A stretch of 48,836 bases of DNA, from positions 1 to 48,836 of the IMG/VR virus record IMGVR_UViG_3300002144_000224. One strand, written 5' to 3'. The notes below the pieces were generated by a model. The model had not been told where the DNA came from and ran no database searches. It saw only the letters and a list, made by a program, of their open reading frames with translations. The position numbers were made by a program, and so were the translations under genes. Of the stretch, positions 1 through 48,836 are shown piece by piece. The stretch's first letter is position 1. Each line of letters begins with the position of its first letter. Source of the stretch: a virus.

Positions 1-99
1 TTAGATACCTGCCAATATTTCAAAGATGAATTAGGTATTGAAGATGCAATGGAAACGTCCTTAGCAGAGGAGGCGATGGCCTATCTCTCAGAGCGATGA
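1..99 (+). CDS. C-terminal end of an unidentified gene (5' truncated by window edge)
   Basis: Frame 1 is open from the first base to a TGA at 97-99 and gives an acidic 32-residue tail ending in LSER. No family is recognisable from so little. The next overlapping frame (frame 2, 65-187) continues with sensible protein sequence (DEYAAVLFEVLVSSGFDP) and has no good start codon. The real gene may therefore run on to 187 through a one-base shift near 94; this is treated as a finding. Confidence 0.45.
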   Translation, partial: LDTCQYFKDELGIEDAMETSLAEEAMAYLSER

Positions 100-187
100 A
101 TATGCAGCGGTATTGTTTGAAGTCCTAGTATCAAGTGGATTCGATCCACGCTCAGTGTCAGTGGTAGATGATAAGGTAGAACTATGA
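65..187 (+). pseudogene. Open frame continuing the upstream gene after a possible +1 shift
   Basis: Frame 2 is open from 65 to a TGA at 185-187, and from 95 onward it reads like real protein (DEYAAVLFEVLVSSGFDPRS). The only candidate starts are TTG at 113 and GTG at 155 or 161, none with a ribosome binding site. The TGA overlaps the ATG of the next gene as ATGA at 184-187, the coupling seen elsewhere in this operon, so this frame is likely the true 3' end. Skipping base 94 joins it smoothly to the frame ending at 99. Assembly error, a genuine frameshift mutation and programmed shifting cannot be told apart here. Confidence 0.35.
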
Positions 188-300
188 ATGAATTCGATAA
201 AGCAATGGAAGATGTACTCGACTATGGTATGAAAGCCATAGATAACCTTACCGCCGAGGATTTGGCAAAAATTCAAATAATGTTCGAAGGAGCAGAATAA
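184..300 (+). CDS. Small acidic protein, 38 aa, unknown
   Basis: The ATG at 184 overlaps the preceding stop (ATGA) and the TAA at 298-300 overlaps the next ATG (TAATG), so this short frame is locked into a tight translationally coupled operon. The product starts MNEFDKAMEDVLDYGMKAID and is acidic and probably helical, with no recognisable domain. It is supported by the junctions rather than by homology. Confidence 0.6.
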   Translation: MNEFDKAMEDVLDYGMKAIDNLTAEDLAKIQIMFEGAE

Positions 301-707
301 TGGGAGACAGAGCTAACGTTGGAATCAAGACAAGCAATGGCAACACTATCTTTATTTATTTACATTGGGGTGGAATGGATAGGCATGAGATTGTTGCTAA
401 GGCTATTTCACATGCAATGCTTAGAGAAAATGACGAGTCATACTTTACACGTATCTTTGTTTCAAGAGTGATTGACACTGATTGGGATAAAGAAACTGGA
501 GTAGGCGTGGCCATCAATGAATTGCCTAGTAGTGGCGACGGGTATGATGTTCCAGTCTATGACTACACTAATAAAACTATTAGTATCCATCAAGAGGATT
601 GGACAGCTGTTGGTGCTGGTGGACTTGCGCATTACATCTCAGAGGTGTATGATAGAGATGAGTACCTTGCCAAATACGCAGTCAGGAGCACTGGAGCATA
701 TGTCTGA
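300..707 (+). CDS. Conserved phage protein of the MGDRANV type, 135 aa
   Basis: The N-terminus (MGDRANVGIK, then IYLHWGG) is a pattern I know from many unannotated phage proteins, in which MGDRAN is followed by a YxHWGG segment. The function is not established. The protein looks soluble and mixed alpha/beta, with no membrane segment or metal site. The start overlaps the previous stop (TAATG), with the purine-rich GAAGGAGCAG upstream as ribosome binding site. The stop at 707 overlaps the next start at 700 by 8 nt, so both are probably translated from one message. Confidence 0.8.
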   Translation: MGDRANVGIKTSNGNTIFIYLHWGGMDRHEIVAKAISHAMLRENDESYFTRIFVSRVIDTDWDKETGVGVAINELPSSGDGYDVPVYDYTNKTISIHQEDWTAVGAGGLAHYISEVYDRDEYLAKYAVRSTGAYV

Positions 708-1080
708 AACAATTAGTCTAAACAATAGTATAGTTACTGATAACTATGACCTAAACATTTGGGATAGGCGTGGGTATGAAACTGAATATGCTGAAGAAGG
801 GTGGGCTATTGACATTTATGCCTATAAGCATGTTCAAGACCCCTATGGTAGCGGTAGGCACATGAAAGACCATACCATCACTCTTACACCAATAGAGACT
901 AAAAGGTTGACACTAGGTTGGGACACTGACCTAGGAGGTGACTACACACCAGACGCTGATTTCTGGATAGACAAAGCAACATTCTTCCAGACCTATACTG
1001 ACATCCCCGAGCGGGTAGCTAACCTGTTGTGGGCCCTGCCTGAGTATGAGCAGATTGACGCATTCAGGGAAGTAGGGTAG
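700..1080 (+). CDS. Hypothetical protein, 126 aa
   Basis: I start this gene at ATG 700 (MSETISLNNS), not at an upstream in-frame Met inside the previous gene, because GGAG at 693-696 gives a suitable ribosome binding site and the remaining 8-nt overlap matches the operon's style. The product is acidic and rich in Trp and Tyr (NIWDRRGYETEYAEEGWAID), with no known motif. It lies between a conserved MGDRANV-type gene and the 1092 gene, in an early-type cluster of small genes. Confidence 0.75.
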   Translation: MSETISLNNSIVTDNYDLNIWDRRGYETEYAEEGWAIDIYAYKHVQDPYGSGRHMKDHTITLTPIETKRLTLGWDTDLGGDYTPDADFWIDKATFFQTYTDIPERVANLLWALPEYEQIDAFREVG

Positions 1081-1091
1081 AATAGGAGTAT

Positions 1092-1580
1092 ATGAAAAAC
1101 AAAGAGGAAATTGTAGCCTCTAAACTATACGACTTACTTGCTGATATTAGAACAGACCCAACACTTGTCGGAAGATACTTTGCCCAAACAGCGAGGGCAG
1201 AAGTATATGAAAGATTTGATGAGATGACAAGTTCTGCTAGACAAGAAAAGCAAAATAGAATAGACTGGATAAAAGACATAATCATAGGAGAGAAAAAAAT
1301 GACAACATCATTCGACAATAAGGTAATTATTCTATCCCAATTCTTCACTAGCTATGGACAAGAAGGAGACTTTGTAGACTTTATTCTTGAGAGAAATCTT
1401 GGCTTCCCTATGGCTATGGCTTATCACTTTGACTTCATAATTGGTTTTACTGATGAAGGTGCTGAGCTGATTGAGCAAACATTTGATGACCTTTTAGAAT
1501 TACTTGAGCTAGAAGATGAAGGTTGGGAAGATGTCTATGAGCTTGAGAAATCCGCTGGTCTTGAGGGAGCTATCCAATAA
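1092..1580 (+). CDS. Two-part hypothetical protein, 162 aa, C-terminal half paralogous to the 18298 gene
   Basis: AGGAG at 1083-1087 places the start at ATG 1092. Residues 1-69 form a charged helical segment. Residues 70-162 align over their whole length with the 93-residue protein at 18298-18579: both carry an ILS-x(5)-Y...(V/L)(E/V)DF pattern, a central hydrophobic stretch and an acidic tail (LELEDEGWEDVYELE versus VEMDDEGFEELDEIL). At the boundary there is a strong internal start (AGGAG at 1286-1290, ATG at 1299) that would yield exactly the paralogous 93-residue domain alone. Function unknown. Confidence 0.8.
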   Translation: MKNKEEIVASKLYDLLADIRTDPTLVGRYFAQTARAEVYERFDEMTSSARQEKQNRIDWIKDIIIGEKKMTTSFDNKVIILSQFFTSYGQEGDFVDFILERNLGFPMAMAYHFDFIIGFTDEGAELIEQTFDDLLELLELEDEGWEDVYELEKSAGLEGAIQ

Positions 1581-1594
1581 GCTATCCCTAGTTA

Positions 1595-1621
1595 CCTGCC
1601 CCATCGATCTGGTGGGGCAGG
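1595..1621 (+). terminator. Strong 9-bp GC hairpin after the 1092 gene
   Basis: CCTGCCCCA (1595-1603) and TGGGGCAGG (1613-1621) are perfect inverted copies around a 9-nt loop, 14 nt past the stop codon. The sequence after it (TGGGCCGGACC) is not T-rich, so this is either a U-tract-less terminator, which is common in actinobacteria, or an mRNA 3'-end stabiliser. It probably closes the left + strand operon. Confidence 0.6.
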
Positions 1622-1719
1622 TGGGCCGGACCTTCATATACCTAACAATACTATTAAAAATCTTTACGAAGGTATTGATTTTTTCCCCAAAGTATGATAA
1701 GATCCAATAGGAGTGTGGT

Positions 1720-1791
1720 ATGAATACTATAGTATGTACTATAATGATTATCTTTATTATAGTTACATTAGTTGTATTGGTCAATGATTGA
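1720..1791 (+). CDS. Membrane micropeptide, 23 aa
   Basis: AATAGGAGTGTGGT precedes ATG 1720, with AGGAG about 6 nt from the start. The product is almost entirely hydrophobic (MNTIVCTIMIIFIIVTLVVL...) and would form one transmembrane helix with a short polar end (VND). Such tiny phage membrane peptides can be holin-like or can modulate host membrane proteins, but nothing identifies this one. Support is the ribosome binding site plus the strongly non-random hydrophobicity. Confidence 0.5.
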   Translation: MNTIVCTIMIIFIIVTLVVLVND

Positions 1792-1873
1792 TACCGGCTG
1801 CGTCTTATAAGATAATATAAACAAACAATACATTACGAAGGGATCAAAAAAATCCCAAAAAGTTTGAGGGTAT

Positions 1874-1975
1874 ATGTTAGACCCAGTATCAATACCTACC
1901 ATAGAGTATATAACACTGTTAGTATTCTCTTCTATTATGATAGGTATATGGATATATATAAAAGGAAAAGAATGA
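1874..1975 (+). CDS. Membrane micropeptide, 33 aa
   Basis: ATG 1874 follows GAGGG at 1866-1870 with tight spacing. The product is a short polar N-terminus (MLDPVSIPTIEY), one transmembrane helix (ITLLVFSSIMIGIWIYI) and a basic tail (KGKE), suggesting an inner-membrane single-pass peptide with its C-terminus inside. Function unknown. A small GGGAT/ATCCC hairpin (1840-1856) precedes it. Confidence 0.45.
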   Translation: MLDPVSIPTIEYITLLVFSSIMIGIWIYIKGKE

Positions 1976-2035
1976 TGGATTTTTAATCCATTTCCCCCAG
2001 TTTTTATATGTTTTTAATTAGTTTTGAAAAGGATC

Positions 2036-2064
2036 TTGACAAAAACATTGTTTTGCTGTAATAT
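2036..2064 (+). promoter_or_regulatory. Sigma-70-type promoter, leaderless, for the 2072 gene
   Basis: TTGACA (2036-2041), a 17-nt spacer and TAATAT (2059-2064) form a consensus promoter. Transcription would start about 7 nt later, at 2071-2072, which is the ATG itself. No ribosome binding site lies before that ATG. This matches the leaderless architecture common in Actinobacteria. Confidence 0.8.
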
Positions 2065-2071
2065 TATGTAT

Positions 2072-2383
2072 ATGAAGAATAAAAAAGATAAAGCATTCAT
2101 TCCAGTATTAGGCCTTGTAGGTCTTGGAGTTGTAGCGTTCGTCGCTACCCTCGGGGCCCAACAGATCGTCGGGTATCAGACTGATGACCCTTTCTCAATC
2201 ATTACCCACCACGAAGGTGTATATACTGTCACCCAGACAGTTGAATCTAATTGCCTGGTAGTAGAAAGCACTAGGACTATCAACTCCGATAGTACCCTTA
2301 GCCTCCTAGGCCATAAGGCTACTATATCTGATAGCGAGAATTGCATTGATGTAAGGTTTGATGAAAGTGGAGATGATGAGTAA
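2072..2383 (+). CDS. Membrane-anchored extracytoplasmic protein, 103 aa
   Basis: I start at ATG 2072 (MKNKKDKAFIPVLGL), not at the upstream in-frame Met at 2024, because a perfect promoter occupies 2036-2064 and predicts a leaderless message starting here. A basic N-terminus is followed by a hydrophobic stretch (residues about 8-27), then a polar domain with two Cys (one in ESNCLVVE, one in SENCIDV) that could pair outside the cell. This looks like a signal-anchored small protein; a role such as superinfection exclusion is only a guess. The strong hairpin at 2401-2426 follows the stop. Confidence 0.75.
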   Translation: MKNKKDKAFIPVLGLVGLGVVAFVATLGAQQIVGYQTDDPFSIITHHEGVYTVTQTVESNCLVVESTRTINSDSTLSLLGHKATISDSENCIDVRFDESGDDE

Positions 2384-2400
2384 GCGTGATAGAACACATC

Positions 2401-2426
2401 TGTTGGTATATCCCCCTATACCAACA
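2401..2426 (+). terminator. Perfect 10-bp hairpin after the 2072 gene
   Basis: TGTTGGTATA (2401-2410) and TATACCAACA (2417-2426) pair perfectly around TCCCCC. It lies 17 nt after the stop codon at 2381-2383. No T-run follows, so it may act as a terminator without a U-tract or as a 3'-end stabiliser, closing the last + gene before the repeat-rich gene-free region. Confidence 0.55.
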
Positions 2427-2516
2427 CATATCATGCTAAATGTTATTATGAAGGAGTGTAAAAAGTCGCTGGAAGATATTAAGTTGTTTAATTAGATGTG
2501 CACTAATACCCATTAA

Positions 2517-2556
2517 CCACTTTCATCCACTTATAACCACTCTACTCCACTTATTC
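2517..2556. repeat. Four tandem 10-bp iterons (CCACTTNTNN type)
   Basis: CCAC occurs at 2517, 2527, 2537 and 2547, exactly one helical turn apart, in the units CCACTTTCAT, CCACTTATAA, CCACTCTACT and CCACTTATTC. Phased short repeats of this kind are typical initiator or regulator binding arrays. They lie 35 bp from a perfect DnaA-box 9-mer. Confidence 0.6.
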
Positions 2557-2590
2557 AGTAAGATAAACTGTTGATAACATGTTAATAACC

Positions 2591-2599
2591 TGTGGATAA
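2591..2599 (-). promoter_or_regulatory. Perfect DnaA-box 9-mer
   Basis: TGTGGATAA on the + strand is TTATCCACA on the - strand, the canonical DnaA box. A related 9-mer, TGTTGATAA, lies at 2569-2577. A single 9-mer can occur by chance, but its position next to phased iterons makes it credible. Confidence 0.5.
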
Positions 2600-2751
2600 C
2601 TTCGAGGGTATTGAGATATCCGCATACAAACTGTACACACATAATGTTATCTGTTCATGTCCTACCAAGAGTACACTTGATTGATATGTCCTCTTAGAAT
2701 GACAACTATAATGTCTAACATACTATACATTAGGGCTATATGTGTAGCTAA

Positions 2752-2797
2752 TGTCGGCGTTCACTGACATTACGTTATGTGTCGGCGAACGCTGACA
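2752..2797. repeat. Twin 18-bp palindromic repeats, possible operators
   Basis: TGTCGGCGTTCACTGACA (2752-2769) and TGTCGGCGAACGCTGACA (2780-2797) differ at three positions and are each near-palindromes (TGTC...GACA). They start 28 bp apart. They lie about 50-100 bp upstream of the promoter at 2824-2852. The pattern suits a dimeric repressor binding at two sites. Confidence 0.55.
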
Positions 2798-2802
2798 TTG
2801 CT

Positions 2803-2826
2803 CAATGTGGAGTATCTCCTACATTG
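2803..2826. repeat. Inverted repeat next to the 2859 promoter
   Basis: CAATGTGGAG (2803-2812) pairs with CTCC-T-ACATTG (2816-2826) with one bulged T and a TAT loop. Its right arm overlaps the candidate -35 (2824-2829) of the micropeptide promoter, so it could be an operator. Confidence 0.4.
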
Positions 2827-2852
2827 CACGATGTGGGGATATAAGCTATAAT
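2824..2852 (+). promoter_or_regulatory. Leaderless promoter for the 2859 micropeptide
   Basis: A perfect TATAAT at 2847-2852 is followed by 6 nt and then ATG 2859. The -35 at 17-nt spacing is TTGCAC (2824-2829), a weak match. No ribosome binding site is present before the ATG. The layout equals the other leaderless promoters in this window. Confidence 0.6.
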
Positions 2853-2858
2853 ATCTAT

Positions 2859-2960
2859 ATGCAGTCATTCTTCTTTGGTTCTTTAATCTTTAGCCTTTTA
2901 GTCTTTATGTCTGTGGCTTATGCTCTTATAGAGAAGCATATAGAGTTGTTATCTAACTAG
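2859..2960 (+). CDS. Membrane micropeptide, 33 aa, leaderless
   Basis: ATG 2859 lies 6 nt after a perfect TATAAT. The product begins MQSFFFGSLIFSLLVFMSVA and forms one transmembrane helix, ending in a short polar tail (EKHIELLSN). It converges on the - strand gene ending at 2988. It is the third transmembrane micropeptide within 1.3 kb, after those at 1720 and 1874. Function unknown. Confidence 0.55.
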   Translation: MQSFFFGSLIFSLLVFMSVAYALIEKHIELLSN

Positions 2961-2987
2961 GGGTTATTGTTATATAGGTAATGGGGC

Positions 2988-3200
2988 TTATTCTTTATGC
3001 CCCGAAAGTTTTGCTAGATCAATTTCTAGTTTACCAATACGCTTATGGAGTATATCCCTGGTAGTCTTCAATGACTCAATCCTGTCTTGAGCATCTTCAT
3101 ATCTAAACAATAGTCCTCCAGAATACTCATCAAATCCATAGATCATATGCCATAGTTCATTATAGGAGTGTTTCATCCTACGTTTAAAGTATTTAATCAT
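2988..3200 (-). CDS. Small coiled-coil protein, 70 aa
   Basis: A basic N-terminus (MIKYFKRRMKHSYNE) is followed by a C-terminal heptad-like helix (residues about 35-65, with EDAQDRIESLKTTRDILHKR). The start overlaps the end of the endonuclease VII-like gene by 8 nt. A short GGGGC/GCCCC hairpin straddles its stop codon and may help termination toward the convergent micropeptide gene. No family recognised. Confidence 0.65.
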   Translation of the reverse strand: MIKYFKRRMKHSYNELWHMIYGFDEYSGGLLFRYEDAQDRIESLKTTRDILHKRIGKLEIDLAKLSGHKE

Positions 3201-3570
3201 TACCCCACGACTTTCCAGAATTACTACCAGTTCTCATTAAATAGTTGGCAGCCTTCTTTAGCATATTAACATCATCATTAAAACGACCCAAAGCAGTATT
3301 ACATCCAGTGCATAGCCAACCCCTAAACTCATCTGTCTTCCAGTCATGATCCAAATGATATGTATCATAACTCATTTCACAAATATTACAGACATGATCA
3401 GCACTAGGCTTGGGAGTTATCTTCCTCAAATATGTAGTAGTCTTGGTCAAATGAGCATCACAAATCTTACACACATTCTTATACCAAATCTTTCCAGTAT
3501 TACGACCAACATTACTAATTCCCATATCACCCAATGGTTTTGTCTTATCACACAGTTTACAGGTTTTCAT
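3193..3570 (-). CDS. Endonuclease VII-like Holliday-junction nuclease, 125 aa
   Basis: The C-terminal half carries the recombination endonuclease VII signature: CNIC, then YHLDHDW as the His-Me finger catalytic core, then FRGWLCTGCN and an LKKAANYL helix. The N-terminus has two further CxxC pairs (CKLCDKT, CKICDAH), so two structural zinc sites are likely. In T4 the relative (gp49) cleaves branched DNA before packaging. The start at 3570 has GGAAG upstream and overlaps the preceding stop (TAATG). Family assignment is firm; the exact substrate is inferred. Confidence 0.85.
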   Translation of the reverse strand: MKTCKLCDKTKPLGDMGISNVGRNTGKIWYKNVCKICDAHLTKTTTYLRKITPKPSADHVCNICEMSYDTYHLDHDWKTDEFRGWLCTGCNTALGRFNDDVNMLKKAANYLMRTGSNSGKSWGND

Positions 3571-3872
3571 TAAAAGTCTTCCAGATCTAGTTCTTCCCTG
3601 GCTTTTACAGGGTCATAAACAAAAGCCAAAAGCTCAGCAATATCACGATACATTTTAGCTTTAGTACCACTACCACTTAGCATCTCTTGTTCAGACATCA
3701 TATTAAGAACACGCTGAACTCTTTCTCTTTCATCAGTGTTGCCCTCATTATATCCTTCACGATAGCCTTCGTTATAATACTCTGCACGATCAAACGTACC
3801 TTCATCATAACCATTGCTATGTGCTTTATCACCATACCGCTTAATTTCTTTGATAATCTTTTTCATTCCCAT
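3570..3872 (-). CDS. Hypothetical protein with NEGY/DEG-rich repeats, 100 aa
   Basis: This is the first gene of the left - operon. I start at ATG 3872 (MGMKKIIKEI), since a perfect promoter with -10 at 3879-3884 places the transcript start at this ATG; the second Met at 3866 is the alternative. Residues 18-48 contain a glycine/acid-rich repeated motif (NGYDEGTFDRAEYYNEGYRE, then GYNEG), similar to flexible segments in some assembly proteins. Charged elsewhere, no known domain, probably soluble. Confidence 0.75.
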   Translation of the reverse strand: MGMKKIIKEIKRYGDKAHSNGYDEGTFDRAEYYNEGYREGYNEGNTDERERVQRVLNMMSEQEMLSGSGTKAKMYRDIAELLAFVYDPVKAREELDLEDF

Positions 3873-3878
3873 AATATT

Positions 3879-3907
3879 ATTCTACTCTACTATTCCTTTT
3901 GTGTCAA
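3879..3907 (-). promoter_or_regulatory. Leaderless promoter for the left - strand operon
   Basis: On the - strand TTGACA (3902-3907), a 17-nt spacer, TAGAAT (3879-3884) and 6 nt lead straight into ATG 3872. Both hexamers and the spacing are near ideal, and no ribosome binding site is present. It drives the 3570, 3193 and 2988 genes. Confidence 0.85.
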
Positions 3908-4002
3908 GCATGAACACCCATTGTCTAGACATGTCCTGCAAATAGATTTAGATAATGCACTATAAGAAAATACCCAGCAGGTACAGTTGTCTATAGAGTG
4001 GA

Positions 4003-4533
4003 TCATCTCTTATTCACCGCCGAACTCATATCCGCCGAGCTTTTAAAATCTTTTGCTCCCTTAATAATATTACATAATGCATGAGAAGGTCTAACATTAT
4101 CTAAGCTATCTCTACCACCTCTCGCAATAGCAATAAGATGATCAATGTGTAGACCATTTTCCCAGTTTCCAAAACCAACTCTTCTAGAAGCAAACATGTC
4201 TATTTCAAATCCACAGATATGACATATCGTACCGTATTTTTCAATTACTTCCTGCTCTACATATTTCTCAAAACCATTTTTGGCTATCGTGGCTCGCTTC
4301 CTACGTTTCTTGCTTCTATCTATTTGTCTTCCTTTTTCAGAATTAGAATAAGCCCGTTGAACAGCACGAACAGTCTCTGGGTCATCAGCACGTCTCTTAC
4401 GTTGTTTTCGATTTATCTCATCACAGTGCTTGGAATGTCTTTCTCGTTGCCTTTCGGCATCACAAGGTTTACAGTAAGACTTACTCTTGCTGTTCATTTC
4501 ATTCACTTTGCATCTAATACAAATCTTATTCAT
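4003..4533 (-). CDS. HNH endonuclease with N-terminal zinc finger, 176 aa
   Basis: An N-terminal CIRCKVN...CKPC zinc site (residues 4-23) is followed by a very basic linker and an HNH core near the C-terminus: CHICG, LHIDHLIAIARGG, NVRPSHALCNIIKG. This is the common free-standing phage HNH layout; such enzymes are often homing endonucleases, or act in packaging when next to a terminase, which this one is not. ATG 4533 shares a base with the upstream TGA (TGATG), preferred over GTG 4536. Homing activity is inference. Confidence 0.85.
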   Translation of the reverse strand: MNKICIRCKVNEMNSKSKSYCKPCDAERQRERHSKHCDEINRKQRKRRADDPETVRAVQRAYSNSEKGRQIDRSKKRRKRATIAKNGFEKYVEQEVIEKYGTICHICGFEIDMFASRRVGFGNWENGLHIDHLIAIARGGRDSLDNVRPSHALCNIIKGAKDFKSSADMSSAVNKR

Positions 4534-5027
4534 CACTTAACTTTAATCTTTCGAGCTTTAGCAATCACATCATCCAAAGCAATTGGCGTATAGTTTATTT
4601 GTTCTACACTCACATTAATGTACCAATTATCTTTAATTAGTTTATCATGTAGGTGACCGTGAACATTAGCTTTGTACCTACTAGACTGTTGCTTGTTCAC
4701 TGGTATGTGTGTGAGTAGCATTTCAGCAATACTGTGGCTGCCCCGAATATCTTTAAAGTGAGGGAGGTATTCCTTGATGGGGAAGATATCGTGATTGCCT
4801 TTAATTAAAATCTTTGTACCATTAAGATGATCCATTATCCACAAGTGTTTAGGGTTCATGGTTAGATCCCCAAGGTGGTACACCTTATCATTAGGTCCGA
4901 CAACACTATTCCAATTCTTAATCAAAGCGCTGTCCATTTCATCCACATTTTCATAAGGTCTATTGCAATATTTAATAATATTATTATGACCAAAGTGTGT
5001 GTCACTAATAAGAAATACTTCTGCCAT
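4533..5027 (-). CDS. Calcineurin-like metallophosphoesterase, 164 aa
   Basis: All metal motifs of the YfcE/MPP family are in order: DTHFGH (D9, H11), GDL (D54), GNHD (N78, H79), THIP (H107) and HGHLH (H124, H126). Length is normal for a small phosphodiesterase. Members hydrolyse cyclic nucleotides, phosphodiesters or nucleotide second messengers; substrate cannot be told from sequence. In a phage it could degrade a defence signal or help recycle nucleotides (inference). The start is set at ATG 5027; an in-frame ATG 15 nt upstream has a poorer ribosome binding site. Confidence 0.88.
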   Translation of the reverse strand: MAEVFLISDTHFGHNNIIKYCNRPYENVDEMDSALIKNWNSVVGPNDKVYHLGDLTMNPKHLWIMDHLNGTKILIKGNHDIFPIKEYLPHFKDIRGSHSIAEMLLTHIPVNKQQSSRYKANVHGHLHDKLIKDNWYINVSVEQINYTPIALDDVIAKARKIKVK

Positions 5028-5307
5028 CAACTTCCCACCCATCTAGATCTGCTTGTGACCAATCGTCAACCTTAACCATAAAGTTCTTTTGGTCGTCTTT
5101 TTCTATTTCCTTAAACACACTTTCTGGGACATGTTGTCCTAGCATCCTATGTGTGTTTAAATGATCTATCATCTCTACCGTGCTGAATGCATGAAAAGAT
5201 CCCCACTGATCTTCATCATCTGTAATGTTACACGCACAACAATTAAGAAAGCCACCAGTGTCCATAAATACATAGACATCAGCTTCCATAAATCTACAGT
5301 AGCTCAA
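5005..5307 (-). CDS. Conserved phage protein of the MSYCR type, 100 aa (TTG start)
   Basis: The N-terminus MSYCRF...DVYVFMDTGGFLNCCAC matches a pattern I know from many actinophage proteins of unknown function (MSYCRW then CCAC). Keeping that N-terminus requires a TTG start at 5307, and AGGAGAG lies just upstream to support it; the next ATG (5289) would remove the conserved part. The cysteine cluster suggests a small metal site. It overlaps the neighbouring genes by 14 and 23 nt. Confidence 0.75.
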   Translation of the reverse strand: MSYCRFMEADVYVFMDTGGFLNCCACNITDDEDQWGSFHAFSTVEMIDHLNTHRMLGQHVPESVFKEIEKDDQKNFMVKVDDWSQADLDGWEVDGRSISY

Positions 5308-5512
5308 TCATCTCTCCTTTAATTTTTGAAACAAGTCTAAGTCCCTCTTCACCTTTTACTTTGCAATCACATTCCCCATCATGGGAAAGCCACTCAGAAG
5401 CTTCTAGCTCCAGCAGCCGAACAATGCGATCATGCTCAGCCTTGACGCCCTGGTTGTAGCCAAGCTGGTAATCCCAGGTTGTATTGTCTGCCGGTACAGG
5501 TGTATCACTCAT
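5294..5512 (-). CDS. Hypothetical protein, 72 aa
   Basis: The start ATG 5512 overlaps the upstream TAA (TAATG), with GGGGAG before it. The product begins MSDTPVPADNTTWDYQLGYN and contains a helical middle and a CDCKV pair. No known family. The junction sequence around its start is nearly repeated at the start of the 5512-5760 gene (see repeat at 5501 and 5749), hinting at local duplication. Confidence 0.65.
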   Translation of the reverse strand: MSDTPVPADNTTWDYQLGYNQGVKAEHDRIVRLLELEASEWLSHDGECDCKVKGEEGLRLVSKIKGEMIELL

Positions 5513-5773
5513 TAGTTCTCCCCATGTCTGGCTTTGTAGGCCGCAAAAGTTTCTCGGTCATTGTCGCTCGCCTGGTGTCGGCTAAGCATTTCCTCCAAGA
5601 GGTCTTCCAAAGATTCCACTGCGTCCTCATAGGCAAACCTAGAGACCTCCTCGTTAGTCAGCCACGAATCGGCCCCAGCCGAAGCATCTCGCTCCTGGGA
5701 CGCTCGCTCATTCAAGTACTCCAAAACATCAACCAACATTTCAGGGTATGTATCACTCATCAGTTCTCTTCCC
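5501..5773. repeat. Duplicated gene-junction sequence (5501-5523 and 5749-5773)
   Basis: TGTATCACTCAT followed by (C/T)AGTTCTC and CCCC occurs at both places. On the - strand it encodes the GEN/EEN end of one gene, its stop, and the MSDT start of the next. Two adjacent genes with the same junction suggest a duplication or recombination-mediated gene insertion. Confidence 0.5.
5512..5760 (-). CDS. Acidic helical protein, 82 aa, in GC-richer DNA
   Basis: Begins MSDTYPEMLVDVLEYLNERA, rich in Glu, Asp and Ala, probably all helical. Base composition and codon choice are visibly richer in G and C than in the surrounding genes, suggesting recent acquisition. Start and stop overlap the neighbours (TGATG upstream, TAATG downstream). 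No family recognised. Confidence 0.65.
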   Translation of the reverse strand: MSDTYPEMLVDVLEYLNERASQERDASAGADSWLTNEEVSRFAYEDAVESLEDLLEEMLSRHQASDNDRETFAAYKARHGEN

Positions 5774-5906
5774 CTACACTCTTAAAGTCAATCATCTCAT
5801 AATCTTTCCAAAGAAAAGCACAGTCAGTATTCATGCACCAAGCAAGGCCACCCGTCCCACCTAAGCTTTGTATTCCACAGTTAGGACATGCTATAACGTT
5901 ACTCAT
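5760..5906 (-). CDS. Small zinc-ribbon protein, 48 aa
   Basis: Short gene starting at ATG 5906 with AAAGG before it, product MSNVIACPNCGIQSLGGTGG and onward. Cys pairs at residues 7/10 (CPNC) and about 24/29 (CMNTDC) would bind one zinc. Its stop overlaps the next start. Such phage zinc ribbons may bind nucleic acid or host proteins; no function known. Confidence 0.65.
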   Translation of the reverse strand: MSNVIACPNCGIQSLGGTGGLAWCMNTDCAFLWKDYEMIDFKSVGEEN

Positions 5907-5908
5907 AT

Positions 5909-6124
5909 TTACCTTTGCTTATCGCTAAATGTTTTAAATACAAGGACACTTCTCCCAAGGAAGATATCTAAAGTCCAACCCTTAAAATTAGTAAGAGAAA
6001 ATCCATAGTTTGAAACATACCAGGTTTGTGGAAGGTAGTGTATGATATGGATAGTCCTACCATAAAAGGTAATGACTTTATCTTTACGAGTCACTTCTCT
6101 CTTAGTACTTAGTTGTTCGCTCAT
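5909..6124 (-). CDS. Hypothetical protein, 71 aa, leaderless
   Basis: ATG 6124 lies 6 nt after a TAGAAT -10 box, so the message is probably leaderless and begins with this codon. The product (MSEQLSTKREVTRKDKVITF...) looks like a compact beta-rich soluble domain with many aromatic residues and no known motif. It is the first gene of a - strand unit that continues through the zinc ribbon and MSYCR genes. Confidence 0.65.
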   Translation of the reverse strand: MSEQLSTKREVTRKDKVITFYGRTIHIIHYLPQTWYVSNYGFSLTNFKGWTLDIFLGRSVLVFKTFSDKQR

Positions 6125-6130
6125 ATACCT

Positions 6131-6159
6131 ATTCTACACGATTATGATAGTGGTGTCAA
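6131..6159 (-). promoter_or_regulatory. Leaderless promoter for the 6124 operon
   Basis: On the - strand TTGACA (6154-6159), 17 nt, TAGAAT (6131-6136), 6 nt, then ATG 6124. It is identical in all key elements to the promoter at 3879-3907. Confidence 0.85.
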
Positions 6160-6172
6160 TACATGATATACT
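6144..6172 (+). promoter_or_regulatory. Divergent leaderless promoter for the 6179 gene
   Basis: TATACT (6167-6172) then 6 nt and ATG 6179; the -35 at 17-nt spacing is ATGATA (4 of 6 matches). Its -35 region lies inside the spacer of the opposing promoter at 6131-6159, so the two face apart and probably cannot both be occupied. Confidence 0.65.
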
Positions 6173-6178
6173 AAATTT

Positions 6179-6292
6179 ATGGATAATGCTATTGAAGAAT
6201 TAGAGTTTGAAATTATAATGTGTCAGAAGACTGGCAAGGTTGATCTTATCCCTGGCCTTGAGCGTGCAATTAGAATCATCTCAGAACTATAA
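6179..6292 (+). CDS. Small hypothetical protein, 37 aa, leaderless
   Basis: ATG 6179 is 6 nt from a TATACT box and has no ribosome binding site. The product starts MDNAIEELEFEIIMCQKTGK and looks like two short helices. It ends just before the TTGACA of the next promoter. Support comes from the promoter geometry rather than homology. Confidence 0.55.
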   Translation: MDNAIEELEFEIIMCQKTGKVDLIPGLERAIRIISEL

Positions 6293-6293
6293 C

Positions 6294-6322
6294 TTGACAC
6301 TCTCTTAGTGTTGTGAGACAAT
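6294..6322 (+). promoter_or_regulatory. Promoter for the 6350 operon
   Basis: TTGACA (6294-6299), 17-nt spacer, GACAAT (6317-6322). Unlike its neighbours this promoter gives a short 5' leader carrying a strong ribosome binding site (GGAGGA at 6341-6346). Confidence 0.7.
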
Positions 6323-6349
6323 TAACTTACAATCAATTAAGGAGGAATC

Positions 6350-6550
6350 ATGTTTAATTTTGATGAGACAAAAGTGCCAAAAGTTGAGTTCCTAAAGTCT
6401 TGGAAACTTGAAGACGGAACAGACAATGATATATATCAAGCTGGCAATTGGTCATTTGAAGCTGACGATAAAGATTTAGACTATGCAGAAGAAGCAATCT
6501 ATGCTTGGACTGCCTGGTATAACTTTATTAAAGAGCAACAAAGCAAATAA
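6350..6550 (+). CDS. Hypothetical protein, 66 aa
   Basis: Strong AAGGAGGA ribosome binding site before ATG 6350. Acidic, aromatic-rich product (MFNFDETKVPKVEFLKSWKL...) with no recognisable domain. A strong promoter and ribosome binding site suggest high early expression. Confidence 0.7.
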   Translation: MFNFDETKVPKVEFLKSWKLEDGTDNDIYQAGNWSFEADDKDLDYAEEAIYAWTAWYNFIKEQQSK

Positions 6551-6568
6551 TATTGTGTATACTAGTAG

Positions 6569-6586
6569 TAGTTGTTTATGCAACTA
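6569..6586 (+). repeat. Small hairpin in 6350/6603 intergenic region
   Basis: TAGTTG (6569-6574) and CAACTA (6581-6586) pair around TTTATG, just upstream of the ribosome binding site of the 6603 gene. It may modulate translation or processing; weak. Confidence 0.3.
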
Positions 6587-6602
6587 TACCGAAAGGCTTT
6601 GA

Positions 6603-6803
6603 ATGAAAAACGGAGAACTTACAATCATCGTCAGTAAAATTGCTGAAGGAGACGGCATTGGATATTGGTCTGGCGAACTCTTGTATAATGATGACAGTGT
6701 ATGTCAGGTAACAAGTCCTGACTTTTATGGTGCTGTAGATGAGCTTCTTGCTTATGCACAAACAGAAAATAATGTTATCGATCAAGAGTGGTTTAATAAC
6801 TAA
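6603..6803 (+). CDS. Hypothetical protein, 66 aa
   Basis: ATG 6603 follows GAAAGG. Product MKNGELTIIVSKIAEGDGIG and onward, a compact acidic mixed alpha/beta protein with no known motif. Its TAA at 6801-6803 directly abuts the ATG of the next gene, so the two are coupled. Confidence 0.7.
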   Translation: MKNGELTIIVSKIAEGDGIGYWSGELLYNDDSVCQVTSPDFYGAVDELLAYAQTENNVIDQEWFNN

Positions 6804-7082
6804 ATGAATGCTAGCTCAAAAAGCAGCAGGGAAAAAATTAGACATCGTAATCGTGAATATGTTAGAAAGATTAAAGAGTCTAGTTCCTGTGCTGATTGTG
6901 GCAAAGCATACCATTACTATCAGATGGACTTTGATCATCTGGGAGATAAGAAACAAACAATTGCTAGACTTGCTAACTCAGAAGCTAGTATTAAAACAAT
7001 TAAACAAGAAATCGCTAAGTGCGAACTAGTATGTTCTAATTGTCACAGATTAAGAACTTGGAATAGATTACAGGAGTCATAA
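6804..7082 (+). CDS. HNH-like zinc nuclease domain, 92 aa
   Basis: Contains CADCG, then MDFDHLGDKK, then CELVCSNCHRLRTW, the compact HNH fold of short phage endonucleases: two CxxC zinc pairs around an H-x-N-like core with DFDH as the first catalytic strand. Basic N-terminus for DNA binding. Could be a homing endonuclease or a packaging or recombination nuclease. The stop overlaps the next ATG (TAATG at 7080-7084). Confidence 0.8.
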   Translation: MNASSKSSREKIRHRNREYVRKIKESSSCADCGKAYHYYQMDFDHLGDKKQTIARLANSEASIKTIKQEIAKCELVCSNCHRLRTWNRLQES

Positions 7083-7705
7083 TGGCAACACAAAATAAAA
7101 TTAGTACCAACATGAACTACAACACCAATACGCCACAGCAGGCTAAAAGAAAAACTGCTGTTAGAAAAACATCTACTGGTATTAGTAATCGTGCTGCTAC
7201 TAGGGATCGCAAGGTCAAGCACGAACGTTATGTCCTTCAAGAATCAAAGAGGGCATCAAAAATTCAGGTAGATCAAAACGTAGTATTAGTAGCATGGATC
7301 ATTGGTATTGGGATTGCATTCCTTTCATCCGCAGTAGTATCATTTAATGGTATTACTTCTGTAGCAGTCTTTGTAGGACTTGCTCAGGCATGGATGGCTG
7401 GGCTATTCTTCTTCTTTGTTGAGATCATGTACCTATTGTTCTTGGTAGCCTACCTTGTATTAGCATCTAGGCTTGATGAAGATGAGCAGCAGGAGCGTAC
7501 CAATGGTGCTCTATGGGGAATGATTTCCTTTGGTGGTATTGCTGTATTGGCTAATGCCTTTCATACCTTCAACTATTGGCAGTGGGCATGGGCAGAGCCT
7601 CAGATGTGGGCTGGTATTGTTCTAAGCATTTCAGCACCCATTGCTATCATTTCAGCAAGTAAGATGGCTTCGAGGGTAGTATTTGCTAAAGCTATTAGTC
7701 TTTAA
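7082..7705 (+). CDS. Integral membrane protein with four predicted helices, 207 aa
   Basis: Residues 1-60 are polar and basic (RKTAVRKTSTGISNRAATRD); four hydrophobic helices then follow at roughly 66-90, 92-130, 146-165 and 178-196. It resembles small actinobacterial multi-spanning proteins, but I cannot assign a family. Coupled to the HNH-like gene by TAATG. Its last 11 nt overlap the end of the convergent glycosyltransferase gene, leaving no room for a terminator between the two units. Confidence 0.75.
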   Translation: MATQNKISTNMNYNTNTPQQAKRKTAVRKTSTGISNRAATRDRKVKHERYVLQESKRASKIQVDQNVVLVAWIIGIGIAFLSSAVVSFNGITSVAVFVGLAQAWMAGLFFFFVEIMYLLFLVAYLVLASRLDEDEQQERTNGALWGMISFGGIAVLANAFHTFNYWQWAWAEPQMWAGIVLSISAPIAIISASKMASRVVFAKAISL

Positions 7706-8420
7706 GTTCCCAACCATATTCATTAACCAAGGTTCTTAAGAAGTCTGCTTTATCTGGCGTACCACTATTTGCTTTGTCTTTCATTATTTTTTTAGACAGG
7801 GCATTAGGATCTGAGCCACCAATATGGATATTGCTTAATGGCACATACTTTAGTTTCCAGCCTTTAACATGCTGAGCAAAATAGGACAGCCAAAGATCTT
7901 CCATCAAATAAACCTCTTCTGGATGATTAAAAAGATTATCATCTAAGAAAATTGAAGCATCAACTATAGAGGCTGCTGTACCACAATAATGGATTGTCTT
8001 TAAGTTATCAGAGGCTTTCTTCCTATGTCTGTAATAATCCTGACCGTTGTTTGAGAATCTCCAGGCATAGGCCGAGCAGTAGCTGTTTGGCTCATATGTA
8101 TCCAGTATCTCCTGGACATACTTCTCTGATATAGTTATATCATCATCAATAAATAATACTATTTCGGTACCGCTTTTGGCTAGGTCTCTAGCTATAGTTA
8201 GTCTTCTATAGGCATAGTGCTCATTACTATCATGTGAAAGAGTTATGCTTAGTTTATCGGAAAAGTATTTGGCATACTGCTCTGCTGCCGCAGCACTCCT
8301 CTCGCTTGAGTTGCTGACATACACGTCAAAGTCCCTATACGTCTGATTAGACAGAGTAAGTAGGGTTCTTTTTAAGGATGCGATCCTTTGCCAGGTTAGC
8401 AACACAATTGTAATTTTCAT
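7695..8420 (-). CDS. GT-A family 2-like glycosyltransferase, 241 aa
   Basis: Starts MKITIVLLTWQRIASLKRTL, the Rossmann-like nucleotide-sugar strand of GT2 enzymes, and has the metal motif FIDDDI (Asp92-94). A later EDLWLSYFAQ matches the acceptor/catalytic-base region (ED) of the family. It would transfer a sugar from a nucleotide-sugar donor. Cytoplasmic, no membrane helix. It is transcribed opposite to the other four glycosyltransferases, from a shared control region at 8421-8480. No clear ribosome binding site. Confidence 0.85.
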   Translation of the reverse strand: MKITIVLLTWQRIASLKRTLLTLSNQTYRDFDVYVSNSSERSAAAAEQYAKYFSDKLSITLSHDSNEHYAYRRLTIARDLAKSGTEIVLFIDDDITISEKYVQEILDTYEPNSYCSAYAWRFSNNGQDYYRHRKKASDNLKTIHYCGTAASIVDASIFLDDNLFNHPEEVYLMEDLWLSYFAQHVKGWKLKYVPLSNIHIGGSDPNALSKKIMKDKANSGTPDKADFLRTLVNEYGWELKD

Positions 8421-8438
8421 AAGCTATCTATATAATAT

Positions 8439-8450
8439 TACCATATGGTA
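8439..8450. promoter_or_regulatory. 12-bp palindrome between divergent glycosyltransferase genes
   Basis: TACCATATGGTA is a perfect palindrome in the middle of the AT-rich 60-bp space that separates the starts of the 8420 (-) and 8481 (+) genes, with TATTAT/TATAAT-like boxes on both sides. It is a likely operator controlling the whole glycosylation cassette. Confidence 0.5.
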
Positions 8451-8480
8451 TTATATAAGTAAGGAAGGGGTCTGCGTCAA

Positions 8481-9425
8481 TTGGCAAACATTGTATTTTT
8501 AGGTAACTTTAAAGTTAATTTTAGCTCTGAATCACACCACGCTAAAAGCTTAAAGTCTTTAGGGCACAAGGTCACAAAGCTACAAGAGCAACACCATACA
8601 AGCCAGGACATACTTAGAGCAGCTTTATCTTCAGATCTTTTTATTTGGGTGCATACTCATGGCTGGAAAACTCCTGGAAATCTTGGAATGGATATCGTTC
8701 TTACCGAGCTAAAGCAAAAAGGCATCCCCACAATGACATACCATTTAGATTTGTGGCTTGGACTAGAAAGAGAAAAAGATTTAGAGACAGACCCCATCTA
8801 CAAAAGCATAGGACACTTCTTTACCGTAGATGAGCAAATGGCCAAATGGTTTAATAAAAACACATTGGTCAAGGGGCACTACATCCCTGCTGGAGTATAC
8901 GATCAGGAGTGCTACTATCAAGCTACGGCTAAGAAGTTTGATGTTATCTTTGTTGGCAGTAAGGGCTACCATCATGAGTGGCCCTACCGCCCAAAACTTA
9001 TTGAATGGTTAACCAACACATACCAAAGACGGTTCAGGCACTACGGGGGTGATGGACTTGGGGCAATGCGGGGAGAGCCTCTCAATACTTTATATGCTAG
9101 AACAAAGGTTGTTGTTGGAGATACCCTATGCCCTGACTTTACTTACCCTAGCTATTGGTCTGATAGGGTATACGAAACCCTTGGTCGTGGTGGATTTATT
9201 ATTCACCCTTATATCAAAGGTATGGAAAAAGAATTTACTGATAAAGAACACTTAGTCTTTTATGAATATAATAATTTTAAACAATTAAAAGAGTTAATTG
9301 ACTACTACCTGGAGAACGACGAAGAGCGTGAAAAGATCCGTCTTGCTGGTCATAACTTAGTTAAAAATAATTATACCTATAGGCATAGATGGGAAACAAT
9401 TCTTAAGGAACTTAATATTGGATAA
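8481..9425 (+). CDS. GT-B glycosyltransferase, CgeB-like, 314 aa (TTG start)
   Basis: The C-terminal half (about residues 150-314) shows the CgeB/Glyco_trans_1_2 pattern: FDVIFVGSKGYHHEWPYRPK, a YARTKVVVGD segment, SDRVYETLGRGGFIIHPY for donor binding, and a helical tail with YRHRWE. The N-terminal half is the acceptor domain (HTHGWKTPG, YHLDLW). The frame starts at TTG 8481, with AAGGAAGGGG upstream; no ATG gives a full-length protein. First gene of the four-gene + operon. Confidence 0.85.
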   Translation: MANIVFLGNFKVNFSSESHHAKSLKSLGHKVTKLQEQHHTSQDILRAALSSDLFIWVHTHGWKTPGNLGMDIVLTELKQKGIPTMTYHLDLWLGLEREKDLETDPIYKSIGHFFTVDEQMAKWFNKNTLVKGHYIPAGVYDQECYYQATAKKFDVIFVGSKGYHHEWPYRPKLIEWLTNTYQRRFRHYGGDGLGAMRGEPLNTLYARTKVVVGDTLCPDFTYPSYWSDRVYETLGRGGFIIHPYIKGMEKEFTDKEHLVFYEYNNFKQLKELIDYYLENDEEREKIRLAGHNLVKNNYTYRHRWETILKELNIG

Positions 9426-10275
9426 GCCCAAAGCGTTTCTTCTTAGCTTTGAAGGACTATGTTTTGCTAATGACAAAGATGACTTCGGATTTGTTGAAGA
9501 GGCTTTTAATAAAAACAATATAAAGATTTTAAAGGTTTTTTCTTTGCCCAAGATAGATAGAGCATTTGTTGTATTGTCTGGATCCGATTTGGCAGGGATG
9601 GAGAAACTTGTTTCTAATGAGCTTCTGTCTATTAATAAAATAGTATTATTTATTACGTCTGATGAGCGTGGTGATTTTGATGTTGAAAGAATTCATCACC
9701 CCAACATTATAATTTGGAAACAGTACCCATACAAGAGGCATAGGAAATATTTTAAGATGCCAATTGGTGCCCCAATGACAATGAAAAAGGATATTCCAGA
9801 ATATACAAGCAAGACAAACGAAGTATTCTTTGCTGGACAAATAACCCACAGTAGAAGGCGACAGTTAGCAAAAGCTATAAAAAATTTGAAAATAGATAAT
9901 TATTTAGCGACTCCTGGTTTTATGCAAGGGGATCCAAGAAGCATTTACTATTCTAAAATGATAGCCTCAATGGTTGTTCCAGCCCCTGCTGGGATAGCTT
10001 CAGTAGATTCTTTTAGATTCTATGAGGCATTAGAGATGTTAGCCCTTCCTATTGGAGACACAAAAACATCCAGAGGAAAACATTTTGACTTCTGGGAATT
10101 TCTTTTTGATGGCAAGGCCCCTACACCAAAGACAGATGACTGGAACAATCTAGGTGATATACTGTCTAGTATACAAAGTAACTACCCTGACAACATGCAT
10201 CAAGCTGTATCCTGGTGGATTAAGTATAAGAGAGATTTTTCTAATAAGATTATGGAGCAAATAAATGAAGACTAA
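9418..10275 (+). CDS. GT-B/exostosin-like glycosyltransferase, 285 aa (TTG start)
   Basis: TTG 9418 overlaps the previous gene by 8 nt. The second half (FFAGQITHSRRRQLAKAIKN, then MVVPAPAGIASVDSFRFYEA and LEMLALPIG) matches the C-terminal donor-binding domain of exostosin-like transferases, where S-x-R-xxEAL-xx-G-P is conserved. The N-terminal half is poorly conserved. The product would act with its neighbours on one glycan. Confident of the GT-B fold, less of the subfamily. Confidence 0.7.
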   Translation: MDKPKAFLLSFEGLCFANDKDDFGFVEEAFNKNNIKILKVFSLPKIDRAFVVLSGSDLAGMEKLVSNELLSINKIVLFITSDERGDFDVERIHHPNIIIWKQYPYKRHRKYFKMPIGAPMTMKKDIPEYTSKTNEVFFAGQITHSRRRQLAKAIKNLKIDNYLATPGFMQGDPRSIYYSKMIASMVVPAPAGIASVDSFRFYEALEMLALPIGDTKTSRGKHFDFWEFLFDGKAPTPKTDDWNNLGDILSSIQSNYPDNMHQAVSWWIKYKRDFSNKIMEQINED

Positions 10276-11023
10276 AGATATCACATTTATTGTACCAACC
10301 TCTGTTCTAGTTACCCATCCAGATACTGCAATTATAGACCAAGTAATAGGATCCATCAGAAAGTACTTTCCAGATAATGAAATTATTTTACAGGTAGATG
10401 GTCTTAGAGAAGAGCAGCTACACCGTAAAGAACAATATGACGAATACAAGAATAGAATTCTGTGGAAATCGTTACATGAATATAAAAACGTTTTGCCCAT
10501 TATACTTCCTGAGCATTGTCATCAGTCCACAATGATGGAAAGAACTATTGACATGATCGATACTCCGCTTATGTTTTATGTTGAGGGAGACATTGCATTC
10601 AAAGATAATTTAGATATTGACTGGGATGAGTTAGTCGCCATGCTCGCCTCGGAGAAGGCCTATACAGTTAGATTCTATACATTCAATAAGAGTATTGAGA
10701 AGTCACACAAACGCCTAATGCTTGAGCAAGATGGAAACTTTATTAAGACATTCCAGTGGAGCCAGCAGCCACACCTTTCTTATGTATCTTATTATAGAGA
10801 TGTGGTACTTCCTAACACTACCCCGAAACTTTTTATTGAAGATAAGTTTTATGGTAAAGTTTTTTCTGACTGCCACGAAACAAAAGAGAGGTGGGACGAG
10901 CATCGACTCTGGCTCTATAACCCTCCCAAAAAAGACATAAGAATCGTTGACGACTTGAATGGTAGGAAGAATCTTAGAAAATTTACTTCCGATGATGAAG
11001 CATGGGGGCTAACAGAAGCATGA
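10265..11023 (+). CDS. GT-A-like glycosyltransferase, 252 aa
   Basis: The first strand MKTKDITFIVPTS and the motif FYVEGDI (E107-G-D109, an ExD variant of the metal-binding DxD) fit a GT2-like GT-A fold. An EDKFYGKVFSD segment fits the catalytic-base region. GGAGCAAATAA precedes ATG 10265. The start overlaps the preceding gene by 11 nt and the stop overlaps the next by ATGA, so the four genes are one coupled operon. Confidence 0.72.
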   Translation: MKTKDITFIVPTSVLVTHPDTAIIDQVIGSIRKYFPDNEIILQVDGLREEQLHRKEQYDEYKNRILWKSLHEYKNVLPIILPEHCHQSTMMERTIDMIDTPLMFYVEGDIAFKDNLDIDWDELVAMLASEKAYTVRFYTFNKSIEKSHKRLMLEQDGNFIKTFQWSQQPHLSYVSYYRDVVLPNTTPKLFIEDKFYGKVFSDCHETKERWDEHRLWLYNPPKKDIRIVDDLNGRKNLRKFTSDDEAWGLTEA

Positions 11024-12060
11024 GACTAGGAATCATTGCAAGATCAGATAAGACTGGGCTGGGGAATCAAACCTATGAGCTTACAAAAATGCTTAATCCA
11101 GACAAGGTGCTACTAATTAATTCTTTTTATTTTAATAAGAATGAACAGTTTCCAAAACTTTATAAGGGATATAATGTTACAGAAAGCTCACGTGGATTTA
11201 TAACAGATGAAGAGGCTAGGAATTTTCTAGAGGGTCTTGATGCAGTATTAAGTTGCGAGACATTCTATAATAGAAACTTTATTAATATTGCTAAAAAAAT
11301 GGGCGTAAAGACATTATTACAGTATAACTTTGAGTTTTTAGATAATCTAAGAGATCCAAACCTTCCTGTACCAGATGTGTTTATTGCTCCTAGCATGTGG
11401 AACTTTGATGTAGTACTTAATAGTTTTGGCAAGAAAGCAAAGGTAGTCCATCTCCCACCACCAACATCTTTAGAAAAGTTTTCTTCTGCTAGGAAGTCAA
11501 ACATAACAGACAAGCCACACAATAAGATTCTTCATATTGCTGGCAAAATAGCTGATGCTGACCGCAATGGTACTAACACAGTTATGGAGATGCTTAAACA
11601 CTCTACCGCAGACTATGAGCTTGTGATCAAGGTACAGAACCCACAGAAGCTAGAGAGACCTCCAGCAGACTCTAGGTTACGCATAGACAGTAGTAACCCA
11701 GATAACAGTGCAGATCTTTACGTGGGTTTTGATGCAATGGTTTTGCCAAGAAGATATGCTGGGTTATGCCTGCCAATGAATGAAGCATTGTTGAGTGGCC
11801 TACCAGTCTTTATGACTAACATTTCCCCAAATAGTTTTGTGCTGCCAAAAGAATGGCTGGTAGAGTCTAAGCAGATTGACAAAATAAAAACAAGAACAGT
11901 CTTACCAGTCTATGCAGCAGACCCAATTGCTCTAGCCGCTATGGTTGATAACTTTGTTTCTAACCAGAATAGAGAAAACCAAAGAGCTTTTGATCTTGGC
12001 AAAGAGTTGTTCTCTCCAGAGTCATTAAAAGAAAAGTATATTAGTCTTATTAGTCAGTAG
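11020..12060 (+). CDS. GT4-type glycosyltransferase, 346 aa
   Basis: I start at ATG 11020 (MRLGIIARSDKTGLGNQTYE), overlapping the previous TGA as ATGA, not at the upstream in-frame ATG 11002. The N-terminus has the typical GLGNQT loop; the C-terminal domain shows KILHIAGKIADADRNGT, then DLYVGFDAMVLPRRYAGLCLPMNEALLSGLPVF, matching the E-x7-E-like donor site of GT4 enzymes. Cytoplasmic. The terminator at 12071-12100 follows. Confidence 0.87.
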   Translation: MRLGIIARSDKTGLGNQTYELTKMLNPDKVLLINSFYFNKNEQFPKLYKGYNVTESSRGFITDEEARNFLEGLDAVLSCETFYNRNFINIAKKMGVKTLLQYNFEFLDNLRDPNLPVPDVFIAPSMWNFDVVLNSFGKKAKVVHLPPPTSLEKFSSARKSNITDKPHNKILHIAGKIADADRNGTNTVMEMLKHSTADYELVIKVQNPQKLERPPADSRLRIDSSNPDNSADLYVGFDAMVLPRRYAGLCLPMNEALLSGLPVFMTNISPNSFVLPKEWLVESKQIDKIKTRTVLPVYAADPIALAAMVDNFVSNQNRENQRAFDLGKELFSPESLKEKYISLISQ

Positions 12061-12070
12061 TTAAATTTAA

Positions 12071-12100
12071 GGGTATACACTAGTACCCCTAGTTTTGTCT
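12071..12100 (+). terminator. Rho-independent terminator of the glycosyltransferase operon
   Basis: GGGTA (12071-12075) and TACCC (12084-12088) form a short stem, followed by CTAGTTTTGTCT. It lies 10 nt after the stop of the last + strand gene. A second triloop hairpin AGGGT-CTT-ACCCT follows at 12122-12134. Confidence 0.55.
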
Positions 12101-12152
12101 AAAGCTCTCTAAGAGGCTCTCAGGGTCTTACCCTTGTATGGCAAAAGGAAAT

Positions 12153-12233
12153 GTCCCGTACAAGGAAATTCAGGCACGAAGGCCCGATCTAATAAATGGG
12201 TAACTAAACCATCACTAAGGTCCTGTACGGGAC
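12153..12233 (-). ncRNA. Candidate structured small RNA, about 81 nt plus U-rich tail
   Basis: On the - strand, GTCCCGTACAGGA at the 5' end (12233 down to 12221) pairs with TCC-T-TGTACGGGAC at the 3' end (12166-12153): 13 base pairs with one bulged U. Between them a CGGGC/GCCTG hairpin with a CUUCGU loop and an ATGG/CCAT hairpin can form, giving a three-way-junction shape. The extended -10 promoter at 12240-12248 predicts a start at 12233, the first base of the stem. ATTTCCTTTT follows the 3' arm and would make it its own terminator. No known RNA family recognised. Confidence 0.6.
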
Positions 12234-12239
12234 AGTTTA

Positions 12240-12248
12240 ATTATACCA
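12240..12248 (-). promoter_or_regulatory. Extended -10 promoter of the small RNA
   Basis: TGGTATAAT on the - strand (TATAAT at 12240-12245, TGG at 12246-12248) is a perfect extended -10. No good -35 exists; the terminator hairpin lies where it would be. Six nt downstream is the G at 12233 that opens the RNA's closing stem. Confidence 0.6.
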
Positions 12249-12254
12249 CGATAG

Positions 12255-12292
12255 CAAATAGAAAACCCCAGGCTGCCGTGGCGAACCTGGGG
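12255..12292 (-). terminator. Rho-independent terminator of the long - strand unit
   Basis: On the - strand CCCCAGG (12292-12286), a 13-nt loop and CCTGGGG (12272-12266) are followed by TTTTCTATTTG. This is a classical intrinsic terminator, 18 nt after the stop of the last - strand gene (12310), and ends transcription of the block that begins beyond 48.8 kb. Confidence 0.85.
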
Positions 12293-12309
12293 ATTGCTAT
12301 GATATTATC

Positions 12310-12447
12310 CTACTTCTTGAACCAATCGGTTGTAGAAATACCAATTAAGTATTTTGCTCCAACAGTAATTCCAAAGATGGAACCAACAACTACAGCAGCT
12401 GACAAACTAATTGCAGCTGCCCATTCAAACACTAACCATGGACTCAT
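12310..12447 (-). CDS. Small single-pass membrane protein, 45 aa
   Basis: ATG 12447 follows CAAGGAGAGAAA, a strong ribosome binding site. The product begins MSPWLVFEWAAAISLSAAVV, has one long transmembrane segment (about residues 5-32) and a polar aromatic tail ending DWFKK. It is the last gene of the long - strand unit. Size and position would suit an accessory lysis or membrane-modifying peptide, but function is unknown. Confidence 0.7.
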   Translation of the reverse strand: MSPWLVFEWAAAISLSAAVVVGSIFGITVGAKYLIGISTTDWFKK

Positions 12448-12511
12448 TTTCTCTCCTTGTTTTTTGGTCTTCATTTTTCAAAGACAATTCTAGTATACAC
12501 CATTTCCCCAA

Positions 12512-12898
12512 TTAATCTGGTAGGTTTTTAAGAACACCATCAATAATATCCAAAGCCCTCTTACGATCTGCTGCTTTAACATTAGTATTATTAATTAATA
12601 CCTTAGCTTCATCAAGCGACTTGATAGAGTCCTGCACACTTTCAATGTACTGGAATGCCCAATCCCTTGATTCAGATACAAACTTTAAGAATCCATCAGT
12701 CTGCTCAACCCGCTTAGTTTCTTTGTTGACCAGCTGTTCTGCAAGCTTCTTCTTAAAGTATTCTTTTTCAATCTGATTAGCTGCATAACCAGCTAAGAGT
12801 TTACGATACTTTATTCTTGAATCCAAGTATAAAAATGTTATTGAAAATAAAAATAAAATAAAGAAAATAAATACAAATAGCTGCAACACATTAATCAT
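12512..12898 (-). CDS. Membrane-anchored coiled-coil protein, 128 aa
   Basis: An N-terminal transmembrane helix (residues 3-25, VLQLFVFIFFILFLFSITFL) is followed by a long charged helix (about 28-128) with coiled-coil character, so the bulk would lie in the cytoplasm. ATG 12898 overlaps the previous TAA (TAATG) behind GGAGAAG. Such a layout occurs in spanins and in phage proteins that sit at the host membrane; no family can be named. Confidence 0.7.
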   Translation of the reverse strand: MINVLQLFVFIFFILFLFSITFLYLDSRIKYRKLLAGYAANQIEKEYFKKKLAEQLVNKETKRVEQTDGFLKFVSESRDWAFQYIESVQDSIKSLDEAKVLINNTNVKAADRKRALDIIDGVLKNLPD

Positions 12899-13146
12899 TA
12901 TTCTTCTCCGCCTTCTCTTACAATCAGTACGATTGCCCCATTGTCTTCAAGAGCTTTCTTAGCCCTAACCATATACTCTACAGCCCTACGCTTATCTGCA
13001 TCTAAGAGCCTCATAAACTGCTTCTCTCCAGCCTTAAGAGTAATGAAGTTATCATTATCTATTACGTCTAAGCCAAAGCCTTTAGGACAGTAGTGTGCTA
13101 CTGAACGAAAAGCTCTTGCCATCTCTTGTGTATACATATTAGTCAT
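12898..13146 (-). CDS. Hypothetical protein, 82 aa
   Basis: Soluble helical protein (MTNMYTQEMARAFRSVAHYC...) with a basic middle (DADKRRAVEYMVRAKKAL) and acidic end. The start is uncertain: ATG 13146 overlaps the WhiB stop by 8 nt, and ATG 13137 lies one base after that stop; neither has a good ribosome binding site. Probably translated by coupling to the WhiB-like gene. Confidence 0.65.
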   Translation of the reverse strand: MTNMYTQEMARAFRSVAHYCPKGFGLDVIDNDNFITLKAGEKQFMRLLDADKRRAVEYMVRAKKALEDNGAIVLIVREGGEE

Positions 13147-13423
13147 CCATTGTTAGTTTACGCCAGGTTTTTTCCCAATCTGGCTTTGATTTATGATTGT
13201 TAAATTCCTTTGAAATTGTACCATTCTCTAGGTACACACCACCCCATACTCCCCACTCTTTCTGGGATACACCAATGGCGAAGCATTCCTTCCTCACTGG
13301 ACAGGTAGAGCAAAGTTTATCAATTGCTGGTCGTAGATTTTCATCTTCTTCGTACTTATCAAAGAAGAAATTAGTGTCATACCCATAACACGAGGCATCA
13401 TTTTTCCAGGAATGCTTATCCAT
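13139..13423 (-). CDS. whiB: WhiB-like Fe-S transcription regulator, 94 aa
   Basis: Four cysteines fit the WhiB [4Fe-4S] site: Cys12, Cys38, Cys41 and Cys47 (CSTCPVRKEC), followed by the conserved GVWGGVY turn at 57-63. WhiB proteins are confined to Actinobacteria and their phages; they bind the housekeeping sigma factor and redirect transcription, and phage copies can block host septation or superinfection (known from mycobacteriophages). The C-terminus is short and basic. GAGGT lies before ATG 13423, just after the upstream stop. Confidence 0.93.
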   Translation of the reverse strand: MDKHSWKNDASCYGYDTNFFFDKYEEDENLRPAIDKLCSTCPVRKECFAIGVSQKEWGVWGGVYLENGTISKEFNNHKSKPDWEKTWRKLTMDD

Positions 13424-13426
13424 ACA

Positions 13427-13636
13427 TTACCTCATTATCTTATTAGGGATTTCCCACCCTTTTTCGGTGATCACAAAACGCTTCACCATGCACCACTTAT
13501 CATTAACAAGTGCCCCAAATTTTGATGTGCGAGCCTTATCTGAAGGGTAGAAGTGTACGACATCCCAGCCATCCCACTCAAGCTCTTTATTTTTAGTAAC
13601 AATTTTTTCCATGTTATCGATAGATGAAATTAGCAC
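13427..13636 (-). CDS. Hypothetical protein, 61-69 aa
   Basis: A GTG at 13636 gives 69 residues (MLISSIDNMEKIV...), while ATG 13612 gives 61 (MEKIVTKNKELEWDGWDVVH); neither has a clear ribosome binding site. The body looks like a compact beta-rich domain with many Trp and Lys. A perfect 10-bp hairpin (13670-13694) lies in its upstream region. No family recognised. Confidence 0.6.
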   Translation of the reverse strand: MLISSIDNMEKIVTKNKELEWDGWDVVHFYPSDKARTSKFGALVNDKWCMVKRFVITEKGWEIPNKIMR

Positions 13637-13669
13637 TGTCTTCGCTTTCTACGTCTTTTACCTTTTAAT

Positions 13670-13694
13670 GCTATTCCTAATTGCTAGGAATAGC
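13670..13694. repeat. Perfect 10-bp inverted repeat between genes
   Basis: GCTATTCCTA (13670-13679), a 5-nt loop and TAGGAATAGC (13685-13694). It lies in the 135-bp gap between two co-oriented - genes. On the - strand no T-run follows, so an RNA processing or regulatory hairpin in the leader of the 13636 gene is more likely than a terminator. No other gene is visible in this gap. Confidence 0.5.
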
Positions 13695-13771
13695 AATGTT
13701 TCTATTTTTCAATCTTTGCCCATTGACTCTCGCAATAGATAAGAATGAGTTTTTATTACCGCTGAGTTTTA

Positions 13772-14122
13772 TCAGTACCTATAGATCTCTACAGTTACTT
13801 CTTTGGCTTCAGCAGAATCTACGATAGAGGGGATTGGCTCTTTTGGCAAGGCAAAGTATGCAAAGTAATCAATGTCAGAAAAATACTCTAGGATCCAGGT
13901 CTGAGGAACCTTACGAACCTGGATCTTAATCCCACGAGCCTTGAGGCCACGCTCAGACACATTAGAGAACTCCGTAGCCATTTCATTCACACGTCTTGGA
14001 CCAGCGGTATATAGGAAGATAGCCCTATCTTCTTCATCCATACGATTCATTGCTGTGCCCATAGCATTTAAAAAAATAGAATAATCATTAAACTTATTGC
14101 TACCATTAACTACGATTATCAT
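13772..14122 (-). CDS. SLOG-like (DUF2493-type) protein, 116 aa
   Basis: Begins MIIVVNGSNKFNDYSIFLNA, matching the nucleotide-binding start GSR-xF-xDY of the YspA/DUF2493 branch of SLOG proteins, and has a second loop TAGPRRVNEMATEF where the family has GGA-xGAD-xxA. The second loop is degenerate, so ligand binding is uncertain. SLOG proteins bind nucleotide-derived ligands. GGAAGG precedes ATG 14122, which overlaps the upstream gene by 17 nt. Confidence 0.6.
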   Translation of the reverse strand: MIIVVNGSNKFNDYSIFLNAMGTAMNRMDEEDRAIFLYTAGPRRVNEMATEFSNVSERGLKARGIKIQVRKVPQTWILEYFSDIDYFAYFALPKEPIPSIVDSAEAKEVTVEIYRY

Positions 14123-14510
14123 TGCCGTTTCCTTCCGTTAGTTTTTCTACTACAAACATTGTATGTTTTAATTCTACAGCATCCATACCCATTGTGTCAA
14201 CTTGCTTTGCCGTTTCTTCTATAACACCGTTTCTGTTATATTCTGCAACATAAAGCTGGTTCTCTTTAATCCAATAAGCTTTCTTCTCTACAATCATTAT
14301 CTTAAGATGTGTCTTATGCATATAGTCAGAAGACTGTGTAGATTTATTTTCTTTTTCTATTGCAACATAGCTAATTTCAGAAAGAATTTTATATAATTGG
14401 CTTTGGCTATTGCTAATCTTTATTGCTTTAACTGGTAAACGCTTAAACATAAGCTTATTAAGAACTAAGACACAAGCAAGCGTTACAAAAGAACCCACAA
14501 GATATTCCAT
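14106..14510 (-). CDS. Membrane-anchored hypothetical protein, 134 aa
   Basis: One N-terminal transmembrane helix (MEYLVGSFVTLACVLVLNKL) followed by a basic and then mixed soluble domain, probably cytoplasmic. GGAGAAATCTAA precedes ATG 14510, directly after the previous stop. No known domain. Confidence 0.65.
   Translation of the reverse strand: MEYLVGSFVTLACVLVLNKLMFKRLPVKAIKISNSQSQLYKILSEISYVAIEKENKSTQSSDYMHKTHLKIMIVEKKAYWIKENQLYVAEYNRNGVIEETAKQVDTMGMDAVELKHTMFVVEKLTEGNGNDNRS
14171..14200 (-). promoter_or_regulatory. Possible internal promoter for the SLOG-like gene
   Basis: On the - strand TTGACA (14195-14200), 18-nt spacer and TAGAAT (14171-14176), inside the 14106 coding region and about 50 nt before ATG 14122. 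Both hexamers are good, but the codons there are also needed for protein, so chance is possible. Confidence 0.4.
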
Positions 14511-14888
14511 TTAGATTTCTCCGTTACTCCTCATAGCGTCCATAATAATAGTAAGAGTTACATTTTCTTTGTAGCTTAACTGGCTAACACTTTCTTTATC
14601 AAATGCAAGATCTGTTAAGTTTACTTTTGGATTGGGATGAGTCCTATCCATAGAAACAAAGCCTTTAACCCAGAGATCATCTAAAGTTTCTAAAAACATT
14701 TTCTCTATCTCCTCTTGAATATCTGGTACAGCCTCTGTTAGTTTGGAAGAAACGGTATACAAGAATTCTCCTGTATCTGAATCAATAGACTCTACTTCAA
14801 CCAATCCATTTAAAATAAGATTATCTATGGCTTTTTCTACTTCTTCTCTAAAGTCCTTGTCGTTGTCCACTGATACTATCGCTTTCAT
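14511..14888 (-). CDS. Hypothetical acidic protein, 125 aa
   Basis: The frame is open from 14906, but I prefer ATG 14888 (MKAIVSVDNDKDFREEVEKA) since it shortens the overlap with the upstream gene; MKQS at 14900 is the alternative. The product is acidic and helical with no motif. Start uncertain, reading frame secure. Confidence 0.6.
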   Translation of the reverse strand: MKAIVSVDNDKDFREEVEKAIDNLILNGLVEVESIDSDTGEFLYTVSSKLTEAVPDIQEEIEKMFLETLDDLWVKGFVSMDRTHPNPKVNLTDLAFDKESVSQLSYKENVTLTIIMDAMRSNGEI

Positions 14889-15078
14889 TGATTGTTTCAT
14901 ATGCAAAATTATCCATAGCTGCCCTGCCAGATTCTGTGTTCATAATCTTATTATAGTGGTGTGCACAAAACGTAAGTTCACCAGTAAAACCAGTAACCTT
15001 TACGTATGCCTGTGACCCACAAGAATCACAACGATCATGGACATTTAAAACTTGTTCTTTTACATCAGCAATAGTCAT
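14848..15078 (-). CDS. DUF7455-like Cys/His protein, 76 aa
   Basis: The pattern DRCDSCGSQAYVKV...GELTFCAHHYNK (Cys17, Cys20, Cys38, His40-41) is that of a small zinc-binding protein widespread in Actinobacteria and their phages (HDRC-x-x-CGA-x-A). Function is unknown even in hosts. The 59-nt or smaller overlap with the next gene is typical of this cluster. GAAAGGG precedes ATG 15078. Confidence 0.8.
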   Translation of the reverse strand: MTIADVKEQVLNVHDRCDSCGSQAYVKVTGFTGELTFCAHHYNKIMNTESGRAAMDNFAYETINESDSISGQRQGL

Positions 15079-15080
15079 GT

Positions 15081-15266
15081 CTATCCCTTTCGGTTATCAG
15101 TTTTATAAAATCCGTTACCGTTAAAAGTAACTCCTATATTAGAGTATACCCGCTTTAGTTTAATATTGCAAGCTTTACAGAAAAGATCAGGGGCACTATC
15201 TTTAATGCCCCTGACCACATCTGTTTCTAAGCCGCAATCAGTACAACTATACTGATATGTTGGCAT
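15081..15266 (-). CDS. FmdB-like zinc-ribbon protein, 61 aa
   Basis: Begins MPTYQYSCTDCG, the hallmark of FmdB-type zinc ribbons, with Cys8/11 and Cys30/33 as ligands and the usual basic YS...G tail. Its role is unclear, possibly regulatory. Follows the holin gene with 2 nt between. Confidence 0.85.
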   Translation of the reverse strand: MPTYQYSCTDCGLETDVVRGIKDSAPDLFCKACNIKLKRVYSNIGVTFNGNGFYKTDNRKG

Positions 15267-15268
15267 AC

Positions 15269-15544
15269 TTACTTCTTTGCAGCCTTCTTAGCAGGAGCCG
15301 CAGTGGCTGCCTGAGCTGCTTGAGTCTGTGCACGCACAGATGCTTTAGTTTCTGCTGCAGGCAATGCAACAGAGGTTAGAAGTGACAGAATACCAGCTAG
15401 GAGAGAAACCCCAGCAATATCTGCCCAATCTACATTCAATACCGAAACCAGCTGACTGGTTCCTAAAAGGGCTAGGGCAGTCTGAGCAACTGTTTTAATT
15501 GCACGTTCTCCTGCCGAAGCCCAAAAGGCTGTACTTGTTAACAT
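15269..15544 (-). CDS. Holin, 91 aa
   Basis: Hydrophobic domain with two predicted helices (about 13-35 and 42-62) in the pattern WASAGERAIKTVAQTALALL and DWADIAGVSLLAGILSLLTS, typical of r1t-type actinophage holins, plus a highly charged Ala/Lys tail (ETKASVRAQTQAAQAATAAP then AKKAAKK). It would oligomerise in the membrane and let the endolysin (15944) reach the wall. AAAGGAAACAACAT precedes ATG 15544, and it has its own promoter (15581-15610). Confidence 0.85.
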   Translation of the reverse strand: MLTSTAFWASAGERAIKTVAQTALALLGTSQLVSVLNVDWADIAGVSLLAGILSLLTSVALPAAETKASVRAQTQAAQAATAAPAKKAAKK

Positions 15545-15580
15545 ATGTTGTTTCCTTTCTTTTAGATTACAACATTCTTA

Positions 15581-15610
15581 ATTATAGACCATCAGGGTTA
15601 CCGTTGTCAA
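15581..15610 (-). promoter_or_regulatory. Promoter for the holin and downstream small genes
   Basis: On the - strand TTGACA (15605-15610), 18-nt spacer and a perfect TATAAT (15581-15586), at the end of the 15582 gene and 37 nt before the holin ATG. Suggests the lysis timing gene can be expressed apart from the upstream block. Confidence 0.75.
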
Positions 15611-15944
15611 GTTCATCTGGCACTGATTCTCCAAACCTAATTCTTTGTGCTGGTGGATTCCATAGACGTACATCTTCATAAGTAGCTGATGTAGTATATG
15701 CAGTTATGATGATCGCTAACAATGATACCCCGCCGATGACCATCTCTACACCAATTTGACTGGTAGTAAAAATAGTAACCGCACCAAAGATAATCATAAG
15801 CATGGCAACAATGTATGCACCATAGATTAATCTACGGCGATGTCTCCATGATGGACCTTGTGCAAGGGCGGCATCAGATGCAGCGATCTTATCCTTACGA
15901 TTAGTGCTTAATCTATTAAACACTTCAATCAAAGTGGAGAACAT
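15582..15944 (-). CDS. Two-helix membrane protein, 120 aa, in the lysis cassette
   Basis: Two transmembrane helices (about residues 43-62 and 68-88) flanked by a basic N-terminus (NRLSTNRKDKIAASDAALAQ) and an acidic tail with RLWNPPAQRIRFGESVPDEL. Lying between endolysin and holin, it may be a second holin, an antiholin or a lysis accessory protein (inference from position). The start overlaps the endolysin stop as TAATG. Confidence 0.7.
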   Translation of the reverse strand: MFSTLIEVFNRLSTNRKDKIAASDAALAQGPSWRHRRRLIYGAYIVAMLMIIFGAVTIFTTSQIGVEMVIGGVSLLAIIITAYTTSATYEDVRLWNPPAQRIRFGESVPDELDNGNPDGL

Positions 15945-16687
15945 TATTTTATGTCTCCAGCATTAAGGGCTCTCTGCAGGGCACTGACGGTCAGCCTACC
16001 CCAATTACCATCAGGCCTCACCCCAAGCTTTGATTGCACTGCTTTACGAGTATTAGGCCCAAAGACCCCATCGGCCTTTACACCAGCCCAGGCTTGGACT
16101 GCCTTATGGGTCATTGTCCCTGGCCTACCATCTGGAATTCCTGTGTAGTGTCCAGCACTCTTAAGTGCTTGCTGGAATGCTTTCCATGTGGCACTTGTTA
16201 GTCTTCCGTCAACCTTCAGTGGCTGTGGCTTTACGTCTACTGGTGCAGATGGTGCAGCATTTAGATATGGCACTGGATCTACTTGACCACCAGACTTGCT
16301 GGTACGAACTTCAAAGTGTAGGTGGGCACCTGTGGATCTGCCAGTGCTTCCTGAAGTATAAATAAAATCTCCAGCTTTTACACGATCTCCAACATTAAGC
16401 CTAGATCTTTCTGCACCATGGTAGTATGCAGTAAATAGATTGTTTTCATGCTGAATAACTACAACGTTACCGCCAGACTGTCTAATCTTTTGCTTAGGAG
16501 TCAGGTTACGCCATTCATTAGCAACGTGAACAACCTTGCCATCTCCAGCAGCTGTTACTGGGAATGTGCCACCAACATCAATTCCTCTGTGGTAAGACCT
16601 CTTTTTTGTAAATGGATCTGTTCGCCATCCAAAGGGACTTCCTGTGTTGATAGTTTTGCCTTTAGGCCATGGGCTAATAAGTGTCAC
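15944..16687 (-). CDS. Endolysin: M23 metallopeptidase plus peptidoglycan-binding domains, 247 aa (GTG start)
   Basis: Residues 18-127 form an M23 (LytM) peptidase: HRGID gives His33 and Asp37, YYH90, and HLHFE gives His122 and His124, so the zinc site and catalytic His are complete. Residues about 155-247 contain peptidoglycan-binding-1 helices (DGRLTSATWKAFQQALKSAG, GPNTRKAVQSKLG, WGRLTVSALQRALNAG). It should cleave wall cross-bridges at lysis. No signal peptide, so it depends on the holin. GTG 16687 has GGAGA upstream and an extended -10 promoter. Confidence 0.92.
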   Translation of the reverse strand: MTLISPWPKGKTINTGSPFGWRTDPFTKKRSYHRGIDVGGTFPVTAAGDGKVVHVANEWRNLTPKQKIRQSGGNVVVIQHENNLFTAYYHGAERSRLNVGDRVKAGDFIYTSGSTGRSTGAHLHFEVRTSKSGGQVDPVPYLNAAPSAPVDVKPQPLKVDGRLTSATWKAFQQALKSAGHYTGIPDGRPGTMTHKAVQAWAGVKADGVFGPNTRKAVQSKLGVRPDGNWGRLTVSALQRALNAGDIK

Positions 16688-16711
16688 GATTCTCCAATCA
16701 GTATCTATATC

Positions 16712-16720
16712 ATTATACCA
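16712..16720 (-). promoter_or_regulatory. Extended -10 promoter for the endolysin
   Basis: TGGTATAAT on the - strand (TATAAT at 16712-16717), about 25 nt before the GTG start, with no good -35. The same nine bases form the promoter of the small RNA at 12240-12248. Confidence 0.6.
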
Positions 16721-16741
16721 TTAGAAACAAAAACAAGTAAC

Positions 16742-16966
16742 CTAAGCAGCTAAAGCTGTAATCTTATCGGGCTGAAATCCAGCAAAAGAAGTGCCGTCTG
16801 GTGCGATAACAACAGGAGCAGCACGATAACCTAATTCAATTAGCCTGTCTAGTTCTTCAGGATTCTGGGTAATGTTAATTGTTTCATACTCTACCCCGAT
16901 CTTATCCATAAGTCTCTTAGTCATATCGCACTGGACACAATTATCCTTAGTATAAACAGTCGTCAT
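16742..16966 (-). CDS. nrdH: NrdH-type glutaredoxin, 74 aa
   Basis: Contains the redox motif Cys10-Val-Gln-Cys13 (CVQC) and the later RAAPVVIAPDG and SFAGFQPDKI typical of NrdH, with full normal length. NrdH reduces the class Ib ribonucleotide reductase encoded at 19368-22429, using host thioredoxin reductase for electrons. AGGAGAGCAAC precedes ATG 16966; a TATAAT at 16996-17001 lies upstream. It is separated from nrdIEF by thyX, tRNAs and a protease gene. Confidence 0.92.
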   Translation of the reverse strand: MTTVYTKDNCVQCDMTKRLMDKIGVEYETINITQNPEELDRLIELGYRAAPVVIAPDGTSFAGFQPDKITALAA

Positions 16967-17006
16967 GTTGCTCTCCTTTGTAGTTGAATAGATCTATTAT
17001 ACATGC

Positions 17007-17705
17007 TTATTTACCGCCATGCTTCCATGCGTGCATACTTACTGGAAACTTTTGATTTGTTAAAGTGGATACCGCTGAGGCATACTCCTGGATCTCCCAC
17101 TGAGCATCATGCCCTAGCCTTTGATCAAGGAATGTTATAACACCCTGTAGTGATACAGTCCAACGCCACCGTACATACATTGCATATGCTGGAAGGAATA
17201 GTCTAGCAAGCTCTGGAGCTACTCCAGCTTCCATTGCCTCTTGGTATTGGGATACTCCATCTTTTATAATTCTATTAAGAGCTTCGGTATAATACTTTCC
17301 TTCAGAAGCTGGGATAGGGTCTCCGCTACCCTGCTTGCTATTCGTTGGCTTACTTCTCCACTGTTTTGCTTTTGGAAGATAAAACTCTTCAGACTCTGTA
17401 ACATACCTACGAGAAGATTCGTTCCAACCATTCTGATCATCAATATGGGTAGATGCCACAGCGTACTTCCACCACTGCCTAGCAACCAACAGTGGGGCAT
17501 ATACCTCGAACGTTAAAGCAGCATGTCTAAATGGTGAGGTATGATTTTCTCTAAGCAAGAAATCAATTAGTTTAATATCTTTGCTTTCCATAACATCTGA
17601 TTCTTTATCATAGGATACCCTGGCTGCATTAACAACAGACAGATCACCGCCTAACACATCTACTAATCTTACGTAGCCTTTATCTAATACCTTTATTTTT
17701 TCCAT
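17007..17705 (-). CDS. thyX: Flavin-dependent thymidylate synthase ThyX, 232 aa
   Basis: Makes dTMP from dUMP using FAD and methylene-tetrahydrofolate. The fold signature RQWWKYAVAS...NESSRRYV (residues 76-102) lies where ThyX has RQW-RHR-x7-S-xNExSxRY, and flanking HTSPFRHA and MYVRWRWT segments fit. The RHR triad is replaced by WKY with extra residues before NESSRR. ATG 17705 (MEKIKVLDKG) has GAAAGGG upstream; starting earlier would run into tRNA-Met. It follows the tRNA cluster. Confidence 0.9.
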   Translation of the reverse strand: MEKIKVLDKGYVRLVDVLGGDLSVVNAARVSYDKESDVMESKDIKLIDFLLRENHTSPFRHAALTFEVYAPLLVARQWWKYAVASTHIDDQNGWNESSRRYVTESEEFYLPKAKQWRSKPTNSKQGSGDPIPASEGKYYTEALNRIIKDGVSQYQEAMEAGVAPELARLFLPAYAMYVRWRWTVSLQGVITFLDQRLGHDAQWEIQEYASAVSTLTNQKFPVSMHAWKHGGK

Positions 17706-17719
17706 TGTTACCCTTTCCG

Positions 17720-17793
17720 TACCCTCTGTGGGACTTGAACCCACGACTACCGAATTATGAGTTCGGGGCTCTAACCAGCTGAGCTAAGAGGGC
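17720..17793 (-). tRNA. tRNA with CAU anticodon (Met, or Ile2)
   Basis: A full cloverleaf: acceptor GCCCTCT/AGAGGGT, D-arm GCTCAGCTGGTTAGAGC, anticodon stem CCGAA/TTCGG with loop CTCATAA, and T-loop TTCAAGT. A CAU anticodon is elongator Met or, if modified, Ile2. CCA is not encoded. Its 3' end is 14 nt from the thyX start. Confidence 0.9.
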
Positions 17794-17807
17794 ATATTAA
17801 GTTATAG

Positions 17808-17885
17808 TCCCACGTCGAAGAATCGAACTTCGCTAGCCAATCGGCATCGGATTTACAGTCCAATTTCTGTCCCAGCAGCCATGGG
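17808..17885 (-). tRNA. tRNA-Tyr (GUA)
   Basis: Anticodon stem TTGGA/TCCGA with loop CTGTAAA gives GUA. The variable arm GCC-GATT-GGC makes it class II, as expected for Tyr. T-arm CGAAG/CTTCG. The acceptor has one mismatch (G:A at pair 7) and a G:U, and the D-arm is short, so it looks a little degenerate. CCA not encoded. Confidence 0.82.
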
Positions 17886-17902
17886 TTATATTAAGTTATT
17901 CG

Positions 17903-17976
17903 AGCCTTCTATCGGATTCGAACCGATGACCTACGCATTACAAGTGCGTTGCTCTGGCCAACTGAGCTAAGAAGGC
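17903..17976 (-). tRNA. tRNA-Thr (UGU)
   Basis: Perfect acceptor GCCTTCT/AGAAGGC, anticodon stem ACGCA/TGCGT with loop CTTGTAA (UGU), and T-arm ATCGG/CCGAT. CCA is not encoded. First tRNA after the cluster promoter at 17991-18019. Confidence 0.93.
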
Positions 17977-17990
17977 AATGCTATGTTAGA

Positions 17991-18019
17991 AGTATACCCC
18001 TTAAGATTATCTATGTCAA
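17991..18019 (-). promoter_or_regulatory. Promoter of the Thr-Tyr-Met tRNA group
   Basis: On the - strand TTGACA (18014-18019), 17-nt spacer and TATACT (17991-17996). The start would fall near 17984, just before tRNA-Thr. Near-consensus. Confidence 0.82.
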
Positions 18020-18069
18020 ATCTGATGCCGTACTAAGACATTTGTATTTGTTTGTGTACGACTACATTG

Positions 18070-18142
18070 CGACCCTGACCAGACTTGAACTGGCGACTTC
18101 CTCCGTGACAGGGAGGCACTCTAACCACTGAGCTACAGGGCC
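18070..18142 (-). tRNA. tRNA-Asp (GUC)
   Basis: Acceptor GGCCCTG/CAGGGTC (one G:U), anticodon stem CCTCC/GGAGG with loop CTGTCAC (GUC), T-arm GCCAG/CTGGT, discriminator G as expected for Asp. Separated from tRNA-Gly by one base. CCA not encoded. Confidence 0.93.
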
Positions 18143-18143
18143 G

Positions 18144-18214
18144 AGCAAATAGCAGGAATCGAACCAGCATCGTAACCTTGGCAAGGTTAAGTTTTACCAC
18201 TAAACTATATTTGC
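18144..18214 (-). tRNA. tRNA-Gly (GCC)
   Basis: Acceptor GCAAATA/TATTTGC, anticodon stem TAACC/GGTTA with loop TTGCCAA (GCC), T-arm TGCTGGTTCGATTCC. The unusual AT-rich acceptor sets it apart from host-like tRNA-Gly. One base from each neighbour; CCA not encoded. Confidence 0.9.
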
Positions 18215-18215
18215 G

Positions 18216-18287
18216 CTGGGATGGCAAGATTCGAACTTGCAACCTCGAAATTAACAGTTTCTTGCGCTACCATTGCGCCACATCCCA
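18216..18287 (-). tRNA. tRNA-Asn (GUU)
   Basis: Acceptor TGGGATG/CATCCCA, anticodon loop CTGTTAA (GUU) on a stem with four good pairs, T-arm with GTTCGAATC, discriminator G as usual for Asn. First of the closely packed Asn-Gly-Asp trio. Confidence 0.9.
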
Positions 18288-18297
18288 ATCATTAACT

Positions 18298-18579
18298 CTA
18301 TTCTATACCAAGACCTAGTATTTCGTCAAGTTCTTCAAAGCCCTCATCATCCATTTCTACCGCTTTAAGGAATAACATAAACGTTTCTTCTATAAAACTT
18401 TCAATGGCAGAATTCTTTTCAGAAATAATGTTCTCATCTAATAGAAATGCCAGAGGCAAACTAATATCGTTATAGTTAAAGAAGTCCTCTAGGGTTTCTT
18501 CATTACGATATCTAATCCAGAGATCACTAAGAATTTTACACTTTGCACTAAATGTTGTAGATTTTTGATCACCCATCAC
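18298..18579 (-). CDS. Hypothetical protein, 93 aa, paralog of the 1092 gene's C-terminal half
   Basis: Aligns end to end with residues 70-162 of the 1092 product (ILS-x5-Y near the N-terminus, VEMDDEGFEELDEIL near the end). The presence of two diverged copies 17 kb apart suggests duplication within phage genomes. Acidic, probably helical, function unknown. The end of its coding region holds the possible promoter (18300-18329) for the Asn-Gly-Asp tRNAs. The start overlaps the protease gene stop by 11 nt. Confidence 0.75.
   Translation of the reverse strand: MMGDQKSTTFSAKCKILSDLWIRYRNEETLEDFFNYNDISLPLAFLLDENIISEKNSAIESFIEETFMLFLKAVEMDDEGFEELDEILGLGIE
18300..18329 (-). promoter_or_regulatory. 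Possible promoter of the Asn-Gly-Asp tRNA group
   Basis: On the - strand TTGACG (18324-18329), 18-nt spacer and TAGAAT (18300-18305), overlapping the stop codon of the 18298 gene, about 7-13 nt before tRNA-Asn. One base from consensus in each hexamer. Confidence 0.5.
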
Positions 18580-19348
18580 GCAACAGTCTCCTTAAAAATA
18601 GTCCACTTATATTGTTCTTTTTCTTAAACGATGGCTTCTTTGTTTTAATAGGTACGCAGGCTTCTCCATCTACTGATAATAGTTTAGATAGATCTGTAGC
18701 TCTTATGTATGCAGAACCGTTGATCCCATAGCCATTACCCCAAGAATTTCTCCACCGAAAAACTTCAACGGTTTCAGAACCAATTTTCATTGCTGGATCA
18801 TAACCAGTTATGACTAGGCAATGACCACCAACTAGGTTACCACTAACAGAGACAATTCCGGCATTGTTAGTGCTATACATACCACTTCTCCATGGCACAC
18901 CAATTACGACTGGACCAGTAGTGATTATAGAAGTCCTAACATCATCAATGCCAAAGCACCAGCGGTAGCTATCAATTAATCCTTCTTCAAGGATTATCTT
19001 TGCACCAGCCAGTACAGAAGTGCCTTCGTAGTCTTCCCCAGGCCATTGATCAATCTTTTTTGCACGCTTGTAGTATCCTCTTGCAATACTATTGGCCTGA
19101 GCCACTTGCGGCTGAGGCAGTGGAGCATTTGGATTGGATAAAATATTTCCCATCCAACCAAACCCCACACAGGCTCCTTCTGAACCCTGATCAAGGACAA
19201 TGCCTTCTTCCCAGAAGACTTTTCTCTTCACCACTCTCTTATTATTTAAATAAGATTGAATAGAATATTGTTTTGATTTTTCATCATGCCTTGACTTCCA
19301 GTCTAGATTGACTTGCTTGTTATCCATAGCATCCTTATCTGTACTCAT
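18569..19348 (-). CDS. Papain-like C1 cysteine protease, 259 aa
   Basis: All catalytic parts of the C1 family are present in order: oxyanion Gln54 and nucleophile Cys60 in LDQGSEGACVGFG, His176 in VGGHCLVITGY, and Asn201 in WRNSWGNGYG. No signal peptide is seen, and no obvious long propeptide, so it is probably cytoplasmic or packaged. The target is unknown; capsid maturation or host-protein cleavage are possible. Promoter at 19355-19363 makes the message leaderless from ATG 19348. Basic C-terminal tail (KTKKPSFKKKNN). Confidence 0.88.
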   Translation of the reverse strand: MSTDKDAMDNKQVNLDWKSRHDEKSKQYSIQSYLNNKRVVKRKVFWEEGIVLDQGSEGACVGFGWMGNILSNPNAPLPQPQVAQANSIARGYYKRAKKIDQWPGEDYEGTSVLAGAKIILEEGLIDSYRWCFGIDDVRTSIITTGPVVIGVPWRSGMYSTNNAGIVSVSGNLVGGHCLVITGYDPAMKIGSETVEVFRWRNSWGNGYGINGSAYIRATDLSKLLSVDGEACVPIKTKKPSFKKKNNISGLFLRRLLRDG

Positions 19349-19354
19349 ACATAC

Positions 19355-19363
19355 ATTGTATCA
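19355..19363 (-). promoter_or_regulatory. Extended -10 leaderless promoter of the papain-like protease
   Basis: TGATACAAT on the - strand (TACAAT at 19355-19360, TGA at 19361-19363), then 6 nt and ATG 19348, with no ribosome binding site. It lies in the last codons of nrdF. No good -35. Confidence 0.7.
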
Positions 19364-19367
19364 GAGC

Positions 19368-22421
<3,054 letters not shown>

Positions 22422-22429
<8 letters not shown>

Positions 22430-22829
22430 AAAGCAGCTTTAACCTTTCGTTTATTTTATTAACATCATCATCTGTGCCAAATATTTCTACCCTTGCAATG
22501 ACTGGCACACCTGTCTTTGCACTTATTAAGTCTGCGGCTTTACAGTAATTCTCACCGAAGTTTGTGTTTCCTAAACCTACCACTCCCATTAATAGTTTAC
22601 GATTTTCTTTAACATTTAAAAAATATCGTACTTGTCTGGGGATTGCTGTTCTTTCTTCGCCCCCACCATAAGTAGGTACAAAGATAACGTACCTACGATC
22701 AAATACAGGAACGCTGTCCCTAGTAGTACTAATAGGAATCCTAAAACTATCTTCATTGAACTTCTCCACAAATCTTTTAGTATTCCCAGAGTAATTAGAA
22801 AAATATACTATGTCAATAGGTATATTCAA
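22422..22829 (-). CDS. nrdI: NrdI flavodoxin, 135 aa (TTG start)
   Basis: The flavin motifs are [11 protein letters not shown] at the FMN phosphate loop and [10 protein letters not shown] and [11 protein letters not shown] at the other loops. NrdI supplies oxidant to assemble the Mn cofactor of NrdF. TTG 22829 has AAGGAGAG upstream and gives the full flavodoxin fold; no ATG does. First gene of nrdI-nrdE-nrdF. Confidence 0.93.
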
Positions 22830-22883
22830 TTGTACTCTCCTTTATAAAAAAAATAATAATACAAGCTTAAAGGTTGCCTAGAG

Positions 22884-24659
22884 TTATAACATGTTCATGT
22901 TATCTAGATACTCTCTAATGTCTTCTGGGACAGGTTTATATTGTATCACGTTAGCTGGTAGATCTTCAAGTCGAGGCTTAGACCTATCCCTGAAGGTATG
23001 TATCTCAACCTCCTGGTTAAGATTTTTAGGTGTATGAGATATGGCACCAAAGATTGCACCGCATACAGCATCTGCTAAGTCTTTAGAACTTTTACGAGGG
23101 TGGTCTACACGATTGCCCTTGACAATTTTAAGCTCAGTAAGCTCTTCAAATAAAAGATCAATTGATGGCATTGCTAGTCTTTCTTCATAAACAAGCATAG
23201 CCATATCCTCATAGTGCTTCTTGGCTACAGATACTGTCTCTGTTTTTATGCCTACCTGCTTTAATTCATTTTGAATATCAAATGATTGCCAACGGTCAAA
23301 GCTAACCATGCCAAGATTGAATCCTAGCCTTCTTAGGTTTTGAATCCACTTCTTTACTTCGGATAGGTCAACTGGCCCCTCAACTTTTGGCTCCCACCAT
23401 GCCACAGCATCAACCACAACTACTGGAGCAACCTGCTCATAGTCTTTGATAACCTGAATGTTAACCCATCTATCTACGTGTGCAATTGCTACAGCACACT
23501 TGTCATGGCGTTGTGCAAGGTCGGCATGGACAAAGTAAACCTTATCTGGGTCTGGCTTAAACGTTGGATCGAACCTTCTAAAGGTATCTAAAGGATTCCT
23601 AGTTGACATAGCATTAGAAACCTTTTCACGCTGCTTAAAGAATGCGTCAGAAGAATAGGTTGGCACACAAAGGAAACGCATCATAGCATCACCGAGATCC
23701 GTGTAAAATGCTAGCTTAAAGTCATCGATCTTCCTTGTTGGATTTACTTCCCAAGTAGGGCGTTTCAAAGCAAATACATTAGGATACTTATATGCAATAA
23801 TATTATCTTCATCCCAGCTTATGTCAAGAGTATTGCCAGTCAGATCTTCTGGCAGATCTGGATTCATAATAAATGTATGAGTTCTTTCAATAGTTTCTTT
23901 TTCCATGATAGAGTCTTCATACTTGCTAGAAATAAAGTCTCCAGGGTATCTTGGAAATGATAGTAGTGCTACCTTGCCAAGATCGGGGAAGCGAGAGTCT
24001 ACCGTACCACGGAATGCTTTATAGATATTATCTGCCGTTTTGCCCTGCTCATTGCCAGTTCCAACATCATTAGCAAAACCAGAAATCTCATCGAGAATAG
24101 CAACCAATAGATTAAGACCCTCATGAGATTCTCTCTCAGAGTGTCCAGAGTATACAGTGATAGTTTTATCAAACTCAATGGAATCCATCTTGGCATAGTA
24201 CTTACCAGCAAACCACGGTGATTTTTCAATCTTGGTTTTAAAACCTTTAAAGAAAACATTCTTAGCCTGTTGTGCGTTGATAGCAATGTTAATAATATCA
24301 ATAGCGTCACCAGAAGGCTTACCGTAATATCTTGCTGGATCTTTAAGGCATAGAAGCTTATACACAATATATGCTACAGCTACTGTGGACACAAAGTCTT
24401 TTCCACTACCTTTGCCGAGCTGAAGAATTACCTCATTCTTTGTATATTTCTTATAAAACTTTGTGCCCTCATCATTACCCATGAGGCGTTGAAGCTCTTC
24501 TTTCTTGTAGATTTGACTCATAGCAAGAACAATATCGTACTGAATATCAGATAGTTGTGGCTGGCCAAGGTAGTGCTCACCCTCTACAAAGGTCTTGACA
24601 TCAACTGGCTCTTCTTCAAATGGGTTATCCTGCAGAACCTCAAGGAAATCATCAAACAT
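22884..24659 (-). CDS. terL: Terminase large subunit, 591 aa
   Basis: DNA packaging motor. ATPase: Walker A LGKGSGKDF (G82-D88), Walker B LLVAILDE (Asp190, Glu191). Nuclease domain: FVHADLAQRHDKCAV (Asp380), FDRWQSFD (Asp455) and KDLADAVCGA (Asp530), the RNase H-like metal residues. Full length. The ATG at 24659 overlaps the preceding small-subunit candidate by 8 nt. Placed far from the tail genes but close to replication genes. Confidence 0.94.
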   Translation of the reverse strand: MFDDFLEVLQDNPFEEEPVDVKTFVEGEHYLGQPQLSDIQYDIVLAMSQIYKKEELQRLMGNDEGTKFYKKYTKNEVILQLGKGSGKDFVSTVAVAYIVYKLLCLKDPARYYGKPSGDAIDIINIAINAQQAKNVFFKGFKTKIEKSPWFAGKYYAKMDSIEFDKTITVYSGHSERESHEGLNLLVAILDEISGFANDVGTGNEQGKTADNIYKAFRGTVDSRFPDLGKVALLSFPRYPGDFISSKYEDSIMEKETIERTHTFIMNPDLPEDLTGNTLDISWDEDNIIAYKYPNVFALKRPTWEVNPTRKIDDFKLAFYTDLGDAMMRFLCVPTYSSDAFFKQREKVSNAMSTRNPLDTFRRFDPTFKPDPDKVYFVHADLAQRHDKCAVAIAHVDRWVNIQVIKDYEQVAPVVVVDAVAWWEPKVEGPVDLSEVKKWIQNLRRLGFNLGMVSFDRWQSFDIQNELKQVGIKTETVSVAKKHYEDMAMLVYEERLAMPSIDLLFEELTELKIVKGNRVDHPRKSSKDLADAVCGAIFGAISHTPKNLNQEVEIHTFRDRSKPRLEDLPANVIQYKPVPEDIREYLDNMNML

Positions 24660-25188
24660 TTTGGATTATTGTCACTGTCTCATTAATATTTCTAGATACT
24701 TCTGATAGTCTACGCATAACTTTATCCCTAATCTCTGGGTGCTCAGCAGCAATGTCTTTAAGAATATTCATCAAGATTCCCTGCCTACGCTCAATCTCCA
24801 TCATCTCTTCTGCAAGCTCTTTATTTTCTAATAGACCAGCTTTTTGTAGCATCTCAATACGCCTTGACTCAATATCCATGACTAATTTAATCCCAGCAGT
24901 CTTAGCACTTAGATTAGCTGTAGTTGTAGCTTCATCAATTACCTCATATGTATGAGTAATTAGTCTACTATAATGTTCATCTGCAGCAGCCAGAGCTTCT
25001 TTAGCCCTTGCACGAATAGCACTATTGTCAGAGGCCATGATCTGCCACTCTTTAATATGTTTTACTACTGTTGTCCTAGGTATAGACAACTCTTTAGAAA
25101 TTTTAGTAGGGTCGCTACCCTTTAGATATTCTCCAACAACCTTATTTACTTCATCAAGGTGTTGTACTAGCTGTTCCTCGTTTTGCAT
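24652..25188 (-). CDS. Probable terminase small subunit (HTH protein), 178 aa
   Basis: N-terminal helix-turn-helix (DPTKISKELSIPRTTVVKHI, residues about 26-46), a helical linker, and a long coiled C-terminal helix with ERRQGILMNILKDIAAEHPE. This architecture and its place just before terL suit a small terminase, which recognises the packaging site. No homology seen directly, so another DNA-binding role is possible. Start overlaps the previous gene by 35 nt. Confidence 0.7.
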   Translation of the reverse strand: MQNEEQLVQHLDEVNKVVGEYLKGSDPTKISKELSIPRTTVVKHIKEWQIMASDNSAIRARAKEALAAADEHYSRLITHTYEVIDEATTTANLSAKTAGIKLVMDIESRRIEMLQKAGLLENKELAEEMMEIERRQGILMNILKDIAAEHPEIRDKVMRRLSEVSRNINETVTIIQNV

Positions 25189-25465
25189 TACGCCTAGCCC
25201 TTCTCTTGGGAATTCTCTTTACTCTATCTATCTTAAAGGATCTTAGTACACCTGTACGCATTTTATAGACCTCAAAGCAGTCTACCCATTGGGCACCAGT
25301 CTCAGTATTAGTAACAAGACTATCAAACTTAAATCTCATACCCCACTCGTCTTTGATCTTGACGATCTCTCCTTTTTCAATAAGAAATCCATCTACCGTG
25401 ATTTCTGGGAAACGAAAGAACTTAGTGGGAGCATCTCCTGAGCCTGTCTTACGACCACGAACCAT
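25154..25465 (-). CDS. Conserved actinophage protein, 103 aa
   Basis: The sequence KFFRFPEITVDGFLIEKGEI followed by IKDEWGMRFKFDSLVTNTET and VFRSFK/VKRIPKR-like motifs resembles a protein I associate with terminase-adjacent genes in actinobacterial phages, function unknown. Beta-rich core with a strongly basic tail (KRIPKRRARRNAKRG) that may bind DNA. Follows the GuaB/GuaC-like gene by 2 nt. Confidence 0.7.
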   Translation of the reverse strand: MVRGRKTGSGDAPTKFFRFPEITVDGFLIEKGEIVKIKDEWGMRFKFDSLVTNTETGAQWVDCFEVYKMRTGVLRSFKIDRVKRIPKRRARRNAKRGTASTTP

Positions 25466-25467
25466 TT

Positions 25468-26496
25468 TTATTCCTTTGCGTGAGGTTTAGTTTCATTTAG
25501 CGAACTGCTTGATACTCTATTATACATGCTCTCAGCATAGAAGTCAATAAGGTTATGAACACCAGTATAAGACAGAGCACTTCTGAGACCTGCAGTAAAG
25601 TCATCAACAACATCTTTAACAGTCCCAGTATAAGGAATAGTGGTCGTAATACCCTCTACCCCAGAGACAGAGCCTCTGCCTTCCTCCTGTGCCTCCCTAG
25701 ATGCCATCCCACGGAAGACCTTACGACCATCCACAACTTCTCCTGGAGATTCTTTTGTTCCAGCAAGGATTCTTCCAAGCATAACTGCGTTAGCTCCAGC
25801 TGCTAATGCTTTAGCAGCGTCACCAGAGTTTCTGATTCCACCATCAGCAATTAGGCTAGGGCCAGTACCATATGGGATACGATTTCGAATATCAAGAATA
25901 GATGCAAGGGTAGGAACTCCGTGAGCACTCACTACTCTAGTAGTACAGGCAGATCCTCCACCAATACCAACACGAATAGAATCTGCACCAGCATCTGCAA
26001 GTCTTGCATATCCTCCCCACGTGGCTACATTGCCAGCCATAATGTGTAGGTGTGCACCAAACATTGAACGAAGATCTTGAACTGCTTTGATGGCATATTC
26101 GCTGTGACCATTGGCTACATCAACCAATACAAGAGATGCTCCTGCTTCTACTATACGGAGGGCATCATCTAAAAAGTCTCCCCTGGCACCAATAGACCCA
26201 CCAGACTTTGCCCGATGAGCTTTAGCCATTCTGATCTGTTCTGCCTGACGACCAATCGGCATATACCTATGGAATATACCAATACCACCTTCATTGCGAA
26301 GAGCAATAGCCATATCCTGTTCGCAAACAGTATCCATAGGTGCTGCAATAATTGGTACACTAAGATTAATGCTTGTTGATCCAATACCAATCTTTGTATT
26401 TAAACTAACATCACTACGAGAACTGACCTCGGAATGTTGTGGAACTAGCAAGATGTCATCAAACGACAGCTGCTCTATATTGCTATACTCTCTCAT
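25468..26496 (-). CDS. IMP dehydrogenase / GMP reductase family enzyme, 342 aa
   Basis: TIM-barrel oxidoreductase with [14 protein letters not shown] near the start, [10 protein letters not shown], the active-site loop [17 protein letters not shown] with Cys184, the phosphate loops [12 protein letters not shown] and VMLGRI, and a flap ([10 protein letters not shown]). No CBS domains, so its length matches GMP reductase or a CBS-less IMP dehydrogenase. AAGGAG precedes ATG 26496 ([10 protein letters not shown]), preferred to the earlier in-frame Met. Whether it makes XMP from IMP or IMP from GMP is not settled by sequence. Confidence 0.9.
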
Positions 26497-26535
26497 TTTT
26501 CTCCTTTGCAATAAGTAATAATACTAACTCTTTGC

Positions 26536-26691
26536 TCACCGTCTAGATTTTCTTAATCCGAATTTAGCCAAATAAACATAGATTGTTTCTACAGTTACTC
26601 CGCATTCTTTAGCGATATCTTCTGGGGTTTTTCTATCCAGATGAAATCTTTTACGCAACCACATCTCGCTCTGATATAGTTTAGCAGCCAT
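26536..26691 (-). CDS. Small helix-turn-helix DNA-binding protein, 51 aa
   Basis: MAAKLYQSEMWLRKRFHLDR is followed by a clear HTH: TPEDIAKECGVTVETIYVYL with recognition helix and a basic end (FGLRKSRR). AAGGAGGGG sits before ATG 26691. Such short phage proteins act as transcriptional repressors or bind packaging sites; the partner is unknown. Confidence 0.75.
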   Translation of the reverse strand: MAAKLYQSEMWLRKRFHLDRKTPEDIAKECGVTVETIYVYLAKFGLRKSRR

Positions 26692-26703
26692 ATCCCCTCC
26701 TTG

Positions 26704-27279
26704 TCAAGCCAGCTTTTGCCAATTGTGTAATGCATAATGTCCTACGCCAACGGCATCAGCTATGTCGTTATCACTTATGGTTCGACCATACTTTTCGTTT
26801 ACCAAGCTAATAGTCCTAAGCTTTCTAAACTCACGCTCTTTATTTTTATACCAAGCTATACTTCTACCTGGTGTTTCATATCTAATTAAATCTTTTTCTT
26901 CTTTGTTTAATCTATTATTACCTAGGAATGTTTGCCAAGCAATAGGATTAATAGACTTAATGACTTTTACGCCATTCAAAGATATACCGCCAAGCATTGC
27001 ACCCTGAACTAGTGCAAGATCAGCTGCAGTTTTTGCACTATTTAAATAAATTGTGTGTTCTATGACAATCGCATCAAGATCTTTGTGGTGTGCAAAGAAT
27101 GCTTTAGATTTTCTTACAGAGTCAGATACTTTGCGGTAAGTATTTGATCCACTAAAGTTAATCTTACCAATCTCAACCAAGGTGCCAGAATGAAATACTG
27201 CAAAGGCTAGGTTATTAGTACTAGCATCAATTGAGCATATCTTCTTTGGCACTGGGTTTAGGGTATTAAGACTTACCAT
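26704..27279 (-). CDS. RuvC-like Holliday-junction nuclease, 191 aa
   Basis: RNase H fold: CSIDASTNNLAFAVF (Asp18), IVIEHTIYL (Glu74) and SDNDIADAVGVGHYAL (Asp172, Asp175) are the four acidic residues of RuvC-type resolvases. It would cut branched intermediates before packaging. ATG 27279 with AAGGA upstream; the in-frame TTG at 27285 is less likely. Overlaps the zinc-finger gene. Confidence 0.82.
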   Translation of the reverse strand: MVSLNTLNPVPKKICSIDASTNNLAFAVFHSGTLVEIGKINFSGSNTYRKVSDSVRKSKAFFAHHKDLDAIVIEHTIYLNSAKTAADLALVQGAMLGGISLNGVKVIKSINPIAWQTFLGNNRLNKEEKDLIRYETPGRSIAWYKNKEREFRKLRTISLVNEKYGRTISDNDIADAVGVGHYALHNWQKLA

Positions 27280-27550
27280 CAGCAATATCCTTAAGCTGCT
27301 TCAAAGCCTTGATAACATCTTTTGGATTAACATTACAGGCATGACATATGCTTTCATCATTGTATGCCGAAAGTGGTGCATTGCATGACTTACAAAATCT
27401 TTTTTTGTTCATCATTTTAGCTCTGCGTCTTTGTGCATATTTTTGAGCTATCTTATCTTTTGTTGCTTCTTCCCTACACGCAGGAGAGCAATAGATCTTA
27501 TAGGATATTTTAGTCTCAAAGGGTGCGTCACACCATTGACAGTTCTTCAT
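27266..27550 (-). CDS. Double zinc-finger protein, 94 aa
   Basis: Two Cys clusters: CQWCDAPF...CSPAC (residues 4-25) and CKSCNAPL...CHAC (about 53-72), joined by a very basic stretch (KYAQRRRAKMMNKKRF). It would bind two zinc ions and probably nucleic acid. Overlaps the Cas4-like gene by 23 nt and the RuvC-like gene by 14 nt, so translation is coupled. Possibly a nuclease cofactor. Confidence 0.75.
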   Translation of the reverse strand: MKNCQWCDAPFETKISYKIYCSPACREEATKDKIAQKYAQRRRAKMMNKKRFCKSCNAPLSAYNDESICHACNVNPKDVIKALKQLKDIADGKS

Positions 27551-28328
27551 TTATTGGCTCCAGAGAGTTAAGTTTAACGTCTCCCGCACCAGCATCTGCA
27601 CAAACCTTGGCCAGTGGACAAGTCTTGCAAATCTTTGAATTGGACCTATAGTTCTTGCTTGGAAGAGTTTTATCTTCCCAAGCCTTACGAACCGTTCTCA
27701 TCCATTCAAATGCCTGGTCTACCCATTTAATGTAATAGTCATTTACTACAACAGGAATAGCCAACAGCTCGTGGTTATTCTTATTCTCGTATACTAGTAC
27801 ACCCCTTGCTTTCTTTAGGATTTTCATATAAATAAGAAGCTGAATAAGGTGACCGCTCTTCGCCTTACGTGTCTTCTTGCGATACTCAAATCCTTCAGCC
27901 ATAGCTGTTTTGATTTCTAGAAGAAGCTCTTCGCCTTTCCAGTTAACCATAACATCGCCATAGCCAAAGATTGGTGGATCGTTATAAGTAATCTTAAATT
28001 CTGAATCAACTACAATCCCAGCATCTGCCATTGCTTGCTGAATACGTTCGTGAGACTTAGTACCATTAGTCATATTGGCACCTGCAAATGGATCTGCATA
28101 GTCTTCAAATGTACCGCCCTCAAAAGCTAAATACCAATACCGTGCACATTCACCATGCCCATAGGCAATGGTAGATGGGGCAAAGGTTTTCTTTTGCTGA
28201 TGCTTTGGGCCACGTTTAGCAATATATCCAGAGTTAATCTTTTCAATTAACTCTCCCATCTCTTGTCTTGCAGATGTGCTATCGCTGTCACTAGTTACCA
28301 TAATTTGTTGCAATAAACTTTTAGTCAT
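27528..28328 (-). CDS. Cas4/RecB-like Fe-S exonuclease, 266 aa
   Basis: PD-(D/E)XK nuclease core: His93 (TKSHERIQ), Asp125 (GYGDVMVN), Glu138 and Lys140 (LLEIKTA), QLLIYM as motif IV. An Fe-S cluster is formed by Cys61 (GHGECARYW) plus Cys234, Cys237 and Cys243 (CKTCPLAKVC), the Cas4 pattern. Phage Cas4-like nucleases process recombination ends and have been reported to affect CRISPR adaptation. No CRISPR array here. Confidence 0.9.
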   Translation of the reverse strand: MTKSLLQQIMVTSDSDSTSARQEMGELIEKINSGYIAKRGPKHQQKKTFAPSTIAYGHGECARYWYLAFEGGTFEDYADPFAGANMTNGTKSHERIQQAMADAGIVVDSEFKITYNDPPIFGYGDVMVNWKGEELLLEIKTAMAEGFEYRKKTRKAKSGHLIQLLIYMKILKKARGVLVYENKNNHELLAIPVVVNDYYIKWVDQAFEWMRTVRKAWEDKTLPSKNYRSNSKICKTCPLAKVCADAGAGDVKLNSLEPINEELSMV

Positions 28329-28332
28329 AATT

Positions 28333-28644
28333 TTATCGGGTAATATATTTAAGAGCTGCTACAAGATCATTAATTGCTGAAGCAGCTGTAAAATATATAT
28401 TCTTTTTAGCCCTATCTCCCTTATCTACGTTGGCCATCCATGTTGCCTTAAAAGACATTTTGGCTGCAATAGCTTGCAGTCGTACAATTTCTAATGTAGC
28501 CACACTGATTGGAATATCTGGCTTTAGTATCAGCTTAGCCACCATAGTGAGGGCCTGTGTAAGATCCTCATCCCCCATGAATTCTGCTATATCTGATAAA
28601 CTGTTAACCATATCAATTGTTGTTTTATTTTCTGTTGTCACCAT
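28333..28644 (-). CDS. Hypothetical protein, 103 aa
   Basis: I start at ATG 28644 (MVTTENKTTIDMVNSLSDIA), one nt past the upstream TAG and with AGGAGA upstream, rather than the longer frame from 28701. All-helical, with MAKLILKPDIPISVATLEIV and KKNIYFTAASAINDLVAALK; the pattern suggests a small helical bundle. It sits between a DEDD exonuclease and the Cas4-like nuclease, suggesting a recombination role, but no family is known. Confidence 0.7.
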   Translation of the reverse strand: MVTTENKTTIDMVNSLSDIAEFMGDEDLTQALTMVAKLILKPDIPISVATLEIVRLQAIAAKMSFKATWMANVDKGDRAKKNIYFTAASAINDLVAALKYITR

Positions 28645-28645
28645 A

Positions 28646-29257
28646 CTATTGTACCATCTTCTCCTGCTCAGAAATTTCTTGTCTTTCCTTAATACTAACA
28701 CTTGATGATCCAGGTAGCCAAGGGAGCAGTACTCGGTAAAGTTCTTCTAGAAGTACGACATCCTGAATCTGGTACTTCTTCATCTCACTCCATGCTTTAT
28801 TATCTCCAGCCATACAGTTAATCCAAAGATCAAAACCAGAATGCTTGACCTTTGCACCAACACCAAGTGCCTGTGCAACATAGTCAAGCTTATTGGATGG
28901 AAACTTAAAGTTGGCTTTTACAATGCTCATAAGGTCCAAGTCTTTAACGATTGACGGAGGAGCCATTCCATTTTCAAGGAACTCCCTCTTGATGTGTTTG
29001 TGGTCAAAGGCAGCGGAATTCCAACCAACAAGGGCATCTGCTTCTTCCATCATGCTGTGAAGCTCTTCTAGCATAGCCTTCTTGCCATCGTGATGGACTG
29101 ACTTAAAGGTAACTGATTTCTTACCCTGCCATTTTGCACCGAAGCACATCATCTCCGTAGATTTGATGATTTGATTGATCCCAATGTTCTGGTCCCAAAG
29201 TCCCCAGGTATATACTTGCATTGGTGTAGTTTCTATATCCAGCATTAATATTTTCAT
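28646..29257 (-). CDS. DEDDy 3'-5' exonuclease (DnaQ/RNase T-like), 203 aa
   Basis: Exo I: MLDIETTP (Asp7, Glu9). Exo II: VGWNSAAFDHKHI. Exo III: YQIQDVVLLEELY (Tyr-x3-Asp). These form the DEDDy set of proofreading exonucleases. It may proofread for the phage DnaE (31014-34289), whose PHP domain may proofread as well, or trim RNA/DNA ends. Overlaps the upstream gene by 4 nt. Confidence 0.85.
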   Translation of the reverse strand: MKILMLDIETTPMQVYTWGLWDQNIGINQIIKSTEMMCFGAKWQGKKSVTFKSVHHDGKKAMLEELHSMMEEADALVGWNSAAFDHKHIKREFLENGMAPPSIVKDLDLMSIVKANFKFPSNKLDYVAQALGVGAKVKHSGFDLWINCMAGDNKAWSEMKKYQIQDVVLLEELYRVLLPWLPGSSSVSIKERQEISEQEKMVQ

Positions 29258-29544
29258 TGTTCTCTCTCTTCTAGCAATTGTTCTAGCAATGCCATCTCAA
29301 TGACTGCTAGCCTTGTCTTTATACCCTCGCTACCCATAACTACAACTATAGCAGGGTCTTTGTTAGATTTCAAGGCATCAGTCGTAGCCTTTGCCCATAC
29401 ATCTTTATTTAAAGTAAAGCTCTTACCAACTTCTTTGAAGTCAATAACAAAGTTATACCAGCTTGCATCACCCTTCTTGGTATTTCGTCCAGAGTTTTTA
29501 TGTAGCTTAGCTCCAATTCTTTTACCCTCAGATCTTTCGCTCAT
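29254..29544 (-). CDS. Possible PD-(D/E)XK-type resolvase-like protein, 96 aa
   Basis: Pattern KLHKNSGRNTKKGDASWYNFVIDFKEVGKSFTLN resembles small actinophage nucleases in which D...EFK is the metal site. Here it would be Asp26, Asp36 and Lys38, a weak match. Could equally be an accessory DNA-binding protein. In the recombination block between RecA and the exonuclease. Confidence 0.5.
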   Translation of the reverse strand: MSERSEGKRIGAKLHKNSGRNTKKGDASWYNFVIDFKEVGKSFTLNKDVWAKATTDALKSNKDPAIVVVMGSEGIKTRLAVIEMALLEQLLEEREQ

Positions 29545-29707
29545 AATGATCTCTTTTCTTTTTACTTAAAAGAGAAACAACAGAAAGATGTTTATCTTTG
29601 CACATCCAAGTCAACTCTTTTTTATCTTCATATAGCCTAAGACTACTTACTGGTTGCTTACAATCATGACAATTAAAAACACCGTTATAAACTGTGTATC
29701 TAGCCAT
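29528..29707 (-). CDS. Small zinc-ribbon protein, 59 aa
   Basis: MARYTVYNGVFNCHDCKQPV has CxxC, and WMCKDKH gives a further Cys and His for one zinc. Start ATG 29707 overlaps the recA stop; ends in basic KKKRDHYERKI. No family. Coupled to recA and the next gene by overlap. Confidence 0.65.
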   Translation of the reverse strand: MARYTVYNGVFNCHDCKQPVSSLRLYEDKKELTWMCKDKHLSVVSLLSKKKRDHYERKI

Positions 29708-30707
29708 CAATGCTTGCCCTCAACTTTTCTTGTAAAGACTTGTCTTCTTTTACTTTCTCGATAAAAGCTTCACGACCCTGAACCTTAGTGCCATCATCAA
29801 GCTGATACCAAGCACCAGTCCTAGAAACATGACCAAGCATTTCTGCAGTGTCTACAAGGTCTCCTATAGCATCAATTCCTATCTGCTCACCACGGAAATA
29901 GAAGTCATACTCCCCAGACTCTCCTGGAGCAGATGTCTTTGAGTTTTGGACTTCCCATCGAACCTTACGACCAACCTTTTGCTCAATTAACTTGTCTCCA
30001 GACTTAATCTTATTTTTGATAGCCTGATTGTCTGATGACGATGAGAACAGTTTGATAATTGTAGATGAGAAGAACTGTGTTGCATTCCCACCAGTAGGAA
30101 CAGACTGGGTATACATTGGGGTAATGTTATTCCTAGCTTGAGAGATAGCAAGAATTAATGATGGCTTCTCGTGGTTGTTTGCATAGTTAATCATCATCCA
30201 AGCATGTTTTAGATCTTTGGACTCAGCACCAATCTGTTTAGTCTGATCAAGCTGCTTTAGCTCGGTAGAATCTTTCTCAAAGTAAACCGCTGGTAGTAAT
30301 GAGCTAATGCTATCAATAACAATTAAATCTACTCCAGCGTGCAGCATTGCTACAGTTACATCTACCATATCATTTATGCTACGAGCTTCTGAGTATAATA
30401 GTTGTGAGGTATCTACCCCTAGCTTTTGTGCCCAAGTTTCATCATAAGACATTTCTGCATCTACCCAAGCACAAAGCTTACCTTCTTTTTGTGCTAATCC
30501 AATAGTCTGCATACATAGCGATGATTTTGCACTAGCTTTACTTCCCCAAAGTAGAACTTGCCTACCATAAGGAAGTCCTCCACCCAATGCTCTATTTAGC
30601 CCTGGGCTAGGAGTGGGCTGAAACTCTGTTTTAATACCCACTGCTGGGCCTAATCGCTTCCTAATCTTTGGATCTAGTTGTGCTAATGCTTCCTCTATAG
30701 TTGTCAT
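29700..30707 (-). CDS. recA: RecA-like recombinase, 335 aa
   Basis: Binds DNA and drives strand exchange. ATP site: Walker A WGSKASAKSS (55-62) and Walker B LIVIDS (Asp132). The order MAIGxS..PSPGLNRALGGG, WVDAEM, ISQARNN and a QFFSSTIIKLFSS segment follows the RecA/UvsX fold. The last Gly of Walker A (GxxxxGK) is Ala60 here. C-terminal extension ends DEAMLGHVSR-like. TAATG overlap with mazG. Confidence 0.92.
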   Translation of the reverse strand: MTTIEEALAQLDPKIRKRLGPAVGIKTEFQPTPSPGLNRALGGGLPYGRQVLLWGSKASAKSSLCMQTIGLAQKEGKLCAWVDAEMSYDETWAQKLGVDTSQLLYSEARSINDMVDVTVAMLHAGVDLIVIDSISSLLPAVYFEKDSTELKQLDQTKQIGAESKDLKHAWMMINYANNHEKPSLILAISQARNNITPMYTQSVPTGGNATQFFSSTIIKLFSSSSDNQAIKNKIKSGDKLIEQKVGRKVRWEVQNSKTSAPGESGEYDFYFRGEQIGIDAIGDLVDTAEMLGHVSRTGAWYQLDDGTKVQGREAFIEKVKEDKSLQEKLRASIDG

Positions 30708-31030
30708 TAAAAACGTACACCGTGCCTTTCTGGCCTTGTTTTATTAAAGTTAAGTTTGTTATCTAAGGCATCATCTAAAGATATGTCTGTATAACCATTC
30801 TCCACCAAACCAGCATATAAGTCAAGTGTCCTAATGATAATGTCTGCCATCTCATCAGCAACCTCTTGTTTACCTTTGTCTTTACGGATTGCTTCCATAA
30901 CCTCTACGGCTTCTGAAACAACCATCATGAGCTGTTTGGTAATGAAGATATCGTCTACCTTGTCTGGCCAAAAGCCTTTTTCTGTTGCAACCTGGTGCAG
31001 GTGTTCTGCCATCTCATCCAAGTATTTCAT
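30707..31030 (-). CDS. mazG: MazG-like nucleotide pyrophosphohydrolase, 107 aa
   Basis: EXXE12-28EXXD motif: Glu40-x2-Glu43 (SEAVEVME) and Glu60-x2-Asp63 (DEMADII). Single-domain MazG-type hydrolase of NTPs, possibly of (p)ppGpp or non-canonical dNTPs. Overlaps dnaE end by 17 nt, so it is produced with the polymerase. Confidence 0.88.
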   Translation of the reverse strand: MKYLDEMAEHLHQVATEKGFWPDKVDDIFITKQLMMVVSEAVEVMEAIRKDKGKQEVADEMADIIIRTLDLYAGLVENGYTDISLDDALDNKLNFNKTRPERHGVRF

Positions 31031-34000
31031 TTAATATCACTGTCCCATCTTTTGTTTTACCTAGTTTAAAGCGGTAAGCATTACCAGCTTTAATTTTCAT
31101 ATATGCATCAGCGAACTGTGTTGGAAACACTGTCACTGGGTGCAAATCTCTTGACAAATCAGCTAACGTCATGCTAGCCATCTTCTTACCAGCCTTCGTT
31201 ACTCTTGGTTTAAAAGATACAACATAAAGCTCATCACCACTGTACGGCAACATCTTATAGTTTAAGAACTTAATCAATGGATTAGATTGGTCTGTTATTT
31301 CATCTGCAGGAATTGCCTCAATAATTCTATTATTAGAAGCTAAGAATATATATGTCTTACCCGTCTCAATAGTTGTCTGTTCATCATCAAAGATTCCAAT
31401 AGCACCAGTCTTATCCAATACCTCTACCCTCGACCAACCTGGGCCTCTCTTGATGCTCCTAGCCATTCCCATTAGGATGAATGATCCAGCTTCATCAAAA
31501 TCTTCTATTTGACTAATCCAGGCTAAATAGTGTGGAGGAACATGGAGATTAAACTCTGGTAGGTTTAGGTATTCGTATAGGTTAAGCTTTATGTCATCAT
31601 CGCTTCTTGGATTATCGCCAAATGCTGCTGCTCCTACAAGATTCATTGCATTCAGGGCTCTTGTATTTACACCATTACCTTTTGTCAAAGTAAATTTCTC
31701 AAGCTCGCCATAGGAAGTAAATGGCCTAGCAGCAATATACTTATTTGCAATAACATCAGAGATATACTTGATGCCAGATAGTCCAAAGCGAATAGCCTTA
31801 CCCTCGATCTTAAAGTCATTGTCAGACTCATTGATATGTGGTAGTCTAATTGAAATACCCATACGCTTGGCTTCAATCAAATACTCTGTACGCACATCTT
31901 TATCTTTTTCATTATTAAGAATGCAGAAGATAAATTCTAGTGGGTAGTAATACTTTAGCCATGCTGTCCAATAAGATACTGTAGAATATGCCACAGCGTG
32001 AGACTTATTGAATGAGTACCCTGCGTGAGCCTCAAAGTCATGCCACATCTCCTCAGCCTTATTTGGAGAAAGGTATTGTGATGCACCTTTAACAAACTGA
32101 TCTTTGAACTGATCAAACTCTTTGGCATCTTTCTTCTTACCAATAATCTTACGAACCTTATCGGCTTCTGCCATTGTCATACCGCCAAGCTCAGTACAGG
32201 CTTGCATGACCTGCTCCTGATACAAGATACAACCATAGGTATCTTGTGTAAATGGCTTCATAATTTGATGAGAGAATGATATACTCTGGCGACCATGCTT
32301 ACGAGCAACGTAGTCTTTACCAATTGTGTTCATTGCACCAGGTCTAACCAAAGCGTTAGAAGCTGCTAGCTCATCAAAGTTTTTTACTACCATCTTTACA
32401 AGCAAGTTTGTGTATGGAGTAGCCTCACACTGAAAGACACCCTTGGTATGTCCAGCAGAAAGCATTTCATATATGTTAGAATCCTGTAGGTCAATCTCTA
32501 ATAGATTAATCTTTTGTCCAGTTCTATCTTTGATGATATCTAAGGTATCCCTAATCACACTTAAAGTCTTAAGACCCAGAGCATCGATCTTAATAAGACC
32601 AATCCGTTCTGCTTCTTCCATGTCTACAGCTACTACTGGAATACGCTCACCACTGCCTGGTGAATTACGAGTCTCCATTGGAGCATGGCGAAAGATAGGC
32701 TCCTTGCTTGTTACAACACCAGCAGCGTGGATGCCTGTCCCACGAATACGACCACGAAGAAGCTCTCCATATTGTTCAATCTCTGGATACTTCTCCCTGA
32801 ACCATTTGGTATTTTTAGACGTAACGTATTCATCCCAGCTATCAACCATCTTCAATACTTTGTTCACGTCAGTTAGTGGTATGTATAATACCCTAGCGAT
32901 GTCTCTTACGATACCCTTGCCACGGAACTGTAGGAAGGTTGCAATAGAAGCAACATGGCGATACTGTCTAACTAAATAATCTTTAACTTCTTCACGCCTT
33001 GTGTCCTGTATATCTGTATCAATATCTGGGAAGTCATTACGCTCTGGATTAATAAAACGGAAGAACAGTAACCCATACTTAATAGGATCAATGTCTGTGA
33101 TACCAAGAGAATAGCATAGCAATGAACCAGCAGCAGAACCACGTCCTGGCCCTACCATGATTCCCTCTTTCTTTGCCCAGTTAATCATGTTACGCACAAC
33201 TAAGAAGTATGGTCCAAAGTTCTTGTTATTAATAATCTCTAGCTCTTCGTCAAGCCTTTTAATATAATCTTCATTGTCTGCCAGACCACGCTCTGAGAGG
33301 CCCTGTACGGCCAGCTCACGGAGTTCTTTGCTAGGGTTCTGGTATTGAGCTGGTAGCAAATCAAGATGATCATTAATAATATAATCTTGTACTTTGTTTG
33401 CAATCTCTTGTGTACTTATGTACATATCTTCTCTATCAATGCCCTGCTTTTTCATAGCATTATGCATCTCTTCATCAGAAAGAAGATGAATATCAAAACT
33501 GCTAAACGATATTCCACGATCTGCCCCATATAGATAGTCAAGCCTGTCCATCACATTTTCATGTGCCTTAGACTTTTCATATGTAGCATCTTTTTGAACC
33601 TTGTTGCTATAAGTATTTAGGATAAGTTTAAGTTCCTGGATTTCTTTCTGGCCTGTGTGTGCGTGGTGGCAGTCAGGTGTGACTACTGGCTTTACCCCAA
33701 ACTCATCCGCTAAAGCTAGAAGTTGTAGATTAATCTCAGCTGGGTTATGTGGCATAATCTCAATGTAGTAGTCATCCCCAAACACATTCTTGTGCCACTC
33801 AATCTGTCGCTTAGCTTCTGCTAGCTCTCCAGCTTCAATAGCTTTTGCAACAGTGCCACTAAGGCAACCAGAAGTTACTATAAGGCCTTCCTTGTACTTC
33901 TCAAGTACTTCATAATCAATTCTTGGCTTCTTGTAGAAACCTTCTGTCCATGCAATCTCATTAAGCTTATTAAGATTTTCTAGTCCCTTTTGGTTCTTAG

Positions 34001-34289
34001 CTAAAATAACTATGTGATTGTAGACCAAGTCCAATGGCTCAGACCTATCTTTTGAATCACGCTGATCAAATCTATCTTGTGTAATATATCCTTCAACACC
34101 AAGGATTGGCTTGAGGCCTTTTTCTTTTGCGGCACGGTAGAATTCTCTGTGTCCTGAAAGAGAACCGTGATCAGTAATTGCAATGGCAGACATGCCAATT
34201 TCGGAAGCACGCTCAACATATTCTGCTGGTGTAGCAATACCATCAAACAAGCTGTAGTGCGTGTGAACGTGAAGACCGTTGTAAGACAT
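31014..34289 (-). CDS. dnaE: DNA polymerase III alpha subunit (DnaE type), 1091 aa
   Basis: Phage replicase. N-terminal PHP domain (His7, His9 in LHVHTHYSLFDG; AITDHGSLSGH; GVEGY). Polymerase core with PGRGSAAGSLL near residue 380 and the catalytic aspartates in NDFPDIDTDIQ near 418-422, then GIHAAGVV and QCEATPYTNL segments. Near complete compared with about 1160 in E. coli; the C-terminal OB region is present. No clear epsilon-binding region. A hairpin separates it from the SSB-like gene. Confidence 0.96.
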   Translation of the reverse strand: MSYNGLHVHTHYSLFDGIATPAEYVERASEIGMSAIAITDHGSLSGHREFYRAAKEKGLKPILGVEGYITQDRFDQRDSKDRSEPLDLVYNHIVILAKNQKGLENLNKLNEIAWTEGFYKKPRIDYEVLEKYKEGLIVTSGCLSGTVAKAIEAGELAEAKRQIEWHKNVFGDDYYIEIMPHNPAEINLQLLALADEFGVKPVVTPDCHHAHTGQKEIQELKLILNTYSNKVQKDATYEKSKAHENVMDRLDYLYGADRGISFSSFDIHLLSDEEMHNAMKKQGIDREDMYISTQEIANKVQDYIINDHLDLLPAQYQNPSKELRELAVQGLSERGLADNEDYIKRLDEELEIINNKNFGPYFLVVRNMINWAKKEGIMVGPGRGSAAGSLLCYSLGITDIDPIKYGLLFFRFINPERNDFPDIDTDIQDTRREEVKDYLVRQYRHVASIATFLQFRGKGIVRDIARVLYIPLTDVNKVLKMVDSWDEYVTSKNTKWFREKYPEIEQYGELLRGRIRGTGIHAAGVVTSKEPIFRHAPMETRNSPGSGERIPVVAVDMEEAERIGLIKIDALGLKTLSVIRDTLDIIKDRTGQKINLLEIDLQDSNIYEMLSAGHTKGVFQCEATPYTNLLVKMVVKNFDELAASNALVRPGAMNTIGKDYVARKHGRQSISFSHQIMKPFTQDTYGCILYQEQVMQACTELGGMTMAEADKVRKIIGKKKDAKEFDQFKDQFVKGASQYLSPNKAEEMWHDFEAHAGYSFNKSHAVAYSTVSYWTAWLKYYYPLEFIFCILNNEKDKDVRTEYLIEAKRMGISIRLPHINESDNDFKIEGKAIRFGLSGIKYISDVIANKYIAARPFTSYGELEKFTLTKGNGVNTRALNAMNLVGAAAFGDNPRSDDDIKLNLYEYLNLPEFNLHVPPHYLAWISQIEDFDEAGSFILMGMARSIKRGPGWSRVEVLDKTGAIGIFDDEQTTIETGKTYIFLASNNRIIEAIPADEITDQSNPLIKFLNYKMLPYSGDELYVVSFKPRVTKAGKKMASMTLADLSRDLHPVTVFPTQFADAYMKIKAGNAYRFKLGKTKDGTVILNEILG

Positions 34290-34320
34290 ATACCCTTTTC
34301 CGTCTAGAATTTATTAGTAA

Positions 34321-34348
34321 AGTGGGGGACAGTTTCCTGCCCCCCACT
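34321..34348 (-). terminator. 12-bp hairpin with GAAA tetraloop between SSB-like gene and dnaE
   Basis: On the - strand AGTGGGGGGCAG (34348-34337), GAAA and CTGTCCCCCACT (34332-34321) pair over 12 bp (one G:U). A moderately T-rich TTACTAATAAATTC follows. It lies 13 nt after the stop of the SSB-like gene and 32 nt before dnaE, so it may partly terminate or stabilise, lowering dnaE relative to SSB. Confidence 0.65.
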
Positions 34349-34361
34349 AATTTGAATTAGA

Positions 34362-35015
34362 TTACCACTCAACGTTAGAAGATGATGTGGATGACGCTGA
34401 GTCAAACCCCATGTAAAATGCTTCCTGCTCTGCATATGGAACCTGGCGAAGAGCCATCTCCAAAGGATATGGCGTAACAGAAGACCAGTCAAATGGTTCT
34501 GCATCTGGCAAAGATGGCAACAAGGTATAGTTTGTTTCCATTCCCTGACCATTTCGCTTGAGTTTCCATGTTAGATTGGAAATGCTTCCAGTCTCCAGAG
34601 CATACTCACGGATAGTGTTAAAGACTGTCATCTTGCTAACACCAACAGACCAAATTGCTGCATAGGGATCTTCGATTGAATCGTCAACTAATACGTTGCA
34701 ATAGAAACGAAGCTTACCTTTCCAGCCAGACTTTGGATCTTTACGGTGCTGTTCTTCAGCCCAGTCACGTCCCTCAGAATCCATCGTATCTACTGCACGA
34801 CGCTTGAAGTCCCTTGGATTAACATGTTCCTTAACTACAAGAGATAGTCCTCGCTCAACATTATAGTTGGGCGACTCTTCGTCAAGCTCTTCAATAAAAC
34901 GAAGCTTGACAGATTGTCCGTCAGACAGCTTAAGCCAACGTACTTTTGGCCCATCCCCACCTCGTGGCTTATCAACCAGTGCGTTGATATTTGCTAGTCC
35001 CGTAATGATTGTCAT
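34362..35015 (-). CDS. Likely single-stranded DNA-binding protein, 217 aa
   Basis: No clear family signature, but several features fit an SSB: it lies between primase and dnaE, it has a mixed core with aromatics (KLRFYCNVLVDDS), and it ends in a Ser-rich, acidic tail (SASSTSSSNVEW) like SSB protein-docking tails. Its own strong promoter (35052-35081) and a terminator suggest high, separate expression, also typical for SSB. Related to SSBs of actinophages by position; function inferred. Confidence 0.65.
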   Translation of the reverse strand: MTIITGLANINALVDKPRGGDGPKVRWLKLSDGQSVKLRFIEELDEESPNYNVERGLSLVVKEHVNPRDFKRRAVDTMDSEGRDWAEEQHRKDPKSGWKGKLRFYCNVLVDDSIEDPYAAIWSVGVSKMTVFNTIREYALETGSISNLTWKLKRNGQGMETNYTLLPSLPDAEPFDWSSVTPYPLEMALRQVPYAEQEAFYMGFDSASSTSSSNVEW

Positions 35016-35049
35016 TTGTGTTTCTCCTTTTTCTTTCTGTTTGTTATTT

Positions 35050-35994
35050 TTATTGTAACATTGCTGCTATTGATTTGTCAAACCCATAATTTAAACTCTT
35101 TATTGATTCATCATCCATATCACCAATATCCTTGTATTTTTTGTCTAGCCTTATTACTGAAACACGACCAGTTAGTCTTTCAACTATCCTGTTAGCCATG
35201 CCTCCTCCTGCTTCATCATTATCTGCAATGACAAAAATTTCATTGAAGTGTTGACGAAGAAGATCTATTTGTTTATTTGATACGTTGGCACCAAGGGTAG
35301 CCACAGCTGGCAATCCTACCTGGTCTAAACGTATTGCGTCAAAAGACGACTCTACCACATAAACCTCACGAGATGTTTTTACTCTATGAAGATTAAACAA
35401 TGTCTTGCTCTTAGATAGTCCATTAGTATTTTTAAACTCTTTACCCTCGACAGATCTACCAACAAAGCCAATCATCATACCATCAGGTGCGGTAACTGGA
35501 ATTGTTACCATATCATTTTTATCTGAATAACCTAAAGAAAACTTCCTTACAGAATCTTCCGTTATGCTTCTTCCAGAGTAATACCTCATAGCCCTAGGAG
35601 AATCTAGTGCTTGATTGTTTAATCTTTTAATCATCACATCATCAAATTGGATAAAGTCTGGCTTAAAGTTTAGCTTAGAGGCTATGTCTGATTCAAAATT
35701 AACAGCTACATTCTTAGTCTCAATAAATCTAACAGACTCAAAGTATGTTCTTTTTGTAACATACATTACAAGCTCAATAAGATCTGATGTGTGTTGACAG
35801 GAAAAGCAAAAGAATAATCCGCTTTCTTTGTTTACCTCACCAGCTGGTGTTCTAAAGTTCCCATGAAATGGGCAGAAGATAATAAAGTCATTATCAAGAT
35901 CTCTCTCAATATCTATACCACTTCCGATGAGAACTCGTTTGACCTGCTGCTCAGAATAGGAACCACCACCGTTCCGTCTACTCCCAAAATCCAT
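35050..35994 (-). CDS. dnaG: DnaG-type primase, 314 aa
   Basis: Zinc site CPFH...CFSC (Cys41, His44, Cys63, Cys66), then a helical N-terminal RNA polymerase domain (MRYYSGRSITEDSVRKFSLG) and a TOPRIM core with VVESSFDA (Glu215) and VIADNDEAG (Asp258, Asp260). It primes synthesis for DnaE. Shorter than bacterial DnaG, lacking the C-terminal helicase-binding domain. The first 82 nt overlap the end of the upstream gene, an unusually long overlap. GAAGG precedes ATG 35994. Confidence 0.92.
   Translation of the reverse strand: MDFGSRRNGGGSYSEQQVKRVLIGSGIDIERDLDNDFIIFCPFHGNFRTPAGEVNKESGLFFCFSCQHTSDLIELVMYVTKRTYFESVRFIETKNVAVNFESDIASKLNFKPDFIQFDDVMIKRLNNQALDSPRAMRYYSGRSITEDSVRKFSLGYSDKNDMVTIPVTAPDGMMIGFVGRSVEGKEFKNTNGLSKSKTLFNLHRVKTSREVYVVESSFDAIRLDQVGLPAVATLGANVSNKQIDLLRQHFNEIFVIADNDEAGGGMANRIVERLTGRVSVIRLDKKYKDIGDMDDESIKSLNYGFDKSIAAMLQ
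35052..35081 (-). promoter_or_regulatory. Strong promoter for the SSB-like gene
   Basis: On the - strand TTGACA (35076-35081), 18-nt spacer and TACAAT (35052-35057), with TG at positions -15/-14 (TGTTACAAT, extended -10). Overlaps the end of primase. About 37 nt before ATG 35015. Confidence 0.78.
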
Positions 35995-36239
35995 TTTACC
36001 TTCTTCTTTCCTACGAATATTCCATACATTGATAGTTCAAATTCAAAATAATCTTTGTCTCTATTATACTCTACTGTGAAGTCTGGGTCAATATCTAGCC
36101 TTGGCACATACCCCAAAATATTCATATTACTTTTAATTAAATTAATATACTCATCCCTAATCCTCATGATTATAGAATCACTATGGATCATTCCATCTAT
36201 ATTAAACATCTTTAATGGTTTATGATGGATGGTTATCAT
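35913..36239 (-). CDS. Hypothetical protein, 108 aa
   Basis: Mixed alpha/beta domain (MRIRDEYINLIKSNMNILGY then FEFELSMYGIFVGKKKVKWI), no motif. The gene ends inside primase with an 82-nt overlap, where both reading frames must be maintained. Sits between helicase and primase, so a role in replication such as a loader is possible but not shown. Confidence 0.65.
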   Translation of the reverse strand: MITIHHKPLKMFNIDGMIHSDSIIMRIRDEYINLIKSNMNILGYVPRLDIDPDFTVEYNRDKDYFEFELSMYGIFVGKKKVKWILGVDGTVVVPILSSRSNEFSSEVV

Positions 36240-36252
36240 GTATTAATTATAA

Positions 36253-37473
36253 CTACATATCTTGAAAATCCTTGTACTTAAACCATCCCTTATTGAAATC
36301 TACTTGAATATAGAAGTCTGTCATCATACCATTACGGTTCTTTCTCCAAGCAACTTCCATGACATCGCTATTTGTAGCACGCCCCATGGCAATTACCCAG
36401 TCGGCATCATAAGCAATCTGACGTGACCAAGCGGTCTGACCAAGGGTTGGCACAGTATCTAACTTTGTTACATCGTCTGGTGTGGCAGATGAGATAGCAA
36501 TAATAGGAACATTCTCTGAGTTTGACATTAGCTTAAGCTCACGAGAAAGATTTTTCATGCGAACAGTTTCATTATCTGACTTCTGGTTTGGACTCATAAG
36601 CTGTAGATAATCAACAACCACAAAGTCTGGCTTATATTGATCAATTTTTCCACGAAGTACTGATGGTGTAATTTCTCCACCAGAATCATTAGATACAATA
36701 TAGAATGGTGGCTTACCCTCAATATTTTTATCGTACCATCTTTGTAAATCATCTGGGTCTACTTCTCCAGCACTTAGTTTGCGATGTGACCAGACACCCT
36801 CACCCATAATAGTATATACACGATTACGAACTTCTGTTTCTGTCATCTCAAGACTAACTATAAGTGGAACCTTGCCTTGCTTCCAAGCCTGTACTGCAAA
36901 GTATAACGACAGCCAGGACTTACCAATACCAGGGTAGGCAAGGAATACACCGAGCTGCCCTGGAAGGATACCAGACGGCAGATAGTCATCAAATCCTGGA
37001 AGACCAGTCTTTACCCCTCTAGACCCAAGTGCTTCCCTCTTACGAACATCATCAAAATATGCAATAGCAGCCTTAATATCTGTGGCATCAAGGTCACGAA
37101 TAGAAGCGGTATTCTTCTTAAGCTCTGATGTTTTTTGAATTATGTCCTCTAAGACTTTGTTCCCAGAGTTATTCTGAATATCTGCAGCTGTGGTTCTAAT
37201 AATTTCTTTTAAGCTATCTGTCAGGTATTCAGTCTGAAGCTCATCAAGATGATGCTTAGTAGTTCCAATGTTTTGGGCTGGCTCAAAGTCTCTAAACTTT
37301 TCTACGACTAGCTCTGTTGGTGGAACTGAGCTATTCTGTTCTGCATAATTTCTAATAAACTCCCAAATATCTTTATGCGTACGCAAAAGATTATCTACAT
37401 TTGCTTGTAGCAAAACATGGATCTGCTTATCCTGAAGTACAGCAGAAATTACTTTTGACTCAATGTCACTCAT
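36253..37473 (-). CDS. dnaB: DnaB-like replicative helicase, 406 aa
   Basis: RecA-fold helicase: Walker A LAYPGIGKSW (G182-S186), Walker B FVVVDYLQLM (Asp288), and a motif H4-like LGQTAWSRQIAYDADWVIAM. An N-terminal helical region precedes. Somewhat shorter than E. coli DnaB. Works with the neighbouring primase and the polymerase. It overlaps the upstream gene by 8 nt. Confidence 0.93.
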   Translation of the reverse strand: MSDIESKVISAVLQDKQIHVLLQANVDNLLRTHKDIWEFIRNYAEQNSSVPPTELVVEKFRDFEPAQNIGTTKHHLDELQTEYLTDSLKEIIRTTAADIQNNSGNKVLEDIIQKTSELKKNTASIRDLDATDIKAAIAYFDDVRKREALGSRGVKTGLPGFDDYLPSGILPGQLGVFLAYPGIGKSWLSLYFAVQAWKQGKVPLIVSLEMTETEVRNRVYTIMGEGVWSHRKLSAGEVDPDDLQRWYDKNIEGKPPFYIVSNDSGGEITPSVLRGKIDQYKPDFVVVDYLQLMSPNQKSDNETVRMKNLSRELKLMSNSENVPIIAISSATPDDVTKLDTVPTLGQTAWSRQIAYDADWVIAMGRATNSDVMEVAWRKNRNGMMTDFYIQVDFNKGWFKYKDFQDM

Positions 37474-37774
37474 TAATCCACTCCCTAGCCCGTTTGCGCA
37501 TTACTGCACGCTCTTGTTTATCTCTCTCAATATTGTTTATAGAGTACAGCACCTTATCTGCATAGTTTGCAAAAAACTTCCAACTAGGAGATGGTGATGC
37601 CTCAAAGTAATAGTCAAGCATATCGTAGCACTCTGCAAGACCATAAGACTCAATGAGCATGTCTGCTGCCCACTGTTCCGTATTTAGATTAAGCGATGGC
37701 CGTTCGCCATAGCGAGTATTGTGTAACTTGCCATATCTACTCAGAAGGGCCATGCGCAATTTGCGCTCTGCCAT
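37466..37774 (-). CDS. Hypothetical protein, 102 aa, possible helicase partner
   Basis: Helical protein with a basic end (KQERAVMRKRAREWINE). Its position and coupling to dnaB by overlap suggest a helicase loader or regulator, but no family motif is visible. Starts MAERKLRMALLSRYG. Confidence 0.65.
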   Translation of the reverse strand: MAERKLRMALLSRYGKLHNTRYGERPSLNLNTEQWAADMLIESYGLAECYDMLDYYFEASPSPSWKFFANYADKVLYSINNIERDKQERAVMRKRAREWINE

Positions 37775-37980
37775 TACTCGTTAATTTCAGACTTTGCTTC
37801 TTGGACCTTAGACCCAAGCTGCTGTTCAACAAATCCATACACTCGATCAAAGCCTTCTTGCACTGTCTCATCTGCACGAAGCTGATCTTCAATTCCAATA
37901 TCAATACGCAATGATTGGAAGTTACCTAGATTCATTGTATATCCAAGTGAGATATTTACTTTTGTTCCGCTGTTTTCCAT
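37774..37980 (-). CDS. Conserved small actinophage protein, 68 aa
   Basis: MENSGTKVNISLGYTMNLGN then FQSLRIDIGIED matches a small conserved protein I have seen in actinophage early operons (SLGYT-x-NLGNF-x-S). Function unknown. Stop overlaps the next start (TAATG). GAAAGGG lies before ATG 37980. Confidence 0.7.
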   Translation of the reverse strand: MENSGTKVNISLGYTMNLGNFQSLRIDIGIEDQLRADETVQEGFDRVYGFVEQQLGSKVQEAKSEINE

Positions 37981-37992
37981 TTCATACCCTTT

Positions 37993-38514
37993 CTATAAGG
38001 TTTCATTCCAAATTGGAACGAACCGTCCGTCTTCTGTCTTTGTATAAGTCAGTATACCATCTCCCATCCTACGATTCAACTCTTGAAATGTAGGTAGTGA
38101 GTTGTTGGTAATAAGCCCGTCTTTTCTCTTAGAACCTTTACTGTACGTTGCAAGTATATCACGGATTTCTTTGACTTGAGACGCTGAGTAATATGCTCTT
38201 ACTTGCCATTCACGTACCCCATCTTTTTGTGAACCAGTTGGTAGTGGAATAATTTGTTTTTTCATTAAAGTTGGTAAATATTTTTTATGCCTGTTTACAA
38301 GAATAGCTGTTTCTTTTATTGTGTAAGCTTTTTCTCTATTCTTTTTAAAATCACTAAGGAGACAACTTTCTATTCTATCTTTAATAATATTAAAAACAGA
38401 TAGTATTCCACCAGCTCTATTTAGGTGATAGATTCTAACAAGATCACCATTTAAAAACCAAACCTTTTTGCTACCAGTAATAACTGGGGCAGAGTTATAT
38501 GCCTCTCTATCCAT
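37993..38514 (-). CDS. DNA-binding protein with MerR-like HTH, 173 aa
   Basis: Residues about 60-120 resemble a MerR-type domain: AYTIKETAILVNRHKKYLPT then LPTGSQKDGVREWQVRAYYS-x-SQVKEIRDIL, with HTH, wing and second helix. The N-terminus (KVWFLNGDLVRIYHLN) is a separate domain. It could regulate the replication block or act as a recombination factor. No ribosome binding site is obvious. Confidence 0.65.
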   Translation of the reverse strand: MDREAYNSAPVITGSKKVWFLNGDLVRIYHLNRAGGILSVFNIIKDRIESCLLSDFKKNREKAYTIKETAILVNRHKKYLPTLMKKQIIPLPTGSQKDGVREWQVRAYYSASQVKEIRDILATYSKGSKRKDGLITNNSLPTFQELNRRMGDGILTYTKTEDGRFVPIWNETL

Positions 38515-38519
38515 GATAG

Positions 38520-38957
38520 CTATGATGTACTAGATGGAATTCCTACAGCCATAATACTTACACTACTTGAGTTATTCTGTGATGTTGGGAATTTTACAAG
38601 TACCGTGGCAGAACCAGAAGTAATATTCTTTAAGCTTACGTTCGCTTCGGTATCTGATGGGTTTACTAGTGTAGCTACTACAATTGGCGGTGAAGCAAAA
38701 TTATATGGGCTAAAGCTTACATTTTGTTCTAGGGTATCTGATGTGCCAGCAACAAAGATGATTTCTTGTGCCATGATCTGTGCACCATAAAGCTTGTATG
38801 ATGATGGGGTGTCGTTCAGCCTACCCTTTAAAATAAAATTATTACCCTGGGCCAATACAGCACCTTCTTCAGAAAGCTGATTGACTGCAGTTGCAAGCGT
38901 AGAAATGTATGCCAAATCTAGTGGTTGACCTTGCTGTGGTACTGGAACTCTAGCCAT
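38520..38957 (-). CDS. Virion-like protein with beta C-terminus, 145 aa
   Basis: An N-terminal helix (LDLAYISTLATAVNQLSEEG) is followed by a beta-sandwich C-terminal region (PYNFASPPIVVATLVNPSDT then VLVKFPTSQNNSSSVSIMAV) that looks like an H-type lectin or a tail-fibre tip fold. Lies at the end of the tail cluster with a promoter in front. Probably a receptor-binding or minor structural protein; function inferred. Confidence 0.65.
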   Translation of the reverse strand: MARVPVPQQGQPLDLAYISTLATAVNQLSEEGAVLAQGNNFILKGRLNDTPSSYKLYGAQIMAQEIIFVAGTSDTLEQNVSFSPYNFASPPIVVATLVNPSDTEANVSLKNITSGSATVLVKFPTSQNNSSSVSIMAVGIPSSTS

Positions 38958-38973
38958 AATTCTCCTTTATAGT

Positions 38974-39002
38974 ATTGTATCAGATTTAAGATCCTGTGTC
39001 AA
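38974..39002 (-). promoter_or_regulatory. Promoter at the tail/replication junction
   Basis: On the - strand TTGACA (38997-39002), 17-nt spacer and TACAAT (38974-38979), extended by TGA (TGATACAAT). It overlaps the end of the 38986 gene and lies 16 nt before the 38957 start, which has AAAGGAG. It can start transcription of the whole replication block. Confidence 0.82.
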
Positions 39003-39471
39003 TGGGGTTGTCAGAGTCATAAATGATAAAGCTTGGTTTAATTAATTTTTTGTTTGATGCTGGTTGTACAATAATCCTATTAGATACAACATTATCACGC
39101 TGAACAAAAGAATAGTTATGTGTCTTAGACGTTCCATGATAATGAAACATGTCAGAGTCATATGCAAAGGCATCATCTGGATCATTACCCCGATAAGAAA
39201 CGAATATGTCGTATGCTGGTCTGTTAAATACATCATCCCAGACCACGGTTATAATATATTTTTCCATATCTGTGTCACTAACAGATTCATAAAATTGCCC
39301 TTCGACATCAGCAAAATCTGCTACTGGAATAACATATGTTGGAGACCAGTGAGAATTTATATTTTTGCTTTCCGAAACAATTCTATATCTTATTAGATAT
39401 CCACCAGTTTCCCAATCAAGCTCTACAAGAAGACTATCTGGTACAGTTATCTTTTTAATTACTTCTGCCAA
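38986..39471 (-). CDS. Minor tail protein, 161 aa
   Basis: Beta-rich, with LLVELDWETGGYLIRYRIVS and WSPTYVIPV, patterns like fibronectin type III or similar modules in tail proteins. Located between the tail-collar-like protein and a lectin-like protein. No catalytic motif. Structural role inferred from context. Confidence 0.65.
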   Translation of the reverse strand: MAEVIKKITVPDSLLVELDWETGGYLIRYRIVSESKNINSHWSPTYVIPVADFADVEGQFYESVSDTDMEKYIITVVWDDVFNRPAYDIFVSYRGNDPDDAFAYDSDMFHYHGTSKTHNYSFVQRDNVVSNRIIVQPASNKKLIKPSFIIYDSDNPIDTGS

Positions 39472-39473
39472 TT

Positions 39474-40682
39474 TTAACTTCCTGACGCATACACATATTG
39501 GTTTAGCTCAAAACCAAATCTAAACTCTGCAAAGCTACTTGAATTCTTGCCCTTAATGATTGGAGTACCTTCACTGTTTTTTACAACAGAATACCCCGTC
39601 AATCCATAGAGCGGGTGAGTGTCAGTTTTATTTTCTACCCTAAGACCATCATAAGCAATATAGTACTGGTCAGAAGGAACTAGGTCTACCCCAACAAGAA
39701 CAGATGCATAAACTTTTACTAGCGTAACTTGGTCCCAAGAAAAACCAATTGTTTTCCGCAATTCTTGAAGCTGTTTAGTTATAACGAAGTATCTATTTCC
39801 TGCAAAATCAACACCATCTTCTCCGTTAACAAGCTTAATATCAAGAATGGCAGACTGCACATCTCCTGCTTCTGCTGATGCAAACTCTAGGACTATCCTT
39901 ACTTCTTCTGGATCATCCAAAAGAACATCTTCTCCTACAGGTTGTCCAACCCTATTTATTAGTGAGAACGCAAATTTAAGCTCATCTGTGGGGGCATTCT
40001 GATCTAGTGTTAAAGATACACCAGTTAAATGTATGTGTGAAGAAGTTGTATCATTAGGGATCAAGCTTTGATCACCACTGTTAATTGCTATATTTGCTTG
40101 ATCTCCACGAATAATAATTGAGGTGTCTAAAAATCTTGGCACCTCATACCGCTGAATTCTGTCAGAATAAAGAAATGTTGGGTTATCCGAACTAGCAGTA
40201 AATGCTACATACCCAGTCTCTGCCCCCTCTACATCAAGTGGAAATATTTCATTTGTACCGTCATCTAAAGATTCTGTTACTTTTGTTATAGCAGAAGCGG
40301 CAGATGAATTATGATATTCCCAACCCTCTAAATCAGAAAATGATTGTATCAGTTTGCTATTTGCAATCCCTGCCTCTGGGTTAGAACCAGCAGAATAGAT
40401 TCCAACCTCAGTCATACCATATCTTTCGGTGGTAGGAAGTTCTGCAGTTAATACAACGTAAGTGTTTCCATCTTCTTTTACGTATCCCCTAGAAGTAATA
40501 GGCACACGGAACATCTCAAAGTCAAGATTTTCTTTAACCTCATAAATGCTAGCATAGTCTTCTGGAAAATCTGTTTGATTTAATGGAACTGATCCACAGC
40601 CAATAGCGATATGGGAAGCATAGCTGCCTGTATGCCCAAGCAGGTATTTTGCAATAATGTTTTTGCCAGTGTTAGTTATCAT
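39474..40682 (-). CDS. Tail-collar/fibre-like minor tail protein, 402 aa
   Basis: N-terminus MITNTGKNIIAKYLLGHTGS then YASHIAIGCGSVPL resembles the N-terminal domain of phage tail-collar and fibre-connecting proteins (T-x-G...LA-x-LLG...HIAIG-x-G). The rest is beta-rich (VSLTLDQNAPTDELKFAFSL). Probably connects fibres to the baseplate. ATG 40682 follows AAGG; an extended -10 (40702-40710) lies upstream. Confidence 0.75.
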   Translation of the reverse strand: MITNTGKNIIAKYLLGHTGSYASHIAIGCGSVPLNQTDFPEDYASIYEVKENLDFEMFRVPITSRGYVKEDGNTYVVLTAELPTTERYGMTEVGIYSAGSNPEAGIANSKLIQSFSDLEGWEYHNSSAASAITKVTESLDDGTNEIFPLDVEGAETGYVAFTASSDNPTFLYSDRIQRYEVPRFLDTSIIIRGDQANIAINSGDQSLIPNDTTSSHIHLTGVSLTLDQNAPTDELKFAFSLINRVGQPVGEDVLLDDPEEVRIVLEFASAEAGDVQSAILDIKLVNGEDGVDFAGNRYFVITKQLQELRKTIGFSWDQVTLVKVYASVLVGVDLVPSDQYYIAYDGLRVENKTDTHPLYGLTGYSVVKNSEGTPIIKGKNSSSFAEFRFGFELNQYVYASGS

Positions 40683-40694
40683 CCTTTTACCTTC

Positions 40695-41192
40695 TTAGTA
40701 TATTGTATCACGCAGAAGCTCCTCTGACGCAATAGACTGTACCTCTACCTCATAAGAATCTTTTATGTTGGAAACATATATAGTTATATCGTTATTTGCA
40801 TTAATTGTAATTGGGTTGCTTAGATTTGGATCAACAGTTTGCAGAGCATCTTCTGATGGCAGGTATTTTTCAAACTTAATACCGAAATTATTAAAATAAA
40901 ATGGGGAAGAGTTTTCTATTGATATAATGCTTCTTGGATTATATTCAGAATCAAGTTTTTGTAAGTCTGCAATAATTTGATAACTAATTCTTTTACCACT
41001 TACTAAATCTCTTCTGGCTAAAGAAATTATTTCATGCCCACCAATGTTTTGCCAGAGCGTGTTCTGCATCTCTTCGACATTTGCTGCTGGATCTGTAGAA
41101 ACAATATGTTGTGGGTCAGCTATCTTAAACCTATCCAGCTTAAACGTATTTTCGTTTAATGAATTAGGTTGATTAGCTACTGCATCTACCAT
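40695..41192 (-). CDS. Minor tail protein, 165 aa
   Basis: Begins MVDAVANQPNSLNENTFKLD; mixed fold with a beta-rich C-terminus (NPITINANNDITIYVSNIKD). Directly follows the giant tail protein with 1 nt between. No family recognised; a structural role is inferred from context. Confidence 0.6.
   Translation of the reverse strand: MVDAVANQPNSLNENTFKLDRFKIADPQHIVSTDPAANVEEMQNTLWQNIGGHEIISLARRDLVSGKRISYQIIADLQKLDSEYNPRSIISIENSSPFYFNNFGIKFEKYLPSEDALQTVDPNLSNPITINANNDITIYVSNIKDSYEVEVQSIASEELLRDTIY
40702..40710 (-). promoter_or_regulatory. Extended -10-like promoter for the tail-collar gene
   Basis: TGATACAAT on the - strand (TACAAT at 40702-40707), identical to those at 19355 and 38974. No -35. It lies 20 nt before ATG 40682, at the end of the 40695 gene. 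Confidence 0.4.
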
Positions 41193-41193
41193 T

Positions 41194-44100
41194 TTACAAT
41201 ACCTCGCTTAAAAATATATTCATAGAAGGACCTTTTGAATTTCTAGAATATTCTATATTATATACTACAAATCTAGAATCATTGGAAGATATTTGTTCAA
41301 TAGAATCATTTGATTGATAGTCTATTGATACAATGTCTCCAAGCTGTATTGTTGGCATAGCAAAAATTTTAATTCCAACAGATTTTCTTGGCTTCATTAT
41401 TTTTGAAATCATCCATGCCATTAAGTTATTTGCTTCATCCTGACTCTGAATATAAGAAGAAGAAATGTTAAACTCTTTTTTACCATAAGTTAGTCTACTA
41501 TTTTTGATATCTAGGTAGTCCTGCTTTGCCCTAACTGGCGATACGATTAGACCATCTTCAGTTATGTCTGGATCTGAAAAATTACTAACTCTATCAAAAT
41601 AATCATCAACTGTAAGCTCTTTGTCTGTTGACTGAGTAAATGTTACACCCTGAATTCTTAGATAGTTCCCAGATGTTTCGTCTAGATTAAGAGCGGTATC
41701 AGTATTATTAAAGATTAAGAACTCTGCTCCATAAGCACTTGGGATAAATCCAGAAACTGTATACCCCTTCATTTTGTTAAATGTTTCAGACATGGCTGCA
41801 TAAAGAGCTGGATATGCTTTATCATATTTAACATTGAAGTATGAACATTCTCGCATTATTGTTCCAAATTCTTCAAAATATATTCTGTACTTTGAAGGAT
41901 CATTTGTTCCTATTCCAGAAAGATAGGTAGATTGAACAGAACCGCTAAGGGCATACTTTCTAAATGACTGAGAAACATCTAAGGAATCCGTCCCAAAGAC
42001 ACTATTGACTGGTGCATCTAGCTCAAAGATGGTGTTCTGGCTATAGTTATTTGCAATAGCATATATATTTTCAAACATTGCCCTGGTGCTTCCCCTGACA
42101 AATAATGCCATGTTATTATAAACTGGCAATGGGTCTGAATCATTAACAACAGCAATAATTTTATTATTAATCATTAGATAAAATTTTCTATTGTTGGTGT
42201 CAATGTCTTCGTATTCTACAGAAATATCATATACACTTGGGTTAGACTCATTAGCCATTCTGAATTGTCCAACCATTGTTCCATCATCAACAGTGATGTT
42301 GGTTACGCCCTGCCAAAGTTTAATTGGAATTGCCCTAGTGCTATCTGTTACTGGCTCATCACTTTCTAAGGCAACTTTTCTAACAATTTTATAAAAAACA
42401 ACATTAAATAATCCAGAGCTATCCCCGTACTTTGATAAGTCATCTTGTGATAATGCCATTATTTCAAAGTAATACCCAACATTTGTTTCAGGATTTACCA
42501 TCATTCCAATTCCCGCAGATCCACCATAAATGGAGAATTGTTCGTCTAAAGAGTATTCTGGATTTAAGAAATAATTTAGACTATTGTAAATTATTTGTTC
42601 ATTTTCTTCTTGAGTGATTTTACCAATAATTCTCATTCTTGTTCCAAAGTGAGAAAATTTATTATCTAGTGGTTTATACGCATAAGAAATAAAATCTATT
42701 GCCTCTCTGGCATTGTCTCCAGACTCAAACTCAAAAGATGGACCATCAAAAATTAAAGCAGACGACTGTATTGTTCCAGTCTGTGTTGATAAAAATTTGT
42801 TAATATCTGTTTCACTGAATGATGATTTAGTTAAATAATTTTTAACAATACCATTTCTAGAAGAAGATTTTGCCAAGGAGTTATTGCTTTGGCCATATCC
42901 AGCCTTGTCCAAAGCTGTGACCTCAAGCTCTTCAATAATTGATAAAATATTTTTATAGGATACATTATCGTAGTAGTACTGTATTTCTGTTTCACCATCT
43001 TCTTGATCAACAAGGATTTCTTCTTGAGAAACATTGTACTGTGGGATAGTTTCTCCAACTTCTCTATTCAAAATAATCTTATTTGTATCATTAAAAGATT
43101 TTATAAATGAGTGAGTGCCGGATTGCTCTCTATAGGCTAATGCCAGTGTATGATTTCCTGTCCCAGCAGAAGTAAAAGTAACAACTGATCCATTAGCCTT
43201 TAGACTTAAATAGATATTGTTGGCATCAACTATTTTTACATAATATATAGTCGTTGTGTTTAGACCAGTAGGCAGTACACCATCAGTAAAAAGTTTTACT
43301 GTATCATTTTTAACTAATCCATGATCGTTTATGGGTATTTGATTTGGCTTATTTACTATGTCTATACTCGATATTTCTTTAGTTGCTGTATCTGGAACGA
43401 CTTCAGATGAGGTTATAATTTCTTCTAGATCTTCAGAAAGCAAGCTAAAAGAATTATCATTTATTTTTTGCACATAATATTTTGTATTAAGATCAATACC
43501 AAATGGTAATGTACCTGTGCTCGAAAAAGTGATCTCGTCCATATCAAATAGTCCGTGGTTTGTAACAGAAATAATTGCTGGACTGGCTATTGTAATTGAG
43601 TTTATTGTTTTTGTTATTTCTGTAGCTGGTCTAGTTGTAGCAACTCTGGTTGGAGAAACTAGTTGTCCAGAACCCTCAGAAATTTCAAGAAGGTTTCCTG
43701 CCTTAAGGCTAATATTGTCTGGAGATATTAGTGTGGTATTAAGTATTTCATCAATTAAATTAAGGATTACACAAAAACTTTCTCCATCACTAAGAGTTAT
43801 GTCTTGGTCATTATGAGCTACTGGTGTTCCAGACAGGGTGCTTGAAACCAAAAACTCTGTGGCACTAATTACTGTGTGAACATAGAATGATGCATACCTA
43901 GTTAGTCCACCAGATATTTGTTTTTCTATAAACCCTCCATCAGAGATTACTCCAAAGAAAACTCTTTCTCCAACATAAAAATTTTGAGATGAGGCTAGAG
44001 TCACTAAGACATAACCACTACCATCCTGAGTGATAGATTGTATCTCCAGTGTATCTGGAACTGTATCCAAAGATACTTTATGGGTTCCAGCTTGTGCTCC

Positions 44101-47100
44101 AGAAGATTGAATGGTTACGGCATTGCGAGAGTTAATCCTAGAATTTGCAATAGTAAAAGAATATTTGCTAATATTTTTGGGAGTAACAAAGTATTGATCA
44201 TCAACACTTAGATCTTGTGGTAAATTATCAGTTGTAACAAAAGAAATTGTATCGAATGGAGTAAAGTTATGGGGAATATCTGTTGTGAACTTTAGCTCTC
44301 CAACATTTTCTTGTGATGTGTCTGTCCAAGTTATTCCGTCATCAGATGTAGATACCTGCAGCTTATTACCAATGGCTAGCCAGTTGTTAGCATAATTTAT
44401 TTCATTAATTGTGCTAGTGCCAAATTTTGGCTTTACAGTTTTCCACTTTGTAATGTTCGTTGACCTGGACATTTCTCCATTATCTCCAGCGACAATCCAT
44501 TGACTATTGGCATATCTGACTGCCTTAATTGAATTTTTTAGTTTAGTATCTAGCTTGCTCCATGAAACTAAATTAGTAGATCTTGCTGTTTTTCCAGATG
44601 CACCAGAAATTATCCAGGTATTAGAACCGAAGTCTAGGTCAAATATATTACCAGTTTTAAATCCAGCATCTACAGCAACCCAGTCATCTGTATCAGAGGA
44701 ATAGGATATGCATCCATTGTTTCCAACAACTACCCAATTAGCATTTCCATACGCTACTGAGTTTAGGTTAGTGTTTACAAATCTTTCTACCTTATGAGAG
44801 GAGGGTGATTGAGAACTAACAAAATCTATTGGGATATAATCAGGCAAAGATAGTAAGTGTATGCTATCTTTATTCACTGCACGAACAGCATATTTTGTAC
44901 TTGAAGAAACTCCTGATGGTAATGATCCAACATCTACTATTCTAACTTGTTCGTTATCAGAAAAGCCGTGTCGTTTTACTGTAAATGTTGCAGCAAGTTT
45001 GTTGTACCTATGAGTTCCAGCCCCAGAAGATGTAGTATTGATTGCAAGACCATTACTAGTTAATTTAAGTGCAAAGGTATCATTGCTCCTGTAGATAACA
45101 TAGTAGTCTGTTGAAGTGTCGAGTCCTGTTGGTAAAGATCCGCTAGTTGTTAGCCTAATCCTATCATTTTCTTTTAACCCATGACTTTTCTTTGTTAGTA
45201 TCCCTGGCGTACCTTGAGTAATTGTAGATATTTGAATTCCACTTTCTTGGAAGGTAGCAGAAAGAACCTTCGACTGCTTATCATTAAATACTGTATAGTC
45301 TAGCCTAGAAGTCTTGATATCCCACGTATCGCCGTCAGTAGAGGTAGCTATTAGTCCACTATTGCCAACTACCACCCATTTATTATTTTCATAAATAATT
45401 TTATTAAGTTTTATGCTACCCAGCCCAGAAGCAATCTCTGTCCAAGACTCCCCGTCTTCAGAGTAGGCCATAGCAGAGGTGGTGGAACTTCCATCTATTT
45501 CATATCCAACAGCTATCCACCTGCTAGTCGATGATGGGCCATCTCCGTAAGCTACAGAGTTAAAAGAAAAGTTATCAACAAAGTCTATGTCTGTTCCTAC
45601 TACCCAGCTTTCTCCATCAACAGAAACTCTAAACTTTCCATCGTCACCAACACCAACCCATTGACCATCTCCATATGCCGCAGATGTTATTGCTCCAGCT
45701 TCTTCAATATCTATTAATACATTCATTTCAATTTTAGATTGATTATATACGCCTTTGGCTATACCATCATCAAACGTAGAGAATAAGTATTCTGAGTCCA
45801 TGTGAATACCCCGTACTGGAGCATTCGTAGTTGTATCTGACCAATATTGTGGTAGGCCAGCATTATGATATGCAATAGCAGTTCCAAACTGTTCCCTACC
45901 GTGCTTACGAACTGAACCAGATTTCATTAAGGTGATTCCACTTATTTCTTCGTAGAAGGGCTCTGTGTAGATCCTGACACGTCCTGTAGGGTAAATCTTG
46001 CCACCAAACTGTATTTTAGAGAAATAATTCTGGTACTCCCTAAGACTACTAACCCAAACATTACCTATACCAGATACGCTATATTCAATAGCATCATACT
46101 TAATGATCTCTCCATTAGCATAGAAGTATCCATTGTATCTCGCTACCCAATATGCACCCTCGCCAAAATCAATAACATTGTTGACTATTTGGCTATTTGC
46201 TACATATGGCTTTACATCAGATAGGTCAGAGTTTAGAGGAACTGCGGCAAGAGTATAAGAAGAAGAGCTTTGCTGTTCACCCTCAATTGACCTAAGAGGT
46301 GTTGTCCCAGCTACCTCCCAAAGTAATGCTGGTTGATATATCCAGTTTTGATCTTGATTAACATAGCTTGCTTCTTTTAAAGAGCCGTAGGTCTTAGCAA
46401 TATATTTTTCCTGAAAAGTAATTTTTCCATCATTAAAAACTTCTTGATTCTTAGAAGATAGCTCTACGATGTTTGAAAGCTTTTGATTAACACTGTTATT
46501 CTCAACAACCCCTAATTTATTTTGATCAAGAGAACCAAGCAGCTCTAGATCTGTATCTCTCTCTCCAATGGTTGGCATCATATAATCTTTTGACATCAAT
46601 GTTAGATTATTGTACTCATCAAAGAACATTGCAGTCTGTGTTGCTACAGCTAAATCTTGCAATACCTGAGCAACTGAGGTTTCTGGCTTTACGAAGAAAT
46701 ACGGAATAATAGGATCATCTTCTCCATCAATTCTTTTAAAGGTATAGTTAGAAAAACCAACAGAGTCAAGCAAGAATGATACTGCGTAGCTCAAGGATGC
46801 ACTTTCTACTAATAGCTGTGGTGCATTCAACGATTCAAAGTAAAAGAAAAGGTCTCTTAGGGGTAGGGTTATTTTTCTACTATTACTCGATGACTCTGGG
46901 AAACCGTCAGCATATAAAGTTTTTAAAGGTACGTGATAAGACGCTATTGAGTCTGAAAGGTTATAAATAATTTCAAATAGTTTAACTTGAAGATTATTTG
47001 AAGTAAAGGTAGATAGAATGCTATCTGAATTATTTTTATTAAAAGAATCATCAAAGTCAAATATTTCCATTGATCCATTAGATGCTAATAATTGGCCAAC

Positions 47101-48402
47101 TGGCATACCACTCATACCCAGGTCGGAAGCACTTTTATTAAAGTTAAAAGATACAATTCTATCTGTAATATTTGTAGTTAGCCTAGGAGAAAGTTCTAGC
47201 AAATCAAAAGTAGATCCAAACTTGTTCATTGTATCTACAACCACTCTTATACCACCGATGTACTCAAACTCTTTGTACTTTGTTTCTCCAGTAGAAGAAT
47301 CAAGAAAGTATTCTGGATTAATGAAATTAGTTACAAAATTTGTTTCTTCAGATATGGCTTCCTCGCCAAGAGACCAGCCATAAGATGGTGTGAATGTTTG
47401 ATATTCCGCCCCATCCCATACATAGATAGAGCCAAGGTCGTTATCATTTTCCTGCACAAAGTATGCACTATTAATTGCTGGGCTTACCGGCAGCAGACTT
47501 TCAAATGGATATTTGCCATCAAAGTAAATGCTTCCCTTATATTCATCTGGAATAATTAGTCCGTATGAAATCTCTACATAGCCATCGGAGCTAATTACTG
47601 CTAAACCATTAGACCTTGTTGACAGTGGATTAAATGATATAGCATCAGACCAGTTATTATTTTTTAATACCTGGATTTTCCAGTTAGTCGGTGTAGTCTG
47701 ATTTACGGTGCCATAAAATGGATCATTGAATTCTAATCCTCCGCCCACGAATGGCCCAAGATCTACTTCGCCAACATTGGTTTGCATCTTGACAACAATT
47801 TTATTAGTTGGAATATCTGATTTATATTTTATGAATGGGGCAGCATCATCAATATAGAATAATGCTCCAGCAGGATGATTTGCAATACCACGATCAATAC
47901 CATTTTCTTTACGGTATGATGTCCAATACTTAAAGGAGTCTTTACGACTAGCCATATAATACCGTGGCCTATTGGCTAAATCTGTATTAACAAAGTGCGT
48001 ATAGTTATCTTCAAAATATCTAAGCTTATTAATCCCAGACCTTGGACGGAATCTCCTAAAGCAATCTTCTAAGGAATAAAGAAGTCTTTCTTTTTCATTT
48101 GGCTGGGTAAAAGCAATTGGAGAATCATCGTTCTCTAGCCCACCATCAATTACAATGTCTGCATCCGTAGCACCAGTATAAAACTTTACTTGATTATTTG
48201 CATCATTTATATCAAATGACCCAGCTATTGTGGAGTATACTCCATCATCAGATGTTGGGCTTGCGGTTGGACGGTATCGATAGTTTCCAATAGTAGAAAT
48301 GTTTTCAGCAACATTCATATTCCATTCAGCAATAGCCAGCGGTTTGCTATTAATACTTGATGAGGTTTCTAGATATTGTTGTAATTCTTCATTAACAAAC
48401 AT
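41194..48402 (-). CDS. Giant tail / receptor-binding protein with seven-bladed propeller, 2402 aa
   Basis: About residues 1-880 form a beta-rich minor-tail/baseplate-like region (RYYMASRKDSFKYWTSYRKE near 147). Residues about 905-1360 contain seven Asp-box-like blades (S-x-D-G-x-S/T-W, for example SVDGESW, SEDGESW, STDGDTW, SSDTDDW, STNLVSW, STNITKW, SDDGITW), a complete propeller. Five HGL modules (HG(L/F)...GxLPxG...YYV) lie within and after it, two of them inserted between blades 3 and 4. Around 1890-2110 there is a concanavalin/LamG-like domain; the C-terminus returns to a tail-type fold. It probably binds host surface glycans or proteins. Confidence 0.85.
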   Translation of the reverse strand: MFVNEELQQYLETSSSINSKPLAIAEWNMNVAENISTIGNYRYRPTASPTSDDGVYSTIAGSFDINDANNQVKFYTGATDADIVIDGGLENDDSPIAFTQPNEKERLLYSLEDCFRRFRPRSGINKLRYFEDNYTHFVNTDLANRPRYYMASRKDSFKYWTSYRKENGIDRGIANHPAGALFYIDDAAPFIKYKSDIPTNKIVVKMQTNVGEVDLGPFVGGGLEFNDPFYGTVNQTTPTNWKIQVLKNNNWSDAISFNPLSTRSNGLAVISSDGYVEISYGLIIPDEYKGSIYFDGKYPFESLLPVSPAINSAYFVQENDNDLGSIYVWDGAEYQTFTPSYGWSLGEEAISEETNFVTNFINPEYFLDSSTGETKYKEFEYIGGIRVVVDTMNKFGSTFDLLELSPRLTTNITDRIVSFNFNKSASDLGMSGMPVGQLLASNGSMEIFDFDDSFNKNNSDSILSTFTSNNLQVKLFEIIYNLSDSIASYHVPLKTLYADGFPESSSNSRKITLPLRDLFFYFESLNAPQLLVESASLSYAVSFLLDSVGFSNYTFKRIDGEDDPIIPYFFVKPETSVAQVLQDLAVATQTAMFFDEYNNLTLMSKDYMMPTIGERDTDLELLGSLDQNKLGVVENNSVNQKLSNIVELSSKNQEVFNDGKITFQEKYIAKTYGSLKEASYVNQDQNWIYQPALLWEVAGTTPLRSIEGEQQSSSSYTLAAVPLNSDLSDVKPYVANSQIVNNVIDFGEGAYWVARYNGYFYANGEIIKYDAIEYSVSGIGNVWVSSLREYQNYFSKIQFGGKIYPTGRVRIYTEPFYEEISGITLMKSGSVRKHGREQFGTAIAYHNAGLPQYWSDTTTNAPVRGIHMDSEYLFSTFDDGIAKGVYNQSKIEMNVLIDIEEAGAITSAAYGDGQWVGVGDDGKFRVSVDGESWVVGTDIDFVDNFSFNSVAYGDGPSSTSRWIAVGYEIDGSSTTSAMAYSEDGESWTEIASGLGSIKLNKIIYENNKWVVVGNSGLIATSTDGDTWDIKTSRLDYTVFNDKQSKVLSATFQESGIQISTITQGTPGILTKKSHGLKENDRIRLTTSGSLPTGLDTSTDYYVIYRSNDTFALKLTSNGLAINTTSSGAGTHRYNKLAATFTVKRHGFSDNEQVRIVDVGSLPSGVSSSTKYAVRAVNKDSIHLLSLPDYIPIDFVSSQSPSSHKVERFVNTNLNSVAYGNANWVVVGNNGCISYSSDTDDWVAVDAGFKTGNIFDLDFGSNTWIISGASGKTARSTNLVSWSKLDTKLKNSIKAVRYANSQWIVAGDNGEMSRSTNITKWKTVKPKFGTSTINEINYANNWLAIGNKLQVSTSDDGITWTDTSQENVGELKFTTDIPHNFTPFDTISFVTTDNLPQDLSVDDQYFVTPKNISKYSFTIANSRINSRNAVTIQSSGAQAGTHKVSLDTVPDTLEIQSITQDGSGYVLVTLASSQNFYVGERVFFGVISDGGFIEKQISGGLTRYASFYVHTVISATEFLVSSTLSGTPVAHNDQDITLSDGESFCVILNLIDEILNTTLISPDNISLKAGNLLEISEGSGQLVSPTRVATTRPATEITKTINSITIASPAIISVTNHGLFDMDEITFSSTGTLPFGIDLNTKYYVQKINDNSFSLLSEDLEEIITSSEVVPDTATKEISSIDIVNKPNQIPINDHGLVKNDTVKLFTDGVLPTGLNTTTIYYVKIVDANNIYLSLKANGSVVTFTSAGTGNHTLALAYREQSGTHSFIKSFNDTNKIILNREVGETIPQYNVSQEEILVDQEDGETEIQYYYDNVSYKNILSIIEELEVTALDKAGYGQSNNSLAKSSSRNGIVKNYLTKSSFSETDINKFLSTQTGTIQSSALIFDGPSFEFESGDNAREAIDFISYAYKPLDNKFSHFGTRMRIIGKITQEENEQIIYNSLNYFLNPEYSLDEQFSIYGGSAGIGMMVNPETNVGYYFEIMALSQDDLSKYGDSSGLFNVVFYKIVRKVALESDEPVTDSTRAIPIKLWQGVTNITVDDGTMVGQFRMANESNPSVYDISVEYEDIDTNNRKFYLMINNKIIAVVNDSDPLPVYNNMALFVRGSTRAMFENIYAIANNYSQNTIFELDAPVNSVFGTDSLDVSQSFRKYALSGSVQSTYLSGIGTNDPSKYRIYFEEFGTIMRECSYFNVKYDKAYPALYAAMSETFNKMKGYTVSGFIPSAYGAEFLIFNNTDTALNLDETSGNYLRIQGVTFTQSTDKELTVDDYFDRVSNFSDPDITEDGLIVSPVRAKQDYLDIKNSRLTYGKKEFNISSSYIQSQDEANNLMAWMISKIMKPRKSVGIKIFAMPTIQLGDIVSIDYQSNDSIEQISSNDSRFVVYNIEYSRNSKGPSMNIFLSEVL

Positions 48403-48813
48403 CTATACCTCTTCCAAATCTACGCTTACATTCCAAAAGTCAAAGCTTGTGTTACCTCGCTTTACAACATTATAACTAAAAGTATTAAAGAATACCTCAA
48501 TGACTTGGCTATACTTGTTTAAGTTGTTGTATTCAGCATCAGCATCAGCTAAATCTTTAAAGTTGGTGTGCTTATCATATGACAGATATAGCCAGAATGA
48601 TCCAGTATATCTTTCATACCAGTCTAGCATATCTACCCCGCCAGCACCGCCATCAACGGTAAACTCTTCATTACTTGTTTTATTATATGGTGATAAACCA
48701 TTAGAATTAAAGTCTGGGAAAAGGTGGTATGCCCTAGAAGGAATCATATCCCAACTAGTCGATACTGAAAGCTTATCGGCAACATGATATGAACGCATCC
48801 TGCCATTTGCCAT
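48403..48813 (-). CDS. Tail-associated protein, 136 aa
   Basis: Soluble mixed protein starting MANGRMRSYHVADKLSVSTS, with WYERYTGSFWLYLSYDKHTN in the middle and a beta-rich acidic end. It precedes the giant tail protein in the same operon with no gap, and GAAAGA lies before ATG 48813. Role probably in the tail tip. The 23 nt after it carry no further gene start before the window ends. Confidence 0.65.
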   Translation of the reverse strand: MANGRMRSYHVADKLSVSTSWDMIPSRAYHLFPDFNSNGLSPYNKTSNEEFTVDGGAGGVDMLDWYERYTGSFWLYLSYDKHTNFKDLADADAEYNNLNKYSQVIEVFFNTFSYNVVKRGNTSFDFWNVSVDLEEV

Positions 48814-48836
48814 TCTTTCTTTTGTTTCAATTCTTT

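Follow-up and report, generated by a model that had tools for sequence, protein, structure and literature searches.

What occupies the gap of about 250 bp that separates two convergent genes in the virus record IMGVR_UViG_3300002144_000224? This record is a single virus contig of 48,836 bases, which was analyzed over its entire length (hereafter, the window). The gap is flanked by a glycosyltransferase gene of the + strand, ending at position 12060, and by an ORF of 54 aa on the − strand (12310–12474), for which a protein search found no relatives. The large terminase of the record shows 52–54% identity to Streptomyces phages, several of which are classed within the Stanwilliamsviridae. The contig also encodes WhiB, ThyX, ribonucleotide reductase, a holin, an M23-type endolysin, glycosyltransferases and six tRNAs (the ThyX and ribonucleotide reductase labels were assigned from the sequence). 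Since WhiB is encoded, the virus is a phage of an actinobacterium, and both whiB and a glycosyltransferase gene are also present in phages isolated on freshwater Nanopelagicales (PMC10202952). The tRNA genes, located at 17719–18287 and identified with ARAGORN, are those for Met, Tyr, Thr, Asp, Gly and Asn (five of the six were also matched by Rfam), while two ORFs (3193–3570 and 4003–4536) have, judging by the appearance of their sequences (Cys/His motifs), the look of HNH-type endonucleases.

The features recognized within the gap are collected in Table 1. The − strand between 12233 and 12153 reads GUCCCGUACAGGACCUUAGUGAUGGUUUAGUUACCCAUUUAUUAGAUCGGGCCUUCGUGCCUGAAUUUCCUUGUACGGGAC. Folding of 12233–12140 gave −33.7 kcal/mol, compared with −19.6 ± 3.1 kcal/mol for shuffled sequences (z −4.55; 0 of 200 shuffles), and showed a closing stem (P1) with two hairpins; for 12236–12149, over which the covariance model described below scored 77.1 bits, z was −6.0. 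In P1, GUCCCGUACAGG(A) pairs with (U)CC-U-UGUACGGGAC, whose last base is C12153. The P2 arm is the exception, as the sequence of this record folded alone gives another pairing than the family consensus. On the promoter side, the predicted start, G12233, lies 7 nt past the last base of TATAAT and is itself the first base of the closing-stem arm. An ordinary sigma-70 scan did not list the promoter at 12240–12248, and no clear −35 element was seen. A −10 box that agrees with TATAAT in at least five of six positions is found at a similar distance in 79 of 79 family members, compared with 10% of control windows. Downstream of P1 the tail contains a mean of 5.3 T in 10 positions across the family, and the criteria for an intrinsic terminator (a GC-rich hairpin with a short loop and a strong U tract) are not met, because P1 closes about 57 nt.

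Table 1. Features of the small RNA locus of IMGVR_UViG_3300002144_000224 (positions within the window).
Feature	Positions	Strand	Basis or remark
Terminator-like hairpin CCCCAGG...CCTGGGG, then TTTTC	12261–12292	−	Read directly, hairpin at 12292–12266; ends the upstream − strand operon
Extended −10 promoter TGGTATAAT	12248–12240	−	Read directly; predicted +1 = 12233
Putative small RNA, 81 nt plus tail, three-way junction	12153–12233	−	Fold z, homologs, covariance model
P1 5' arm GUCCCGUACAGGA, closing stem	12221–12233	−	Family alignment
ACCUUAG(U)GA, J1/2 and start of P2, U12214 bulged	12212–12221	−	Complement of 23S rRNA U1923–U1931
P2 hairpin GAUGG ... CCCAU, displays the invariant loop	12195–12213	−	Consensus fold
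Invariant loop UAGUUAC	12200–12206	−	Complement of 23S rRNA G1910–A1916 (helix 69); identical in 79/79
P3 hairpin UCGGGC-CUUCGU-GCCUGA	12170–12187	−	Fold; hairpin kept across members
P1 3' arm UCCUUGUACGGGAC, U12163 bulged	12153–12166	−	Family alignment
T-rich tail AUUUCCUUUU after P1, possible terminator	12143–12152	−	Sequence

Most of the preliminary description of this locus thus held: (i) an extended −10 element at 12240–12248 with a start at 12233, (ii) a bulged closing stem reaching from 12233 to 12153 and followed by a tail, (iii) two internal hairpins forming a three-way junction, and (iv) a position in a convergent gap right after a terminator. Its claim that the RNA terminates itself has only the weak support of the tail composition.

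Relatives were gathered as 80 phage loci retrieved with ThyX, a protein encoded 5 kb away. Searches of these loci with the gap of about 250 bp (blastn) revealed the RNA in a dozen of them, mostly elsewhere in their genomes, and since homologs exist in other phages, a chance origin of the structure is excluded. A scan of viral contigs with the core pattern TTAG(N)GATGGWTTAGTTACC recovered at least 120 contigs, and the same pattern gave a single match in 84,980 bacterial and archaeal genomes, located in Tenacibaculum, which has neither stem nor promoter and was dismissed as chance. A covariance model built from 30 sequences had matches in 19 of the 82 sources that make up the ThyX set (this record included), in 40 of 78 loci fetched by WhiB, i.e. 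blind to the RNA, and in 18 of the 19 loci whose core is a variant. In the WhiB-fetched loci the RNA invariably lies on the whiB strand. A single copy per genome was found in 23 of 30 records, and weak second matches in whole records mark the same place on the opposite strand. The RNA is absent from several relatives of 95–112 kb and is therefore accessory. No RNA match was obtained by blastn against cultured phages, nor when the covariance model was run on five related cultured phages (four of Streptomyces, one of Rhodococcus), and a 15-mer scan with the record's own 5' arm returned chance matches only. The RNA recurs in well over 100 uncultured phage contigs, and many freshwater phages of actinobacteria carry it.

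The alignment of the 30 sequences supports P1 strongly, with 98.8% of its cells paired (91.2% in shuffles), a value falling to 29–62% when the partner is slid by 1–3 columns, and with compensatory changes on both sides in 10 of the 11 pairs. Among the non-Watson-Crick pairs of P1 in 79 members, scored symmetrically, 89 were G-U and 15 A-C; hence the − strand transcript is the strand that folds. P3 is retained as a hairpin of at least 4 bp in 69 of 77 members, with 39 different 5' arms; its support rests on this count, since the P3 columns of the alignment and of the model were offset by one and are disregarded. Another alignment, contaminated by matches to the opposite strand, was left aside. 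P2 is nearly invariant, so that its covariation support is weak and it rests on the fold instead. Of the possible reading frames, none stays open in more than 23 of the 79 members. Rfam 15 at gathering scores reported just five tRNAs in the record and nothing at the RNA, and searches of loci L024, L091 and L075 down to E 5 likewise gave no match there; the families unmatched at the RNA include 6S, pRNA, hammerhead, GOLLD and tmRNA. The locus has what is expected of an independent small RNA gene, namely a promoter of its own whose spacing from a conserved structure specific to one strand hardly varies. We consider it almost certain that this is a stand-alone phage small RNA gene representing a new family, its transcription and termination being inferred.

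The remaining claims of the preliminary description can be judged on this basis. A discrete phage small RNA is supported by the fold, the covariation between the arms (which had been named as a check) and the lack of the coding constraint that had been offered as the alternative, with no transcript shown; the absence of a known family was confirmed. No support was found for the suggestion of an RNA polymerase decoy. As to the suggested regulator, the conserved unpaired letters point to pairing with 23S rRNA helices 69–71, which had not been considered.

Gene neighbours of the RNA vary among the phages (names were given by sequence likeness, without profile searches). An Hsp20-like gene is most often located upstream, with PstS-like, Dps-like or other genes elsewhere; downstream there is an HNH-like protein, a gene beginning MPYHVGEKGS, a methyltransferase-like gene or a convergent sulfotransferase-like gene. 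Three side observations concern these neighbours: the Hsp20-like gene ends PEEKKPKTIKIK directly upstream of the RNA (L141, L098 and some 80 other loci surveyed), a small gene starting MPYHVGEKGSYGCSGYPVV or similar adjoins the RNA downstream in L086, L149, L032, L080 and L054, and the Hsp20-, PstS- and Dps-like genes are of stress and nutrient types known from cyanophages.

The next gene is convergent in this record and in 7 relatives, and co-directional in most relatives. A second −10 box is located within 40 nt downstream of the RNA in 67 of 79 members (extended examples are L052 4687–4720 and L098 5999–6030). The ATG is often just a few bases away from it, and the following gene thus seems to be transcribed from a start of its own. 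Given the convergent genes and the second −10 box, the RNA is not a leader of anything, and the criterion for a cis-regulatory leader or riboswitch (a 5' UTR of a co-directional gene sharing its promoter) is not met. As the ATG often follows the second predicted start by a few bases, many genes of these phages look leaderless, an inference made from sequence alone.

What might such an RNA pair with? Its most conserved letters lie outside the stems: the P2 loop never changes among the 79 members and is preceded by CUU[A/G]G(N)GA. In E. coli 23S rRNA, which reads G1910-UAACUA-UAACGG-UCCUAAGG-UAGCGA, the loop complements 1910–1916 and the upstream block complements about 1923–1931, with their order kept and their spacing nearly equal; the overall complementary stretch belongs to helices 69–71 (E. 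coli nt 1910–1931). For the RNA of this record, a duplex of up to about 20 pairs over this stretch was read by eye, interrupted by a single mismatch and by a bulge in each strand, and GUU (12209–12207) could add pairs to A1918–C1920. With longer junction strands (UCGCUC, UUGCUAACC, UCGCUUACC, CGUUAUC) the pairing extended to about 1936.

The complementarity was compared across 917 windows of rRNA, the tmRNA region, RNase P RNA, SRP RNA and tRNAs. For distinct cores, the helix 69–71 window ranked first by mean duplex energy (−23.1; best unrelated window −18.6) and also by the worst-pairing member (−20.1 vs −13.9). It was the single best window for 23 of the 35 distinct cores and not for the other 12. 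None of 80 shuffled rRNAs matched the family score. Within 4.6 kb of rRNA there is one instance of the two-block pattern GUAACUA-N3..8-UCCUAAG, and 7.55 Mb of control DNA yielded one as well (a count leaving out the RNA gene itself and the loci fetched with core patterns). The 27-nt rRNA site does not differ among E. coli, Segatella, Fischerella and Mycoplasmopsis; the 23S rRNA of the real host was not part of this comparison.

The variable junction segments pair with the adjacent rRNA stretch better than shuffles do (0 of 500), and this expectation, stated before new sequences were read, held in the new set (0 of 300). That set consisted of 23 flanks, of which L335 and L336 look like chance matches and some others were already known. 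In the ranking of rRNA windows the segments reached only the 46th place of 1475 and the 75th of 1106. The test is confounded in one subfamily, where the segments also pair within the RNA as an AAGG-CCUU hairpin. Such an extra hairpin, CAAGG...CCUU, was observed between P1 and the core in L221, L270, L273, L341, L354 and their relatives; it would hide part of the rRNA-complementary strand and might conceivably gate the pairing.

A referee may object that these tests lean on a shared core. The core is indeed common to all members by descent and served as the search pattern for about half of them, so the family tests are not independent. Taken singly, L221 and L270 (each 0 of 400 shuffles) and L149 (1 of 400) stand out, and several others (class 2 and L062 among them) do not differ significantly from shuffled cores. 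The RNA of this record gave 8 of 400 by alignment score and 42 of 150 by energy. Counting all identities between the core and the rRNA complement gave no significant result on its own (14 vs 13.5). Two further candidates were dropped: a same-sense likeness of the record's 3' arm to 23S rRNA (GAAUUUCCUUGU), which most relatives do not have, and a mini-ORF (AUG-GAU-UAG) over the core, the frame of which is not kept in relatives. Weighing these results, we regard 23S rRNA as a target that could equally well prove right or wrong; there are no transcript or binding data, and any consequence is inferred.

If 23S rRNA is the target, the following sequence of events can be proposed. The main sigma factor of the host would transcribe the RNA from the extended −10 promoter, and the transcript would begin at the first base of the GC-rich closing stem, which would protect both ends. 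P2 would display UAGUUAC, and the junction strand before it (A)CCUUAG(N)GA, the two segments together being antisense to nt 1910–1931 (to about 1936 with a long junction strand). The loop would make the first contact with the loop of helix 69, after which P2 would open and pairing would spread into the 1923–1936 strand. Helix 69 (bridge B2a, tRNA contacts) would thereby be masked, so that in infected cells the subunits might fail to join or incomplete 50S particles might be trapped. Transcription, termination, rRNA binding and any effect on the ribosome are all inferred in this scheme. Against it, the 1923–1936 strand is structured in the mature 50S subunit, and the RNA would need large-scale production, since rRNA is very abundant. 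The benefit to the phage (a smaller pool of active ribosomes, an assembly block or protection from a host nuclease) cannot be distinguished from the sequence. The bolder reading, that widespread viral RNAs bind helix 69–71 of host 23S rRNA to switch off, trap or retune ribosomes, is one that we regard as slightly less likely than not.

Among the rival explanations, the one that survives best is a trans-acting small RNA in which UAGUUAC seeds pairing with host or phage mRNAs and the 23S match is coincidental. It remains a possibility: all evidence for an independent RNA gene fits it, known phage small RNAs such as PreS act in this way (PMC12197685), and chance alone gives a lone 7-mer a match in rRNA in roughly a quarter of cases. 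However, the complement of the loop is not enriched at phage gene starts (17, compared with a mean of 21.8 for its permutations), a target identical across very diverse phages and probably hosts would be needed, whereas the rRNA site is universal, and the two-block match and the junction segments are left unexplained. A protein-binding decoy, capturing RNA polymerase, a host nuclease or another defence factor through the loop, would suit a stable closed fold with an invariant hairpin loop. This appears improbable, as there is no match to 6S RNA or another Rfam family and the conserved letters outside the loop that track the rRNA complement are not accounted for. A protective role, in which the RNA pairs with helices 69–71 and shields helix 69/70 from a defence nuclease toxin, draws on exactly the same pairing evidence as the rRNA-target explanation. 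Mycobacterial MazF toxins cut 23S rRNA in helix 70, adjoining the site. We nonetheless judge this role highly improbable, because the bound RNA would also hinder the translation that the phage needs and, to our knowledge, no such toxin is present in the host. Finally, the absence of any small RNA, the long inverted repeat in the convergent gap of this record being a two-way terminator, a DNA-level repeat or part of a coding sequence, is virtually ruled out by the −10 box in every member, the excess of G-U over A-C pairs, the invariant loop, the co-directional gene that follows in most relatives and the lack of an open frame.

The reading preferred here remains a small RNA gene with 23S rRNA as its candidate target. 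Phage small RNAs are known chiefly from a few model phages. What is new is an RNA family that is common in phages of aquatic actinobacteria, most of them uncultured, and that neither Rfam nor the cultured phages searched contain. No phage RNA directed against 23S rRNA was found in the literature searched, which left out most subscription papers and bioRxiv. Like PreS of lambda and the RNA of about 100 nt of PhiKZ, it is a short intergenic phage RNA set apart from coding genes (PMC12197685, PMC8545117). PreS, however, is Hfq-dependent and targets dnaN mRNA, whereas the new RNA folds into a closed three-way junction, one loop of which is the complement of an rRNA segment, and it has no Rfam-level relation to any known RNA. 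With the pRNA of phi29 it shares a three-way junction and a closing stem, but it has neither an Rfam match nor a packaging context, and its carriers are large tailed phages whose large terminase is of the ordinary kind. GOLLD and the cyanophage manA and wcaG RNAs are likewise structured RNAs of aquatic bacteria or phages, and manA RNAs lie near genes such as ibpA, as the new RNA often follows an Hsp20-like gene; GOLLD, in contrast, is giant, manA and wcaG are cis-regulatory leaders, and the new RNA has no Rfam match to any of them. The closest parallel for the proposed target is synthetic: a PNA against helix 69 (Kulik 2017, cited in PMC7038079) addresses the same element of 23S rRNA. That molecule is man-made and inhibits the growth of E. 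coli (PMC7038079), whereas the effect of the natural RNA is inferred. The rRNA target is concretely testable, as a seven-letter loop is set against one rRNA helix. Should it prove true, a virus would act on the ribosome through base pairing with the rRNA core, and the RNA would represent a natural antisense attack on a site already picked by the designers of antibacterial PNAs.

Follow-up and report, generated by a model that had tools for sequence, protein, structure and literature searches.

The window (the whole 48,836-nucleotide stretch of viral DNA analysed here, record IMGVR_UViG_3300002144_000224 of IMG/VR) encodes on its minus strand a 2402-residue protein (41194..48402) that matches PHROG 10359, minor tail protein, with an E-value of 9.3e-62. 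A terminase-like gene lies on the same strand (22884-24659), genes for ribonucleotide reductase, a UvsX-like recombinase, DNA polymerase, primase and a DnaB-like helicase are found at 20312-37473, and six tRNA genes (Met, Tyr, Thr, Asp, Gly and Asn) lie on the minus strand at 17719-18287. Parts of the 2402-residue protein are given below as residues followed by window coordinates, all on the minus strand.

The N-terminal part of the protein (residues 1-876; 45775..48402) aligns at ~51-55% identity with insert-less relatives in IMG/VR. These relatives cover residues 1 to ~876 and ~1834 onward, and the complete ones are only ~1420-1560 residues long. The C-terminal part (residues 1834-2402; 41197..42903) is delimited by the same hub alignment and by a model of one relative (L013). 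Among isolated phages, Streptomyces phages account for 127 of the 155 matching records (distant minor tail proteins of ~22-26% identity among the matches listed), and in LukeCage the hub-related gene stands two places after that for the tape measure protein. Both ends of the L013 model, a low-confidence one (mean pLDDT 55.7), resemble gp27-type hubs, namely T4 gp27 (Z 12.2, 46..1079), the P1 hub (Z 12.4, 23..1079) and the T5 tip chain (Z 10.1, 32..1079), while its middle domain (model 487..858) resembles CBM66 (Z 13.7, 156 of 162 residues). The CBM66-like domain maps to residues ~848-2181 of the window protein, where it is built from ~848-876 and 1834 to ~2181 with the insert loop inside it. 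As modelled, the window protein is the central tail-tip hub, of the gp27/T5 pb3 type, with the gp27 fold contributed by its N- and C-terminal parts. A PDB search with the hub profile returned nothing but ribosomal proteins, at E 0.023 and above. The one contig recovered by a genome scan for the hub belongs to a MAG named Chitinophagaceae and is not decisive as to the host; the isolated relatives point to Actinobacteria as the host group, and the uncultured phages that bear this hub are probably a large actinobacterial group.

Between the two hub parts, where most of the hubs compared have only a short loop, lies the insert (residues 877-1833; 42904..45774). It comprises a propeller, several modules with an HGL, HGF or HNF motif (HGL modules) and one module of another kind, the SG module. 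Loop length was taken as the stretch between fixed hub anchors (window residues 870 and 1840) in 161 hub ORFs among the matches listed, which are distinct strings from best-80 lists, window included, and not a measure of prevalence; some are cut at contig ends and some are differently bounded ORFs of one contig. The loop has at most 45 residues in 150 of these ORFs, 46-200 in six, 201-600 in two and more than 600 in three. All three of the longest loops (the window, L168 and L236) hold a propeller, and both loops of 201-600 residues hold HGL modules and no propeller. A single SG module is present in each of five loops (L067, L070, L111, L119 and L124, of which L067 and L119 are near-identical), the contents of the 46-200 class resting on five of its six members, with L247 left out. 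The loop of L095 has HGL modules ahead of the SG module, and that of L258 has HGL modules and no blades. Judged from the hub alignment, the whole propeller region is a guest of ~957 residues in a hub loop, which the original prediction had overlooked. The series of loop lengths, drawn from best matches and not from a rooted tree, suggests that the loop may have grown stepwise.

The propeller is the first part of the guest, and its blades fall into two blocks delimited by a blade HMM, a structural model and fold comparison: blades 1-3 (residues 903-1036; 45295..45696) and blades 4-7 (residues 1207-1366; 44305..44784). Seven [ST]x[DN]...W motifs are present, at residues 927, 981, 1021, 1235, 1275, 1314 and 1353. 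The blade HMM, whose source is 81 blade strings from 12 proteins, all of them stand-alone propellers of other phages, recognises seven blades, and no more, in the window protein (903-934, 947-976, 998-1032, 1208-1241, 1248-1282, 1290-1323 and 1327-1361), the second of which is weak (2.6 bits); 1000 shuffles of the window protein gave a single hit above 5 bits, in one shuffle. A candidate eighth blade at 862-900 was ruled out, as residues 863-876 align with propeller-less hubs and the blade HMM is silent there. A Pfam ILEI match to blades 5-7 (0.00029, below the curated cut-off) was taken as a chance repeat match.

In an alignment with 17 contiguous seven-bladed phage propellers, picked from a longer list as single-ring proteins or rings, all 17 lack residues over two HGL modules of the window protein; the gap runs from ~1034 to 1207 and is stable across all four alignment settings. 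An AlphaFold2 model of residues 860-1850, with these 17 propellers and L168 as input alignment, has a mean pLDDT of 72 (mostly 75-96 in the propeller blocks, 64-89 in the two inner HGL modules and below 50 at the end of the insert). The modelled propeller matches the seven-bladed designer protein 7big with Z 29.8 and rmsd 2.4 over 264 of 286 residues (model 43..499), and is thus predicted to be a closed seven-bladed ring; ring closure and homology are not independent here, since the model was helped by the relatives in its alignment. These results bear out the original prediction, which had placed seven blades at about residues 905-1360 (blade HMM and motif positions agree, and the coordinates are right), had proposed a closed propeller (the model is closed and its blade count is seven, so that neither an open ring nor another count was seen) and had nested a two-module insertion between blades 3 and 4, exactly where the contiguous propellers have their gap. 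Foldseek with the whole insert model places the phi92 endosialidase at rank 2 and the K1F endosialidase at rank 12, with low global TM-scores, as expected for a multi-domain model, and Ycf48 (5ojr_D) reaches a TMt of 0.71. A PDB sequence search with the propeller gave nothing beyond Ycf48 at E 0.37-0.62.

Asp-box propellers occur in other arrangements in other phages. Three tandem genes on one contig (L091:1027-4303) code for similar Asp-box propellers, each with seven blades and ~370-380 residues, and other contigs (L188 and L197) have single 1736-residue ORFs in which ~40 Asp-box-like motifs seem to make up several successive rings. In the Actinomycetia phage DSL-LC01 a 290-residue seven-bladed propeller annotated as a photosystem II assembly factor (L082:5968-6840) has collagen-like neighbours, and HGL modules are present in the giant gene adjoining it.

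The HGL modules of the window protein have their motifs at residues 1074, 1145, 1378, 1616 and 1694. H1 (residues 1053-1133; 45004..45246; 98.9 bits with an HGL HMM) and H2 (residues 1134-1206; 44785..45003; 75.4 bits) lie between blades 3 and 4. H3 (residues 1367-1446; 44065..44304) follows blade 7, and after it come a degenerate HGL-like module, Hx (residues 1447-1540; 43783..44064), the first half of the SG module (residues 1541-1594; 43621..43782), H4 and H5 nested in that module (residues 1595-1758; 43129..43620; 90.5 and 94.1 bits), and the second half of the SG module with the return to the hub (residues 1759-1833; 42904..43128), which is placed by the SG alignment and poorly modelled. 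The HMM itself delimits five clear modules (1055-1134, 1134-1206, 1376-1444, 1596-1675 and 1673-1753) and a marginal sixth in Hx (1499-1530), which scores 3.9 bits here and 17.2 bits in its L168 homologue. It was built partly from H1, H2, H4 and H5 of the window; H3, absent from the training set, scores 25.3 bits. Two modules between blades 3 and 4 and three more after the propeller had been foreseen, and the HMM gives two, then three or four. The HGL modules are nested at further places besides the propeller, which had gone unnoticed. The SG module is contiguous in six hubs (L067, L070, L111, L119, L124 and L095), to which its first half was aligned. H4-H5 interrupt it in the window, as H4 does in L168, and L236 has H4 at this position too. 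In L111 an HGL module occurs at a different hub site (ORF residues 646-719). A sequence search of the PDB with single stretches holding HGL pairs gave no useful match.

Two metagenomic hubs, L168 and L236 (the ORF of the latter is cut at its 5' end), have their parts in the order seen in the window: a block of three blades, a pair of HGL modules, a block of four blades, and then more modules. An assembly artefact is ruled out by these two other contigs of the same design. The blade HMM finds seven of seven blades in L236, and blade 2 is weak in L168, as in the window. A comparison of modules among relatives, proposed as a check on the original prediction, shows that all three propeller-bearing hubs found keep seven blades and two inner modules while the outer modules vary. 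An HGL module is nested within H3 in L168 (8649-8876) and in L236 (ORF +1, ~residues 1082-1153) and is absent from the window; because H3 is itself an HGL module, members of this family can be guests of one another. H5 is found in the window and not in L168 or L236. As L236 is closer to the window than L168 by hub identity, the simplest account would be that the window line lost the module nested in H3 and gained H5. The nested architecture of the 2402-residue protein is firm.

Identity between the window and L236 is 49% in the insert vs 72-78% in the hub, and between the window and L168 it is 37% vs 60-63%; the neighbouring tail genes of the window and L168 are likewise no more than 51-59% identical, and the helicase gene is 80% identical. 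In these three sequences the insert diverges faster than the hub. It could be imagined that a permissive loop carries the insert passively, as extra folded mass with no adsorption function, given that the loop accepts many lengths and holds next to nothing in most relatives. We regard this as highly improbable, as in all three hubs the reading frame has stayed open and the 3+2+4 design intact, even with inserts that share no more than 36-49% identity. Scanning with the propeller alone found no relative, a pair of whole-insert queries recovered only the L168 contig and that of L111 (as L227), and L236 was recovered only by a query joining the hub end and the blades.

The HGL module has a counterpart in the phage endosialidases. 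In the K1F tailspike gp17, Pfam places End_beta_barrel (PF12195, 424-506) inside End_beta_propel (PF12217, 313-754), and the HGL HMM picks residues 437-490 of this protein (E 1.8e-5, with one of 2000 shuffles scoring as high). When a profile of 14 HGL modules was compared with the PDB, the best match was the endosialidase 4hiz, at a non-significant E of 0.087; with a second profile, of 16 modules, the top five matches were all endosialidase sequences (E 0.081-0.38). Alignment by hhalign of the 16 HGL modules with seven endosialidase-type barrels gave 94.9% probability, E 4.7e-8 and a score of 43.4 over 51 columns of 18% identity, the best of 300 column-shuffled decoys scoring 18.5 and the reversed profile 11.9. 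Three of 14 single HGL modules match PF12195 at E up to 0.1 (best 0.0013), as does L258 (0.0011), all below the Pfam cut-off. At the level of profiles, the HGL module is shown to be homologous to the phage endosialidase beta-barrel. An endosialidase-type beta-barrel also occurs outside Escherichia phages, in tail fiber protein H of Mannheimia phage vB_MhM_587AP1 (L235).

In K1F, the available part of the source places one of three polysialic-acid sites in the barrel and describes barrel-loop changes that separate hosts (PMC12632334). A binding function may be common to the HGL module and the endosialidase barrel, as their homology suggests. HGL modules are also present in the RHph_N28_2 putative tail protein and in a PHROG of major tail proteins; as host binding is less obvious in such proteins, a merely structural role of the module is possible. 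An HGL-like module lies inside an nhL-annotated protein of Podoviridae sp. ctkAd229 (L085:4545-6932), which may be another propeller, unrelated to this one, that hosts the same guest. The HGL module occurs in structural proteins of many unrelated phages, mostly with no function assigned. As a tentative generalization, it might be a mobile barrel that binds glycans, belongs to the same family as the polysialic-acid barrel of endosialidases and sits as a guest in the loops of other domains and of its own kind; phages would use it to build nested adhesins of four levels: hub, CBM66-like domain, seven-bladed propeller and barrels.

The endosialidase layout, in which barrels lie within a propeller, also invites the view that the propeller is an enzyme, an Asp-box depolymerase of the GH58, GH33 or GH74 kind whose barrels hold the substrate, and phage endosialidase and GH74 Asp-box propellers are among the top Foldseek matches. 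We consider this clearly improbable. Pfam detects no glycosidase family in the window protein (E up to 1, PF12217 included) or in L168 or L236 (E up to 0.1), whereas the K1F tailspike gives End_beta_propel at 1.8e-222. The propeller of endosialidases has six blades, vs seven here. The blades of the insert are mostly short and regular (~40 residues), and its 294 propeller positions include 7 Arg and no His; the K1F catalytic set, in the available part of the source, includes H350 and three Arg (PMC12632334). Since Pfam finds no glycosidase family in the proteins of the window, L168 and L236, binding is preferred over cutting.

Binding could alternatively be directed at another tail protein, a fibre or a collagen-like protein, with the propeller as its docking platform and no contact with the host. 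The stand-alone propeller gene of DSL-LC01 sits among collagen-like genes, and phage propellers are also found as the tandem genes of L091 and in cyanophage baseplate wedge initiators; such docking would leave unexplained both the homology of the HGL module to a glycan-binding barrel and the turnover of modules outside the propeller, and we consider it unlikely.

The reading that we favour, and hold to be rather likely, is that the propeller and its modules form a non-catalytic host-glycan-binding adhesin nested in the tail hub; we infer receptor binding only from homology and the place of the insert. Comparison of the hubs shows that a short hub loop has taken up the ~957-residue insert, a propeller with two HGL modules and then more, some of them inside an SG module. 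The propeller would serve as a rigid platform that holds the barrels away from the hub. The two barrels would leave it where blades 3 and 4 connect; as a rule, a propeller has all connections of this kind on the same face. The barrels, and perhaps also the propeller face and the CBM66-like host domain, would bind host-cell polysaccharide without cutting it. A trimeric hub would display three copies of the insert and so provide avidity, and binding would be tuned as barrels outside the propeller are gained or lost. With this adhesin reading, the HGL module, which belongs to the structural proteins of many phages, gains a testable function. The guests in this one hub loop range in size from almost nothing through an SG module and HGL modules to a propeller with HGL modules, and the loop may be where the host range of a large uncultured, probably actinobacterial phage group is set.

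The insert resembles several known systems. Like the endosialidase tailspikes (K1F gp17 and phi92; PF12217 and PF12195), it is an Asp-box propeller with a homologous nested beta-barrel. Endosialidases have one barrel and a catalytic propeller in a separate tailspike, whereas here there are two barrels, seven blades and no glycosidase signature, all nested in the tail hub; by sequence, the K1F barrel seems to lie within a blade, while those of the window lie between blades. As in the evolved Dit and Tal proteins of siphophages of lactic acid bacteria, a guest domain occupies a tail-tip loop here, and relatives of the window hub lack this guest. The available part of the source describes carbohydrate-binding modules inserted in tail-tip loops, including the gp27-like part of Tal (PMC7291167). 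The guest here, in contrast, is a propeller with modules, 957 residues in all, within a CBM66-like host domain. Propellers are also found in Gp45 of Staphylococcus phage phi11 and gp131C of phiKZ, receptor-binding or putative receptor-binding proteins with five and seven blades, respectively; unlike the propeller of the window, they are separate proteins and not hub inserts, and the available part of the source mentions nested barrels for neither (PMC4901313). The Ycf48-like and stand-alone phage propellers (DSL-LC01, L091) share the blade type and the seven blades but form contiguous rings in which no module separates blade 3 from blade 4. Among the papers listed in searches of the open-licence literature, none deals with a barrel-bearing propeller inside a siphophage hub. 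Propellers as receptor-binding parts, carbohydrate-binding modules in tail-tip loops and a barrel nested in an Asp-box propeller were already known; what appears to be new is that they are combined, that a ring of seven blades carries two barrels, and that the common HGL module is linked to the endosialidase barrel.
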